Below, in pieces: positions 1-64,000 of a DNA stretch of 64,000 nt. The notes beneath the pieces are model-generated. The model made no database searches. It had not been told where the DNA came from and worked only from the letters and a program-made list of their open reading frames with translations. A program made the position numbers and the translations under genes. The DNA lies in contig OZ025248.1 in the NCBI GenBank assembly GCA_964019135.1, positions 75,088,119 through 75,152,118 on the forward strand. Reading direction: 5' to 3'. The stretch comes from Arenicola marina. Taxonomy: Eukaryota > Annelida > Polychaeta > Arenicolidae. Within the stretch, counting starts at the first letter, position 1. The number at the start of each line of letters is the position of its first letter.

Positions 1-481
1 GTTAAGGGGGCATCAGGACTCATTTAGTCCCCTTCACAGCCCACCGCTTGAGGCGCTCAGAGGCAGCTACGTAAATATATCGCAAGGTTCCCCTGTGGCT
101 ACTGGCTAAGCACGGTGATGGGAACCTCCCCTTCTGGTGATTCACAAGCAAGTTTCGGCATCGCTAGAAGTAGAATACTGCGAAATATTCTGTTAATGCC
201 ACGTGGAATGAAAATACTGCATTATCCTGTGACATGGAAGTTATTATAGGCCTACACATGTCCCTTATATCTTTTAGGAGTTCTACCAGATATCTTAAGA
301 GTTTCAGAATGTTTCATCTATGTGCCCTATCTTATATAAACCTCTCATATTAGCCTTTAATTTTCTCTAAACACCCCCCCCCCCTCTCTCTCTGGTCTTA
401 CCCCCCCCCCTTCACACTGACATCTATTCTCTTTGCCCCTTACCCAAAATCTTCTTGTCATCTACTTTTTACCCAATATTA
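1..481. other. Unique flank, no gene seen
   Basis: AT-rich single-copy sequence with a pyrimidine-rich low-complexity stretch at about 371-410 (C runs and CT repeats). A short minus-strand reading near position 13-55 looked protein-like but does not match the phase needed for the ASK gene. Nothing else recognised. Confidence 0.5.
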
Positions 482-3400
482 TCCCAACTACAGGAAGACA
501 TACACTGACTGGTTCCCGGCCTAAAGCTCCCAACTACAGGACGCCATACACTGCCTGGTTCCCGGCCTACAGCTCCCAACTACAGGAAGACATACACTGA
601 CTGGTTCCCGGCCTACAGCTCCCAACTACAGGACGCCATACACTGCCTGGTTCCCGGCCTACAGCTCCCAACTACAGGAAGACATACACTGACTGGTTCC
701 CGGCCTACAGCTCCCAACTACAGGAAGACATACACTGCCTGGTTCTCGGCCTACAGCTCCCAACTACAGGACGCCATACACTGACTGGTTCCCGGCCTAC
801 AGCTCCCAACTACAGGAAGCCATACACTGACTGGTTTCCGGCCTACAGCTCCCAACTACAGAAAGCCATACACTGACTGGTTCCCGGCCTACAGCTCCCA
901 ACTACAGGAAGACATACACTGACTGGTTCCCGGCCTACAGCTCCCAACTACAGGACGCCATACACTGACTGGTTCCCGGCCTACAGCTCTCAACTACAGG
1001 AAGCCATACACTGACTGGTTCCCGGCCTACAGCTCCCAACTACAGGAAGCCATACACTGACTGGTTCCCGGCCTACAGCTCCCAACTACAGGAAGCCATA
1101 CACTGACTGGTTCCCGGCCTACAGCTCCCAACTACAGGAAGACATACACTGACTGGTTCCCGGCCTACAGCTCCCAACTACAGGAAGAGGTACCCTGACT
1201 GGTTCCCGGCCTACAACTCCCAACTACAGGAAGACATACACTGACTGGTTCCCGGCCTACAGCTCCCAACTACAGGAAGCCATACACTGACTGGTTCCCG
1301 GCCTACAGCTCCCAACTACAGGAAGCCATACACTGACTGGTTCCCGGCCTACAGCTCCCAACTACAGGAAGGAAGCCATACACTGCCTGGTTCTCGGCCT
1401 ACAACTCCCAACTACAGGAAGACATACACTGCCTGGTTCCCGGCCTACAGCTCCCAACTACAGGAAGCCATACACTGACTGGTTCTCGGCCTACAAATCC
1501 CAACTACAGGAAGACATACACTGACTGGTTCCCGGCCTACAGCTCCCAACTACAGGAAGAGATACACTGACTGGTTCCCGGCCTACAGCTCCAAACTACA
1601 GGAAGCCATACACTGACTGGTTCCCGGCCTACAGCTCCCAACGACAGGAAGCCATACACTGCCTGGTTCTCGGCCTACAACTCCCAACTACAGGAAGACA
1701 TACACTGCCTGGTTCCCGGCCTACAGCTCCCAACTACAGGAAGCCATACACTGACTGGTTCTCGGCCTACAACTCCCAACTACAGGAAGAGATACCCTGA
1801 CTGGTTCCCGGCCTACAGCTCCCAACTACAGGAAGACATACACTGACTGGTTCCCGGCCTACAGCTCCCAACTACAGGAAGCCATACACTGACTGGTTCC
1901 CGGCCTACAGCTCCCAACTACAGGAAGCCATACACTGCCTGGTTCCCGGCCTACAGCTCCCAACTACAGGAAGACATACACTGCCTCGTTCCCGGCCTAC
2001 AGCTCCCAACTACAGGAAGCCATACATTGACTGGTTCCCGGCCTACAGCTCCCAACTACAGGAAGCCATACACTGCCTGGTTCTCGGCCTACAACTCCCA
2101 ACTACAAGAAGAGATACCCTGACTGGTTCCCGGCCTACAGCTCCCAACTACAGGAAGACATACACTGCCTGGTTCCCGGCCTACAGCTCCCAACTACAGG
2201 AAGCCATACACTGACTGGTTCTCGGCCTACAGCTCCCAACTACAGGAAGACATACACTGCCTGGTTCTCGGCCTACAACTCCCAACTACAGGACGCCATA
2301 CACTGCCTGGTTCTCGGCCTACAGCTCCCAACTACAGGAAGACATACACTGACTGGTTCCCGGCCTACAGCTCCCAACTACAGGAAGACATACACTGACT
2401 GGTTCTCGGCCTACAGCTCCCAACTACAGGACGCCATACACTGCCTGGTTCTCGGCCAACAGCTCCCAACTACAGGAAGACATACACTACCTGGTTCTCG
2501 GCCTACAGCTCCCAACTACAGGACGCCATACACTGCCTGGTTCCCGGCCTACAGCTGACAACTACAGGAAGACATACACTGACTGGTTCCCGGCCTACAG
2601 CTCCCAACTACAGGAAGCCATACACTGACTGGTTCCCGGCCTACAGCTCCCAACTACAGGAAGACATACACTGACTGGTTCCCGGCCTACAGCTCCCAAC
2701 TACAGGAAGCCATACACTGACTGGTTCTCGGCCTACAAATCCCAACTACAGGAAGACATACACTGACTGGTTCCCGGCCTACAGCTCCCAACTACAGGAA
2801 GAGATACACTGACTGGTTCCCGGCCTACAGCTCCAAACTACAGGAAGCCATACACTGACTGGTTCTCGGCCTACAGCTCCCAACTACAGGACGCCATACA
2901 CTGCCTGGTTCTCGGCCAACAGCTCCCAACTACAGGAAGACATACACTACCTGGTTCTCGGCCTACAGCTCCCAACTACAGGACGCCATACACTGCCTGG
3001 TTCCCGGCCTACAGCTGACAACTACAGGAAGACATACACTGACTGGTTCCCGGCCTACAGCTCCCAACTACAGGAAGACATACACTGACTGGTTCCCGGC
3101 CTACAGCTCCCAACTACAGGAAGAGGTACCCTGACTGGTTCCCGGCCTACAACTCCCAACTACAGGAAGACATACACTGACTGGTTCCCGGCCTACAGCT
3201 CCCAACTACAGGAAGCCATACACTGACTGGTTCCCGGCCTACAGCTCCCAACTACAGGAAGCCATACACTGACTGGTTCCCGGCCTACAGCTCCCAACTA
3301 CAGGAAGGAAGCCATACACTGCCTGGTTCTCGGCCTACAACTCCCAACTACAGGAAGACATACACTGCCTGGTTCCCGGCCTACAGCTCCCAACTACAGG

Positions 3401-6400
3401 AAGCCATACACTGACTGGTTCTCGGCCTACAAATCCCAACTACAGGAAGACATACACTGACTGGTTCCCGGCCTACAGCTCCCAACTACAGGAAGAGATA
3501 CACTGACTGGTTCCCGGCCTACAGCTCCAAACTACAGGAAGCCATACACTGACTGGTTCCCGGCCTACAGCTCCCAACGACAGGAAGCCATACACTGCCT
3601 GGTTCTCGGCCTACAACTCCCAACTACAGGAAGACATACACTGCCTGGTTCCCGGCCTACAGCTCCCAACTACAGGAAGCCATACACTGACTGGTTCTCG
3701 GCCTACAACTCCCAACTACAGGAAGAGATACCCTGACTGGTTCCCGGCCTACAGCTCCCAACTACAGGAAGACATACACTGACTGGTTCCCGGCCTACAG
3801 CTCCCAACTACAGGAAGCCATACACTGACTGGTTCCCGGCCTACAGCTCCCAACTACAGGAAGCCATACACTGCCTGGTTCCCGGCCTACAGCTCCCAAC
3901 TACAGGAAGACATACACTGCCTCGTTCCCGGCCTACAGCTCCCAACTACAGGAAGCCATACATTGACTGGTTCCCGGCCTACAGCTCCCAACTACAGGAA
4001 GCCATACACTGCCTGGTTCTCGGCCTACAACTCCCAACTACAAGAAGAGATACCCTGACTGGTTCCCGGCCTACAGCTCCCAACTACAGGAAGACATACA
4101 CTGCCTGGTTCCCGGCCTACAGCTCCCAACTACAGGAAGCCATACACTGACTGGTTCTCGGCCTACAGCTCCCAACTACAGGAAGACATACACTGCCTGG
4201 TTCTCGGCCTACAACTCCCAACTACAGGACGCCATACACTGCCTGGTTCTCGGCCTACAGCTCCCAACTACAGGAAGACATACACTGACTGGTTCCCGGC
4301 CTACAGCTCCCAACTACAGGAAGACATACACTGACTGGTTCTCGGCCTACAGCTCCCAACTACAGGACGCCATACACTGCCTGGTTCTCGGCCAACAGCT
4401 CCCAACTACAGGAAGACATACACTACCTGGTTCTCGGCCTACAGCTCCCAACTACAGGACGCCATACACTGCCTGGTTCCCGGCCTACAGCTGACAACTA
4501 CAGGAAGACATACACTGACTGGTTCCCGGCCTACAGCTCCCAACTACAGGAAGCCATACACTGACTGGTTCCCGGCCTACAGCTCCCAACTACAGGAAGA
4601 CATACACTGACTGGTTCCCGGCCTACAGCTCCCAACTACAGGAAGCCATACACTGACTGGTTCTCGGCCTACAAATCCCAACTACAGGAAGACATACACT
4701 GACTGGTTCCCGGCCTACAGCTCCCAACTACAGGAAGAGATACACTGACTGGTTCCCGGCCTACAGCTCCAAACTACAGGAAGCCATACACTGACTGGTT
4801 CTCGGCCTACAGCTCCCAACTACAGGACGCCATACACTGCCTGGTTCTCGGCCAACAGCTCCCAACTACAGGAAGACATACACTACCTGGTTCTCGGCCT
4901 ACAGCTCCCAACTACAGGACGCCATACACTGCCTGGTTCCCGGCCTACAGCTGACAACTACAGGAAGACATACACTGACTGGTTCCCGGCCTACAGCTCC
5001 CAACTACAGGAAGACATACACTGACTGGTTCCCGGCCTACAGCTCCCAACTACAGGAAGAGGTACCCTGACTGGTTCCCGGCCTACAACTCCCAACTACA
5101 GGAAGACATACACTGACTGGTTCCCGGCCTACAGCTCCCAACTACAGGAAGCCATACACTGACTGGTTCCCGGCCTACAGCTCCCAACTACAGGAAGCCA
5201 TACACTGACTGGTTCCCGGCCTACAGCTCCCAACTACAGGAAGGAAGCCATACACTGCCTGGTTCTCGGCCTACAACTCCCAACTACAGGAAGACATACA
5301 CTGCCTGGTTCCCGGCCTACAGCTCCCAACTACAGGAAGCCATACACTGACTGGTTCTCGGCCTACAAATCCCAACTACAGGAAGACATACACTGACTGG
5401 TTCCCGGCCTACAGCTCCCAACTACAGGAAGAGATACACTGACTGGTTCCCGGCCTACAGCTCCCAACTACAGGAAGCCATACACTGACTGGTTCCCGGC
5501 CTACAGCTCCCAACGACAGGAAGCCATACACTGCCTGGTTCTCGGCCTACAACTCCCAACTACAGGAAGACATACACTGCCTGGTTCCCGGCCTACAGCT
5601 CCCAACTACAGGAAGCCATACACTGACTGGTTCTCGGCCTACAACTCCCAACTACAGGAAGAGATACCCTGACTGGTTCCCGGCCTACAGCTCCCAACTA
5701 CAGGAAGACATACACTGACTGGTTCCCGGCCTACAGCTCCCAACTACAGGAAGCCATACACTGACTGGTTCCCGGCCTACAGCTCCCAACTACAGGAAGC
5801 CATACACTGCCTGGTTCCCGGCCTACAGCTCCCAACTACAGGAAGACATACACTGCCTCGTTCCCGGCCTACAGCTCCCAACTACAGGAAGCCATACATT
5901 GACTGGTTCCCGGCCTACAGCTCCCAACTACAGGAAGCCATACACTGCCTGGTTCTCGGCCTACAACTCCCAACTACAAGAAGAGATACCCTGACTGGTT
6001 CCCGGCCTACAGCTCCCAACTACAGGAAGACATACACTGCCTGGTTCCCGGCCTACAGCTCCCAACTACAGGAAGCCATACACTGACTGGTTCTCGGCCT
6101 ACAGCTCCCAACTACAGGAAGACATACACTGCCTGGTTCTCGGCCTACAACTCCCAACTACAGGACGCCATACACTGCCTGGTTCTCGGCCTACAGCTCC
6201 CAACTACAGGAAGACATACACTGACTGGTTCCCGGCCTACAGCTCCCAACTACAGGAAGACATACACTGACTGGTTCTCGGCCTACAGCTCCCAACTACA
6301 GGACGCCATACACTGCCTGGTTCTCGGCCAACAGCTCCCAACTACAGGAAGACATACACTACCTGGTTCTCGGCCTACAGCTCCCAACTACAGGAAGCCA

Positions 6401-7990
6401 TACACTGACTGGTTCCCGGCCTACAGCTCCCAACTACAGGAAGACATACACTGACTGGTTCCCGGCCTACAGCTCCCAACTACAGGAAGAGGTACCCTGA
6501 CTGGTTCCCGGCCTACAACTCCCAACTACAGGAAGACATACACTGACTGGTTCCCGGCCTACAGCTCCCAACTACAGGAAGCCATACACTGACTGGTTCC
6601 CGGCCTACAGCTCCCAACTACAGGAAGCCATACACTGACTGGTTCCCGGCCTACAGCTCCCAACTACAGGAAGGAAGCCATACACTGCCTGGTTCTCGGC
6701 CTACAACTCCCAACTACAGGAAGACATACACTGCCTGGTTCCCGGCCTACAGCTCCCAACTACAGGAAGCCATACACTGACTGGTTCTCGGCCTACAAAT
6801 CCCAACTACAGGAAGACATACACTGACTGGTTCCCGGCCTACAGCTCCCAACTACAGGAAGAGATACACTGACTGGTTCCCGGCCTACAGCTCCAAACTA
6901 CAGGAAGCCATACACTGACTGGTTCCCGGCCTACAGCTCCCAACGACAGGAAGCCATACACTGCCTGGTTCTCGGCCTACAACTCCCAACTACAGGAAGA
7001 CATACACTGCCTGGTTCCCGGCCTACAGCTCCCAACTACAGGAAGCCATACACTGACTGGTTCTCGGCCTACAACTCCCAACTACAGGAAGAGATACCCT
7101 GACTGGTTCCCGGCCTACAGCTCCCAACTACAGGAAGACATACACTGACTGGTTCCCGGCCTACAGCTCCCAACTACAGGAAGCCATACACTGACTGGTT
7201 CCCGGCCTACAGCTCCCAACTACAGGAAGCCATACACTGCCTGGTTCCCGGCCTACAGCTCCCAACTACAGGAAGACATACACTGCCTCGTTCCCGGCCT
7301 ACAGCTCCCAACTACAGGAAGCCATACATTGACTGGTTCCCGGCCTACAGCTCCCAACTACAGGAAGCCATACACTGCCTGGTTCTCGGCCTACAACTCC
7401 CAACTACAAGAAGAGATACCCTGACTGGTTCCCGGCCTACAGCTCCCAACTACAGGAAGACATACACTGCCTGGTTCCCGGCCTACAGCTCCCAACTACA
7501 GGAAGCCATACACTGACTGGTTCTCGGCCTACAGCTCCCAACTACAGGAAGACATACACTGCCTGGTTCTCGGCCTACAACTCCCAACTACAGGACGCCA
7601 TACACTGCCTGGTTCTCGGCCTACAGCTCCCAACTACAGGAAGACATACACTGACTGGTTCCCGGCCTACAGCTCCCAACTACAGGAAGACATACACTGA
7701 CTGGTTCTCGGCCTACAGCTCCCAACTACAGGACGCCATACACTGCCTGGTTCTCGGCCAACAGCTCCCAACTACAGGAAGACATACACTACCTGGTTCT
7801 CGGCCTACAGCTCCCAACTACAGGACGCCATACACTGCCTGGTTCCCGGCCTACAGCTGACAACTACAGGAAGACATACACTGACTGGTTCCCGGCCTAC
7901 AGCTCCCAACTACAGGAAGACATACACTGACTGGTTCCCGGCCTCAGTTCTTGACTACTGGAAGTCACACACTGGCTGGTTTCCGGCCTC
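482..7990. repeat. 46-bp satellite, about 162 units, with higher-order structure
   Basis: The unit is tcccaactacaggaagacat, then acactgactggttcccggcc, then tacagc (46 bp). Common variants are gacgcc for gaagac, ctgcc for ctgac, and ctcgg for cccgg. The last unit, about 7945-7990, is strongly diverged, as is usual at satellite edges. A private 4-bp insertion (ggaaggaagcc) recurs at 1367, 3303, 5239 and 6669: spacings 1936, 1936 and 1430 bp, that is 42, 42 and 31 units plus 4 bp. The unit length is not divisible by three and no long frame is open. It lies downstream of the ASK gene. Confidence 0.97.
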
Positions 7991-8936
7991 AGACGCCGAC
8001 TGGTGAACGTGATCGGCTATTAACACTGCAGTCCTCTCCCTAACCTTTTCGTGGTACTTGCCACCGCTGACAATGCGTAGACGTGAAAACAAACTCATTG
8101 GATTTCAATGTGCACGTAGTCGAAGTGAAGTTTATTTACAATCTGGCATATGAACAATGGAGCGATGCTCCCTCCAGTCACATTATTCCCGGTCAATGCC
8201 TGGGCCCGTAAGTTCGAACGGCGGGGGCCAAATATTTCGCCCCGCTCCATGCTAATGTCCTATTCTAGAGAGAAATAATTTGCCCCTGGCGTTTCGAACT
8301 TACGGGACCAGATCAAGGCTACATACGTCCAAAGATTGTTCTTAAAAAAATGTCGAATCCAAAAACTTGTTATATACTTTTGATTGCCACTCTTACTATG
8401 ATACACCAAGGTAGTCGAAGGTCAGGCGAAACTGTGTAACATATAGACTATGTCTTCAACTGGCGGCGATCCAGGTCAGGTCAGGTCAGGCCACATCGTA
8501 ACCATGGTTACAAACCATTCATAAGATATCTACAGCAACATGCCTAACAGAATACTGGTTACACCATCGTCAACACTTACACGTACCACGTGAAAAATAA
8601 ACTTTGCCAACAATGTAAAAATCTGACGCACGTGGTTAACGATAATAGAGTCGCTATGTTCGGTACACTGGACACACTTACACTTTCATTGTGTAGTGTA
8701 AGAGGAAGGTTCCCTGTGGAGAGGGGCAGGGCACCCCTTTGTGCTAAAAATATCAGCTGACGGCTTATACTACAACTTGTCCTGAAAACTTTCATTTATT
8801 CATTATATTTCATGAACCTGCATGTAACAGATCGATGTAGGTCACTATTCTGCCAGTAAAGCTTTACAGCTGTAGAATGAAAGAGGAGCGGTCACGTGTT
8901 ACCTTTCCCGCCATCTTGCAGCTTATGCGGCAGATG
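7991..8936. other. Unique spacer, no gene seen
   Basis: Single-copy sequence holding the inverted-repeat element at 8201-8310 and a short AGGTC run at about 8474-8494. On the minus strand AATAAA-type hexamers occur near 8131 and 8793, and could serve as poly(A) signals for the ASK gene, but nothing in the sequence selects one. No protein family recognised. Confidence 0.5.
8201..8310. mobile_element. 110-bp MITE-like element with long terminal inverted repeats
   Basis: The left arm begins tgggcccgtaagttcgaacg and the right arm, reverse-complemented, begins tggtcccgtaagttcgaaac. The arms agree over about 35 bp with a few mismatches, leaving a centre of roughly 40 bp. No coding capacity. The form fits a miniature non-autonomous DNA transposon or a hairpin-forming relic. 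No clear target-site duplication is visible, so the family is not assigned. Confidence 0.6.
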
Positions 8937-8940
8937 TACT

Positions 8941-9515
8941 GGGCCGCCTTTACCGTACACCCTCAGTCCTGGGACCGCCTCTACCATACAGCCTCAGTCC
9001 TGGGGCCGCCTCTACCATACACCCTCAGTCCTGGGGCCGCCTCTACCATACACCCTCAGTCCTGGGGTCGCCTCTACCATACACCCTCAGTCCTGGGCCG
9101 CCTCTACCATACACCCTCAGTCCTGGGGCCGCCTCTATCATACACCCTCAGTCCTGGGGTCGCCTCTACCATACACCCTCAGTCCTGGGCCGCCTCTACC
9201 ATACACCCTGAGTCCTGGGCCGCCTCTACCATACACCCTCAGTCCTGGGGCCGCCTCTACCATACACCCTCAGTCCTGGGGCCGCCTCTACCATACACCC
9301 TCAGTCCTGGGGCCGCCTCTACCATACACCCTCAGTCCTGGGGCCGCCTCTACCATACACCCTCAGTCCTGGGGCCGCCTCTACCATACACCCTCAGTCC
9401 TGAGGCCGCCTCTACCATACACCCTCAGTCCTGGGCCGCCTCTACCATACACCCTGAGTCTTGGGCCGCCTCTACCATACACCCTCAGTCCCGGGGCTGC
9501 CTCTACCAGTCTACC
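8941..9515. repeat. 31-bp minisatellite, about 18 units
   Basis: Unit ggggccgcctctaccataca followed by ccctcagtcct, with 30-bp variants that have one G fewer. The last units (about 9455-9515) decay. Open frames in three registers arise from the repeat and carry no recognisable domain. Confidence 0.93.
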
Positions 9516-10110
9516 ATTCGGCTGTGCCCCGTCAGTTAGCTCTATCCACGCACCCGTCACATAACACCAGGTATCCAATGTCCCTGTATAGATCCAGTTA
9601 TAAGGCAGTGTATCAACAAGGCGAGGATCGACAATAAAATATAAACGCAGTAGTAGCAGTTTTCAGTTAAAATTGTCAAGTGATACTATGTGACTTCCAT
9701 AAACTCAACCACCGTCCGTACTTTTGATTTCACCCAACAAGCAGTACTGCAGTAGTAATAGTAAACACCCAGTCACGGACATCATACGTAATAGCACCAA
9801 TATATCCAGGTATTTACATGAAAGTTGTCTACGGATAGATCACAAGGTGGTCAGCTAAACGTCACACTATTTCTTACATTATCTATAGAACAGAGATGCA
9901 GCGGAAAAAGGTTTAAAAACAGGTTGGGTTGCGCAATCCAAACGAAATCGCAGATATAAATATTATCACGTACAGTTATTTATTAGTGTACACATCTTTT
10001 AAGCTACACTAATAAACATTTGCTTGATTTTCGTAATTAAAACCAGAGTATAGACCATAACATGGAGTGGTGTATACCAAGAATTAAATCAGGAGCCAGA
10101 GAACAGGCTG
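9516..10110. other. Unique spacer, no gene seen
   Basis: AT-rich single-copy sequence between two minisatellites. No exon, RNA gene or repeat was recognised. Confidence 0.5.
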
Positions 10111-11480
10111 GGCTCACAGCAGAGGATAATAGACGATGTGGCTCACAGCAGAGGAGAATAGACGATGTGGCTCACAGCAGAGGAGAATAGACGATGTGAT
10201 CACAGCAGAGGAGAATAGACGATGTGGCTCACAGCAGAGGAGAATAGACGATGTGATCACAGCAGAGAATAGACGATGTGGCTCACAGCAGATAATAGAC
10301 AATGTGGTTCACAGCAGAGAATAGACGATGTGGTTCACAGCAGAGGATAATAGACGATGTGGCTCACAGCAGAGGAGAATAGACGATGTGGCTCACAGCA
10401 GAGGAGAATAGACGATGTGATCACAGCAGAGAATAGACGATGTGGCTCAGCAGATAATAGACGATGTGGTTCACAGCAGAGAATAGACGATGTGGTTCAC
10501 AGCAGAGAATAGACGATGTGGTTCACAGCAGAGAATAGACGATGTGGCTCACAGCAGATAATAGACGATGTGGTTCACAGCAGAGAATAGACGGTGTGGT
10601 TCACAGCAGAGAATAGACGATGTGGTTCACAGCAAAGAATAGACAATGTGGTGCACAGCAAAGAATAGACGATGTGGCTCACAGCAGATAATAGACGATG
10701 TGGTTCACAGCATAGAATAGACGATGTGGCTCACAGCAGATAATAGACGATGTGGTTCACAGCATAGAATAGACGATGTGGTTCACAGCAGAGAATAGAC
10801 GATGTGGTTCACAGCAAAGAATAGACAATGTGGTGCACAGCAAAGCATAGACGATGTGGCTCACAGCAGAGAATAATAGGCCATGTGGTCACAGCAGAGA
10901 ATAGACGATGTGGCTCACAGCAGATAATAGACGATGTGGTTCACAGCAGAGAATAGACGGTGTGGCTCACAGCAGAGAATAGACGATGTGCTTCACAGCA
11001 GAGAATAGACGATGTGGTTCACAGCAGAGAATAGACGATGTGGCTCACAGCAGAGAATAGACGATGTGGTTCACAGCATAGAATAGACGATATGGTTCAC
11101 AGCAGAGAATAGACGATATGGTTCCCAGCAGAGAATAGACGATGTGGTTCACAGCAGAGAATAGACGATGTGGTTCACAGCAGAGAATAGACGATGTGGC
11201 TCACAGCAGAGAATAGACGATGTGGTTCACAGCAGAGAATAGACGATATGGTTCACAGCAGAGAATAGACAATATGGTTCACAGCAGATAATAGACGATG
11301 TGGCTCACAGCAGAGAATAGACGATGTGGTTCACAGCAGAGAATAGACGATGTGGTCACAGCAGAGAATAGACGATGTGGTTTACAGCAGAGAATAGACG
11401 ATGTGGTTCATACCAGCGACTATGCAATGTGGTTCATAGCTTGGAATAGGAAATGGGACATAGCAGAGAATAGACGATTT
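10111..11480. repeat. 26-bp minisatellite, about 50 units
   Basis: Unit agaatagacgatgtggttca followed by cagcag. Units of 29 bp (aggagaatag..) dominate the left end, and shorter units lacking parts of ggctcac are scattered. The right end (11405-11480) is degenerate. There is no coding signal. Confidence 0.93.
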
Positions 11481-11928
11481 ATGACTTAGATTCCCTTACT
11501 CACGTAAGTTACATCGAGGGTTTTGCGACTATGTGTTAATCCTCCAACAAGGGACAGATCACGCATACACAGGGGTAAGGCGGCGGCTCTCACAGCAAGG
11601 ACAATCTGGGCACCCACGACAGCCGGACTTCATCGCTGGGTTATTCGTAGAACGCATACAGACTTAATTACGGGGCCACTGGGGCACACCCACACTGACT
11701 AATCAATATCTAACGAAACTAACTACGGAACAACATATTCAACAATTAATACTGACCCTGTCGTTACACAGGAAGAAACACACACAAAACACTGTACAGC
11801 TTGGATATTAGGTAAAACAAAAGGCTTCTTCATTGTATGTACAGATATGAGAGCGCCTTCGCGGAGAGGGGCGCGGGAAATATTTATACAGGAGGGACGG
11901 GGGAGGAGAGGCTAGATGTATGTACAAC
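11481..11928. other. Unique spacer, no gene seen
   Basis: Single-copy sequence. It falls in the likely 3' UTR or downstream region of the ASK gene, but no feature can be fixed. Confidence 0.45.
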
Positions 11929-12296
11929 GGTTGCCATGTCAAGTGTGACGTCTGTTGCAATGTTGTCATGTTAGGCATGACGTCCGTCCATGGTTGCCAT
12001 GTCAGGCATGACGTCCGTCCGTGGTTCAGGCATGACGTCCGTCCATGGTTGCCATGTCAGGCATGACGTCCGTCCGTGGTTCAGGCATGACGTCCGTCCA
12101 TGGTTGCCATGTCAGGCATGACGTCCGTCCGTGGTTCAGGCATGACGTCCGTCCGTGATTGCCATGTCAGGCATGCCGTCCGTCCGTGGTTTCCATGTCA
12201 GGCTTGACAGCCGGTTGTGGTTTCCATGTCAGGCCTGACAGCCGGTTGTGGTCGCAATGTCAGGCATGACGTCCGTCTGTGGTTGCCATGTCAGAC
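11929..12296. repeat. Irregular array rich in TGACGTCC
   Basis: Repeats built from ggttgccatgtcaggcatga and cgtccgtcc alternate with a shorter form lacking the gccatgtc part. TGACGTCC, which contains a CRE/ATF half-site, occurs about ten times. It lies immediately downstream of the amplified terminal exon on the gene strand. Regulatory function is not shown by sequence alone. Confidence 0.8.
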
Positions 12297-12362
12297 CTCT
12301 CGTTGTGTGTAGCTCCCTGACGACTGATGTGACCTGATGTCCTATGTCGGAGCGTTGTCGTT

Positions 12363-14146
12363 CTGTGTCACCTGCCTTCGATGTTCAGCAATGGTTTCCC
12401 ATAGCCTGCACAGCATTCCCCCTCTACAAGTACAACACACTATATTCAGCAATGGCTTCCCATAGCCTGCACAGCATTCCCCCTCTACAAGTACAACACA
12501 CCATATTCAGCAATGGCTTCCCATAGCCTGCACAGCATTCCCCCTCTACAAGTACAACACACTATATTCAGCAATGGCTTCCCATAGCCTGCACAGCATT
12601 CCCCCTCTACAAGTACAACACACTATATTCAGCAATGGCTTCCCATAGCCTGCACAGCATTCCCCCTCTACAAGTACAACACACTATATTCAGCAATGGT
12701 TTCCCATAGCCTGCACAGCATTCCCCCTCTACAAGTACAACACACTATATTCGGCAATGGCTTCCCATAGCCTGCACAGCATTCCCCCTCTACAAGTACA
12801 AACACACTATATTCAGCAATGGCTTCCCATAGCCTGCACAGCATTCCCCCTCTACAAGTACAAACACACTATATTCAGCAATGGCTTCCCATAGCCTGCA
12901 CAGCATTCCCCCTCTACAAGTACAAACACACTATATTCAGCAATGGCTTCCCATAGCCTGCACAGCATTCCCCCTCTACAAGTACAACACAATATATTCA
13001 GCAATGGTTTCCCATAGCCTGCACAGCATTCCCCCTCTACAAGTAGAACACACTATATTCAGCAATGGCTTTCCATAGCCTGTACAGCATTCCCCTTCTA
13101 CAAGTACAACACACTATATTCAGCAATGGCTTCCCATAGCCTGTACAGCATTCCCCCTCTACAAGTACAACACACTATATTCAGCAATGGCTTCCCATAG
13201 CCTGTACAGCATTCCCCCTCTACAAGTACAACACACTATATTCAGCAATGGCTTCCCATGGCCTATACAGCATTCCCCCTCTACAAGTACAACACACTAT
13301 ATTCAGCAATGGCTTCCCATAGCCTGTACAGCATTCCCCCTCTACAAGTACAACATACTATATTCAGCAATGGCTTCCCATGGTCTATACAGCATTCCCC
13401 CTCTACAAGTACAACACACTATATTCAGCAATGGCTTCCCATAGCCTGTACAGCATTTCCCGTCTACAAGTACAACACACTATATTCAGCAATGGCTTCC
13501 CATAGCCTGTACAGCATTCCCCGTCTACAAGTACAACACACTATATTCAGCAATGGCTTCCCATAGCCTGTACAGCATTCCCCCTCTACAAGTACAACAC
13601 ACTATATTTAGCAAAGGCCTTACCATAGCCTATACAGCATTCCCCCTCTACAAGTACAACACACTATATTCAGCAATGGCTTCCCATAGCCTGTACAGCA
13701 TTCCCCCTCTACAAGTACAACACACTATATTTAGCAAAGGCCTTACCATAGCCTATACAGCATTCCCCCTCTACAAGTACAACACACTATATTCAGCAAT
13801 GGCTTCCCATAGGCTGTACAGCATTCCCCCTCTACAAGTACAACACACTATATTCAGCAATGGCTTCCCATAGCCTGTACAGCATTCCCCCTCTACAAGT
13901 ACAACACACTATATTCAGCAATGGCTTCCCATAGCCTGTACAGCATTCCCCCTCTACAAGTACAACACAATATATTCAGCAATGGCTTCCCATATCTTGC
14001 ACAGCATTCCCCCTCTACAAGTACAACATACTATATTCAGCACTGGCTTCCCATAGCCTGTACAGCATTCCCCGTCTACAAATCATGACAAGAGTACATT
14101 TCATCGTTCCCCGTGGGCTACACAGCCTCCTCCCCTACAAGTAACT
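12363..14146 (-). repeat. 61-bp array of amplified terminal exon, about 28 copies
   Basis: Units of 61 bp (five single-base insertions give some 62-bp units) run from about 12386 to 14075: 28 acceptor positions between 12423 and 14075. A more diverged 29th copy with a one-base deletion lies at about 14105-14146. On the minus strand each unit is acceptor tract, AG, then a 61-nt coding stretch ending in TAG. Copies fall into a Cys type (TGC; about 12386-13060 and the copy at 13954-14014) and a Tyr type (TAC; about 13080-13960 and 14015-14075). Three consecutive copies near 12800-12930 carry an extra A that removes the TAG from frame. Plus-strand open frames across the array are shadows. Confidence 0.85.
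13954..14014 (-). CDS. Ask1: ASK homologue terminal exon, representative copy
   Basis: One unit of the 61-bp array read as the last coding exon. The acceptor is gtacttgtag on the minus strand. The first base A completes Arg with the AG left by exon k; the exon then reads GGMLCKIWEAIAEYIVLYL and stops at TAG, exactly 61 nt. Human ASK1 has RGGMLCTLWKAI at this point, so RGGMLC, the W and the AI agree and the SAM-like domain is completed. The neighbouring copy at 14015-14075 reads RGMLYRLWEASAEY.., with Gly replaced by Arg and Ile by Ser, so this one looks the better preserved of the two nearest exon k. Which copy is actually spliced cannot be told from sequence. Confidence 0.65.
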
Positions 14147-14190
14147 AAAAGCACTGACTGTGACAGTGATTTCAGCGGAATAGATAGATG

Positions 14191-14250
14191 GGTGGATTGG
14201 TATTTTAGGCCACCTTTTCGCACACAAGTGTTAAACCGGGCCTGCACGAA
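14191..14250 (-). mobile_element. Retroelement 3'-tail fragment
   Basis: On the minus strand the fragment reads ..cacttgtgtgcg..ggtggcctaaaataccaatc. It aligns over about 55 bp with the insertion at 47607-47713, and its end resembles the tail of the SINE at 14460-14725 (cctaaatatacaaccaacc). It abuts the donor of exon k. Probably the 3' end of a truncated SINE or LINE copy. Confidence 0.5.
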
Positions 14251-14251
14251 C

Positions 14252-14328
14252 CTGATGGTCAGCCTCCGTAGGTCCTCCCTGGTCACCCAGTTCAGCAGGT
14301 GACGCTTCGTGAATTTTTCCACGATCAA
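14252..14328 (-). CDS. Ask1: ASK homologue exon k (SAM-like domain, middle helices)
   Basis: A 77-nt exon with acceptor gttatccag and donor gttcgt. It encodes LIVEKFTKRHLLNWVTREDL followed by RRLTI and two bases (AG). It matches ASK1 FLAEDYTLLDVLYYVTRDDL followed by KCLRL; the VTR(E/D)DL block is diagnostic. The remaining SAM helix (RGGMLCTLWKAI in ASK1) must come from a further exon starting with one base. That sequence is found in the 61-bp array immediately downstream. The donor lies one or two bases from a retroelement-tail fragment. Confidence 0.94.
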
Positions 14329-14459
14329 CTGGATAACAAAGACAGAAATACCATAGTCAATATATAACTCAGTAAGGTGCCATAGAACGACACAAGGTAG
14401 ATTTCACAAGCTGCACATACATTTTCGACCATAACGCAGGGGCTAACTTCCATGATACT

Positions 14460-14725
14460 GCGGGGCCGGCCCGGTAGCTCAATGGTTCAGAGCGCCCGCC
14501 TTGAGCGCTCTGGCCACCTGAGAGCCTAACGGCACGTGGATCGGTGGTTCGCGCCCCGCTGTGGCCATGTCTGTGTGGTCGCAGGATAAAGATCCAATGT
14601 CTTTCTTCGCAAAGAGTAGGTGGTTACCCCCGGGGACATGGCTCCACTCTCCCTTCCTGCTCCCATTGACGCGATATGACCAAACGTGGTTAAAGTCCTA
14701 AATATACAACCAACCAACCAACCAA
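14460..14725 (+). mobile_element. tRNA-derived SINE, about 265 bp
   Basis: The tRNA-like head starts near ggggccggcccggtagctca, with A box TAGCTCAATGG and B box GGTTCGCGCCC at about 14546. A unique body of about 150 bp follows, ending taaagtcctaaatatacaac and a (CAAC)n-type tail at about 14706-14725. The sequence ccatgat lies both just before the head (14450) and at the tail end (14726), consistent with a short target-site duplication. It sits in the intron between exons j and k, opposite to the gene. Confidence 0.8.
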
Positions 14726-14769
14726 CCATGATGCCGCCAGCTACAGGCTTCAGTGGGGACGCCACTCAC

Positions 14770-14849
14770 CTTGTCAATGGTATCCTGATCAATGTCAAGC
14801 TTCTGCAGCCACTCCACCATCGCCATGTCAACGCGGTCCGCCGGAGCAG
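14770..14849 (-). CDS. Ask1: ASK homologue exon j (SAM-like domain, first helices)
   Basis: An 80-nt exon with acceptor tgttatag and donor gtgagtg. It encodes APADRVDMAMVEWLQKLDID followed by QDTIDK. This matches the start of the ASK1 C-terminal SAM-like domain, SELTDWLRVNGADEDTISRF: the VEWL/TDWL tryptophan and the acidic D-x-DTI element are both present. It starts with two bases completing Ala and ends in phase 0. A tRNA-derived SINE sits in the 441-bp intron that follows. Confidence 0.93.
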
Positions 14850-14967
14850 CTATAACACAAACTCCGAATTATACCTCCCGTTACATATTCGCACTAGCAC
14901 TACAATACAAATCCCAAATCGCACCATCTTAGTCATGATGACCTGTTTGGCTTCAATCGCCGTCAAT

Positions 14968-15026
14968 GATAACGACCACGTGGTAATTATAACGACCACG
15001 TGGTCATTATAACGACCACGTGGTAC
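14968..15026. repeat. 20-bp repeat x3 with CACGTG palindromes
   Basis: Three copies of ataacgaccacgtggt with spacers of four bases, in the intron between exons i and j. Each contains the palindrome accacgtggt and so a canonical E-box (CACGTG). Confidence 0.85.
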
Positions 15027-15310
15027 TTTATATTGAATCCGAATAAAAGGAGGACAGATTAAATCTGGTTACAAATAGCTATAAATCCAATTGGACGAAA
15101 AAGAAAAAAAAATCGCCAAGAAATAAATCAAGTGCACAGAAATTGCTCTAAATTTCTCGGGGAAACTAATATGCATACAGTACTTGGTCGATTGGACGCC
15201 TCTACCTGATATGGCACACACACACCAACAGAACAGTGCACGCGTGTGTATGTAAAAGTAAAACAAATACTGAAAAAAGTGTCCAGAAAAGAGTTTAGGG
15301 TACCACTTAC

Positions 15311-15417
15311 CGGATCTGTCGTCTACGGTGTCCCCGGCGTCTCCACCCCCACCGACCGCCCCCAGCTGCCTGGTCTCACTAGCGCTCCTGGGTAACCCGG
15401 GGGAGGCACCAAACGTC
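15311..15417 (-). CDS. Ask1: ASK homologue exon i (Gly/Ser linker)
   Basis: A 107-nt exon with acceptor ccccacag and donor gtaagtg. It encodes the linker between coiled coil and SAM-like domain: TFGASPGLPRSASETRQLGA, then VGGGGDAGDTVDDRS. The sequence is poorly conserved, as expected for this segment (in ASK1 the region around LKSQPIEIPELPVFHLNSSG). It is accepted because its borders are canonical and its phases (one base in, one base out) fit exons h and j exactly. Confidence 0.85.
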
Positions 15418-15757
15418 CTGTGGGGAGGACGACAAACATACAGCATACAGGCCACAGTATGAGGTAGAGTATGATACGGTTATTCGTAAGCTACGACCTC
15501 AGACCCAACATAAATGCACAGCTCTTTGTACTAAACCATTTTGTTTATGTTTTTGTCTTCGTACTCAATTTACAAGTTACATACATCATATAGTAACTAC
15601 ATCGTGGGGCATAACATATATTCGCTTCATATAGCCTTGTAGCGTTGACATAGTGGTGTGAGCACCAAGACGATTCTTCCTTTAATGTCATTGAGGCTCT
15701 GATAGCATCCAATACAAATGAAGTGGCCTGTCCAAGCAGTGTGCCGGCGGTACTCAC

Positions 15758-15850
15758 TTCAGCAGTGTGATTTGCTGGTCTTTCCCGTCGAGAGTGGTTT
15801 TCAACAAGCTTTGGTACGACTTCTGAGATTCTATCAGCCTTTCCAACAAT
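15758..15850 (-). CDS. Ask1: ASK homologue exon h (coiled coil)
   Basis: A 93-nt exon with a strong acceptor (ttttttacaattttcag) and donor gtgagta. It encodes R-LLERLIESQKSYQSLLKTTL followed by DGKDQQITLLK. It matches ASK1 RLLEELVRKEKELQALLHRA followed by IEEKDQEIKHLK, the C-terminal coiled coil used for self-association. The leucine spacing fits a heptad pattern. It starts by completing Arg from exon g and ends with AA, completed to Lys by exon i, so the match spans the 22,967-bp intron holding the 60-bp satellite. Confidence 0.95.
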
Positions 15851-15960
15851 CTGAAAATTGTAAAAAATGTAAATCGGGTGTTAGTCCGCTGTCTGGCACG
15901 TTAATGAACAGTATCCTCATTATTATGTCTCATTGTAAATACGTTTCTCAGGCCCCCTTG

Positions 15961-18900
15961 GAGCCTCCCTGGCTCACTTGGCGAGCTGGATGAGCTGCAG
16001 AACAACAGGTCGTGGGTTCGAACCCTCCCTGGCTCACTTGGTAAGCTGGATGAGCTGCAGAACAACAGGTCGTGGGTTCAAACCCTCCCTGGATCACTTG
16101 GTGAGCTGGATGAGCTGCAGAACAACAGGTCGTGGGTTCGAACCCTCCCTGGCTCACTTGGTGAGCTGGATGAGCTGCAGAACAAAAGGTCGTGGGTTCA
16201 AACCCTCCCTGGCTCACTTGGTGAGCTGGATGAGCTGCAGAACAACAGGTCGTGGGTTCGAACCCTCCCTGGCTCACTTGGTGAGCAGGATGAGCTGCAG
16301 AACAACAGGTCGTGGGTTCGAACCCTCCCTGGCTCACTTGGTGAGCTGGATGAGCTGCAGAACAATAGGTCGTGGGTTCGAACCCTCCCTGGCTCACTTG
16401 GTGAGCTGGATGAGCTGCAGAACAACAGGTCGTGGGTTCGAACCCTCCCTGGCTCACTTGGTGAGCTGGATGAGCTGCAGAACAACAGGTCGTGGGTTCG
16501 AACCCTCCCTGGCTCACTTGGTGAGCTGGATGAGCTGCAGAACAACAGGTCGCGGGTTCGAACCCTCCCTGGCTCACTTGGTGAGCTGGATGAGCTGCAG
16601 AACAATAGGTCGTGGGTTCGAACCCTCCCTGGCTCACTTGGTGAGCTGGATGAGCTGCAGAACAACAGGTCGTGGGTTCGAACCCTCCATGGCTCACTTG
16701 GTGAGCTGGATGAGCTGCAGAACAACAGGTCGTGGGTTCGAACCCTCCCTGGCTCACTTGGTGAGCTGGATGAGCTGCAGAACAATAGGTCGTGGGTTCG
16801 AACCCTCCCTGGCTCACTTGGTGAGCTGGATGAGCTGCAGAACAACAGGTCGTGGGTTCGAACCCTCCCTGGCTCACTTGGTGAGCTGGATGAGCTGCAG
16901 AACAATAGGTCGTGGGTTCGAACCCTCCATGGCTCACTTGGTGAGCTGGATGAGCTGCAGAACAACAGGTCGTGGGTTCGAACCCTCCCTGTCTCACTTG
17001 GTGAGCAGGATGAGCTGCAGAACAACAGGTCGTGGGTTCGAACCCTCCCTGGCTCACTTGGTGAGCTGGATGAGCTGCAGAACAATAGGTCGTGGGTTCA
17101 AACCCTCCCTGGCTCACTTGGTGAGCTGGATGAGCTGCAGAACAACAGGTCGTGGGTTCGAACCCTCCCTGGCTCACTTGGTGAGCTGGATGAGCTGCAG
17201 AACAACAGGTCGTGGGTTCGAACCCTCCCTGGCTCACTTGGTGAGCTGGATGAGCTGCAGAACAACAGGTCGTGGGTTCGAACCCTCCCTGGCTCACTTG
17301 GTGAGCTGGATGAGCTGCAGAACAATAGGTCGTGGGTTCGAACCCTCCCTGGCTCACTTGGTGAGCTGGATGAGCTGGATGAGCTGCAGAACAACAGGTC
17401 GTGGGTTCAAACCCTCCATGGCTCACTTGGTGAGCTGGATGAGCTGCAGAACAACAGGTCGTGGGTTCGAACCCTCCCTGGCTCACTTGGCCGGCTGGAT
17501 GAGCTGCAGAACAACAGGTCGTGAGTTCGAACCCTCCCTGGCTCACTTGGTAAGCTGGATGAGCTGGATGAGCTGCAGAACAACAGGTCGTGGGTTCGAA
17601 CCCTCCCTGGCTCACTTGGTGAGCTGGATGAGCTGCAGAACAACAGGTCGTGGGTTCGAACCCTCCCTGGCTCACTTGGCGAGCTGGATGAGCTGCAGAA
17701 CAACAGGTCGTGGGTTCGAACCCTCCCTGGCCCACTTGGTGAGCTGGATGAGCTGCAGAACAACAGGTCGTGGGTTCGAACCCTCCCTGGCTCACTTGGC
17801 GAGCTGGATGAGCTGCAGAACAACAGGTCGTGGGTTCGAACCCTCCCTGGCCCACTTGGTGAGCTGGATGAGCTGCAGAACAACAGGTCGTGGGTTCGAA
17901 CCCTCCCTGGCTCACTTGGTAAGCTGGATGAGCTGCAGAACAACAGGTCGTGGGTTCGAACCCTCCCTGGCCCACTTGGTGAGCTGGATGAGCTGCAGAA
18001 CAACAGGTCGTGGGTTCGAACCCTCCCTGGCTCATTTGGCGAGCTGGATGAGCTGCAGAACAACAGGTCGTGGGTTCGAACCCTCCCTGGCCCACTTGGT
18101 GAGCTGGATGAGCTGCAGAACAACAGGTCGTGGGTTCGAACCCTCCCTGGCTCACTTGGCGAGCTGGATGAGCTGCAGAACAACAGGTCGTGGGTTCGAA
18201 CCCTCCCTGGCCCACTTGGTGAGCTGGATGAGCTGCAGAACAACAGGTCGTGGGTTCGAACCCTCCCTGGCTCACTTGGTAAGCTGGATGAGCTGCAGAA
18301 CAACAGGTCGTGGGTTCGAACCCTCCCTGGCTCACTTGGTGGGCTGGATGAGCTGCAGAACAACAGGTCGTGGGTTCGAACCCTCCCTGGCTCACTTGGT
18401 GAGCTGAATGAGCTGCAGAACAACAGGTCGTGGGTTCGAACCCTCCCTGGCTCACTTGGTGAGCTGGATGAGCTGCAGAACAACAGGTCGTGGGTTCGAA
18501 CCCTCCCTGGCTCACTTGGTGAGCAGGATGAGCTGCAGAACAACAGGTCGTGGGTTCGAACCCTCCCTGGCTCACTTGGTGAGCTGGATGAGCTGCAGAA
18601 CAATAGGTCGTGGGTTCGAACCCTCCCTGGCTCACTTGGTGAGCTGGATGAGCTGCAGAACAACAGGTCGTGGGTTCGAACCCTCCCTGGCTCACTTGGT
18701 GAGCTGGATGAGCTGCAGAACAACAGGTCGTGGGTTCGAACCCTCCCTGGCTCACTTGGTGAGCTGGATGAGCTGCAGAACAACAGGTCGCGGGTTCGAA
18801 CCCTCCCTGGCTCACTTGGTGAGCTGGATGAGCTGCAGAACAATAGGTCGTGGGTTCGAACCCTCCCTGGCTCACTTGGTGAGCTGGATGAGCTGCAGAA

Positions 18901-21900
18901 CAACAGGTCGTGGGTTCGAACCCTCCATGGCTCACTTGGTGAGCTGGATGAGCTGCAGAACAACAGGTCGTGGGTTCGAACCCTCCCTGGCTCACTTGGT
19001 GAGCTGGATGAGCTGCAGAACAATAGGTCGTGGGTTCGAACCCTCCCTGGCTCACTTGGTGAGCTGGATGAGCTGCAGAACAACAGGTCGTGGGTTCGAA
19101 CCCTCCCTGGCTCACTTGGTGAGCTGGATGAGCTGCAGAACAATAGGTCGTGGGTTCGAACCCTCCATGGCTCACTTGGTGAGCTGGATGAGCTGCAGAA
19201 CAACAGGTCGTGGGTTCGAACCCTCCCTGTCTCACTTGGTGAGCAGGATGAGCTGCAGAACAACAGGTCGTGGGTTCGAACCCTCCCTGGCTCACTTGGT
19301 GAGCTGGATGAGCTGCAGAACAATAGGTCGTGGGTTCAAACCCTCCCTGGCTCACTTGGTGAGCTGGATGAGCTGCAGAACAACAGGTCGTGGGTTCGAA
19401 CCCTCCCTGGCTCACTTGGTGAGCTGGATGAGCTGCAGAACAACAGGTCGTGGGTTCGAACCCTCCCTGGCTCACTTGGTGAGCTGGATGAGCTGCAGAA
19501 CAACAGGTCGTGGGTTCGAACCCTCCCTGGCTCACTTGGTGAGCTGGATGAGCTGCAGAACAATAGGTCGTGGGTTCGAACCCTCCCTGGCTCACTTGGT
19601 GAGCTGGATGAGCTGGATGAGCTGCAGAACAACAGGTCGTGGGTTCAAACCCTCCATGGCTCACTTGGTGAGCTGGATGAGCTGCAGAACAACAGGTCGT
19701 GGGTTCGAACCCTCCCTGGCTCACTTGGCGAGCTGGATGAGCTGCAGAACAACAGGTCGTGGGTTCGAACCCTCCCTGGCTCACTTGGTAAGCTGGATGA
19801 GCTGGATGAGCTGCAGAACAACAGGTCGTGGGTTCGAACCCTCCCTGGCTCACTTGGTGAGCTGGATGAGCTGCAGAACAACAGGTCGTGGGTTCGAACC
19901 CTCCCTGGCTCACTTGGCGAGCTGGATGAGCTGCAGAACAACAGGTCGTGGGTTCGAACCCTCCCTGGCCCACTTGGTGAGCTGGATGAGCTGCAGAACA
20001 ACAGGTCGTGGGTTCGAACCCTCCCTGGCTCACTTGGCGAGCTGGATGAGCTGCAGAACAACAGGTCGTGGGTTCGAACCCTCCCTGGCCCACTTGGTGA
20101 GCTGGATGAGCTGCAGAACAACAGGTCGTGGGTTCGAACCCTCCCTGGCTCACTTGGTAAGCTGGATGAGCTGCAGAACAACAGGTCGTGGGTTCGAACC
20201 CTCCCTGGCCCACTTGGTGAGCTGGATGAGCTGCAGAACAACAGGTCGTGGGTTCGAACCCTCCCTGGCTCACTTGGCGAGCTGGATGAGCTGCAGAACA
20301 ACAGGTCGTGGGTTCGAACCCTCCCTGGCCCACTTGGTGAGCTGGATGAGCTGCAGAACAACAGGTCGTGGGTTCGAACCCTCCCTGGCTCACTTGGCGA
20401 GCTGGATGAGCTGCAGAACAACAGGTCGTGGGTTCGAACCCTCCCTGGCCCACTTGGTGAGCTGGATGAGCTGCAGAACAACAGGTCGTGGGTTCGAACC
20501 CTCCCTGGCTCACTTGGTAAGCTGGATGAGCTGCAGAACAACAGGTCGTGGGTTCGAACCCTCCCTGGCTCACTTGGTGGGCTGGATGAGCTGCAGAACC
20601 ACAGGTCGTGGGTTCAAACCCTCCATGGCTCACTTGGTGAGCTGGATGAGCTGCAGAACAACAGGTCGTGGGTTCGAACCCTCCCTGGCTCACTTGGCGA
20701 GCTGGATGAGCTGCAGAACAACAGGTCGTGGGTTCGAACCCTCCCTGGCTCACTTGGTAAGCTGGATGAGCTGGATGAGCTGCAGAACAACAGGTCGTGG
20801 GTTCGAACCCTCCCTGGCTCACTTGGTGAGCTGGATGAGCTGCAGAACAACAGGTCGTGGGTTCGAACCCTCCCTGGCTCACTTGGCGAGCTGGATGAGC
20901 TGCAGAACAACAGGTCGTGGGTTCGAACCCTCCCTGGCCCACTTGGTGAGCTGGATGAGCTGCAGAACAACAGGTCGTGGGTTCGAACCCTCCCTGGCTC
21001 ACTTGGCGAGCTGGATGAGCTGCAGAACAACAGGTCGTGGGTTCGAACCCTCCCTGGCCCACTTGGTGAGCTGGATGAGCTGCAGAACAACAGGTCGTGG
21101 GTTCGAACCCTCCCTGGCTCACTTGGTAAGCTGGATGAGCTGCAGAACAACAGGTCGTGGGTTCGAACCCTCCCTGGCCCACTTGGTGAGCTGGATGAGC
21201 TGCAGAACAACAGGTCGTGGGTTCGAACCCTCCCTGGCTCACTTGGCGAGCTGGATGAGCTGCAGAACAACAGGTCGTGGGTTCGAACCCTCCCTGGCCC
21301 ACTTGGTGAGCTGGATGAGCTGCAGAACAACAGGTCGTGGGTTCGAACCCTCCCTGGCTCACTTGGCGAGCTGGATGAGCTGCAGAACAACAGGTCGTGG
21401 GTTCGAACCCTCCCTGGCCCACTTGGTGAGCTGGATGAGCTGCAGAACAACAGGTCGTGGGTTCGAACCCTCCCTGGCTCACTTGGTAAGCTGGATGAGC
21501 TGCAGAACAACAGGTCGTGGGTTCGAACCCTCCCTGGCTCACTTGGTGGGCTGGATGAGCTGCAGAACAACAGGTCGTGGGTTCGAACCCTCCCTGGCTC
21601 ACTTGGTGAGCTGAATGAGCTGCAGAACAACAGGTCGTGGGTTCGAACCCTCCCTGGCTCACTTGGTGAGCTGGATGAGCTGCAGAACAACAGGTCGTGG
21701 GTTCGAACCCTCCATGGCTCACTTGGTGAGCTGGATGAGCTGCAGAACAACAGGTCGTGGGTTCGAACCCTCCCTGGCTCACTTGGTGAGCTGGATGAGC
21801 TGCAGAACAACAGGTCGTGGGTTGGAACCCTCCCTGGATCACTTGGTAAGCTGAATGAGCTGCAGAACAACAGGTCGTGGGTTCGAACCCTCCCTGGATA

Positions 21901-24900
21901 ACTTGGTGAGCTGGATGAGCTGCAGAACAATAGGTCGTGGGTTCGAACCCTCCCTGGATCACTTGGTGAGCTGGATGAGCTGCAGAACAACAGGTCGTGG
22001 GTTCGAACCCTCCCTGGCTCACTTGGTGAGCTGGATGAGCTGCAGAACAACAGGTCGTGGGTTCGAACCCTCCCTGGATCACTTGGTAAGCTGGATGAGC
22101 TGCAGAACAACAGGTCGTGGGTTCAAACCCTCCCTGGATCACTTGGTAAGCTGGATGAGCTGCAGAACAACAGGTCGTGGGTTCGAACCCTCCCTGGCTC
22201 ACTTGGTGGGCTGGATGAGCTGCAGAACAACAGGTCGTGGGTTCGAACCCTCCCTGGCTCACTTGGTGAGCTGGATGAGCTGCAGAACAACAGGTCGTGG
22301 GTTCGAACCCTCCATGGCTCACTTGGTGAGCTGGATGAGCTGCAGAACAACAGGTCGTGGGTTCGAACCCTCCCTGGATCACTTGGTAAGCTGGATGAGC
22401 TGCAGAACAACAGGTCGTGGGTTCAAACCCTCCATGGCTCACTTGGTGAGCTGGATGAGCTGCAGAACAACAGGTCGTGGGTTCGAACCCTCCCTGGCTC
22501 ACTTGGTGAGCTGGATGAGCTGCAGAACAACAGGTCGTGGGTTCGAACCCTCCCTGGATCACTTGGTAAGCTGGATGAGCTGCAGAACAACAGGTCGTGG
22601 GTTCAAACCCTCCATGGCTCACTTGGTGAGCTGGATGAGCTGCAGAACAACAGGTCGTGGGTTCGAACCCTCCCTGGCTCACTTGGTGAGCTGGATGAGC
22701 TGCAGAACAACAGGTCGTGGGTTCGAACCCTCCCTGGATCACTTGGTAAGCTGGATGAGCTGCAGAACAACAGGTCGTGGGTTCAAACCCTCCATGGCTC
22801 ACTTGGTGAGCTGGATGAGCTGCAGAACAACAGGTCGTGGGTTCGAACCCTCCCTGGCTCACTTGGTGAGCTGGATGAGCTGCAGAACAACAGGTCGTGG
22901 GTTCGAACCCTCCCTGGCTCACTTGGTGAGCTGGATGAGCTGCAGAACAACAGGTCGTGGGTTCGAACCCTCCCTGGCTCACTTGGTGAGCTGGATGAGC
23001 TGCAGAACAACAGGTCGTGGGTTCGAACCCTCCCTGGCTCACTTGGTGAGCTGGATGAGCTGCAGAACAACAGGTCGTGGGTTCGAACCCTCCCTGGCTC
23101 ACTTGGTGAGCTGAATGAGCTGCAAAACAACAGGTCGTGGGTTCGAACCCTCCCTGGCTCACTTGGTGAGCTGGATGAGCTGCAGAACAATAGGTCGTGG
23201 GTTCGAACCCTCCCTGGCTCACTTGGTGAGCTGGATGAGCTGCAGAACAACAGGTCGTGGGTTCGAACCCTCCCTGGCTCACTTGGTGAGCTGGATGAGC
23301 TGCAGAACAACAGGTCGTGGGTTCGAACCCTCCCTGGCTCACTTGGTGAGCTGAATGAGCTGCAGAACAACAGGTCGTGGGTTCGAACCCTCCCTGGCTC
23401 ACTTGGTGAGCTGGATGAGCTGCAGAACAACAGGTCGTGGGTTCGAACCCTCCCTGGCTCACTTGGTGAGCTGGATGAGCTGCAGAACAACAGGTCGTGG
23501 GTTCGAACCCTCCCTGGCTCACTTGATGAGCTGAATGAGCTGCAAAACAACAGGTCGTGGGTTCGAACCCTCCCTGGCTCACTTGGTGAGCTGGATGAGC
23601 TGCAGAACAATAGGTCGTGGGTTCGAACCCTCCCTGGCTCACTTGGTGAGCTGCAGAACAACAGGTCGTGGGTTCGAACCCTCCCTGGCTCACTTGGTGA
23701 GCTGGATGAGCTGCAGAACAACAGGTCGTGGGTTCGAACCCTCCCTGGCTCACTTGGTGACCTGGATGAGCTGCAGAACAACAGGTCGTGGGTTCGAACC
23801 CTCCCTGGCTCACTTGGTGAGCTGGATGAGCTGCAGAACAATAGGTCGTGGGTTCGAACCCTCCCTGGCTCACTTGGTGAGCTGGATGAGCTGGATGAGC
23901 TGCAGAACAACAGGTCGTGGGTTCAAACCCTCCATGGCTCACTTGGTGAGCTGGATGAGCTGCAGAACAACAGGTCGTGGGTTCGAACCCTCCCTGGCTC
24001 ACTTGGCGAGCTGGATGAGCTGCAGAACAACAGGTCGTGGGTTCGAACCCTCCCTGGCTCACTTGGTAAGCTGGATGAGCTGGATGAGCTGCAGAACAAC
24101 AGGTCGTGGGTTCGAACCCTCCCTGGCTCACTTGGTGAGCTGGATGAGCTGGATGAGCTGCAGAACAACAGGTCGTGGGTTCGAACCCTCCCTGGCTCAC
24201 TTGGTGAGCTGGATGAGCTGCAGAACAATAGGTCGTGGGTTCGAACCCTCCCTGGCTCACTTGGTGAGCTGGATGAGCTGGATGAGCTGCAGAACAACAG
24301 GTCGTGGGTTCGAACCCTCCCTGGCTCACTTGGTGAGCTGGATGAGCTGCAGAACAGGTCGTGGGTTCGAACCCTCCCTGGCTCACTTGGTGAGCTGGAT
24401 GAGCTGGATGAGCTGCAGAACAACAGGTCGTGGGTTCGAACCCTCCCTGGCTCACTTGGTGAGCTGGATGAGCTGCAGAACAGGTCGTGGGTTCGTACCC
24501 TCCCTGGCTCACTTGGTGAGCTGGATGAGCTGCAGAACAGGTCGTGGGTTCGAACCCTCCCTGGATCACTTGGTGAGCTGGATGAGCTGCAGAACAACAG
24601 GTCGTGGGTTCCAACCCTCCCTGGCTCACTTGGTGAGCTGGATGAGCTGCAGAACAGGTCGTGGGTTCGAACCCTCCCTGGCTCACTTGGTGAGCTGGAT
24701 GAGCTGCAGAACAACAGGTCGTGGGTTCGAACCCTCCCTGGCTCACTTGGTGAGCTGGATGAGCTGCAGAACAGGTCGTGGGTTCGAACCCTCCCTGGCT
24801 CACTTTGTGGGCTGGATGAGCTGCAGAACAACAGGTCGTGGGATCCAACCCTCCCTTGCTCACTTGGTGAGCAGGATGAGCTGCAGAACAACAGGTCGTG

Positions 24901-27900
24901 GGTTCGAACCCTCCCTGGCTCACTTGGTGAGCTCGATGAGCTGCAGAACAGGTCGTGGGTTCGAACCTTCCCTGGCTCACTTGGTGAGCAGGATGAGCTG
25001 CAGAACAACATGTCGTGGGTTCGACCCCTCCCTGGCTCACTTGGTGAGCAGGATGAGCTGCAGAACAACAGGTCGTGGGTTCGAACCCTCCATGGCTCAC
25101 TTGGTAAGCTGGATGAGCTGCAGAACAACAGGTCGTGGGTTCGAACCCTCCCTGGCTCACTTGGTGAGCAGGATGAGCTGCAGAACAACAGGTCGTGGGT
25201 TCGAACCCTCCCTGGCTCACTTGGTGAGCTGGATGAGCTGCAGAACAACAGGTCGTGGGTTCGAACCCTCCCTGGCTCACTTGGTGAGCTGAATGAGCTG
25301 CAGAACAACAGGTCGTGGGTTCGAACCCTCCCTGGCTCACTTGGTAAGCTGGATGAGCTGCAGAACAATAGGTCGTGGGTTCGAACCCTCCCTGGCTCAC
25401 TTGGTGAGCTGGATGAGCTGGATGAGCTGCAGAACAACAGGTCGTGGGTTCGAACCCTCCCTGGCTCACTTGGCGAGCTGGATGAGCTGCAGAACAGGTC
25501 GTGGGTTCGAACCCTCCCTGGCTCACTTGGTGAGCTGGATGAGCTGCAGAACAGGTCGTGGGTTCGAACCCTCCCTGGATCACTTGGTGAGCTGGATGAG
25601 CTGCAGAACAACAGGTCGTGGGTTCCAACCCTCCCTGGCTCACTTGGTGAGCTGGATGAGCTGCAGAACAGGTCGTGGGTTCGAACCCTCCCTGGCTCAC
25701 TTGGTGAGCTGGATGAGCTGCAGAACAACAGGTCGTGGGTTCGAACCCTTCCTGGCTCACTTGGTGAGCTGGATGAGCTGCAGAACAGGTCGTGGGTTCG
25801 AACCCTCCCTGGCTCACTTTGTGGGCTGGATGATCTGCAGAACAACAGGTCGTGGGATCCAACCCTCCCTGGCTCACTTGGTGAGCAGGATGAGCTGCAG
25901 AACAACAGGTCGTGGGTTCGAACCCTCCCTGGCTCACTTGGTGAGCTGGATGAGCTGCAGAACAGGTCGTGGGTTCGAACCTTCCCTGGCTCACTTGGTG
26001 AGCAGGATGAGCTGCAGAACAACATGTCGTGGGTTCGACCCCTCCCTGGCTCACTTGGTGAGCAGGATGAGCTGCAGAACAACAGGTCGTGGGTTCGAAC
26101 CCTCCATGGCTCACTTGGTAAGCTGGATGAGCTGCAGAACAACAGGTCGTGGGTTCGAACCCTCCCTGGCTCACTTGGTGAGCAGGATGAGCTGCAGAAC
26201 AACAGGTCGTGGGTTCGAACCCTCCCTGGCTCACTTGGTGAGCTGGATGAGCTGCAGAACAACAGGTCGTGGGTTCGAACCCTCCCTGGCTCACTTGGTG
26301 AGCTGGATGAGCTGCAGAACAACAGGTCGTGGGTTCAAACCCTCCCTGGCTCACTTGGTGAGCAGGATGAGCTGCAGAACAACAGGTCGTGGGTTCGAAC
26401 CCTCCCTGGCTCACTTGGTGAGCTGGATGAGCTGCAGAACAACAGGTCGTGGGTTCGAACCCTCCCTGGCTCACTTGGTGAGCTGGATGAGCTGCAGAAC
26501 AACAGGTCGTGGGTTCGAACCCTCCCTGGCTCACTTGGTGAGCAGGATGAGCTGCAGAACAACAGGTCGTGGGTTCGAACCCTCCCTGGCTCACTTGGTG
26601 AGCTGGATGAGCTGCAGAACAACAGGTCGTGGGTTCGAACCCTCCCTGGCTCACTTGGTGAGCAGGAGGAGCTGCAGAACAACAGGTCGTGGGTTCGAAC
26701 CCTCCCTGGCTCACTTGGTGAGCAGGATGAGCTGCAGAACAACAGGTCGTGGGTTCGAACCCTCCCTGGCTCACTTGGTGAGCAGGATGAGCTGCAGAAC
26801 AACAGGTCGTGGGTTCGAACCCTCCCTGGCTCACTTGGTGAGCAGGATGAGCTGCAGAACAACAGGTCGTGGGTTCGAACCCTCCCTGGCTCACTTGGTG
26901 AGCTGGATGAGCTGCAGAACAACAGGTCGTGGGTTCGAACCCTCCCTGGCTCACTTGGTGAGCAGGATGAGCTGCAGAACAACAGGTCGTGGGTTCGAAC
27001 CCTCCCTGGCTCACTTGGTGAGCAGGATGAGCTGCAGAACAGGTCGTGGGTTCGAACCCTCCCTGGCTCACTTGGTGAGCAGGATGAGCTGCAGAACAAC
27101 AGGTCGTGGGTTCGAACCCTCCCTGGCTCACTTGGCCAGCTGGATGAGCTGCAGAACAACAGGTCGTGCGTTCGAACCCTCCCTGGCTCACTTGGTGAGC
27201 TGGATAAGCTGCAGAACAACAGGTCGTGGGTTCGAACCCTCCCTGGCTCACTTGGTGAGCTGGATGAGCTGCAGAACAACAGGTCGTGGGTTCGAACCCT
27301 CCCTGGCTCACTTGGTGAGCTGGGTGAGCTGCAGAACAACAGGTCGTGGGTTCGAACCCTCCCTGGCTCACTTGGTGAGCTGGATGAGCTGCAGAACAAC
27401 AGGTCGTGGGTTCGAACCCTCCCTGGCTCACTTGGTGAGCAGGATGAGGTGCAGAACAACAGGTCGTGGGTTCGAACCCTCCCTGGCTCACTTGGTGAGC
27501 TGGATGAGCTGCAGAACAACAGGTCGTGGGTTCGAACCCTCCCTGGCTCACTTGGTGAGCAGGATGAGCTGCAGAACAACAGGTCGTGGGTTCGAACCCT
27601 CCCTGGCTCACTTGGTGAGCTGGATGAGCTGCAGAACAACAGGTCGTGGGTTCGAACCCTCCCTGGCTCACTTGGTAAGCTGCAGAACAACAGGTCATGG
27701 GTTCGAACCCTCCCTGGCTCACTTGGTGAGCTGCAGAACAACAGGTCGTGGGTTCGAACCCTCCCTGGCTCACTTGGTGAGCAGGATGAGCTGCAGAACA
27801 ACATGTCGTGGGTTCGAACCCTCCCTGGCTCACTTGGTGAGCTGGATGAGCTGCAGAACAATAGGTCGTGGGTTCGAACCCTCCCTGGCTCACTTGGTGA

Positions 27901-30900
27901 GCTGGATGAGCTGCAGAACAACATGTCGTGGGTTCGAACCCTCCCTGGCTCACTTGGTGAGCTGGATGAGCTGCAGAACAACAGGTCGTGGGTTCGAACC
28001 CTCCCTGGCTCACTTGGTGGGCTGGATGAGCTGCAGAACAACAGGTCGTGGGTTCGAACCCTCCCTGGCTCACTTGGTGAGCTGGATGAGCTGCAGAACA
28101 ATAGGTCGTGGGTTCGAACCCTCCCTGGCTCACTTGGTAAGCTGGATGAGCTGCAGAACAACAGGTCGTGGGTTCGAACCCTCCCTGGCTCACTTGGTGA
28201 GCTGGATGAGCTGCAGAACAACAGGTCGTGGGTTCGAACCCTCCATGGCTCACTTGGTGAGCTGGATGAGCTGCAGAACAACAGGTCGTGGGTTCGAACC
28301 CTCCCTGGCTCACTTGGTGAGCTGGATGAGCTGCAGAACAACAGGTCGTGGGTTCGAACCCTCCCTGGCTCACTTGGTGAGCTGGGTGAGCTGCAGAACA
28401 ACAGGTCGTGGGTTCGAACCCTCCCTGGCTCACTTGGTGAGCTGGATGAGCTGCAGAACAACAGGTCGTGGGTTCGAACCCTCCCTGGCTCACTTGGTGA
28501 GCTGGATGAGCTGCAGAACAATAGGTCGTGGGTTCGAACCCTCCCTGGCTCACTTGGTGAGCTGGATGAGCTGCAGAACAATAGGTCGTGGGTTCGAACC
28601 CTCCCTGGCTCACTTGGTGAGGTGGATGAGCTGCAGAACAACAGGTCGTGGGTTCGAACCCTCCATGGCTCACTTGGTAAGCTGGATGAGCTGCAGAACA
28701 ACAGGTCGTGGGTTCGAACCCTCCCTGGCTCACTTGGTGAGCTAGATGAGCTGCAGAACAACAGGTCGTGGGTTCGAACCCTCCCTGGCTCACTTGGTGG
28801 GCTGGATGAGCTGCAGAACAACAGGTCGTGGGTTCGAACCCTCCCTGGCTCACTTGGTGGGCTGGATGAGCTGCAGAACAACAGGTCGTGGGTTCGAACC
28901 CTCCCGGGCTCACTTGGTGAGCTGGATGAGCTGCAGAACAATAGGTCGTGGGTTCGAACCCTCCCTGGCTCACTTGGTGAGCTGGATGAGCTGCAGAACA
29001 ACAGGTCGTAGGTTCGAACCCTCCCTGGCCCACTTGGTGAGCTGGATGAGCTGCAGAACAACAGGTCGTGGGTTCGAACCCTCCCTGGCTCACTTGGTGA
29101 GCAGGATGAGCTGCAGAACAACAGGTCGTGGGTTCGAACCCTCCATGGCTCACTTGGTGAGCTGGATGAGCTGCAGAACAACATGTCGTGGGTTCGAACC
29201 CTCCCTGGCTCACTTGGTAAGCTGGATGAGCTGCAGAACAACATGTCGTGGGTTCGAACCCTCCCTGGCTCACTTGGTGAGCAGGATGAGCTGCAGAACA
29301 ACAGGTCGTGGGTTCGAACCCTCCCTGGCTCACTTGGTAAGCTGGATGAGCTGCAGAACAACAGGTCGTGGGTTCGAACCCTCCCTGGCTCACTTGGCGA
29401 GCTGGATGAGCTGCAGAACAACAGGTCGTGGGTTCGAACCCTCCCTGGCTCACTTGGTGAGCTGGATGAGCTGCAGAACAACAGGTCGTGGGTTCGAACC
29501 CTCCCTGGCTCACTTGGTGAGCTGGATGAGCTGCAGAACAACAGGTCGTGGGTTCAAACCCTCCCTGGCTCACTTGGTGAGCTGGATGAGCTGCAGAACA
29601 ACAGGTCGTGGGTTCGAACCCTCCCTGGCTCACTTGGTGAGCTGGATGAGCTGCAGAACAACATGTCGTGGGTTCGAACCCTCCCTGGCTCACTTGGTAA
29701 GCTGGATGAGCTGCAGAACAACATGTCGTGGGTTCGAACCCTCCCTGGCTCACTTGGTGAGCTGGATGAGCTGCAGAACAACAGGTCGTGGGTTCGAACC
29801 CTCCCTGGCTCACTTGGTGAGCTGGATGAGCTGCAGAACAACAGGTCGTGGGTTCAAACCCTCCCTGGCTCACTTGGTGAGCTGGATGAGCTGCAGAACA
29901 ACAGGTCGTGGGTTCGAACCCTCCCTGGCCCACTTGGTGAGCTGGATGAGCTGCAGAACAACAGGTCGTGGGTTCGAACCCTCCCTGGCTCACTTGGCGA
30001 GCTGGATGAGCTGCAGAACAACAGGTCGTGGGTTCGAACCCTCCCTGGCTCACTTGGTGAGCTGGATAAGCTGCAGAACAACAGGTCGTGGGTTCGAACC
30101 CTCCCTGGCTCACTTGGTGAGCTGGATGAGCTGCAGAACAACAGGTCGTGGGTTCGAACCCTCCCTGGCTCACTTGGTGAGCTGGATGAGCTGCAGAACA
30201 ACAGGTCGTGGGTTCGAACCCTCCCTGGCTCACTTGGTGAGCTGGATGAGCTGCAGAACAATAGGTCGTGGGTTCGAACCCTCCCTGGCTCACTTGGTGA
30301 GCTGGATGAGCTGCAGAACAATAGGTCGTGGGTTCGAACCCTCCCTGGCTCACTTGGTGAGGTGGATGAGCTGCAGAACAACAGGTCGTGGGTTCGAACC
30401 CTCCATGGCTCACTTGGTAAGCTGGATGAGCTGCAGAACAACAGGTCGTGGGTTCGAACCCTCCCTGGCTCACTTGGTGAGCTAGATGAGCTGCAGAACA
30501 ACAGGTCGTGGGTTCGAACCCTCCCTGGCTCACTTGGTGGGCTGGATGAGCTGCAGAACAACAGGTCGTGGGTTCGAACCCTCCCTGGCTCACTTGGTGG
30601 GCTGGATGAGCTGCAGAACAACAGGTCGTGGGTTCGAACCCTCCCTGGCTCACTTGGTGAGCTGGATGAGCTGCAGAACAATAGGTCGTGGGTTCGAACC
30701 CTCCCTGGCTCACTTGGTGAGCTGGATGAGCTGCAGAACAACAGGTCGTAGGTTCGAACCCTCCCTGGCCCACTTGGTGAGCTGGATGAGCTGCAGAACA
30801 ACAGGTCGTGGGTTCGAACCCTCCCTGGCTCACTTGGTGAGCAGGATGAGCTGCAGAACAACAGGTCGTGGGTTCGAACCCTCCATGGCTCACTTGGTGA

Positions 30901-33900
30901 GCTGGATGAGCTGCAGAACAACATGTCGTGGGTTCGAACCCTCCCTGGCTCACTTGGTAAGCTGGATGAGCTGCAGAACAACATGTCGTGGGTTCGAACC
31001 CTCCCTGGCTCACTTGGTGAGCAGGATGAGCTGCAGAACAACAGGTCGTGGGTTCGAACCCTCCCTGGCTCACTTGGTAAGCTGGATGAGCTGCAGAACA
31101 ACAGGTCGTGGGTTCGAACCCTCCCTGGCTCACTTGGCGAGCTGGATGAGCTGCAGAACAACAGGTCGTGGGTTCGAACCCTCCCTGGCTCACTTGGTGA
31201 GCTGGATGAGCTGCAGAACAACAGGTCGTGGGTTCGAACCCTCCCTGGCTCACTTGGTGAGCTGGATGAGCTGCAGAACAACAGGTCGTGGGTTCAAACC
31301 CTCCCTGGCTCACTTGGTGAGCTGGATGAGCTGCAGAACAACAGGTCGTGGGTTCGAACCCTCCCTGGCTCACTTGGTGAGCTGGATGAGCTGCAGAACA
31401 ACATGTCGTGGGTTCGAACCCTCCCTGGCTCACTTGGTAAGCTGGATGAGCTGCAGAACAACATGTCGTGGGTTCGAACCCTCCCTGGCTCACTTGGTGA
31501 GCTGGATGAGCTGCAGAACAACAGGTCGTGGGTTCGAACCCTCCCTGGCTCACTTGGTAAGCTGGATGAGCTGCAGAACAACAGGTCGTGGGTTCGAACC
31601 CTCCCTGGCTCACTTGGCGAGCTGGATGAGCTGCAGAACAACAGGTCGTGGGTTCGAACCCTCCCTGGCTCACTTGGTGAGCTGGATGAGCTGCAGAACA
31701 ACAGGTCGTGGGTTCGAACCCTCCCTGGCTCACTTGGTGAGCTGGATGAGCTGCAGAACAACAGGTCGTGGGTTCAAACCCTCCCTGGCTCACTTGGTGA
31801 GCTGGATGAGCTGCAGAACAACAGGTCTTGGGTTCGAACCCTCCCTGGCTCACTTGGTAAGCTGGATGAGCTGCAGAACAACAGGTCGTGGGTTCGAACC
31901 CTCCCTGGCTCACTTGGCGAGCTGGATGAGCTGCAGAACAACAGGTCGTGGGTTCGAACCCTCCCTGGCTCACTTGGTGAGCTGGATGAGCTGCAGAACA
32001 ACAGGTCGTGGGTTCGAACCCTCCCTGGCTCACTTGGTGAGCTGGATGAGCTGCAGAACAACAGGTCGTGGGTTCAAACCCTCCCTGGCTCACTTGGTGA
32101 GCTGGATGAGCTGCAGAACAACAGGTCGTGGGTTCGAACCCTCCCTGGCCCACTTGGTGAGCTGGATGAGCTGCAGAACAACAGGTCGTGGGTTCGAACC
32201 CTCCCTGGCTCACTTGGCGAGCTGGATGAGCTGCAGAACAACAGGTCGTGGGTTCGAACCCTCCCTGGCTCACTTGGTGAGCTGGATAAGCTGCAGAACA
32301 ACAGGTCGTGGGTTCGAACCCTCCCTGGCTCACTTGGTGAGCTGGATGAGCTGCAGAACAACAGGTCGTGGGTTCGAACCCTCCCTGGCTCACTTGGTGA
32401 GCTGGGTGAGCTGCAGAACAACAGGCCGTGGGTTCGAACCCTCCCTGGCTCACTTGGTGAGCTGGATGAGCTGCAGAACAACAGGTCGTGGGTTCGAACC
32501 CTCCCTGGCTCACTTGGTGAGCAGGATGAGGTGCAGAACAACAGGTCGTGGGTTCGAACCCTCCCTGGCTCACTTGGTGAGCTGGATGAGCTGCAGAACA
32601 ACAGGTCGTGGGTTCGAACCCTCCCTGGCTCACTTGGTGAGCAGGATGAGCTGCAGAACAACAGGTCGTGGGTTCGAACCCTCCCTGGCTCACTTGGTGA
32701 GCTGGATGAGCTGCAGAACAACAGGTCGTGGGTTCGAACCCTCCCTGGCTCACTTGGTAAGCTGCAGAACAACAGGTCATGGGTTCGAACCCTCCCTGGC
32801 TCACTTGGTGAGCTGCAGAACAACAGGTCGTGGGTTCGAACCCTCCCTGGCTCACTTGGTGAGCAGGATGAGCTGCAGAACAACATGTCGTGGGTTCGAA
32901 CCCTCCCTGGCTCACTTGGTGAGCTGGATGAGCTGCAGAACAATAGGTCGTGGGTTCGAACCCTCCCTGGCTCACTTGGTGAGCTGGATGAGCTGCAGAA
33001 CAACATGTCGTGGGTTCGAACCCTCCCTGGCTCACTTGGTGAGCTGGATGAGCTGCAGAACAACAGGTCGTGGGTTCGAACCCTCCCTGGCTCACTTGGT
33101 GGGCTGGATGAGCTGCAGAACAACAGGTCGTGGGTTCGAACCCTCCCTGGCTCACTTGGTGAGCTGGATGAGCTGCAGAACAATAGGTCGTGGGTTCGAA
33201 CCCTCCCTGGCTCACTTGGTAAGCTGGATGAGCTGCAGAACAACAGGTCGTGGGTTCGAACCCTCCCTGGCTCACTTGGTGAGCTGGATGAGCTGCAGAA
33301 CAACAGGTCGTGGGTTCGAACCCTCCATGGCTCACTTGGTGAGCTGGATGAGCTGCAGAACAACAGGTCGTGGGTTCGAACCCTCCCTGGCTCACTTGGT
33401 GAGGTGGATGAGCTGCAGAACAACAGGTCGTGGGTTCGAACCCTCCATGGCTCACTTGGTAAGCTGGATGAGCTGCAGAACAACAGGTCGTGGGTTCGAA
33501 CCCTCCCTGGCTCACTTGGTGAGCTAGATGAGCTGCAGAACAACAGGTCGTGGGTTCGAACCCTCCCTGGCTCACTTGGTGGGCTGGATGAGCTGCAGAA
33601 CAACAGGTCGTGGGTTCGAACCCTCCCTGGCTCACTTGGTGGGCTGGATGAGCTGCAGAACAACAGGTCGTGGGTTCGAACCCTCCCTGGCTCACTTGGT
33701 GAGCTGGATGAGCTGCAGAACAATAGGTCGTGGGTTCGAACCCTCCCTGGCTCACTTGGTGAGCTGGATGAGCTGCAGAACAACAGGTCGTAGGTTCGAA
33801 CCCTCCCTGGCCCACTTGGTGAGCTGGATGAGCTGCAGAACAACAGGTCGTGGGTTCGAACCCTCCCTGGCTCACTTGGTGAGCAGGATGAGCTGCAGAA

Positions 33901-36900
33901 CAACAGGTCGTGGGTTCGAACCCTCCATGGCTCACTTGGTGAGCTGGATGAGCTGCAGAACAACATGTCGTGGGTTCGAACCCTCCCTGGCTCACTTGGT
34001 AAGCTGGATGAGCTGCAGAACAACATGTCGTGGGTTCGAACCCTCCCTGGCTCACTTGGTGAGCAGGATGAGCTGCAGAACAACAGGTCGTGGGTTCGAA
34101 CCCTCCCTGGCTCACTTGGTAAGCTGGATGAGCTGCAGAACAACAGGTCGTGGGTTCGAACCCTCCCTGGCTCACTTGGCGAGCTGGATGAGCTGCAGAA
34201 CAACAGGTCGTGGGTTCGAACCCTCCCTGGCTCACTTGGTGAGCTGGATGAGCTGCAGAACAACAGGTCGTGGGTTCGAACCCTCCCTGGCTCACTTGGT
34301 GAGCTGGATGAGCTGCAGAACAACAGGTCGTGGGTTCAAACCCTCCCTGGCTCACTTGGTGAGCTGGATGAGCTGCAGAACAACAGGTCGTGGGTTCGAA
34401 CCCTCCCTGGCTCACTTGGTGAGCTGGATGAGCTGCAGAACAACATGTCGTGGGTTCGAACCCTCCCTGGCTCACTTGGTAAGCTGGATGAGCTGCAGAA
34501 CAACATGTCGTGGGTTCGAACCCTCCCTGGCTCACTTGGTGAGCTGGATGAGCTGCAGAACAACAGGTCGTGGGTTCGAACCCTCCCTGGCTCACTTGGT
34601 AAGCTGGATGAGCTGCAGAACAACAGGTCGTGGGTTCGAACCCTCCCTGGCTCACTTGGCGAGCTGGATGAGCTGCAGAACAACAGGTCGTGGGTTCGAA
34701 CCCTCCCTGGCTCACTTGGTGAGCTGGATGAGCTGCAGAACAACAGGTCGTGGGTTCGAACCCTCCCTGGCTCACTTGGTGAGCTGGATGAGCTGCAGAA
34801 CAACAGGTCGTGGGTTCAAACCCTCCCTGGCTCACTTGGTGAGCTGGATGAGCTGCAGAACAACAGGTCTTGGGTTCGAACCCTCCCTGGCTCACTTGGT
34901 AAGCTGGATGAGCTGCAGAACAACAGGTCGTGGGTTCGAACCCTCCCTGGCTCACTTGGCGAGCTGGATGAGCTGCAGAACAACAGGTCGTGGGTTCGAA
35001 CCCTCCCTGGCTCACTTGGTGAGCTGGATGAGCTGCAGAACAACAGGTCGTGGGTTCGAACCCTCCCTGGCTCACTTGGTGAGCTGGATGAGCTGCAGAA
35101 CAACAGGTCGTGGGTTCAAACCCTCCCTGGCTCACTTGGTGAGCTGGATGAGCTGCAGAACAACAGGTCGTGGGTTCGAACCCTCCCTGGCCCACTTGGT
35201 GAGCTGGATGAGCTGCAGAACAACAGGTCGTGGGTTCGAACCCTCCCTGGCTCACTTGGCGAGCTGGATGAGCTGCAGAACAACAGGTCGTGGGTTCGAA
35301 CCCTCCCTGGCTCACTTGGTGAGCTGGATAAGCTGCAGAACAACAGGTCGTGGGTTCGAACCCTCCCTGGCTCACTTGGTGAGCTGGATGAGCTGCAGAA
35401 CAACAGGTCGTGGGTTCGAACCCTCCCTGGCTCACTTGGTGAGCTGGGTGAGCTGCAGAACAACAGGTCGTGGGTTCGAACCCTCCCTGGCTCACTTGGT
35501 GAGCTGGATGAGCTGCAGAACAACAGGTCGTGGGTTCGAACCCTCCCTGGCTCACTTGGTGAGCAGGATGAGGTGCAGAACAACAGGTCGTGGGTTCGAA
35601 CCCTCCCTGGCTCACTTGGTGAGCTGGATGAGCTGCAGAACAACAGGTCGTGGGTTCGAACCCTCCCTGGCTCACTTGGTGAGCAGGATGAGCTGCAGAA
35701 CAACAGGTCGTGGGTTCGAACCCTCCCTGGCTCACTTGGTGAGCTGGATGAGCTGCAGAACAACAGGTCGTGGGTTCGAACCCTCCCTGGCTCACTTGGT
35801 AAGCTGCAGAACAACAGGTCATGGGTTCGAACCCTCCCTGGCTCACTTGGTGAGCTGCAGAACAACAGGTCGTGGGTTCGAACCCTCCCTGGCTCACTTG
35901 GTGAGCAGGATGAGCTGCAGAACAACATGTCGTGGGTTCGAACCCTCCCTGGCTCACTTGGTGAGCTGGATGAGCTGCAGAACAATAGGTCGTGGGTTCG
36001 AACCCTCCCTGGCTCACTTGGTGAGCTGGATGAGCTGCAGAACAACATGTCGTGGGTTCGAACCCTCCCTGGCTCACTTGGTGAGCTGGATGAGCTGCAG
36101 AACAACAGGTCGTGGGTTCGAACCCTCCCTGGCTCACTTGGTGGGCTGGATGAGCTGCAGAACAACAGGTCGTGGGTTCGAACCCTCCCTGGCTCACTTG
36201 GTGAGCTGGATGAGCTGCAGAACAATAGGTCGTGGGTTCGAACCCTCCCTGGCTCACTTGGTAAGCTGGATGAGCTGCAGAACAACAGGTCGTGGGTTCG
36301 AACCCTCCCTGGCTCACTTGGTGAGCTGGATGAGCTGCAGAACAACAGGTCGTGGGTTCGAACCCTCCATGGCTCACTTGGTGAGCTGGATGAGCTGCAG
36401 AACAACAGGTCGTGGGTTCGAACCCTCCCTGGCTCACTTGGTGAGCTGGATGAGCTGCAGAACAACAGGTCGTGGGTTCGAACCCTCCCTGGCTCACTTG
36501 GTGAGCTGGGTGAGCTGCAGAACAACAGGTCGTGGGTTCGAACCCTCCCTGGCTCACTTGGTGAGCTGGATGAGCTGCAGAACAACAGGTCGTGGGTTCG
36601 AACCCTCCCTGGCTCACTTGGTGAGCTGGATGAGCTGCAGAACAATAGGTCGTGGGTTCGAACCCTCCCTGGCTCACTTGGTGAGCTGGATGAGCTGCAG
36701 AACAATAGGTCGTGGGTTCGAACCCTCCCTGGCTCACTTGGTGAGGTGGATGAGCTGCAGAACAACAGGTCGTGGGTTCGAACCCTCCATGGCTCACTTG
36801 GTAAGCTGGATGAGCTGCAGAACAACAGGTCGTGGGTTCGAACCCTCCCTGGCTCACTTGGTGAGCTAGATGAGCTGCAGAACAACAGGTCGTGGGTTCG

Positions 36901-38645
36901 AACCCTCCCTGGCTCACTTGGTGGGCTGGATGAGCTGCAGAACAACAGGTCGTGGGTTCGAACCCTCCCTGGCTCACTTGGTGGGCTGGATGAGCTGCAG
37001 AACAACAGGTCGTGGGTTCGAACCCTCCCTGGCTCACTTGGTGAGCTGGATGAGCTGCAGAACAATAGGTCGTGGGTTCGAACCCTCCCTGGCTCACTTG
37101 GTGAGCTGGATGAGCTGCAGAACAACAGGTCGTAGGTTCGAACCCTCCCTGGCCCACTTGGTGAGCTGGATGAGCTGCAGAACAACAGGTCGTGGGTTCG
37201 AACCCTCCCTGGCTCACTTGGTGAGCAGGATGAGCTGCAGAACAACAGGTCGTGGGTTCGAACCCTCCATGGCTCACTTGGTGAGCTGGATGAGCTGCAG
37301 AACAACATGTCGTGGGTTCGAACCCTCCCTGGCTCACTTGGTAAGCTGGATGAGCTGCAGAACAACATGTCGTGGGTTCGAACCCTCCCTGGCTCACTTG
37401 GTGAGCAGGATGAGCTGCAGAACAACAGGTCGTGGGTTCGAACCCTCCCTGGCTCACTTGGTAAGCTGGATGAGCTGCAGAACAACAGGTCGTGGGTTCG
37501 AACCCTCCCTGGCTCACTTGGCGAGCTGGATGAGCTGCAGAACAACAGGTCGTGGGTTCGAACCCTCCCTGGCTCACTTGGTGAGCTGGATGAGCTGCAG
37601 AACAACAGGTCGTGGGTTCGAACCCTCCCTGGCTCACTTGGTGAGCTGGATGAGCTGCAGAACAACAGGTCGTGGGTTCAAACCCTCCCTGGCTCACTTG
37701 GTGAGCTGGATGAGCTGCAGAACAACAGGTCGTGGGTTCGAACCCTCCCTGGCTCACTTGGTGAGCTGGATGAGCTGCAGAACAACATGTCGTGGGTTCG
37801 AACCCTCCCTGGCTCACTTGGTAAGCTGGATGAGCTGCAGAACAACATGTCGTGGGTTCGAACCCTCCCTGGCTCACTTGGTGAGCTGGATGAGCTGCAG
37901 AACAACAGGTCGTGGGTTCGAACCCTCCCTGGCTCACTTGGTAAGCTGGATGAGCTGCAGAACAACAGGTCGTGGGTTCGAACCCTCCCTGGCTCACTTG
38001 GCGAGCTGGATGAGCTGCAGAACAACAGGTCGTGGGTTCGAACCCTCCCTGGCTCACTTGGTGAGCTGGATGAGCTGCAGAACAACAGGTCGTGGGTTCG
38101 AACCCTCCCTGGCTCACTTGGTGAGCTGGATGAGCTGCAGAACAACAGGTCGTGGGTTCAAACCCTCCCTGGCTCACTTGGTGAGCTGGATGAGCTGCAG
38201 AACAACAGGTCGTGGGTTCGAACCCTCCCTGGCTCACTTGGTAAGCTGGATGAGCTGCAGAACAACAGGTCGTGGGTTCGAACCCTCCCTGGCTCACTTG
38301 GCGAGCTGGATGAGCTGCAGAACAACAGGTCGTGGGTTCGAACCCTCCCTGGCTCACTTGGTGAGCTGGATGAGCTGCAGAACAACAGGTCGTGGGTTCG
38401 AACCCTCCCTGGCTCACTTGGTGAGCTGGATGAGCTGCAGAACAACAGGTCGTGGGTTCAAACCCTCCCTGGCTCACTTGGTGAGCTGGATGAGCTGCAG
38501 AACAACAGGTCGTGGGTTCGAACCCTCCCTGGCCCACTTGGTGAGCTGGATGAGCTGCAGAACAACAGGTCGTGGGTTCGAACCCTCCCTGGCTCACTTG
38601 GTGAGCAGGATGAGCTGCAGAAGAACAGGTCGTGGGTTCGAACCC
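15961..38645 (+). repeat. 60-bp tRNA-like satellite, about 378 units
   Basis: The unit, written from the A box, is TGGCTCACTTGG, TGAGCTGGATGAGCTGCAG, AACAACAGGTCGTG, GGTTCGAACCC, TCCC. It resembles a tRNA: A box with one mismatch to TRGCNNAGYNGG, D-arm GCTC/GAGC around an ACTTGGT loop, and a perfect B box starting 45 bp after the A box. Length variants are 57 bp (aac lost), 51 bp (ggatgagct lost) and 69 bp (gatgagctg duplicated). No T run of four occurs on the plus strand inside the array; the first is at about 38681. The array fills the intron between exons g and h, antisense to the gene. Open frames of up to about 7,500 codons follow from the 60-bp period and are not genes. Confidence 0.95.
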
Positions 38646-38730
38646 GGGCATCTACACCCGGGGCATCTTATATCCAACCCAATTTTATGGCCCCAGGAGG
38701 CTTCTAGGCCCAATTAAGGCTTAAATGTAC
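38646..38730 (+). other. Possible unique body of the tRNA-derived ancestor
   Basis: The last unit keeps the B box (ggttcgaaccc) but continues into gggcatctacacccggggca and cttatatccaacccaatttta instead of a new unit. This may be the body of the SINE or tRNA-like gene from which the satellite grew, or simply the flank. A cccggg/cccgggg pair could form a short hairpin. Confidence 0.35.
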
Positions 38731-38754
38731 ATTAAACAGAGAGGTTGTTCGTGC

Positions 38755-38814
38755 ATGTGTGTGTATGTATGTGTATGTGTATGTGTGCGTGTGTGTGTGT
38801 GTGGGGGGGGGGGG
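38755..38814. repeat. (TG)n tract followed by G12
   Basis: A TG-rich microsatellite with some TATG units ends in an uninterrupted run of twelve G, immediately beyond the donor of exon g. On the gene strand this is C12 and (CA)n just inside the intron, near the 5' splice site. Confidence 0.9.
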
Positions 38815-38817
38815 TAC

Positions 38818-38998
38818 CTTTTATTCTCCTCCTCTAGCTCTCTGAGCAGACTGTGTAGGTCGCGGCTGTCGGTCCGGTCGAGGCGGTCCTTCAGGAGTTC
38901 GGGGGGCTTACTCGTCGAGTCGAAGGTCGACACGCCGGAAGTGGATTCCTCCTCGTGCGGCTCCTGGCGCGCGCCGCCCAGGATGTTGGCCGCGAGGT
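38818..38998 (-). CDS. Ask1: ASK homologue exon g (TSGVST motif, coiled-coil start)
   Basis: A 181-nt exon with acceptor ccggcag and donor gtaccc. It encodes DLAANILGGARQEPHEEEST and continues through SGVSTFDSTSKPPELLKDRL to an acidic helix SLLRELEEENK. The TSGVST hexamer is also present in human ASK1, just before the coiled coil (VATSGVSTLSS). It ends with AG, completed to Arg by the next exon, giving NKR-LLERL like ASK1 NRLLEEL. The donor is followed at once by a G12 run and a (TG)n tract, and the next exon is 23 kb away across the 60-bp satellite. Confidence 0.94.
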
Positions 38999-39109
38999 CT
39001 GCCGGGAAGGCACGAGACGCGTCACGCAATGCAGGAAGGTTTACAGATCGATAAACATGTACAAAGAGCGGTACACATATTGATAAACATAGACAGCAAA
39101 CAGACACAG

Positions 39110-39345
39110 ATATAGGAACAACCATACTGTACACACTGAGATAGAGATAGACAGAAAAATATACAACTGAGATACAGACTGAGACACAATAGACGGAAAA
39201 AGATACAGACTGAGATACAAACTGAGACACAATAGACAGATAAAGATACAGACTGAGACACAATAGAGATAAAGATACACACTGAGATACAGACTGAGAC
39301 GCAATAGACAGATAAAGATACAAACTGAGATACAAGATATACATT
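39110..39345. repeat. Irregular GATACAGACTGAGACACAATAGACA repeat
   Basis: About six to eight imperfect copies of gatacagactgagacacaat with agacagataaa spacers, in the intron between exons f and g. Minus-strand open frames here (Val/Ser/Cys/Ile-rich) arise from the repeat. Confidence 0.75.
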
Positions 39346-39619
39346 AGATATAAAGATAGACATAAACACAGCCAGATTTACAAATAAATCGAAGTAAATT
39401 AATTTGCAGCATGACAACTAGTTCAACAGTCATTTTCACAGGTGAACTTCTGTGGCCACGATCTGTTTAAAACGAGGAAATAAAAAAACCCAAAAAAAAC
39501 GAGGCGATGACCTCTCGGAGACGAGATCACCACACGTAGGCCACGAGGCGGCCACCAGTTCGTCCCAGGTCTCCACCACAGCCACGTGCGGCCTCCATTG
39601 GCGCATGCGCTCTCCTTAC

Positions 39620-39725
39620 CGGGTGTGAGGATGTTGAGGGCGGCCTGGGAGGCGCCCCGCAGCAGGGTGTCGAGGGCAAACATCCAGTGGGGCTGGATGT
39701 GGCGCTGCTTCAGAATGAGGCTCAC
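39620..39725 (-). CDS. Ask1: ASK homologue exon f (HWMFALD signature)
   Basis: A 106-nt exon, acceptor cttgtag, donor gtaagg. It encodes VSLILKQRHIQPHWMFALDT, then LLRGASQAALNILTP. The human ASK1 counterpart is VNKVLRNHNIKPHWMFALDS, then IIRKAVQTAITILVP. The PHWMFALD core is an ASK-family signature and identifies the gene by itself. It starts in phase 0 and ends with one base. Confidence 0.97.
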
Positions 39726-39932
39726 CTACAAGAGACCCGCCTGTCAGTAGATCTATACACACACAGCGGCCGCTGCTGCTGGCGGCCTTCCAAACCCACA
39801 GTCCTGGGGTACAATTCCCGGGTATCATTTCGTTCATCCACACTTTTCCATTACAAAGCCCAAAGGGTTCCCCATGCATGTGGCGGAGTCTTTCTAAATA
39901 TAAACCTATACAGAATTTGTTTTTATATCAAC

Positions 39933-39973
39933 TGTATATATATATATATCAACTGTATATATATATATATCAA

Positions 39974-40012
<39 letters not shown>
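39933..40012. repeat. TA-rich repeat
   Basis: Three blocks of (TA)n separated by tcaactg, the last a long perfect (TA)n run, in the intron between exons e and f. Confidence 0.9.
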
Positions 40013-40016
<4 letters not shown>

Positions 40017-40268
40017 CAGAATACCAGGCATTGTCTAAGTCTCACATCAAGCCAAACCAATGCAGCACGAACAATTATATATCAGTAGCACGTATTATTG
40101 TTTTTATTTCCTTATTTTGTGTGTCGTTTGCGGTGGGAGGTGGGGGGCAGGGGATTATTTTTTAATGTATTTTCATGTATAAACTTGTATATATATATTT
40201 CAAGCTTGGCTTTAAGCAGAAATTCTCGTCACTGACCGCAGAATACAGATTCAGTTCAGATTACTCAC

Positions 40269-40348
40269 AGCCTCTTGGAAGACGTAGACGGCGAGTTGCA
40301 GCTCATTGCAGGACCCCATGTCGAAGTCCATCTCCTCTTTCAACCGAT
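40269..40348 (-). CDS. Ask1: ASK homologue exon e
   Basis: An 80-nt exon, acceptor actcag, donor gtgagta. Two initial bases complete Asp with the G from exon d, then it encodes RLKEEMDFDMGSCNELQLAV followed by YVFQEA. This matches ASK1 KLKLELDFDSHGISQVQVVL followed by FGFQDA, a helical part of the C-terminal regulatory region. It lies 543 bp upstream of exon f and 86 bp from the start of the 52-bp satellite. Confidence 0.95.
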
Positions 40349-40433
40349 CTGAGTTCCAGAGAACAGACATCATGCACATAAAACACGCACACCATATTCA
40401 TATGATGGCCCAGCGTAACTCAGATATCAAGGT

Positions 40434-43400
40434 ATAATGGTAACCTGTTGCATGGGTACTGGCTAGACTGGTGAAACCCTAGACCATAATGATAACCTGT
40501 TACATGGGTACTGACTAGACTGGTGAAACCCTAGACCATAATGATAACCTGTTACATGGGTACTGACTAGACTGGTGAAACCCTAGACCATAATGATAAC
40601 CTGTTACATGGGTACTGACTAGACTGGTGAAACCCCAGACCATAATGATAACCTGTTACATGGGTACTGACTAGACTGGTGAAACCCTAGACCATAATGA
40701 TAACCTGTTACATGGGTACTGACTAGACTGGGGAAACCCTAGACCATAATGATAACCTGTTACATGGGTACTGGCTAGACTGGTGAAATCCTAGACCATA
40801 ATGATAACCTGTTACATGGGTACTGACTATACTGGTCAAACCCTAGACCATAAAGATAACCTGTTACATGGGTACTGACTAGACTGGTGAAATCCTAGAC
40901 CATAAAGATAACCTGTTACATGGGTACTGACTAGACTGGTGAAACCCTAGACCATAAAGATAACCTGTTACATGGGTACTGACTAGACTGGTGAAACCCT
41001 AGACCATAATGATAACCTGTTACATGGGTACTGACTAGACTGGTGAAACCCTAGACCCCAATGATAACCTGTTACATGGGTACTGACTAGACTGGTGAAA
41101 CCCTAGACCATAATGATAACCTGTTACATGGGTACTGACTAGACTGGTGAAACCCTAGACCATAATGATAACCTGTTACATGGGTACTGACTAGACTGGT
41201 GAAACCCTAGACCATAATGATAACCTGTTACATGGGTACTGACTAGACTGGTGAAACCCTAGACCATAATGATAACCTGTCACATGGGTACTGACTAGAC
41301 TGGTGAAACCCTAGACCATAATGATAACTTGTTACATGGGTACTGACTAGACTGGTGAAACCCTAGACCATAATGATAACCTGTTACATGGGTACTGACT
41401 AGACTGGTGAAACCCTAGACCACAAAGATAACCTGTTACATGGGTACTGACTAGACTGGTGAAACCATAGACCATAATGATAACCTGTTACATGGGTACT
41501 GGCTAGACTGGTGAAACCCTAGACCATAATGATAACCTGTTACATGGGTACTGACTAGACTGGTGAAACCCTAGACCATAAAGATAACCTGTTACATGGG
41601 TACTGACTAGACTGGTGAAACCCTAGACCATAATGATAACCTGTTACATGAGTACTGACTAGACTGGTGAAACCCTAGACCATCAAGATAACCTGTTACA
41701 TGGGTACTGACTAGACCGGAGAAACCCTAGACCATAATGATAACCTGTTACATGGGTACTGACTAGACTGGTGAAACCCTAGACCATAAAGATAACCTGT
41801 TACATGGGTACTGATTATACTGGTGAAACCCTAGACCATAAAGATAACCTGTTACATGGGTACTGACTAGACCGGAGAAACCCTAGACCATAAAGATAAC
41901 CTGTTACATGGGTACTGACTATACTGGTGAAACCCTAGACCATAATGGTAACCTGTTACATGGGTACTGACTAGACTGGTGAAACCCTAGACCATAAAGA
42001 TAACCTGTTACATGGGTACTGACTAGACTGGGGAAACCCTAGACCATAAAGATAACCTGTTACATGGGTACTGACTAGACTGGTGAAACCCTAGACCATA
42101 ATGATAACCTGTTACATGGGTACTGACTAGACTGGTGAAACCCTAGACCAAAATGATAACCTGTTACATGGGTACTGGCTAGACTGGTGAAACCCTAGAC
42201 CATAATGATAACCTGTTACATGGGTACTGACTAGACTGGTGAAACCCTAGACCACAATGATAACCTGTTACATGGGTACTGACTAGACTGGTGAAACCCT
42301 AGACCATAATGATAACCTGTTACATGGGTACTGACTATACTGGTGAAACCCTAGACCATAATGATAACCTGTTACATGGGTACTGACTAGAATGGTGAAA
42401 CCCTAGACCATAAAGATAACCTGTTACATGGGTACTGACTAGACTGGTGAAACCCTAGACCATAATGATAACCTGATACATGGGTACTGACTAGACTGGT
42501 GAAACCCTAGACCATAATGATAACCTGATACATGGGTACTGACTATACTGGTGAAACCCTAGACCATAATGATAACCTGTTACATAGGTACTGACTAGAC
42601 TGGTGAAACCCTAGACCATAATGATAACCTGTTACATGGGTACTGACTATACTGGTGAAACCCTAGACCATAATGATAACCTGTTACATGGGTACTGACT
42701 AGAATGGTGAAACCCTAGACCATAAAGATAACCTGTTACATGGGTACTGACTAGACTGGTGAAACCCTAGACCATAATGATAACCTGATACATGGGTACT
42801 GACTAGACTGGTGAAACCCTAGACCATAATGATAACCTGATACATGGGTACTGACTAGACTGGTGAAACCCTAGACCATAATGATAACCTGATACATGGG
42901 TACTGACTAGACTGATGAAACCCTAGACCATAATGATAACCTGTTACATGGGTACTGACTATACTGGTGAAACCCTAGACCATAATGATAACCTGTTACA
43001 TGGGTACTGACTAGAATGGTGAAACCCTAGACCATGAAGATAACCTGTTACATGGGTACTGACTAGACTGGTGAAACCCAAGACCATAATGATAACCTGT
43101 TACATGGGTACTGACTAGACTGGTGAAACCCTAGACCATAAAGATAACCTGTTACATGGGTACTGACTAGACTGGTGAAACCCTAGACCATAAAGATAAC
43201 CTGTTACATGGGTACTGACTAGACTGGTGAAACCCTAGACCATAATGATAACCTGTTACATTCGTACTGACTAGACTGGTGAAACCCTAGACCATAATGA
43301 TAACCTGTTACATGGGTACTGACTAGACTGGTGAAACCCTAGACCATAAAGATAACCTGTTACATGGGTACTGACTAGACTGGTGAAACCCTAGACCACA

Positions 43401-46400
43401 ATGATAACCTGTTACATGGGTACTGACTAGACTGGTGAAACCCTAGACCATAATGATAACCTGTTACATGGGTACTGACTAGACTGGTGAAACCCTAGAC
43501 CAGAAAGATAACCTGTTACATGGGTACTGACTAGACTGGTGAAACCCTAGACCATAATGATAACCTGTTACATGGGTACTGACTAGACTGGTGAAACCCT
43601 AGACCATAAAGATAACCTGTTACATGGGTACTGACTATACTGGTGAAACCCTAGACCATAATGGTAACCTGTTACATGGGTACTGACTAGACTGGTGAAA
43701 CCCTAGACCATAAAGATAACCTGTTACATGGGTACTGACTAGACTGGTGAAACCCTAGACCATAATGATAACCTGTTACATGGGTACTGACTAGACTGGT
43801 GAAACCCTAGACCACAATGATAACCTGTTACATGGGTACTGGCTAGACTGGTGAAACCCTAGACCATAATGATAACCTGTTACATGGGTACTGACTAGAC
43901 TGGTGAAACCCTAGACCATAAAGATAACCTGTTACATGGGTACTGACTAGACTGGTGAAACCCTAGACCATAAAGATAACCTGTTACATGGGTACTGGCT
44001 AGACTGGTGAAACCCTAGACCATAATGATAACCTGTTACATGGGTACTGACTAGACTGGTGAAACCCTAGACCATAATGATAACCTGTTACATGGGTACT
44101 GACTAGACTGGTGAAACGCTAGACCATAATGATAACCTGTTACATGGGTACTGACTAGACTGGTGAAACCCTAGACCATAATGATAACCTGTTACATGGG
44201 TACTGACTAGACTGGTGAAACCCTAGACCATAATGATAACCTGTCACATGGGTACTGACTAGACTGGTGAAACCCTAGACCATAATGATAACTTGTTACA
44301 TGGGTACTGACTAGACTGGTGAAACCCTAGACCATAATGATAACCTGTTACATGGGTACTGACTAGACTGGTGAAACCCTAGACCACAAAGATAACCTGT
44401 TACATGGGTACTGACTAGACTGGTGAAACCCTAGACCATAATGATAACCTGTTACATGGGTACTGGCTAGACTGGTGAAACCCTAGACCATAATGATAAC
44501 CTGTTACATGGGTACTGACTAGACTGGTGAAACCCTAGACCATAAAGATAACCTGTTACATGGGTACTGACTAGACTGGTGAAACCCTAGACCATAATGA
44601 TAACCTGTTACATGAGTACTGACTAGACTGGTGAAACCCTAGACCACAAAGACAACCTGTTACATGGGTACTGACTATACTGGTGAAACCCTAGACCATA
44701 AAGATAACCTGTTACATGGGTACTGACTAGACCGGTGAAACCCTAGACCATAATGATAACCTGTTACATGGGTACTGACTAGACTGGTGAAACCCTAGAC
44801 CATAAAGATAACCTGTTACATGGGTACTGACAATACTGGTGAAACCCTAGACCATAATGGTAACCTGTTACATGGGTACTGACTAGACTGGTGAAACCCT
44901 AGACCATAAAGATAACCTGTTACATGGGTACTGACTAGACTGGTGAAACCCTAGACCACAAAGATAACCTGTTACATGGGTACTGACTAGACCGGTGAAA
45001 CCCTAGACCATAATGATAACCTGTTACATGGGTACTGACTAGACTGGTGAAACCCTAGACCAAAATGATAACCTGTTACATGGGTACTGGCTAGACTGGT
45101 GAAACCCTAGACCATAATGATAACCTGTTACATGGGTACTGACTAGACTGGTGAAACCCTAGACCACAATGATAACCTGTTACATGGGTACTGACTAGAC
45201 TGGTGAAACCCTAGACCATAATGATAACCTGATACATGGGTACTGACTAGACTGGTGAAACCCTAGACCATAAAGATAACCTGTTACATGGGTACTGACT
45301 AGACTGGTGAAACCCTAGACCATAATGATAACCTGTTACATGGGTACTGACTAGAATGGTGAAACCCTAGACCATAAAGATAACCTGTTACATGGGTACT
45401 GACTAGACTGGTGAAACCCTAGACCATAATGATAACCTGTTACATGGGTACTGACTAGACTGGTGAAACCCTAGACCATAATGATAACCTGTTACATGGG
45501 TACTGACTAGACTGGTGAAACCCTAGACCATAATGATAACCTGTTACATGGGTACTGACTAGACTGGTGAAACCCTAGACCACAATGACAACCTGTTACA
45601 TGGGTACTGACTAGACTGGTGAAACCCTAGACCACAATGATAACCTGTTACATGGGTACTGGCTAGACTGGTGAAACCCTAGACCATAAAGATAACCTGT
45701 TACATGGGTACTGACTAGACTGGTGAAACCCTAGACCATAATGATAACCTGTTACATGGGTACTGACTAGACTGGTGAAACCCTAGACCATAAAGATAAC
45801 CTGTTACATGGGTACTGACTAGACTGGTGAAACCCTAGACCATAAAGATAACCTGTTACATGGGTACTGACTAGACTGGTGAAACCCTAGACCATAATGA
45901 TAACCTGTTACATGGGTACTGACTAGACTGGTGAAACCCTAGACCATAAAGATAACCTGTTACATGGGTACTGACTAGACTGGTGAAACCCTAGACCATA
46001 AAGATAACCTGTTACATGGGTACTGACTAGACTGGTGAAACCCTAGACCACAATGATAACCTGTTACATGGGTACTGACTAGACTGGTGAAACCCTAGAC
46101 CATAATGATAACCTGTTACATGGGTACTGACTAGACTGGTGAAACCCTAGACCAGAAAGATAACCTGTTACATGGGTACTGACTAGACTGGTGAAACCCT
46201 AGACCATAATGATAACCTGTTACATGGGTACTGACTAGACTGGTGAAACCCTAGACCATAAAGATAACCTGTTACATGGGTACTGACTATAGTGGTGAAA
46301 CCCTAGACCATAATGGTAACCTGTTACATGGGTACTGACTAGACTGGTGAAACCCTAGACCATAAAGATAACCTGTTACATGGGTACTGACTAGACTGGT

Positions 46401-49130
46401 GAAACCCTAGACCATAATGATAACCTGTTACATGGGTACTGACTAGACTGGTGAAACCCTAGACCACAGTGATAACCTGTTACATGGGTACTGGCTAGAC
46501 TGGTGAAACCCTAGACCATAATGATAACCTGTCACATGGGTACTGACTAGACTGGTGAAACCCTAGACCATAATGATAACTTGTTACATGGGTACTGACT
46601 AGACTGGTGAAACCCTAGACCATAATGATAACCTGTTACATGGGTACTGACTAGACTGGTGAAACCCTAGACCACAAAGATAACCTGTTACATGGGTACT
46701 GACTAGACTGGTGAAACCCTAGACCATAATGATAACCTGTTACATGGGTACTGGCTAGACTGGTGAAACCCTAGACCATAATGATAACCTGTTACATGGG
46801 TACTGACTAGACTGGTAAAACCCTAGACCATAAAGATAACCTGTTACATGGGTACTGACTAGACTGGTGAAACCCTAGACCATAATGATAACCTGTTACA
46901 TGAGTACTGACTAGACTGGTGAAACCCTAGACCATAAAGATAACCTGTTACATGGGTACTGATTATACTGGTGAAACCCTAGACCATAAAGATAACCTGT
47001 TACATGGGTACTGACTAGACCGGAGAAACCCTAGACCATAATGATAACCTGTTACATGGGTACTGACTAGACTGGTGAAACCCTAGACCATAAAGATAAC
47101 CTGTTACATGGGTACTGACTATACTGGTGAAACCCTAGACCATAATGGTAACCTGTTACATGGGTACTGACTGGACTGGTGAAACCCTAGACCATAAAGA
47201 TAACCTGTTACATGGGTACTGACTAGACTGGTGAAACCCTAGACCATAAAGATAACCTGTTACATGGGTACTGACTAGACTGGTGAAACCCTAGACCATA
47301 ATGATAACCTGTTACATGGGTACTGACTAGACTGGTGAAACCCTAGACCAAAATGATAACCTGTTACATGGGTACTGGCTAGACTGGTGAAACCTTAGAC
47401 CATAATGATAACCTGTTACATGGGTACTGACTAGACTGGTGAAACCCTAGACCACAATGATAACCTGTTACATGGGTACTGACTAGACTGGTGAAACCCT
47501 AGACCATAATGATAACCTGATACATGGGTACTGACTAGACTGGTGAAACTCTAGACCATAAAGATAACCTGTTACATGGGTACTGACTAGACTGGTGAAG
47601 CCCTAGGAAGGAATGTTGGTGTTTTAGGCCACTTGTGTGCACATACAGGCTAAATTGGGCCAAGGAACCTCCCGAGACAATGAAGGATGAAGGAATGAAA
47701 CATGCCCCAGATTTGGTGAAGCCCTAGACCATAATGGTAACCTGTTACATGGGTACTGACTAGACTGGTGAAACCCTAGACCATAAAGATAACCAGTTAC
47801 ATGGGTACTGACTAGAATGGTGAAACCCTAGACCATAATGGTAACCTGTTACATGGGTACTGACTAGACTGGTGAAACCCTAGACCATTAAGATAACCTG
47901 TTACATGGGTACTGACTAGACTGGTGAAACCCTAGACCATAAAGATAACCTGTTACATGGGTACTGACTAGACTGGTGAAACCCAAGATCACAATGATAA
48001 CCTGTTACATGGGTACTGACTAGACTGGTGAAACCCAAGATCACAATGATAACCTGTTACATGGGTACTGACTAGACTGGTGAACCCTAGACCATAAAGA
48101 TAACCTGTTACATGGGTACTGACTAGACTGGTGAAACCCTAGACCATAAAGATAACCTGTTACATGGGTACTGACTAGACTGGTGAAACCCAAGATCACA
48201 ATGATAACCTGTTACATGGGTACTGACTAGACTGGTGAAACCCTAGACCATAATGATAACCTGTTACATGGGTACTGACTAGACTGGTGAAACCCTAGAC
48301 CATAATGATAACCTGATACATGGGTACTGACTAGACTGGTGAAACCCTAGACCATAAAGATAACCTGTTACATGGGTACTGACTAGACTGGTGAAACCCT
48401 AGACCATAAAGATAACCTGTTACATGGGTACTGACTAGACTGGTGAAACCCTAGACCATAAAGATAACCTGTTACATGGGTACTGACTAGACTGGTGAAA
48501 CCCTAGACCACAATGATAACCTGTTACATGGGTACTGACTAGACTGGTGAAACCCTAGACCATAATGATAACCTGTTACATGGGTACTGACTAGACTGGT
48601 GAAACCCTAGACCATAATGATAACCTGTTACATGGGTACTGACTAGACTGGTGAAACCCTAGACCATAATGATAACCTGTTACATGGGTACTGACTAGAC
48701 TGGTGAAACCCTAGACCATAATGATAACCTGTTACATGGGTACTGACTAGACTGGTGAAACCCTAGACCACAATGATAACCTGTTACATGGGTACTGACT
48801 AGACTGGTGAAACCCTAGACCATAATGATAACCTGATACATGGGTACTGACTAGACTGGTGAAACCCTAGACCATAATGATAACCTGTTACATGGGTACT
48901 GACTAGACTGGTGAAACCCTAGACCATAATGATAACCTGTTACATGGGTACTGACTAGACTGGTGAAACCCTAGACCATAAAGATAACCTGTTACATGGG
49001 TACTGACTATACTGGTGAAACCCTAGACCGTAATGGTAACCTGTTACATGGGTACTGACTGGACTGGTGAAACCCTAGACCATAAAGATAACCTGTTACA
49101 TGGGTACTGACTAGACTGGTGAAACCCTAG
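40434..49130. repeat. 52-bp satellite, about 165 units
   Basis: Unit ataatgataacctgttacat, gggtactgactagactggtg, aaaccctagacc. Main variants are ataaag for ataatg, cacaat, ggctag and tatact. It is interrupted once, at 47607-47713. A linked pair of private changes (ctgtcacatg, then aacttgtta one unit later) recurs at 41281, 44245 and 46533. The spacings of 2964 and 2288 bp are exactly 57 and 44 units, so large blocks have been duplicated. The array occupies nearly all of the 8.8-kb intron between exons d and e. Frequent stops on both strands show it is non-coding. Confidence 0.97.
47607..47713 (-). mobile_element. 107-bp retroelement fragment inserted in the 52-bp satellite, with 14-bp TSD
   Basis: Non-satellite sequence flanked by two identical copies of tggtgaagccctag (47593-47606 and 47714-47727). 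Both copies carry the same private change (gaag for gaaa), so the second is a duplication of the first and not just the next satellite unit. On the minus strand the insert ends ..caagtggcctaaaacaccaac, like the element tail at 14191-14250. A 5'-truncated SINE or LINE copy is likely. Confidence 0.75.
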
Positions 49131-49152
49131 CCGTCCCAGGGCCGCGACTCAC

Positions 49153-49231
49153 CGATGGCCAACTGGACGGCCTTGCTCTGCGGGTCCCGGATGTACTCCA
49201 TGAAGCCTTCCAGCAGTCGGTGCAGGTGTAC
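49153..49231 (-). CDS. Ask1: ASK homologue exon d, isolated between two satellites
   Basis: A 79-nt exon with acceptor ccgacag and donor gtgagtc. It encodes VHLHRLLEGFMEYIRDPQSK plus AVQLAI and one extra base. It aligns with ASK1 EHITTLIASLREFVRSTDRK followed by IIATTL. It is a single-copy island: the 52-bp satellite ends 22 bp beyond its donor side, and the 36-bp satellite starts about 54 bp beyond its acceptor side. Its correct splicing therefore depends on very short unique flanks. Frame and phase (0 in, 1 out) fit both neighbours. Confidence 0.93.
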
Positions 49232-49285
49232 CTGTCGGGGAGTAATCGCAAGTCACCAATTAGAAACACGAACCCGCGAGGAGGG

Positions 49286-52200
49286 ACCACGTGACGACTG
49301 GGGAGTCCTCAGTGAGGGGCGCGCTGACCACGACTGGGGAGTCCTCAGTGAGAGGCGCGCTGACCACGACTGGGGAGTCCTCAGTGAGGGGCGCGCTGAC
49401 CACGACTGGGGAGTCCTCAGTGAGGGGCGCGCTGACCACGACTGGGGAGTCCTCAGTGAGGGGCAGGCTGACCACGACTGGGGAGTCCTCAGTGACGGGC
49501 GCGCTGACCACGACTGGGGAGTCCTCAGTGAGGGGCGGGCTGACCACGACTGGAGAGTCCTCAGTGATGGGCGCGCTGACCACGACTGGGGAGACCTCAG
49601 TGAGGGGCGCGCTGACCACGACTGGGGAGTCCTCAGTGAGGGGCGGGCTGACCACGACTGGGGAGTCCTCAGTGACGGGCGGGCTGACCACGACTAGGGA
49701 GTCCTCAGTGACGGGCGCGCTGACTACGGCTGGGGAGTCCTCAGTGCGAGGCGCGCTGACCACGACTGGGGAGTCCTCAGTGAGGGGTGCGCTGACCACG
49801 ACTGGGGAGTCCTCAGTGAGGGGCGCGCTGACCACGACTGGGGAGTCCTCAGCGAGGGGCGCGCTGACCACGACTGGGGAGTCCTCAGTGAGGGGCGCTG
49901 ACCACGACTGGGGAGTTCTCAGTAAGGGGCGCGCTGACCATGACTGGGGAGTCCTCAGTGAGGGGCACGCTGACCACGACTGGGGAGTCCTCAGTGAGGG
50001 GCGCGCTGACCACGACTGGGGAGTTCTCAGTGAGGGGCGCGCTGACCACGACTGGGGAGTCCTCAGTGAGGGGCGGGCTGACCACGACTGGGGAGTCCTC
50101 AGTGACGGGCGGGCTGACCACGACTGGGGAGTCCTCAGTGCGGGTCGCGCTGACCACGACTGGGGAGTCCTCAGTGAGGGGTGCGCTGACCACGACTGGG
50201 GAGTCCTCAGTGAGGGGCGCGCTGACCACGACTGGGGAGTCCTCAGCGCGGGGCGCGCTGACCACGACTGGGGAGTCCTCAGTGAGGGGCGCTGACCACG
50301 ACTGGGGAGTTCTCAGTAATGGGCGCGCTGACCACGACTGGGCAGTTCTTAGTGAGGGGCGCGCTGACCACGACTGGGGAGTCCTCAGTGAGGGGTGCGC
50401 TGACCACGACTGGGGAGTCCTCAGTGAGGGGCGCGCTGACCACGACTGGGGAGTCCTCAGCGAGGGGCGCGCTGACCACGACTGGGGAGTCCTCAGTGAG
50501 GGGCGCTGACCACGACTGGGGAGTCCTCAGTGAGGGGCGCGCTGACCACGACTGGGGAGTCCTCAGCGCGGGGCGCGCTGACCACGACTGGGGAGTCCTC
50601 AGTGAGGGGCGCTGACCACGACTGGGGAGTTCTCAGTAAGGGGCGCGCTGACCACGACTGGGCAGTTCTTAGTGAGGGGCGCGCTGACCACGACTGGGGA
50701 GTCCTCAGTGAGGGGCGCGCTGACCATGACTGGGGAGTCCTCAGTGAGGGGCGCGCTGACCATGACTAGGGAGTCCTCAGTGAGGGGCGCGCTGATCACG
50801 ACTGGGCAGTCCATAGTGAGGGGCGCTGACCACGACTGGGGAGTACTCTGTGAGGGGCGGGCTGACCACGACTGGGGAGTTCTCAGTGAAGGGTGCGCTG
50901 ACCAGGACGGGAGAGTCCTCAGTGAGAGGCGCGCTGACCACGATTGGGGAGTCCTCAGTGAGAGGCGCGCTAACCACGACTGGGGAGTCCTCAGTGAAGG
51001 GCGCGCTGACCACGACTGCGGAGTCCTCAGTGAAGGGCGCGCTGACCACGACTGGGGAGTCCTCAGTGATGGGCGCGCTGACCACATCCTCAGTGAGGGG
51101 CACGCTGACCACGAATGGAGAGTCCTCAGTGAGGGGCGCGCTGACCACGACTGGGGAGTCCTCAGTGAAGGGCGCGCTGACCATGATTGGGGAGTTCTCA
51201 GTGAGGGGCGCGCTGACCACGACTGGGGAGTCCTCAGTGAGGGGCCCGCTGACCATGATTGGGGAGTTCTCAGTGAGGGGCGCGCTGACCACGACTGGGG
51301 AGTCCTCAGTGAGGGGCCCGCTGACCATGATTGGGGAGTTCTCAGTGAGGGGCGCGCTGACCACGACTGGGGAGTCCTCAGTGACGGGCGCGCTGACCAC
51401 GACTGGGGAGTCCTCAGTGACTGGGGCGCTGCCCACATCCTCAGTGAGGGGCGCGCTGACCACGATTGGGGAGTCCTCAGTGAGGGGGGCGCTGACCACG
51501 ACTGGGGAGTCTTCAGTGAGGGGCGCGCTGACCACGACTGGGGAGTCCTTAGTGAGGGGCGCGCTGACCACGACTGGGGAGTCCTCAGTGAGAGGCGCGC
51601 TGCCCACATCTTCAGTGAGGGGCGCGCTGACCACGACTGGGGAGTCCTGAGTGAGGGGCGCTGACCACGACTGGGGAGTTCTCAGTGAGGGGCGCGCTGA
51701 CGACGACTGGGCAGTCCTTAGTGAGGGGCGCGCTGACCACGACCGGGGAGTCCTCAGTGAGGGGCGCGCTGCCCACATCTTCAGTGAGGGGCGCGCTGAC
51801 CACGACTGGGGAGTCCTCAGGGAGGGGCGCTGACCACGACTGGGGAGTTCTCAGTGAGGGGCGCGCTGACCACGACTGGGCAGTCCTTAGTGAGGGGCGC
51901 GCTGACCACGACTGGGGAGTCCTCAGTGAGGGGCGCGCTGACCATGACTGGGGAGTCCTCAGTGAGGGGCGCGCTGACCATGACTGGGGAGTCCTCAGTG
52001 AGGGGCGCGCTGACCACGACTGGGCAGTCCTTAGTAAGGGGCGCTGACCACGACTGGGGAGAACTCTGTGAGGGGCGGGCTGACCACGACTGGGGAGTTC
52101 TCAGTGAGGGGCGCGCTGACCACGACTGGGGAGTCCTCAGTGACGGGCGCGCTGACCACGACTGGGGAGTCCTCAGTGAGGGGCGGCTGACCACGACTGG

Positions 52201-55200
52201 GGAATCCTCAGTGAGGGGCGCGCTGACCACGACTGGGGAGTCCTCAGTGAGGGGCCCGCTGACCATGATTGGGGAGTTCTCAGTGAGGGGCGCGCTGACC
52301 ACGACTGGGGAGTCCTCAGTGACGGGCGCGCTGACCACGACTGGGGAGTCCTCAGTGACTGGGGCGCTGCCCACATCCTCAGTGAGGGGCGCGCTGACCA
52401 CGATTGGGGAGTCCTCAGTGAGGGGGGCGCTGACCACGACTGGGGAGTCTTCAGTGAGGGGCGCGCTGACCACGACTGGGGAGTCCTTAGTGAGGGGCGC
52501 GCTGACCACGACTGGGGAGTCCTCAGTGAGGGGCGCGCTGCCCACATCTTCAGTGAGGGGCGCGCTGACCACGACTGGGGAGTCCTCAGTGAGGGGCGCT
52601 GACCACGACTGGGGAGTTCTCAGTGAGGGGCGCGCTGACAACGACTGGGCAGTCCTTAGTGAGGGGCGCGCTGACCACGACTGGGGAGTCCTCAGTGAGG
52701 GGCGCGCTGCCCACATCTTCAGTGAGGGGCGCGCTGACCACGACTGGGGAGTCCTCAGTGAGGGGCGCTGACCACGACTGGGGAGTTCTCAGTGAGGGGC
52801 GCGCTGACCACGACTGGGCAGTCCTTAGTGAGGGGCGCGCTGACCACGACTGGGGAGTCCTCAGTGAGGGGCGCGCTGACCATGACTGGGGAGTCCTCAG
52901 TGAGGGGCGCGCTGACCATGACTGGGGAGTCCTCAGTGAGGGGCGCGCTGACCACGACTGGGCAGTCCTTAGTAAGGGGCGCTGACCACGACTGGGGAGA
53001 ACTCTGTGAGGGGCGGGCTGACCACGACTGGGGAGTTCTCAGTGAGGGGCGCGCTGACCACGACTGGGGAGTCCTCAGTGACGGGCGCGCTGACCACATC
53101 CTCAGTGAGGAGCTCGCTGACCGCGACTGGGGAGTTCTCAGTGAGGGGGGCGCTGACCACGACTGGGGCCTCTCTTTAGTGAGGGGCGCGCTGACCACGA
53201 CTGGGGAGTCCTCAGTGAGGGGCGCGCTGACCACGACTGGGGAGTCCTCAGTGAGGGGCGCTGACCACGACTGGGGAGTTCTCAGTGAGGGGCGCGCTGA
53301 CCACGACTGGGCAGTCCTTAGTGAGGGGCGCGCTGACCACGATTGGGGAGTCCTCAGTGAGGGGCGCGCTGACCATGACTGGGGAGTCCTCAGTGACGGG
53401 CGTGCTGACCACATCCTCAGTGAGGAGCTCGCTGACCGCGACTGGGGAGTCCTCAGTGACGGGAGCGCTGACCACATCCTCAGTGAGGGGCGCGCTGACC
53501 ACGACTGGGGAGTTCTCAGTGAGGGGGGCGCTGACCACGACTGGGGAGTCTTCAGTGAGGGGCGCGCTGACCACGACTGGGGAGTCCTCAGTGAGGGGCG
53601 CGCTGACCACGACTGGGGAGTCCTCAGTGAGGGGCGCTGACCACGACTGGGGAGTTCTCAGTGAGGGGCGCGCTGACCACGACTGGGCAGTCCTTAGTGA
53701 GGGGCGCGCTGACCACGACTGTGGAGTCCTCAGTGAGGGGCGCGTTGACCATGACTGGGGAGTCCTCAGTGAGGGGCGCGCTGACCATGACTGGGGAGTC
53801 CTCAGTGAGGGGCGCGCTGACCACGACTGGGCAGTCCTTAGTGAGGGGCGCTGACCACGACTGGAGAGTACTCTGTGAGGGGCGGGCTGACCACGACTGG
53901 GGAGTTCTCAGTGAGGGGCGCGCTGACCACGACTGGGGAGTCCTCAGTGACGGGCGCGCTGACCACATCCTCAGTGAGGAGCTCGCTGACCGCGACTGGG
54001 GAGTACTCAGTGACGGGCGCGCTGACCACATCCTCAGTGAGGGGCGCGCTGACCACGACTGGGGAGTTCTCAGTGAGGGGGGCGCTGACCACGACTGGGG
54101 AGTCTTCATTGAGGGGCGCGCTGACCACGACTGGGGAGTCCTCAGTGAGGGGGGCGCTGACCACGACTGGGGAGTCCTCAGTGAGGGGCGCGCTGACCAC
54201 GACTGGGGAGTCCTCAGTGACGGGCGCGCTGACCACGACTGGGGAGTCCTCAGTGACGGGCGCGCTGCCCACATCCTCAGTGAGGGGCGCGCTGACCACG
54301 ACTGGGGAGTCCTCAGTGAGGGGGGCGCTGACCACGACTGGGGAGTCTTCAGTGAGGGGCGCGCTGACCACGACTGGGGAGTCCTCAGTGAGGAGCGCGC
54401 TGACCACGACTGGGGAGTTCTCAGTGAGGGACGCGCTGACCACGACTGGGCAGTCCTTAGTGAGGGGCGCGCTGACCACGACTGGGGAGTCCTCAGTGAC
54501 GGGCGCGCTGCCCACATCTTCAGTGAGGGGCGCGCTGACCACGACTGGGCAGTCCTTAGTGAGGGGCGCGCTGACCACGACTGGGGAGTCCTCAGTGAGA
54601 GGCGCGCTGACCATGACTGGGGAGTCCTCAGTGAGGGGCGCGCTGACCATGACTGGGGAGTCCTCAGTGAGGGGCGCGCTGACCACGACTGGGCAGTCCT
54701 TAGTGAGGGGCGCTGACCATGACTGGGGAGTACTCTGTGAGGGGCGGGCTGACCACGACTGGGGAGTTCTCAGTGAGGGGCGCGCTGACCACGACTGGGG
54801 AGTCCTCAGTGAGGGGCGCGCTGACCACGACTGGGGAGTTCTCAGTGAGGGGCGCGCTGACAACGAGAGGGGAGTCCTCAGTGAGGGGCGCGCTGACCAT
54901 GACTGGGGAGTCCTCAGTGAGGGGCTCGCTGACCACGACTGGAGAGTCCTCAGTGAGGGGCGCGCTGACTACGACTGGGGAGTCCTCAGTGAGGGGCGCG
55001 CTGACCACGACTGGGGAGTCCTCAGTGAGAGGCTCGGTGACCACGACTGGGGGAGTCCTCAGTGAGGGGCGCGCTGACCACGACTGGAGAGTCCTCAGTG
55101 AGGGGCTCGCTGACCACGACTGGGGAGTCCTTAGTGAGAGGCTCGGTGACCACGACTGGGGGAGTCCTCAGTGACGGGCGTGCTGACCACGACTGGGGAG

Positions 55201-56096
55201 TCCTCAGTGAGGGGCGCGCTGACCACGACTGGGGAGTCCTCAGTGAGAGGCGCGCTGACCACGACTGGGGAGTTCTCAGTGAGGGGCGCGCTGACCACGA
55301 CTGGGGAGTCCTTCGTGACGGGCGCGCTGCCCACATCCTCAGTGAGGGGCGCGCTGACCACGACTGGGGAGTTCTCAGTAAGGGGCGCGCTGACCACGAC
55401 TGGGGAGTCCTTAGTGAGGGGCGCACTGACCACGACTGGGGAGTCCTCAGTGAGGGGCGCGCTGACCATGACTGGGGAGTCCTCAGTGAGGGGCGCGCTG
55501 ACCATGACTGGGGAGTCCTCAGTGAGGGGCGCGCTGACCACGACTGGGTAGTCCTTAGTGAGGGGCGCTGACCACGACTGGGGAGTACTCTGTGAGGGGC
55601 GCGCTGACCATGACTGGGGAGTCCTCAGTGAGGAGCGCACTGACCACGACTGGGGAGTCCTCAGTGAGGGGCGCGCTGACCATGACTGGGGAGTCCTCAG
55701 TGAGGGGCGCGCTGACCATGACTGGGGAGTCCTCAGTGAGGGGCGCGCTGAGCACGACTGGGTAGTCCTTAGTGAGGGGCGCTGACCACGACTGGGGAGT
55801 CCTCAGTGAGGGGCGAGCTGACCACGACTGGGCAGTCCTTAGTGAGGGGCGCGCTGACCACGACTGGGGAGTCCTCAGTGAGGGACGCGCTGACCACGAC
55901 TGGGGAGTCCTCAGTGAGGGGCGCGCTGCCCACGACTGGGGAGTCCTCAGTGAGGGGGCCGCTGACCACGACTGGGGAGTCCTCAGTGAGGGGCGCGCTG
56001 ACCACGACTGGGGAGTCCTCAGTGAGGGGCGCGCTGACCACGACTAGGGAGTCCTCAGTGAGGGGGCCGCTGACCGCGACTGGGGAGTCTTCAGTG
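49286..56096. repeat. 36-bp GC-rich satellite, about 190 units
   Basis: Unit gaccacgactggggagtcct followed by cagtgaggggcgcgct, rich in CpG. Variants include acgggc, catgact, ttctcag and ccttag, plus truncated units reading cccacatcctcag or ending ggcgctgacc (34 bp). A 938-bp block (26 units plus 2 bp) containing the rare gcccacatcc unit at 51431 is repeated at 52369. The array fills the intron between exons c and d. Open frames up to about 400 codons on both strands result from the 36-bp period. Confidence 0.96.
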
Positions 56097-56166
56097 TCTA
56101 CAGTAAACCTATACGTATTTTTTCGTCACGCTAATATTCGTGCGTAAAATATAAAAGTTTTCGAAC

Positions 56167-56232
56167 CTTGTTTATCTTCCGGTTGGGTCCAAGCGCATCC
56201 TTGTACAGCAACAAGATCCATTGATCGCACAC
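56167..56232 (-). CDS. Ask1: ASK homologue exon c
   Basis: A 66-nt exon in phase 0 at both ends, with acceptor ttttacag and donor gttcga. The donor is weaker than the others (GTTCGA rather than GTAAGT/GTGAGT). It encodes VCDQWILLLYKDALGPNRKI plus NK, aligning with the ASK1 stretch IVRNLMESLAQGAEEPKLKW just after EDQDK. Conservation is moderate but length and phase fit exactly between exons b and d. The intron to exon b is 485 bp and contains the GATA/ATCTT palindromic repeat. Confidence 0.88.
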
Positions 56233-56486
56233 CTGTAAAATCACACGGACGTCAACAGCAGGTGGCATTGTCAAAGATTTTAAGCACACAAAAAACTCAA
56301 ATAATAATATATGTTCATATCGTTCTTATACAAGAATCTTTAGATTCACTTTGCCAAGTCGCCACGGCACACAACACATAGAATTTGCCACTCCATACGG
56401 TCCGATGAGCTAGGAGAGACACCATCTAAATCACAACGTCGTATATTGTTCAACATAAGTATCTGCAAGAGTTGGGTTACAAATCG

Positions 56487-56692
56487 GATAAGATTATTAT
56501 CTTATCTTATAGATAAGATTCTTATCTTATCTTGAAGATAAGATTCTTATCTTATCTTAAAGATAAGATTTTTTATCTTATCTTATATATAAGATTTTTA
56601 TCTTATCTTATAGATAAGGTTCTTATCTTATCTTTTAGATATTTTTTTTTACCTTATCTTATATATAAGATAATTATTTTATCTTATTATAA
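56487..56692. repeat. Palindromic ATCTT/AAGAT (GATA-rich) array
   Basis: About six blocks of ttatcttatctt each followed by agataagatt, so adjacent halves are reverse complements. Numerous AGATAA (GATA-factor type) sites result. It sits just upstream of exon c, in the intron after exon b. Confidence 0.9.
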
Positions 56693-56717
56693 CTGAGCCG
56701 TGTTAAGTGCCACTTAC

Positions 56718-56898
56718 CGACTCCTGGTCTTCATACAGCACTTTGACAAGCGTGTGGCGTCTCTCGGAGTCCTTCCGGAGCAGGTAGAAGCCGTCCTTGG
56801 CGCTGCCGGTCTCCAGGGGGGTGGCCTCGCTGTCAGGGGTGGGGGACGGGCTGGGGCTTGGGGGATCGCTGCCGAACGCGCTGCTCCCGAACGAGTCA
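56718..56898 (-). CDS. Ask1: ASK homologue exon b (LRKDSERR block)
   Basis: A 181-nt exon, acceptor cgattag, donor gtaagtg. It encodes DSFGSSAFGSDPPSPSPSPT, then KDGFYLLRKDSERRHTLVKV and LYEDQES. The second half matches the human ASK1 segment DSGFFMLRKDSERRATLHRI followed by LTEDQDK almost residue for residue, the strongest single-exon family match here. The first half is a Ser/Pro-rich linker corresponding to the APPSPEE stretch in ASK1. The exon starts with one base completing Arg and ends in phase 0. A plus-strand open frame across the same bases is a shadow. Confidence 0.95.
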
Positions 56899-57611
56899 CT
56901 AATCGAGACGGACACACACAAACGCCCATTTTAAAACAGGACGTTAACTAGCATTATACACTGCAAAAACTTCATTATCATAAAAAGTCTATGACCATTT
57001 AAAGACAACATAATTTGCTTATTGATGGAGTAATATTAACTCAATTTCTGGTACAGCTTCGAGCTCGGAATAGGCTTTCAGCGATGAACACATTACGTAG
57101 AAGTGTATCCTAACAATATTTCATTTAAATGTATTCGCCGTTAGCACTGCACTTTATGATGCACTGAACGCAGAGTTAAAATTAGTGTGCATTATCTAAA
57201 GAATAACTCCACTATAACCCACAACATTTTTGTTTCACATTGTGTATAGGATAGACGTATGTAGTGGTCGCTTGCACGTCGTCATATCTGAGGACAGTTG
57301 CACTGTGAACAGACACACACAAGAACACCGCAACGAGTAACTCGTCCAGCACTGTCAATGCAGCAACAAAATCGTTGCAGAAGAATCGCTTGTTGATGAG
57401 AACAAATAGCATAACACGGGGAAATAATTGCCCAAAGTATCCATTTCACGGCAACAAGATATACAGGATGACATTCTAAAGGCCATTCCGTGAGTATTAA
57501 TGCAGTGCGGTGAAGGCGAGGCCATGTGGAGGGTAGTGACTGCCAGGGTAGTTATCGACCCTCTTGACCCCGAAGCTAAAGAGCGAGGAAAATTAGTTTG
57601 TTAACTGAACT

Positions 57612-57713
57612 TGCCATTGGTAGCATTGAGCCACTGAGCAATATGATATGTACACTGTATAATGCCATTGGTAGCATTCAGCCGCTGAGCAATATGATAT
57701 GTACACTGTATAA
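57612..57713. repeat. 51-bp direct duplication
   Basis: Two copies of a 51-bp segment beginning tgccattggtagcatt, at 57612 and 57663, differing at about two bases. It is a recent local duplication. Confidence 0.9.
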
Positions 57714-58060
57714 TGCAATTGCTTCCTCACGCCGTTCACACACGCTTCACAAGTACGCCAAGTTCTCTACACATGCTAAGGTTAACAAGTGAAACAAATC
57801 GCGGCAACGAATGACAAATAAACCAGATTGAACGCTTGCAATGAGGGGTCGGCACAAGAGCGAGATGACGTTGGGAACCCCATGCACACGGGTCAAAGGT
57901 CAGAGGTCGAAGCATATATACATACAACTACCATCCAAACAAAGGCATTACAAGTCTACTAGCATCCTTAAAGACCCAGGGGGCGGCGAGTAGCAGTCCT
58001 CTTTCGGTCTGTGGACACGGGGGGCCATCCTCCCTGTACATTACACATATCAATAGACAT

Positions 58061-58086
58061 ATATATATATATATATATGTATATAT
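58061..58086. repeat. (TA)n microsatellite
   Basis: A run of about ten TA dinucleotides, followed by gtatat. Confidence 0.9.
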
Positions 58087-59782
58087 CCGCCATGCCAAGT
58101 GGAGAAGTTGGGAGAACCAAGCTTCAAGGACTCCCCAGGAGGGAGATGGAAGGAGGAGAGGGGTAGAGCAAGCAACAGGGTTACTGGGACCAAAGTTCCG
58201 GGCAAGCGGCACGTGGTAACATGGCCCATATTACCTGTGCATAAAGAATACGGCGCTTTTGGGACCACTTTCGCGGCTGCATGAAGACAAGAGAAAGAGG
58301 TCACAGACAAAGGAAGGAGAGGTCCAATATTACTTCGTCTTTTATCATAACAGGAGACGTATGAAATAATCGGGAATCAATGGCTATCTCACCGAAAATA
58401 TGCGCGTCGACTGAAAAAGAGAAACAATTCCACCAGGGCAATCATGCGTGCGGCAGGCTCAACACCCCAAACACCAGTGTCCGGGGGGCGAAAAGCGCCG
58501 GCAAAGATCATCGAAATCAACATGGTGATTCATGTTTAAAGTTGGCGGAATAGAAGACGTCCCAGGAATTCAATTACGCGGGCGGAAAAGAAAACGGAGT
58601 GGGGAGTTTCTTTATGTTGTGCTAGGCATGCAAGGAAACAATTTGTATTCGGTTTTCAGAGTAATACTTATTCACGATGATCACCACGCTGTAACGATGA
58701 CAGCGCTCTACGCCGTCATGGTTAGGCAAAAAGGCAAAATATCGTCGAAAGATACCGTAATCTTGGATATATGTCATACTTAGCAGTTTGATTAATGTTA
58801 CGGGGAAGTTGTTACGGAGAATACGATATGTATGCGAGCAACTCTGGCCGATCTCTGTTTAAATAGGTTAAATGGCGAATTTCAATTCCAAACTAAATTG
58901 CACATCCAATGTACTGGTATTACTCAGTCACTCACTAGTAATAATAACTCAAATTAACTTCATGTATTCCTGTCGACGTATACATAGAAAATTTGAAGCT
59001 GTCAAGGGTAGTTAAGATAAGTTTAAACTCGTCACTCATAAACTAATATCTTTAGGGAATACTTACGATTCTAAATGAACTAATGCATCTATACCCAACA
59101 CCAGTCCAAGTTACACTATGGTCCATATCTAAGGTGCTGATAACTCACTGCTCGCTAGTAACCTGCCTTAACACGGCGCCTTCCGCACCGTCACATCTTC
59201 ACGACACAGACTGGGTTTGCACATTACGATGCGATACAAGTTGTAGGAAAAGTACTGCTTTCTTCGGCCACATATTGGGACTTACAGTGGGGTCTAACGC
59301 ACAATTAAGCTACATGTGTGGTTTTCAACTTATCATGGTCTGTACTAACATAACATGACACTAACCCTTCTCGCTACACCGCGGCTTACTCATGCACACT
59401 AAACTGAAGCAGGTCTTAATAGCGCTAGGGTACGATACCTTTTGAGCTCCAGAAGACTTCCAAGGGAAAAAGTAATATTGCCAACTGGTTAATACCGATA
59501 TATGTTGTCTTCACCATATCAAGCTATTGAAATTAATCACATATAGACATTTCTACCCTTGGCACGCACGTATCACTATGACAACGGCATGGGTACACCG
59601 GGGTCTTATGTAAGGGGCACATCTTGCCTGGAAGCGGGGTTTTAAACTATAACTTCAACTTTGAATTTAATTTTTAATTGTATTGCGCACTATACTGATT
59701 AAATTGCACTAGGTCGTATCTATTAATAACGATTTCTCTTTATGTGTCATATCGATCCTGGCGTATTTTACTTCGGTCAGCA

Positions 59783-59873
59783 CACGTGGTAAGCGACACG
59801 TGGTAAGCGACACGTGGTAAGCGACACGTGGTAAGCGACACGTGGTAAGCGACACGTGGTAAGCGACACGCGG
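59783..59873. repeat. 14-bp repeat x6 with CACGTG
   Basis: Six copies of cacgtggtaagcga at exact 14-bp spacing from 59783, followed by a decayed seventh (cacgcgg). Every full copy carries the CACGTG E-box. Confidence 0.92.
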
Positions 59874-60242
59874 GCAGTGCGTATTATTGACCTGATCAAC
59901 AGGCGCCGTATTCAGTCTATGTCCGGGAGATAACGACGCTTCGTCACCGCCTCATAAACTCGTGGCAAAAATAACTTATTCTTAATTATTTTTTTGTTTA
60001 TATTAGGCCTACACTTTAAATAATTTAACAGTAAATAATTGCTTAGCCCGATAAACGCTTATTCTTTGTTTCTCTACTTAGCGTTAACAAGGTTTGCGAA
60101 GCGCTAACTAACGTGTATGAATATGGGTTCAGGTGTGAATATGTGTAAAATGTACTTACATACAGGAAAAGGATTAATGATTTAAGGTAGAAAGTGGTGA
60201 TATAGCTGCTCTAAACTACATTCAGCAGGGGAATAATAATAA

Positions 60243-60350
60243 AAGGTCAGGTCAGGTCAGGTCAGGTCAGGTCAGATCCGGTAAGGTCAGGTCAGGTAAA
60301 GTCAGGTCAGGTAAGGTCAGGTCGGGTAAGGTTAGGGCAGATAAGGTCAC
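60243..60350. repeat. (AGGTC)n pentanucleotide repeat
   Basis: A mostly perfect ggtca/aggtc pentamer run decaying rightwards into aggta and gggta variants. A shorter run of the same kind is at about 8474-8494. Pentamer blooms of this kind are common in some arthropod genomes. Confidence 0.88.
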
Positions 60351-61657
60351 GTCTAGGTTGTATAAGCAGTGGAAGCCCAAGCCAGGATTATCAGCCAATG
60401 ACGTGGCAGAGATTCTTTCGCCGCTCCGCGGGGCCAGCGACCAACCTGTAGCTGGAATAACCGGAGCTCTGCTGCAGGGACACAAAGTTAATGGTGGGTA
60501 CTGTCAAGTGGGTGGCTGTGTCAGAGTGGGGACGCGCGGGCCTGCTGCCAGCAAAACGATAAACATCATGGCAGCGGATATGTAACATAAACAAAACAAC
60601 AATCAATTGAAAGGAGGTACCAAAAAATGTAAAAAAAAATTAAGCAACGTAACAAGACTAAAATGACCTACAATTAACATGTAACAGACACTACATGTAA
60701 TTCACACTCTCGTAATCGAAGATGCACTTAATTTACCAGATATTTCTTACACAAACGCCATCTACTTGCCGTAGTATAACATTCGATGGATATTCAAGGC
60801 TTAACTGACACTCCGTCCAAGCGTCTGATTCCATCGGTTAACAAACTACATGTATTTAAAAACACCTAAACACAAAAAACACATGTGGAACCCATGCACG
60901 GCGAAATCTCCACACCTATTAGGTAAACTGAGGTTAGCTAACAGTCAATAGAGAAGTAAGGATGTCATTAGCATGTACCGCGCTTGGACACGGTGTAAAG
61001 GTTAGTATCTGCGGGTTTATAGCGTTAGTAGAGGCTATTGAAGAAGCCATGCCGTGCCACCACGCCACCAAGCTATTTGTGGTACTCCAGTATCTCAGGC
61101 CTACGTTACCTGTTTAAGCTGTGAAAGCTTAAAGCCAACAACCCGTCAGAATAATAAGTCACCAACAAATAATAATGTAGACGCCTTAAATTCATCTATT
61201 GACAAGAATGAGCCTTAGAGCGAACTCAAAATATAAACAAGACCCACACGGAAGAAAAGACAGCTCTACCCATGACCACTGACATTCAGTGCACAATAGA
61301 CGTCATACGCGCGATCAGACGTTTATTAACTGGACATTGACAAAGACATATATCCCAGTGACTGAGAAGTGCGTAGCACATCAGAAATGTCTAGGTTTTT
61401 AGTCGCTCTACGGACACAGCACAGTGTGATGCCAGCTACGGCGGCCCACTACATACGGTCAAATATCAGCTGAAAACCAGAGAAAATGATAGAAACACTA
61501 CTGAGATATCATACTACACATATATCTCAGGTGAAGGGGGTTAAAGGGAAGAGTCACTGGCCGAGTGGGTCGCAAGGAGCGACTATAAGGGGCGCGGGTC
61601 AGAGGGAAGGGGGGGGGGTATGGGGTGGAGGGTCACATCGGACGGAGTGGTACTTAC

Positions 61658-61775
61658 CGTTCAGGCGGGATGCGCAGGTGGAGGTCGGGGTGGTGTCCCG
61701 GCCCGGGGGTCTGGGGGCTGGTGGGGGTGCCGGTGGGGGTCCCCGGAGACCCGTGCTCCAGGCGGCCGGCGGGAA
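61658..61775 (-). CDS. Ask1: ASK homologue exon a (linker after kinase domain)
   Basis: This is the first exon of the gene visible in the window, 118 nt, with acceptor ttgcag and donor gtaagta. It encodes a Pro/Thr/Gly-rich linker (PAGRLEHGSPGTPTG onward) ending HPDLHLRIPPER. The end resembles the RTLFLGIPDENFE segment of human ASK1, downstream of the kinase domain. The exon begins with two bases completing an upstream codon and ends with CG, which joins T of the next exon to give Arg. Low complexity makes the linker alone weak evidence; the phase match and the position relative to the next exon support it. No upstream exon was recognised between here and the window edge. Confidence 0.8.
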
Positions 61776-62340
61776 CTGCAATAACAACAGACTCGCCGCT
61801 ACAGAGACCCGGATGTTCACCGTCACCATGACAACAAGTCATCAACACTAATCAACCTTATGAGTAATGGCCGCATAAAACCAAAGAACATTATGTAAAC
61901 CAATTAACTTAAATATTATTGGTTTCCCAAAATGAAATGTTTGAATGTCTGCTACATTTTGTCTAGGAATACAATATGCTTGCAGCTAGACAGTGTCTAA
62001 TTGCGCATATTTCAATCACTACATAGCTAGATTATATGTGGGGAATCAAACAAGCGAAAGCAGTGACCAGTGATAATTATCAAACTGTCTATATTTCGGT
62101 CGCCAGAACCATAAAAGACGGAATACAAGTGCGCCATTCTCAGTGATAATTATCACGCTGGCTCCACGTCGCTATATTCCCAGATTACTACACGTGGAGT
62201 AGATACTCTCAGCTCCGGGGTGGGGGGGCATTCATGGACCACACGCACGGAACTTGGCATGCCCACTACACAGTTACTGACGTCGCGACGACTGCAGCTG
62301 CCGTGTCCACTGCTACCACTATCATATCTAATTGGAATGG
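61776..62340 (-). other. Intron sequence upstream of exon a
   Basis: Single-copy sequence between exon a and the 26-bp minisatellite. No further ASK exon was recognised. Confidence 0.5.
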
Positions 62341-63510
62341 CACCTACACCACGGTCCGTGCGTCAGCACCTACACCACGCTCCGTGCGTCAGCACCTACA
62401 CCACGGTCCGTGCGTCAGCACCTACACCACGGTCCGGGCGTCAGCACCTACACCACGCTCCGTGCGTCAGCACCTACACCACGGTCCGTGCGTCAGCACC
62501 TACACCACGGTCCGTGCGTCAGCACCTACACCACGGTCCGGGCGTCAGCACCTACACCACGGTCCGTGCGTCAGCACCTACACCACGGTCCGTGCGTCAG
62601 CACCTACACCACGGTCCGGGCGTCAGCACCTACACCACGGTCCGTGCGTCAGCACCTACACCACGGTCCGTGCGTCAGCACCTACACCACGGTCCGTGCG
62701 TCAGCACCTACACCACGGTCCGTGCGTCAGCACCTACACCACGGTCCGTGCGTCAGCACCTACACCACGGTCCGTGCGTCAGCACCTACACCACGGTCCG
62801 TGCGTCAGCACCTACACCACGCTCCGTGCGTCAGCACCTACACCACGGTCCGTGCGTCAGCACCTACACCACGGTCCGTGCGTCAGCACCTACACCACGG
62901 TCCGTGCGTCAGCACCTACACCACGCTCCGTGCGTCAGCACCTACACCACGCTCCGTGCGTCAGCACCTACACCACGGTCCGTGCGTCAGCACCTACACC
63001 ACGGTCCGTGCGTCAGCACCTACACCACGGTCCGTGCGTCAGCACCTACACCACGGTCCGTGCGTCAGCACCTACACCACGGTCCGTGCGTCAGCACCTA
63101 CACCACGGTCCGTGCGTCAGCACCTACACCACGCTCCGTGCGTCAGCACCTACACCACGGTCCGTGCGTCAGCACCTACACCACGGTCCGTGCGTCAGCA
63201 CCTACACCACGGTCCGTGCGTCAGCACCTACACCACGGTCCGTGCGTCAGCACCTACACCACGCTCCGTGCGTCAGCACCTACACCACGGTCCGTGCGTC
63301 AGCACCTACACCACGGTCCGTGCGTCAGCACCTACACCACGCTCCGTGCGTCAGCACCTACACCACGGTCCGTGCGTCAGCACCTACACCACGGTCCGTG
63401 CGTCAGCACCTACACCACGGTCCGTGCGTCAGCACCTACACCACGGTCCGTGCGTCAGCACCTACACCACGGTCCGTGCGTCAGCACCTACACCACGGTC
63501 CGTGCGTCAG
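62341..63510. repeat. 26-bp minisatellite, 45 units, nearly perfect
   Basis: Unit cacctacaccacggtccgtg followed by cgtcag. The 1170-bp span is exactly 45 units with no indels. Only two common variants are seen (gctccgtg and ggtccggg). Three plus-strand frames stay open through it and are repeat artefacts. Confidence 0.96.
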
Positions 63511-64000
63511 TAGGCGTGAAAGGACTCGGAAATGTCAAGCGTAGGCTGCGTGTGGTTTATGAATAACGCCCCACACGTCTATATGATGCTGTGTCTACGC
63601 CAGTTCCCATTTTACGCCGGCCCACAAGGTCGTCGTCTTAGCTATCAGAGGTGTTTAACTTAATGTGTATAGCTTCAGTCCCTCGATTCTACCACACGGG
63701 GAGCCGTTACCAGTCACCTACCGACCTTAGGCAGTAGGTTATACAATAAGGCCCATTGTAGACTATCACCTCCACGCGATGTTTAGCTACAGATCTAGTC
63801 CAGTCACAAGGATCTATACAGCGAACCAGCTGCTCTCAGCTCTGCTAGATTTATCTACCTATCTATCTACTTCAGTCGCACGAGTATATAAGGCAAACCA
63901 GCATGCGCTCAGTGTCTACGAGGCTCCATCTACAAGTCTCCCACAAGCAGAAGACAAGTAACTTTAAGCGAAAAAGGTGAAGGACATGAACAGACACGGC
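63511..64000. other. Unique flank, no gene seen
   Basis: Single-copy sequence, presumably still inside the ASK gene's next upstream intron. Candidate donors such as gtaacgg near 63706 are not preceded by recognisable kinase-domain sequence. Confidence 0.5.

Follow-up and report, generated by a model that had tools for sequence, protein, structure and literature searches.

Coding minisatellites (VNTRs) occur in last exons, as in human CEL, and their repeats are read through within one exon. In the locus analysed here, too, the 3' coding end of a gene bears a tandem repeat, but each unit of this ASK gene holds a splice acceptor and usually a stop, so that mostly only one unit would be translatable. 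A second point of comparison is Drosophila pip, for which the excerpted account lists eight tandemly repeated clusters of mutually exclusive terminal exons (PMC9013439). As in pip so described, homologous 3'-terminal exons lie in tandem in one gene and any of them could end the transcript; unlike the pip clusters, the ASK repeats are 28 near-identical splice-junction fragments of 61-62 bp that form a satellite, they share a TAG that serves as stop and acceptor, and regulated choice is not indicated by the sequence (PMC9013439). Finally, excerpts of two studies link tandem genomic duplication to intron gain (PMC4974935, PMC3443670). There, as here, a tandem duplication within a gene bears on its splice sites, whereas in the ASK gene an existing 3' splice site has been multiplied and a new intron is not shown (PMC4974935, PMC3443670). 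Among the literature matches listed, no title describes a satellite made of the splice junction of a terminal exon, a result that does not prove absence. What is unusual against known terminal-exon clusters is the scale and form, the satellite monomer being a splice junction.

The window, by which we mean the whole stretch of 64,000 bases analysed, is judged eukaryotic by the genes in it; its minus strand carries the 3' portion of a MAP3K gene of ASK type. Two features place it with ASK (MAP3K5/6/15): a C-terminal SAM domain of ASK type and, upstream of the SAM exons, a HisK-N-like globin domain recognised by Pfam in the following fragments:

39426-39725, minus strand: PF20302 HisK-N-like globin fragment, 44.4 bits, above the Pfam cut-off of 27.8
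40254-40397, minus strand: PF20302 fragment, single exon, 25.3 bits, under the cut-off of 27.8
56706-56930, minus strand: PF20302 fragment, single exon, 24.1 bits, under the cut-off of 27.8
49130-49252, minus strand: PF20302 fragment, single exon, 12.9 bits (E = 0.13), under the cut-off of 27.8

The SAM part of the gene and the repeat at its end are made up as follows:

14770-14849, minus strand: exon j of ASK, in which the SAM domain begins (AAPADRVDMAMVEWLQKLDIDQDTIDK), donor GTGAGT
14252-14328, minus strand: exon k of ASK, LIVEKFTKRHLLNWVTREDLRRLTI plus the AG of a split Arg codon, donor GTTCGT, matching the ASK3 SAM domain
14135-14251, minus strand: non-array 5' part of the last intron, reaching the first unit-like acceptor
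14076-14134, minus strand: probable decayed outermost copy, preceded by a retained ACTTGTAG; it would encode RGGGCVAHGER and stop, the helix being lost
12384-14075, minus strand: 61-bp satellite of 28 copies including the shared part of the native copy, each unit made of 40 nt of exon and the last 21 nt of the intron
12342-12423, minus strand: putative native last coding exon (3'-most copy), (R)GGMLCRLWETIAEHRRQVTQNDNAPT and stop

Exons j and k joined to the 3'-most copy match the SAM domain of ASK3 (MAP3K15; PDB 6v0m_A) with 61.0 bits (E = 6.2e-16) over residues 7-69 of 78. With an array copy as the last exon the score is 54.7 bits and the alignment ends at EYS, the gap to 61.0 bits being partly due to C/Y and T/A differences inside the helix; with the decayed copy at 14134 it is 36.3 bits and the alignment ends at RGG. 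In a Pfam scan of the peptide from j, k and the last copy, no SAM family reached an E of 1, and the sole match was HTH_Tnp_Tc5, below threshold (16.3 bits vs a cut-off of 22.2). Exons m, n, o, j, k and the copy at 12423 form a single open frame that ends ...WLQKLDIDQDTIDKLIVEKFTKRHLLNWVTREDLRRLTIRGGMLCRLWETIAEHRRQVTQNDNAPT and stop, a statement limited to these exons, with i and l outside it. The reading frame at 63875-64000, the sole one scanned from the region beyond 57000, where exons are not annotated, had no Pfam match. Exon k is preceded by TTATCCAG, and its last bases, CATCAG, stand directly before GTTCGT, so that it ends in the AG of a split codon just as the sequence-only reading had it. 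The open frame of exon k runs on into the last intron to 14101 (minus strand, 14101-14403), and intron retention after this exon would yield a different C-terminus.

Among the 11 exons of the gene examined, the last alone falls within a tandem array. TRF delimits this array at 12384-14081 (period 61, 27.8 copies, 95% matches), and we count 28 clean copies of 61-62 bp, head to tail and near-identical as in a satellite or minisatellite, with first exonic bases on the minus strand from 14075 to 12423. The exon part of the monomer (40 nt) encodes (R)GGML(C/Y)RLWEAIAE and the intron-end part (21 nt) reads TATAGTGTGTTGTACTTGTAG. It had been proposed that the whole terminal exon was amplified about 28 times together with its acceptor; the acceptor and the first 40 nt are indeed found in 28 clean copies, but of the native coding exon, 82 nt long with its stop, the monomer covers only 40 nt, to which 21 nt of intron are added, and the whole exon was not duplicated. 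The limits first given for the array, 12363-14146, also move slightly, the native coding end lying at 12342 and the outermost unit-like acceptor just before 14134. Every unit had further been credited with an AG acceptor, the completed Arg, the helix and a TAG stop. An AG stands directly before the unit in 28/28 copies, and each of the 28 completes the Arg codon begun by exon k. In 26 of them the frame then stays open through the last SAM helix for 15 aa or more; the strict pattern RGGML[CY]RLWE[AT]IAE is matched by 18 copies and failed by 10; and 22 reach a stop after 20 aa, at the TAG of the unit itself, while two stop early, three read on and one, the native copy, has its own end. With an acceptor, an in-frame coding part and a stop per copy, the units have the make-up of alternative terminal exons, and the tail YSVLYL of the array copies is translated intron sequence. 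The proposed correspondence of the unit to the last SAM helix is borne out by a BLOSUM62 score of 58 against the ASK3 helix, a value reached by 0 of 2000 dinucleotide shuffles (mean 18.9, maximum 37).

The 3'-most copy (12423-12342) alone continues into non-array sequence (...IAEHRRQVTQNDNAPT and stop, 27 aa). Past the breakpoint its tail is EHRRQVTQNDNAPT and stop, and the other 27 copies are without this native end. Judging from this flank, 12423-12342 is the native last exon, because after a tandem duplication it is the last copy that still adjoins the original right-hand sequence. Within the tail, EHRRQ aligns with QYRRA of ASK3 (6v0m), a short match with few residues (RR) past the breakpoint. 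Copies tend to differ more from the native exon the farther away they lie (Spearman 0.68 over 25 copies, with 13770, 13647 and the native copy left out), and the copies share history, which makes the p-value only a guide. At the C/Y site, Cys, as in ASK3, occurs in 11/11 copies from 13036 to 12423 and in 14014, and Tyr in the remaining 16. That the copies near 12423 match the native exon best, and that the Cys shared with ASK3 clusters there, is consistent with a native exon at 12423-12342. The copy nearest exon k, at 14134, was considered as the native exon and rejected, as its helix is lost and the native end absent.

Both edges of the array run into non-array sequence. At the exon k side, the unit-like sequence at 14134 is probably a decayed copy, a moderately supported assignment (6 of 1000 mononucleotide shuffles score as high); in the right flank, 12383-12100, no additional copy is seen (score equalled or exceeded by 328 of 1000 shuffles). 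A blastn search of the rest of the window (12342-14140 masked, E up to 10) found no copy of the unit, the unmasked control giving 30 and 32 hits in two settings, and the unit core had 0 loci in viral contigs. The codon pattern for RGGMLCRLW has three MAG loci in prokaryote contigs, which have no ASK-like surroundings and stops close by and were taken as chance. Departures from the 61-bp unit are concentrated in two regions:

13586-13770, minus strand: region with two 62-bp variant copies (13770, 13647), TGGTAAGG, and the ordinary copy 13708 between them
12790-12975, minus strand: three 62-bp copies (12975, 12913, 12851) with an extra T before the acceptor

Copies 13770 and 13647, the same variant recurring at two-unit spacing, have a stop right after LW (TGG TAA). 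In copies 12975, 12913 and 12851 the TAG of the unit is out of frame and reading extends to 41, 41 and 61 aa. A donor-like TATGGTAAGG is also present in 13770 and 13647 (minus strand); splicing from the acceptor to this site, as computed for the 13770 copy plus a consensus unit, would give a 24-nt exon and then TGA in the next ordinary copy (RGGMLYRL and stop).

Tandem repeats of other kinds occupy much of the surroundings. An intron of the ASK gene holds a 60-bp satellite of ~378 copies (15964-38645; 95% matches, TRF), whose minus strand is open for 7567 codons and whose unit contains GGGTTCGAAC, which to us looks like a Pol III B box. Satellites at 40434-49130 (52 bp) and 49294-56096 (36 bp) flank exon h (49231-49153), their edges ~23 and ~63 bases away and neither overlapping the exon. 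The j-k intron includes, at 14440-14700, a dispersed-repeat-like stretch with a tRNA-like start (GGCCCGGTAGCTCAATGGTTCAGAGC, plus strand), and ARAGORN, run over the whole window in its bacterial-code setting, found no tRNA. Downstream of the stop codon of the gene lie tandem arrays at 482-7989, 8939-9508, 10114-11478 and 11929-12294, some of them possibly in the 3'UTR.

Altogether, the observed anatomy, frame, homology and special 3'-most copy lead us to favour, with good confidence, a junction-duplication satellite in an ASK-family MAP3K gene that is tolerated by finishing the domain in frame. In our model, a tandem duplication spanned the last intron-exon junction of the gene, taking in the 3' end of the intron and the first 40 nt of the exon, and the duplicated fragment then expanded into the 28-copy satellite, its 5' end retaining the native intron side and its 3'-most copy the native exon end and stop. 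The earlier suggestion that the satellite was seeded at the last ASK exon agrees with this, the acceptor being included and the strand and codon phase correct. The terminal TAG of a 61-bp unit serves at once as in-frame stop for its own copy and as acceptor for the next, because the unit length of 61 is 1 mod 3 and the intron is in phase 2. Splicing to most copies would complete a near-normal SAM helix followed by a short different tail and a stop, and the remaining copies would stay in the 3'UTR with no downstream junction. The duplication was most likely tolerated because the domain would still be completed in frame with most of the copies as last exon. We infer that the spliceosome may use array copies, that this tolerance would have let the array grow, and that most copies would be neutral. 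The copies nearest exon k are poor in this respect: a transcript spliced at the first unit-like acceptor, before 14134, would encode RGGGCVAHGER and stop, without the helix, and copy 14075 carries G to R and I to S.

A different account, which we regard as quite possible while placing it somewhat below even chances, is that only the native 3'-most acceptor, or one fixed acceptor, is used and the rest is inert intronic satellite descended from the exon edge; it shares its origin with the junction-duplication model, differs from it in splicing, and the probabilities of the two overlap. Variation among the copies bears on this account. The comparison took in 22 copies, all of 61 bp, and omitted the native copy and the five of 62 bp. 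Of 28 possible synonymous changes 3 are seen as distinct variants, and of 85 possible nonsynonymous ones 11 (Fisher p = 1.0); 12 of 40 exonic against 4 of 21 intronic sites vary (p = 0.54). No protein-level selection is visible among these 22 copies. The array looks neutral or homogenised, because there is no excess of synonymous change and exonic and intronic variability are similar. This missing constraint speaks for inert copies, as do the two copies with an early stop, but it is weak evidence in a homogenising array. The acceptors themselves point both ways. In 24/28 copies, against 2/10 other acceptors of the gene, another AG occurs no more than 20 nt upstream of the acceptor, which again suits an inert satellite, and use of that second AG at the native copy would give SVLYL and stop, without the helix. 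Against inertness, the 28 acceptors, among them the native one, are all intact and almost the same in sequence, the upstream ones are nearer the donor, and skipping 27 acceptors would need a cause. Pyrimidine content before the 28 acceptors is 0.56-0.69, within the 0.50-0.81 of the ten other acceptors of the gene, and GCTGA, which resembles the branch-point consensus, lies at most 40 nt before the acceptor in 24/28 copies.

Going beyond the junction-duplication model, the copies may be alternative terminal exons in use, the choice among them setting the tail (EHRRQVTQNDNAPT or YSVLYL) and the number of repeat units in the 3'UTR. We consider this unlikely. The array contains 26 AATATA hexamers, presumably weak poly(A) signals, and acceptor, Arg, helix and stop all fit into one 61-bp unit; tandem clusters of terminal exons have a precedent, as excerpted for Drosophila pip (PMC9013439). 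Set against these points are the lack of a selection signal, the unremarkable RNA fold of the one two-unit stretch folded (z = -0.45), and the lack of any AATAAA in the array, the first on the minus strand after the donor being at 9984 (14250-8000 scanned). An Rfam gathering scan of 9500-16500 gave no match. We are equally doubtful that the array would act as a working bank of equivalent 3' splice sites, with the spliceosome picking among many copies.

The copy number could partly be an assembly artefact, near-identical 61-bp copies being hard to assemble, but this is very improbable, as several copies bear their own variants in patterned order and both edges enter non-array sequence. That an unrelated satellite resembles the ASK C-terminus by chance, for which one might cite the 51,788 of 64,000 bases of the window that lie in tandem arrays, is refuted by the distance of the observed score from the shuffle maximum and by the position of the array at the right place, on the right strand and in the right codon phase, with a continuous exon frame.

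The oligomerisation of ASK1 is, in the excerpt of PMC10972558, presumed to involve a coiled coil and the SAM domain, so the altered protein end falls in a part that may matter. Most acceptors in the row would give almost the same protein end, and near-identical 3' splice sites behind one donor amount to a natural experiment in spliceosomal choice between equal acceptors. If the array does serve as a splice-site bank, it would make the ASK C-terminus robust to the loss of any one acceptor, and the tail peptide, as well as how much of the repeat remains in the 3'UTR, would depend on copy choice together with array length. In this signalling gene a satellite has been able to expand over a splice junction, and the gene is not obviously destroyed by it.
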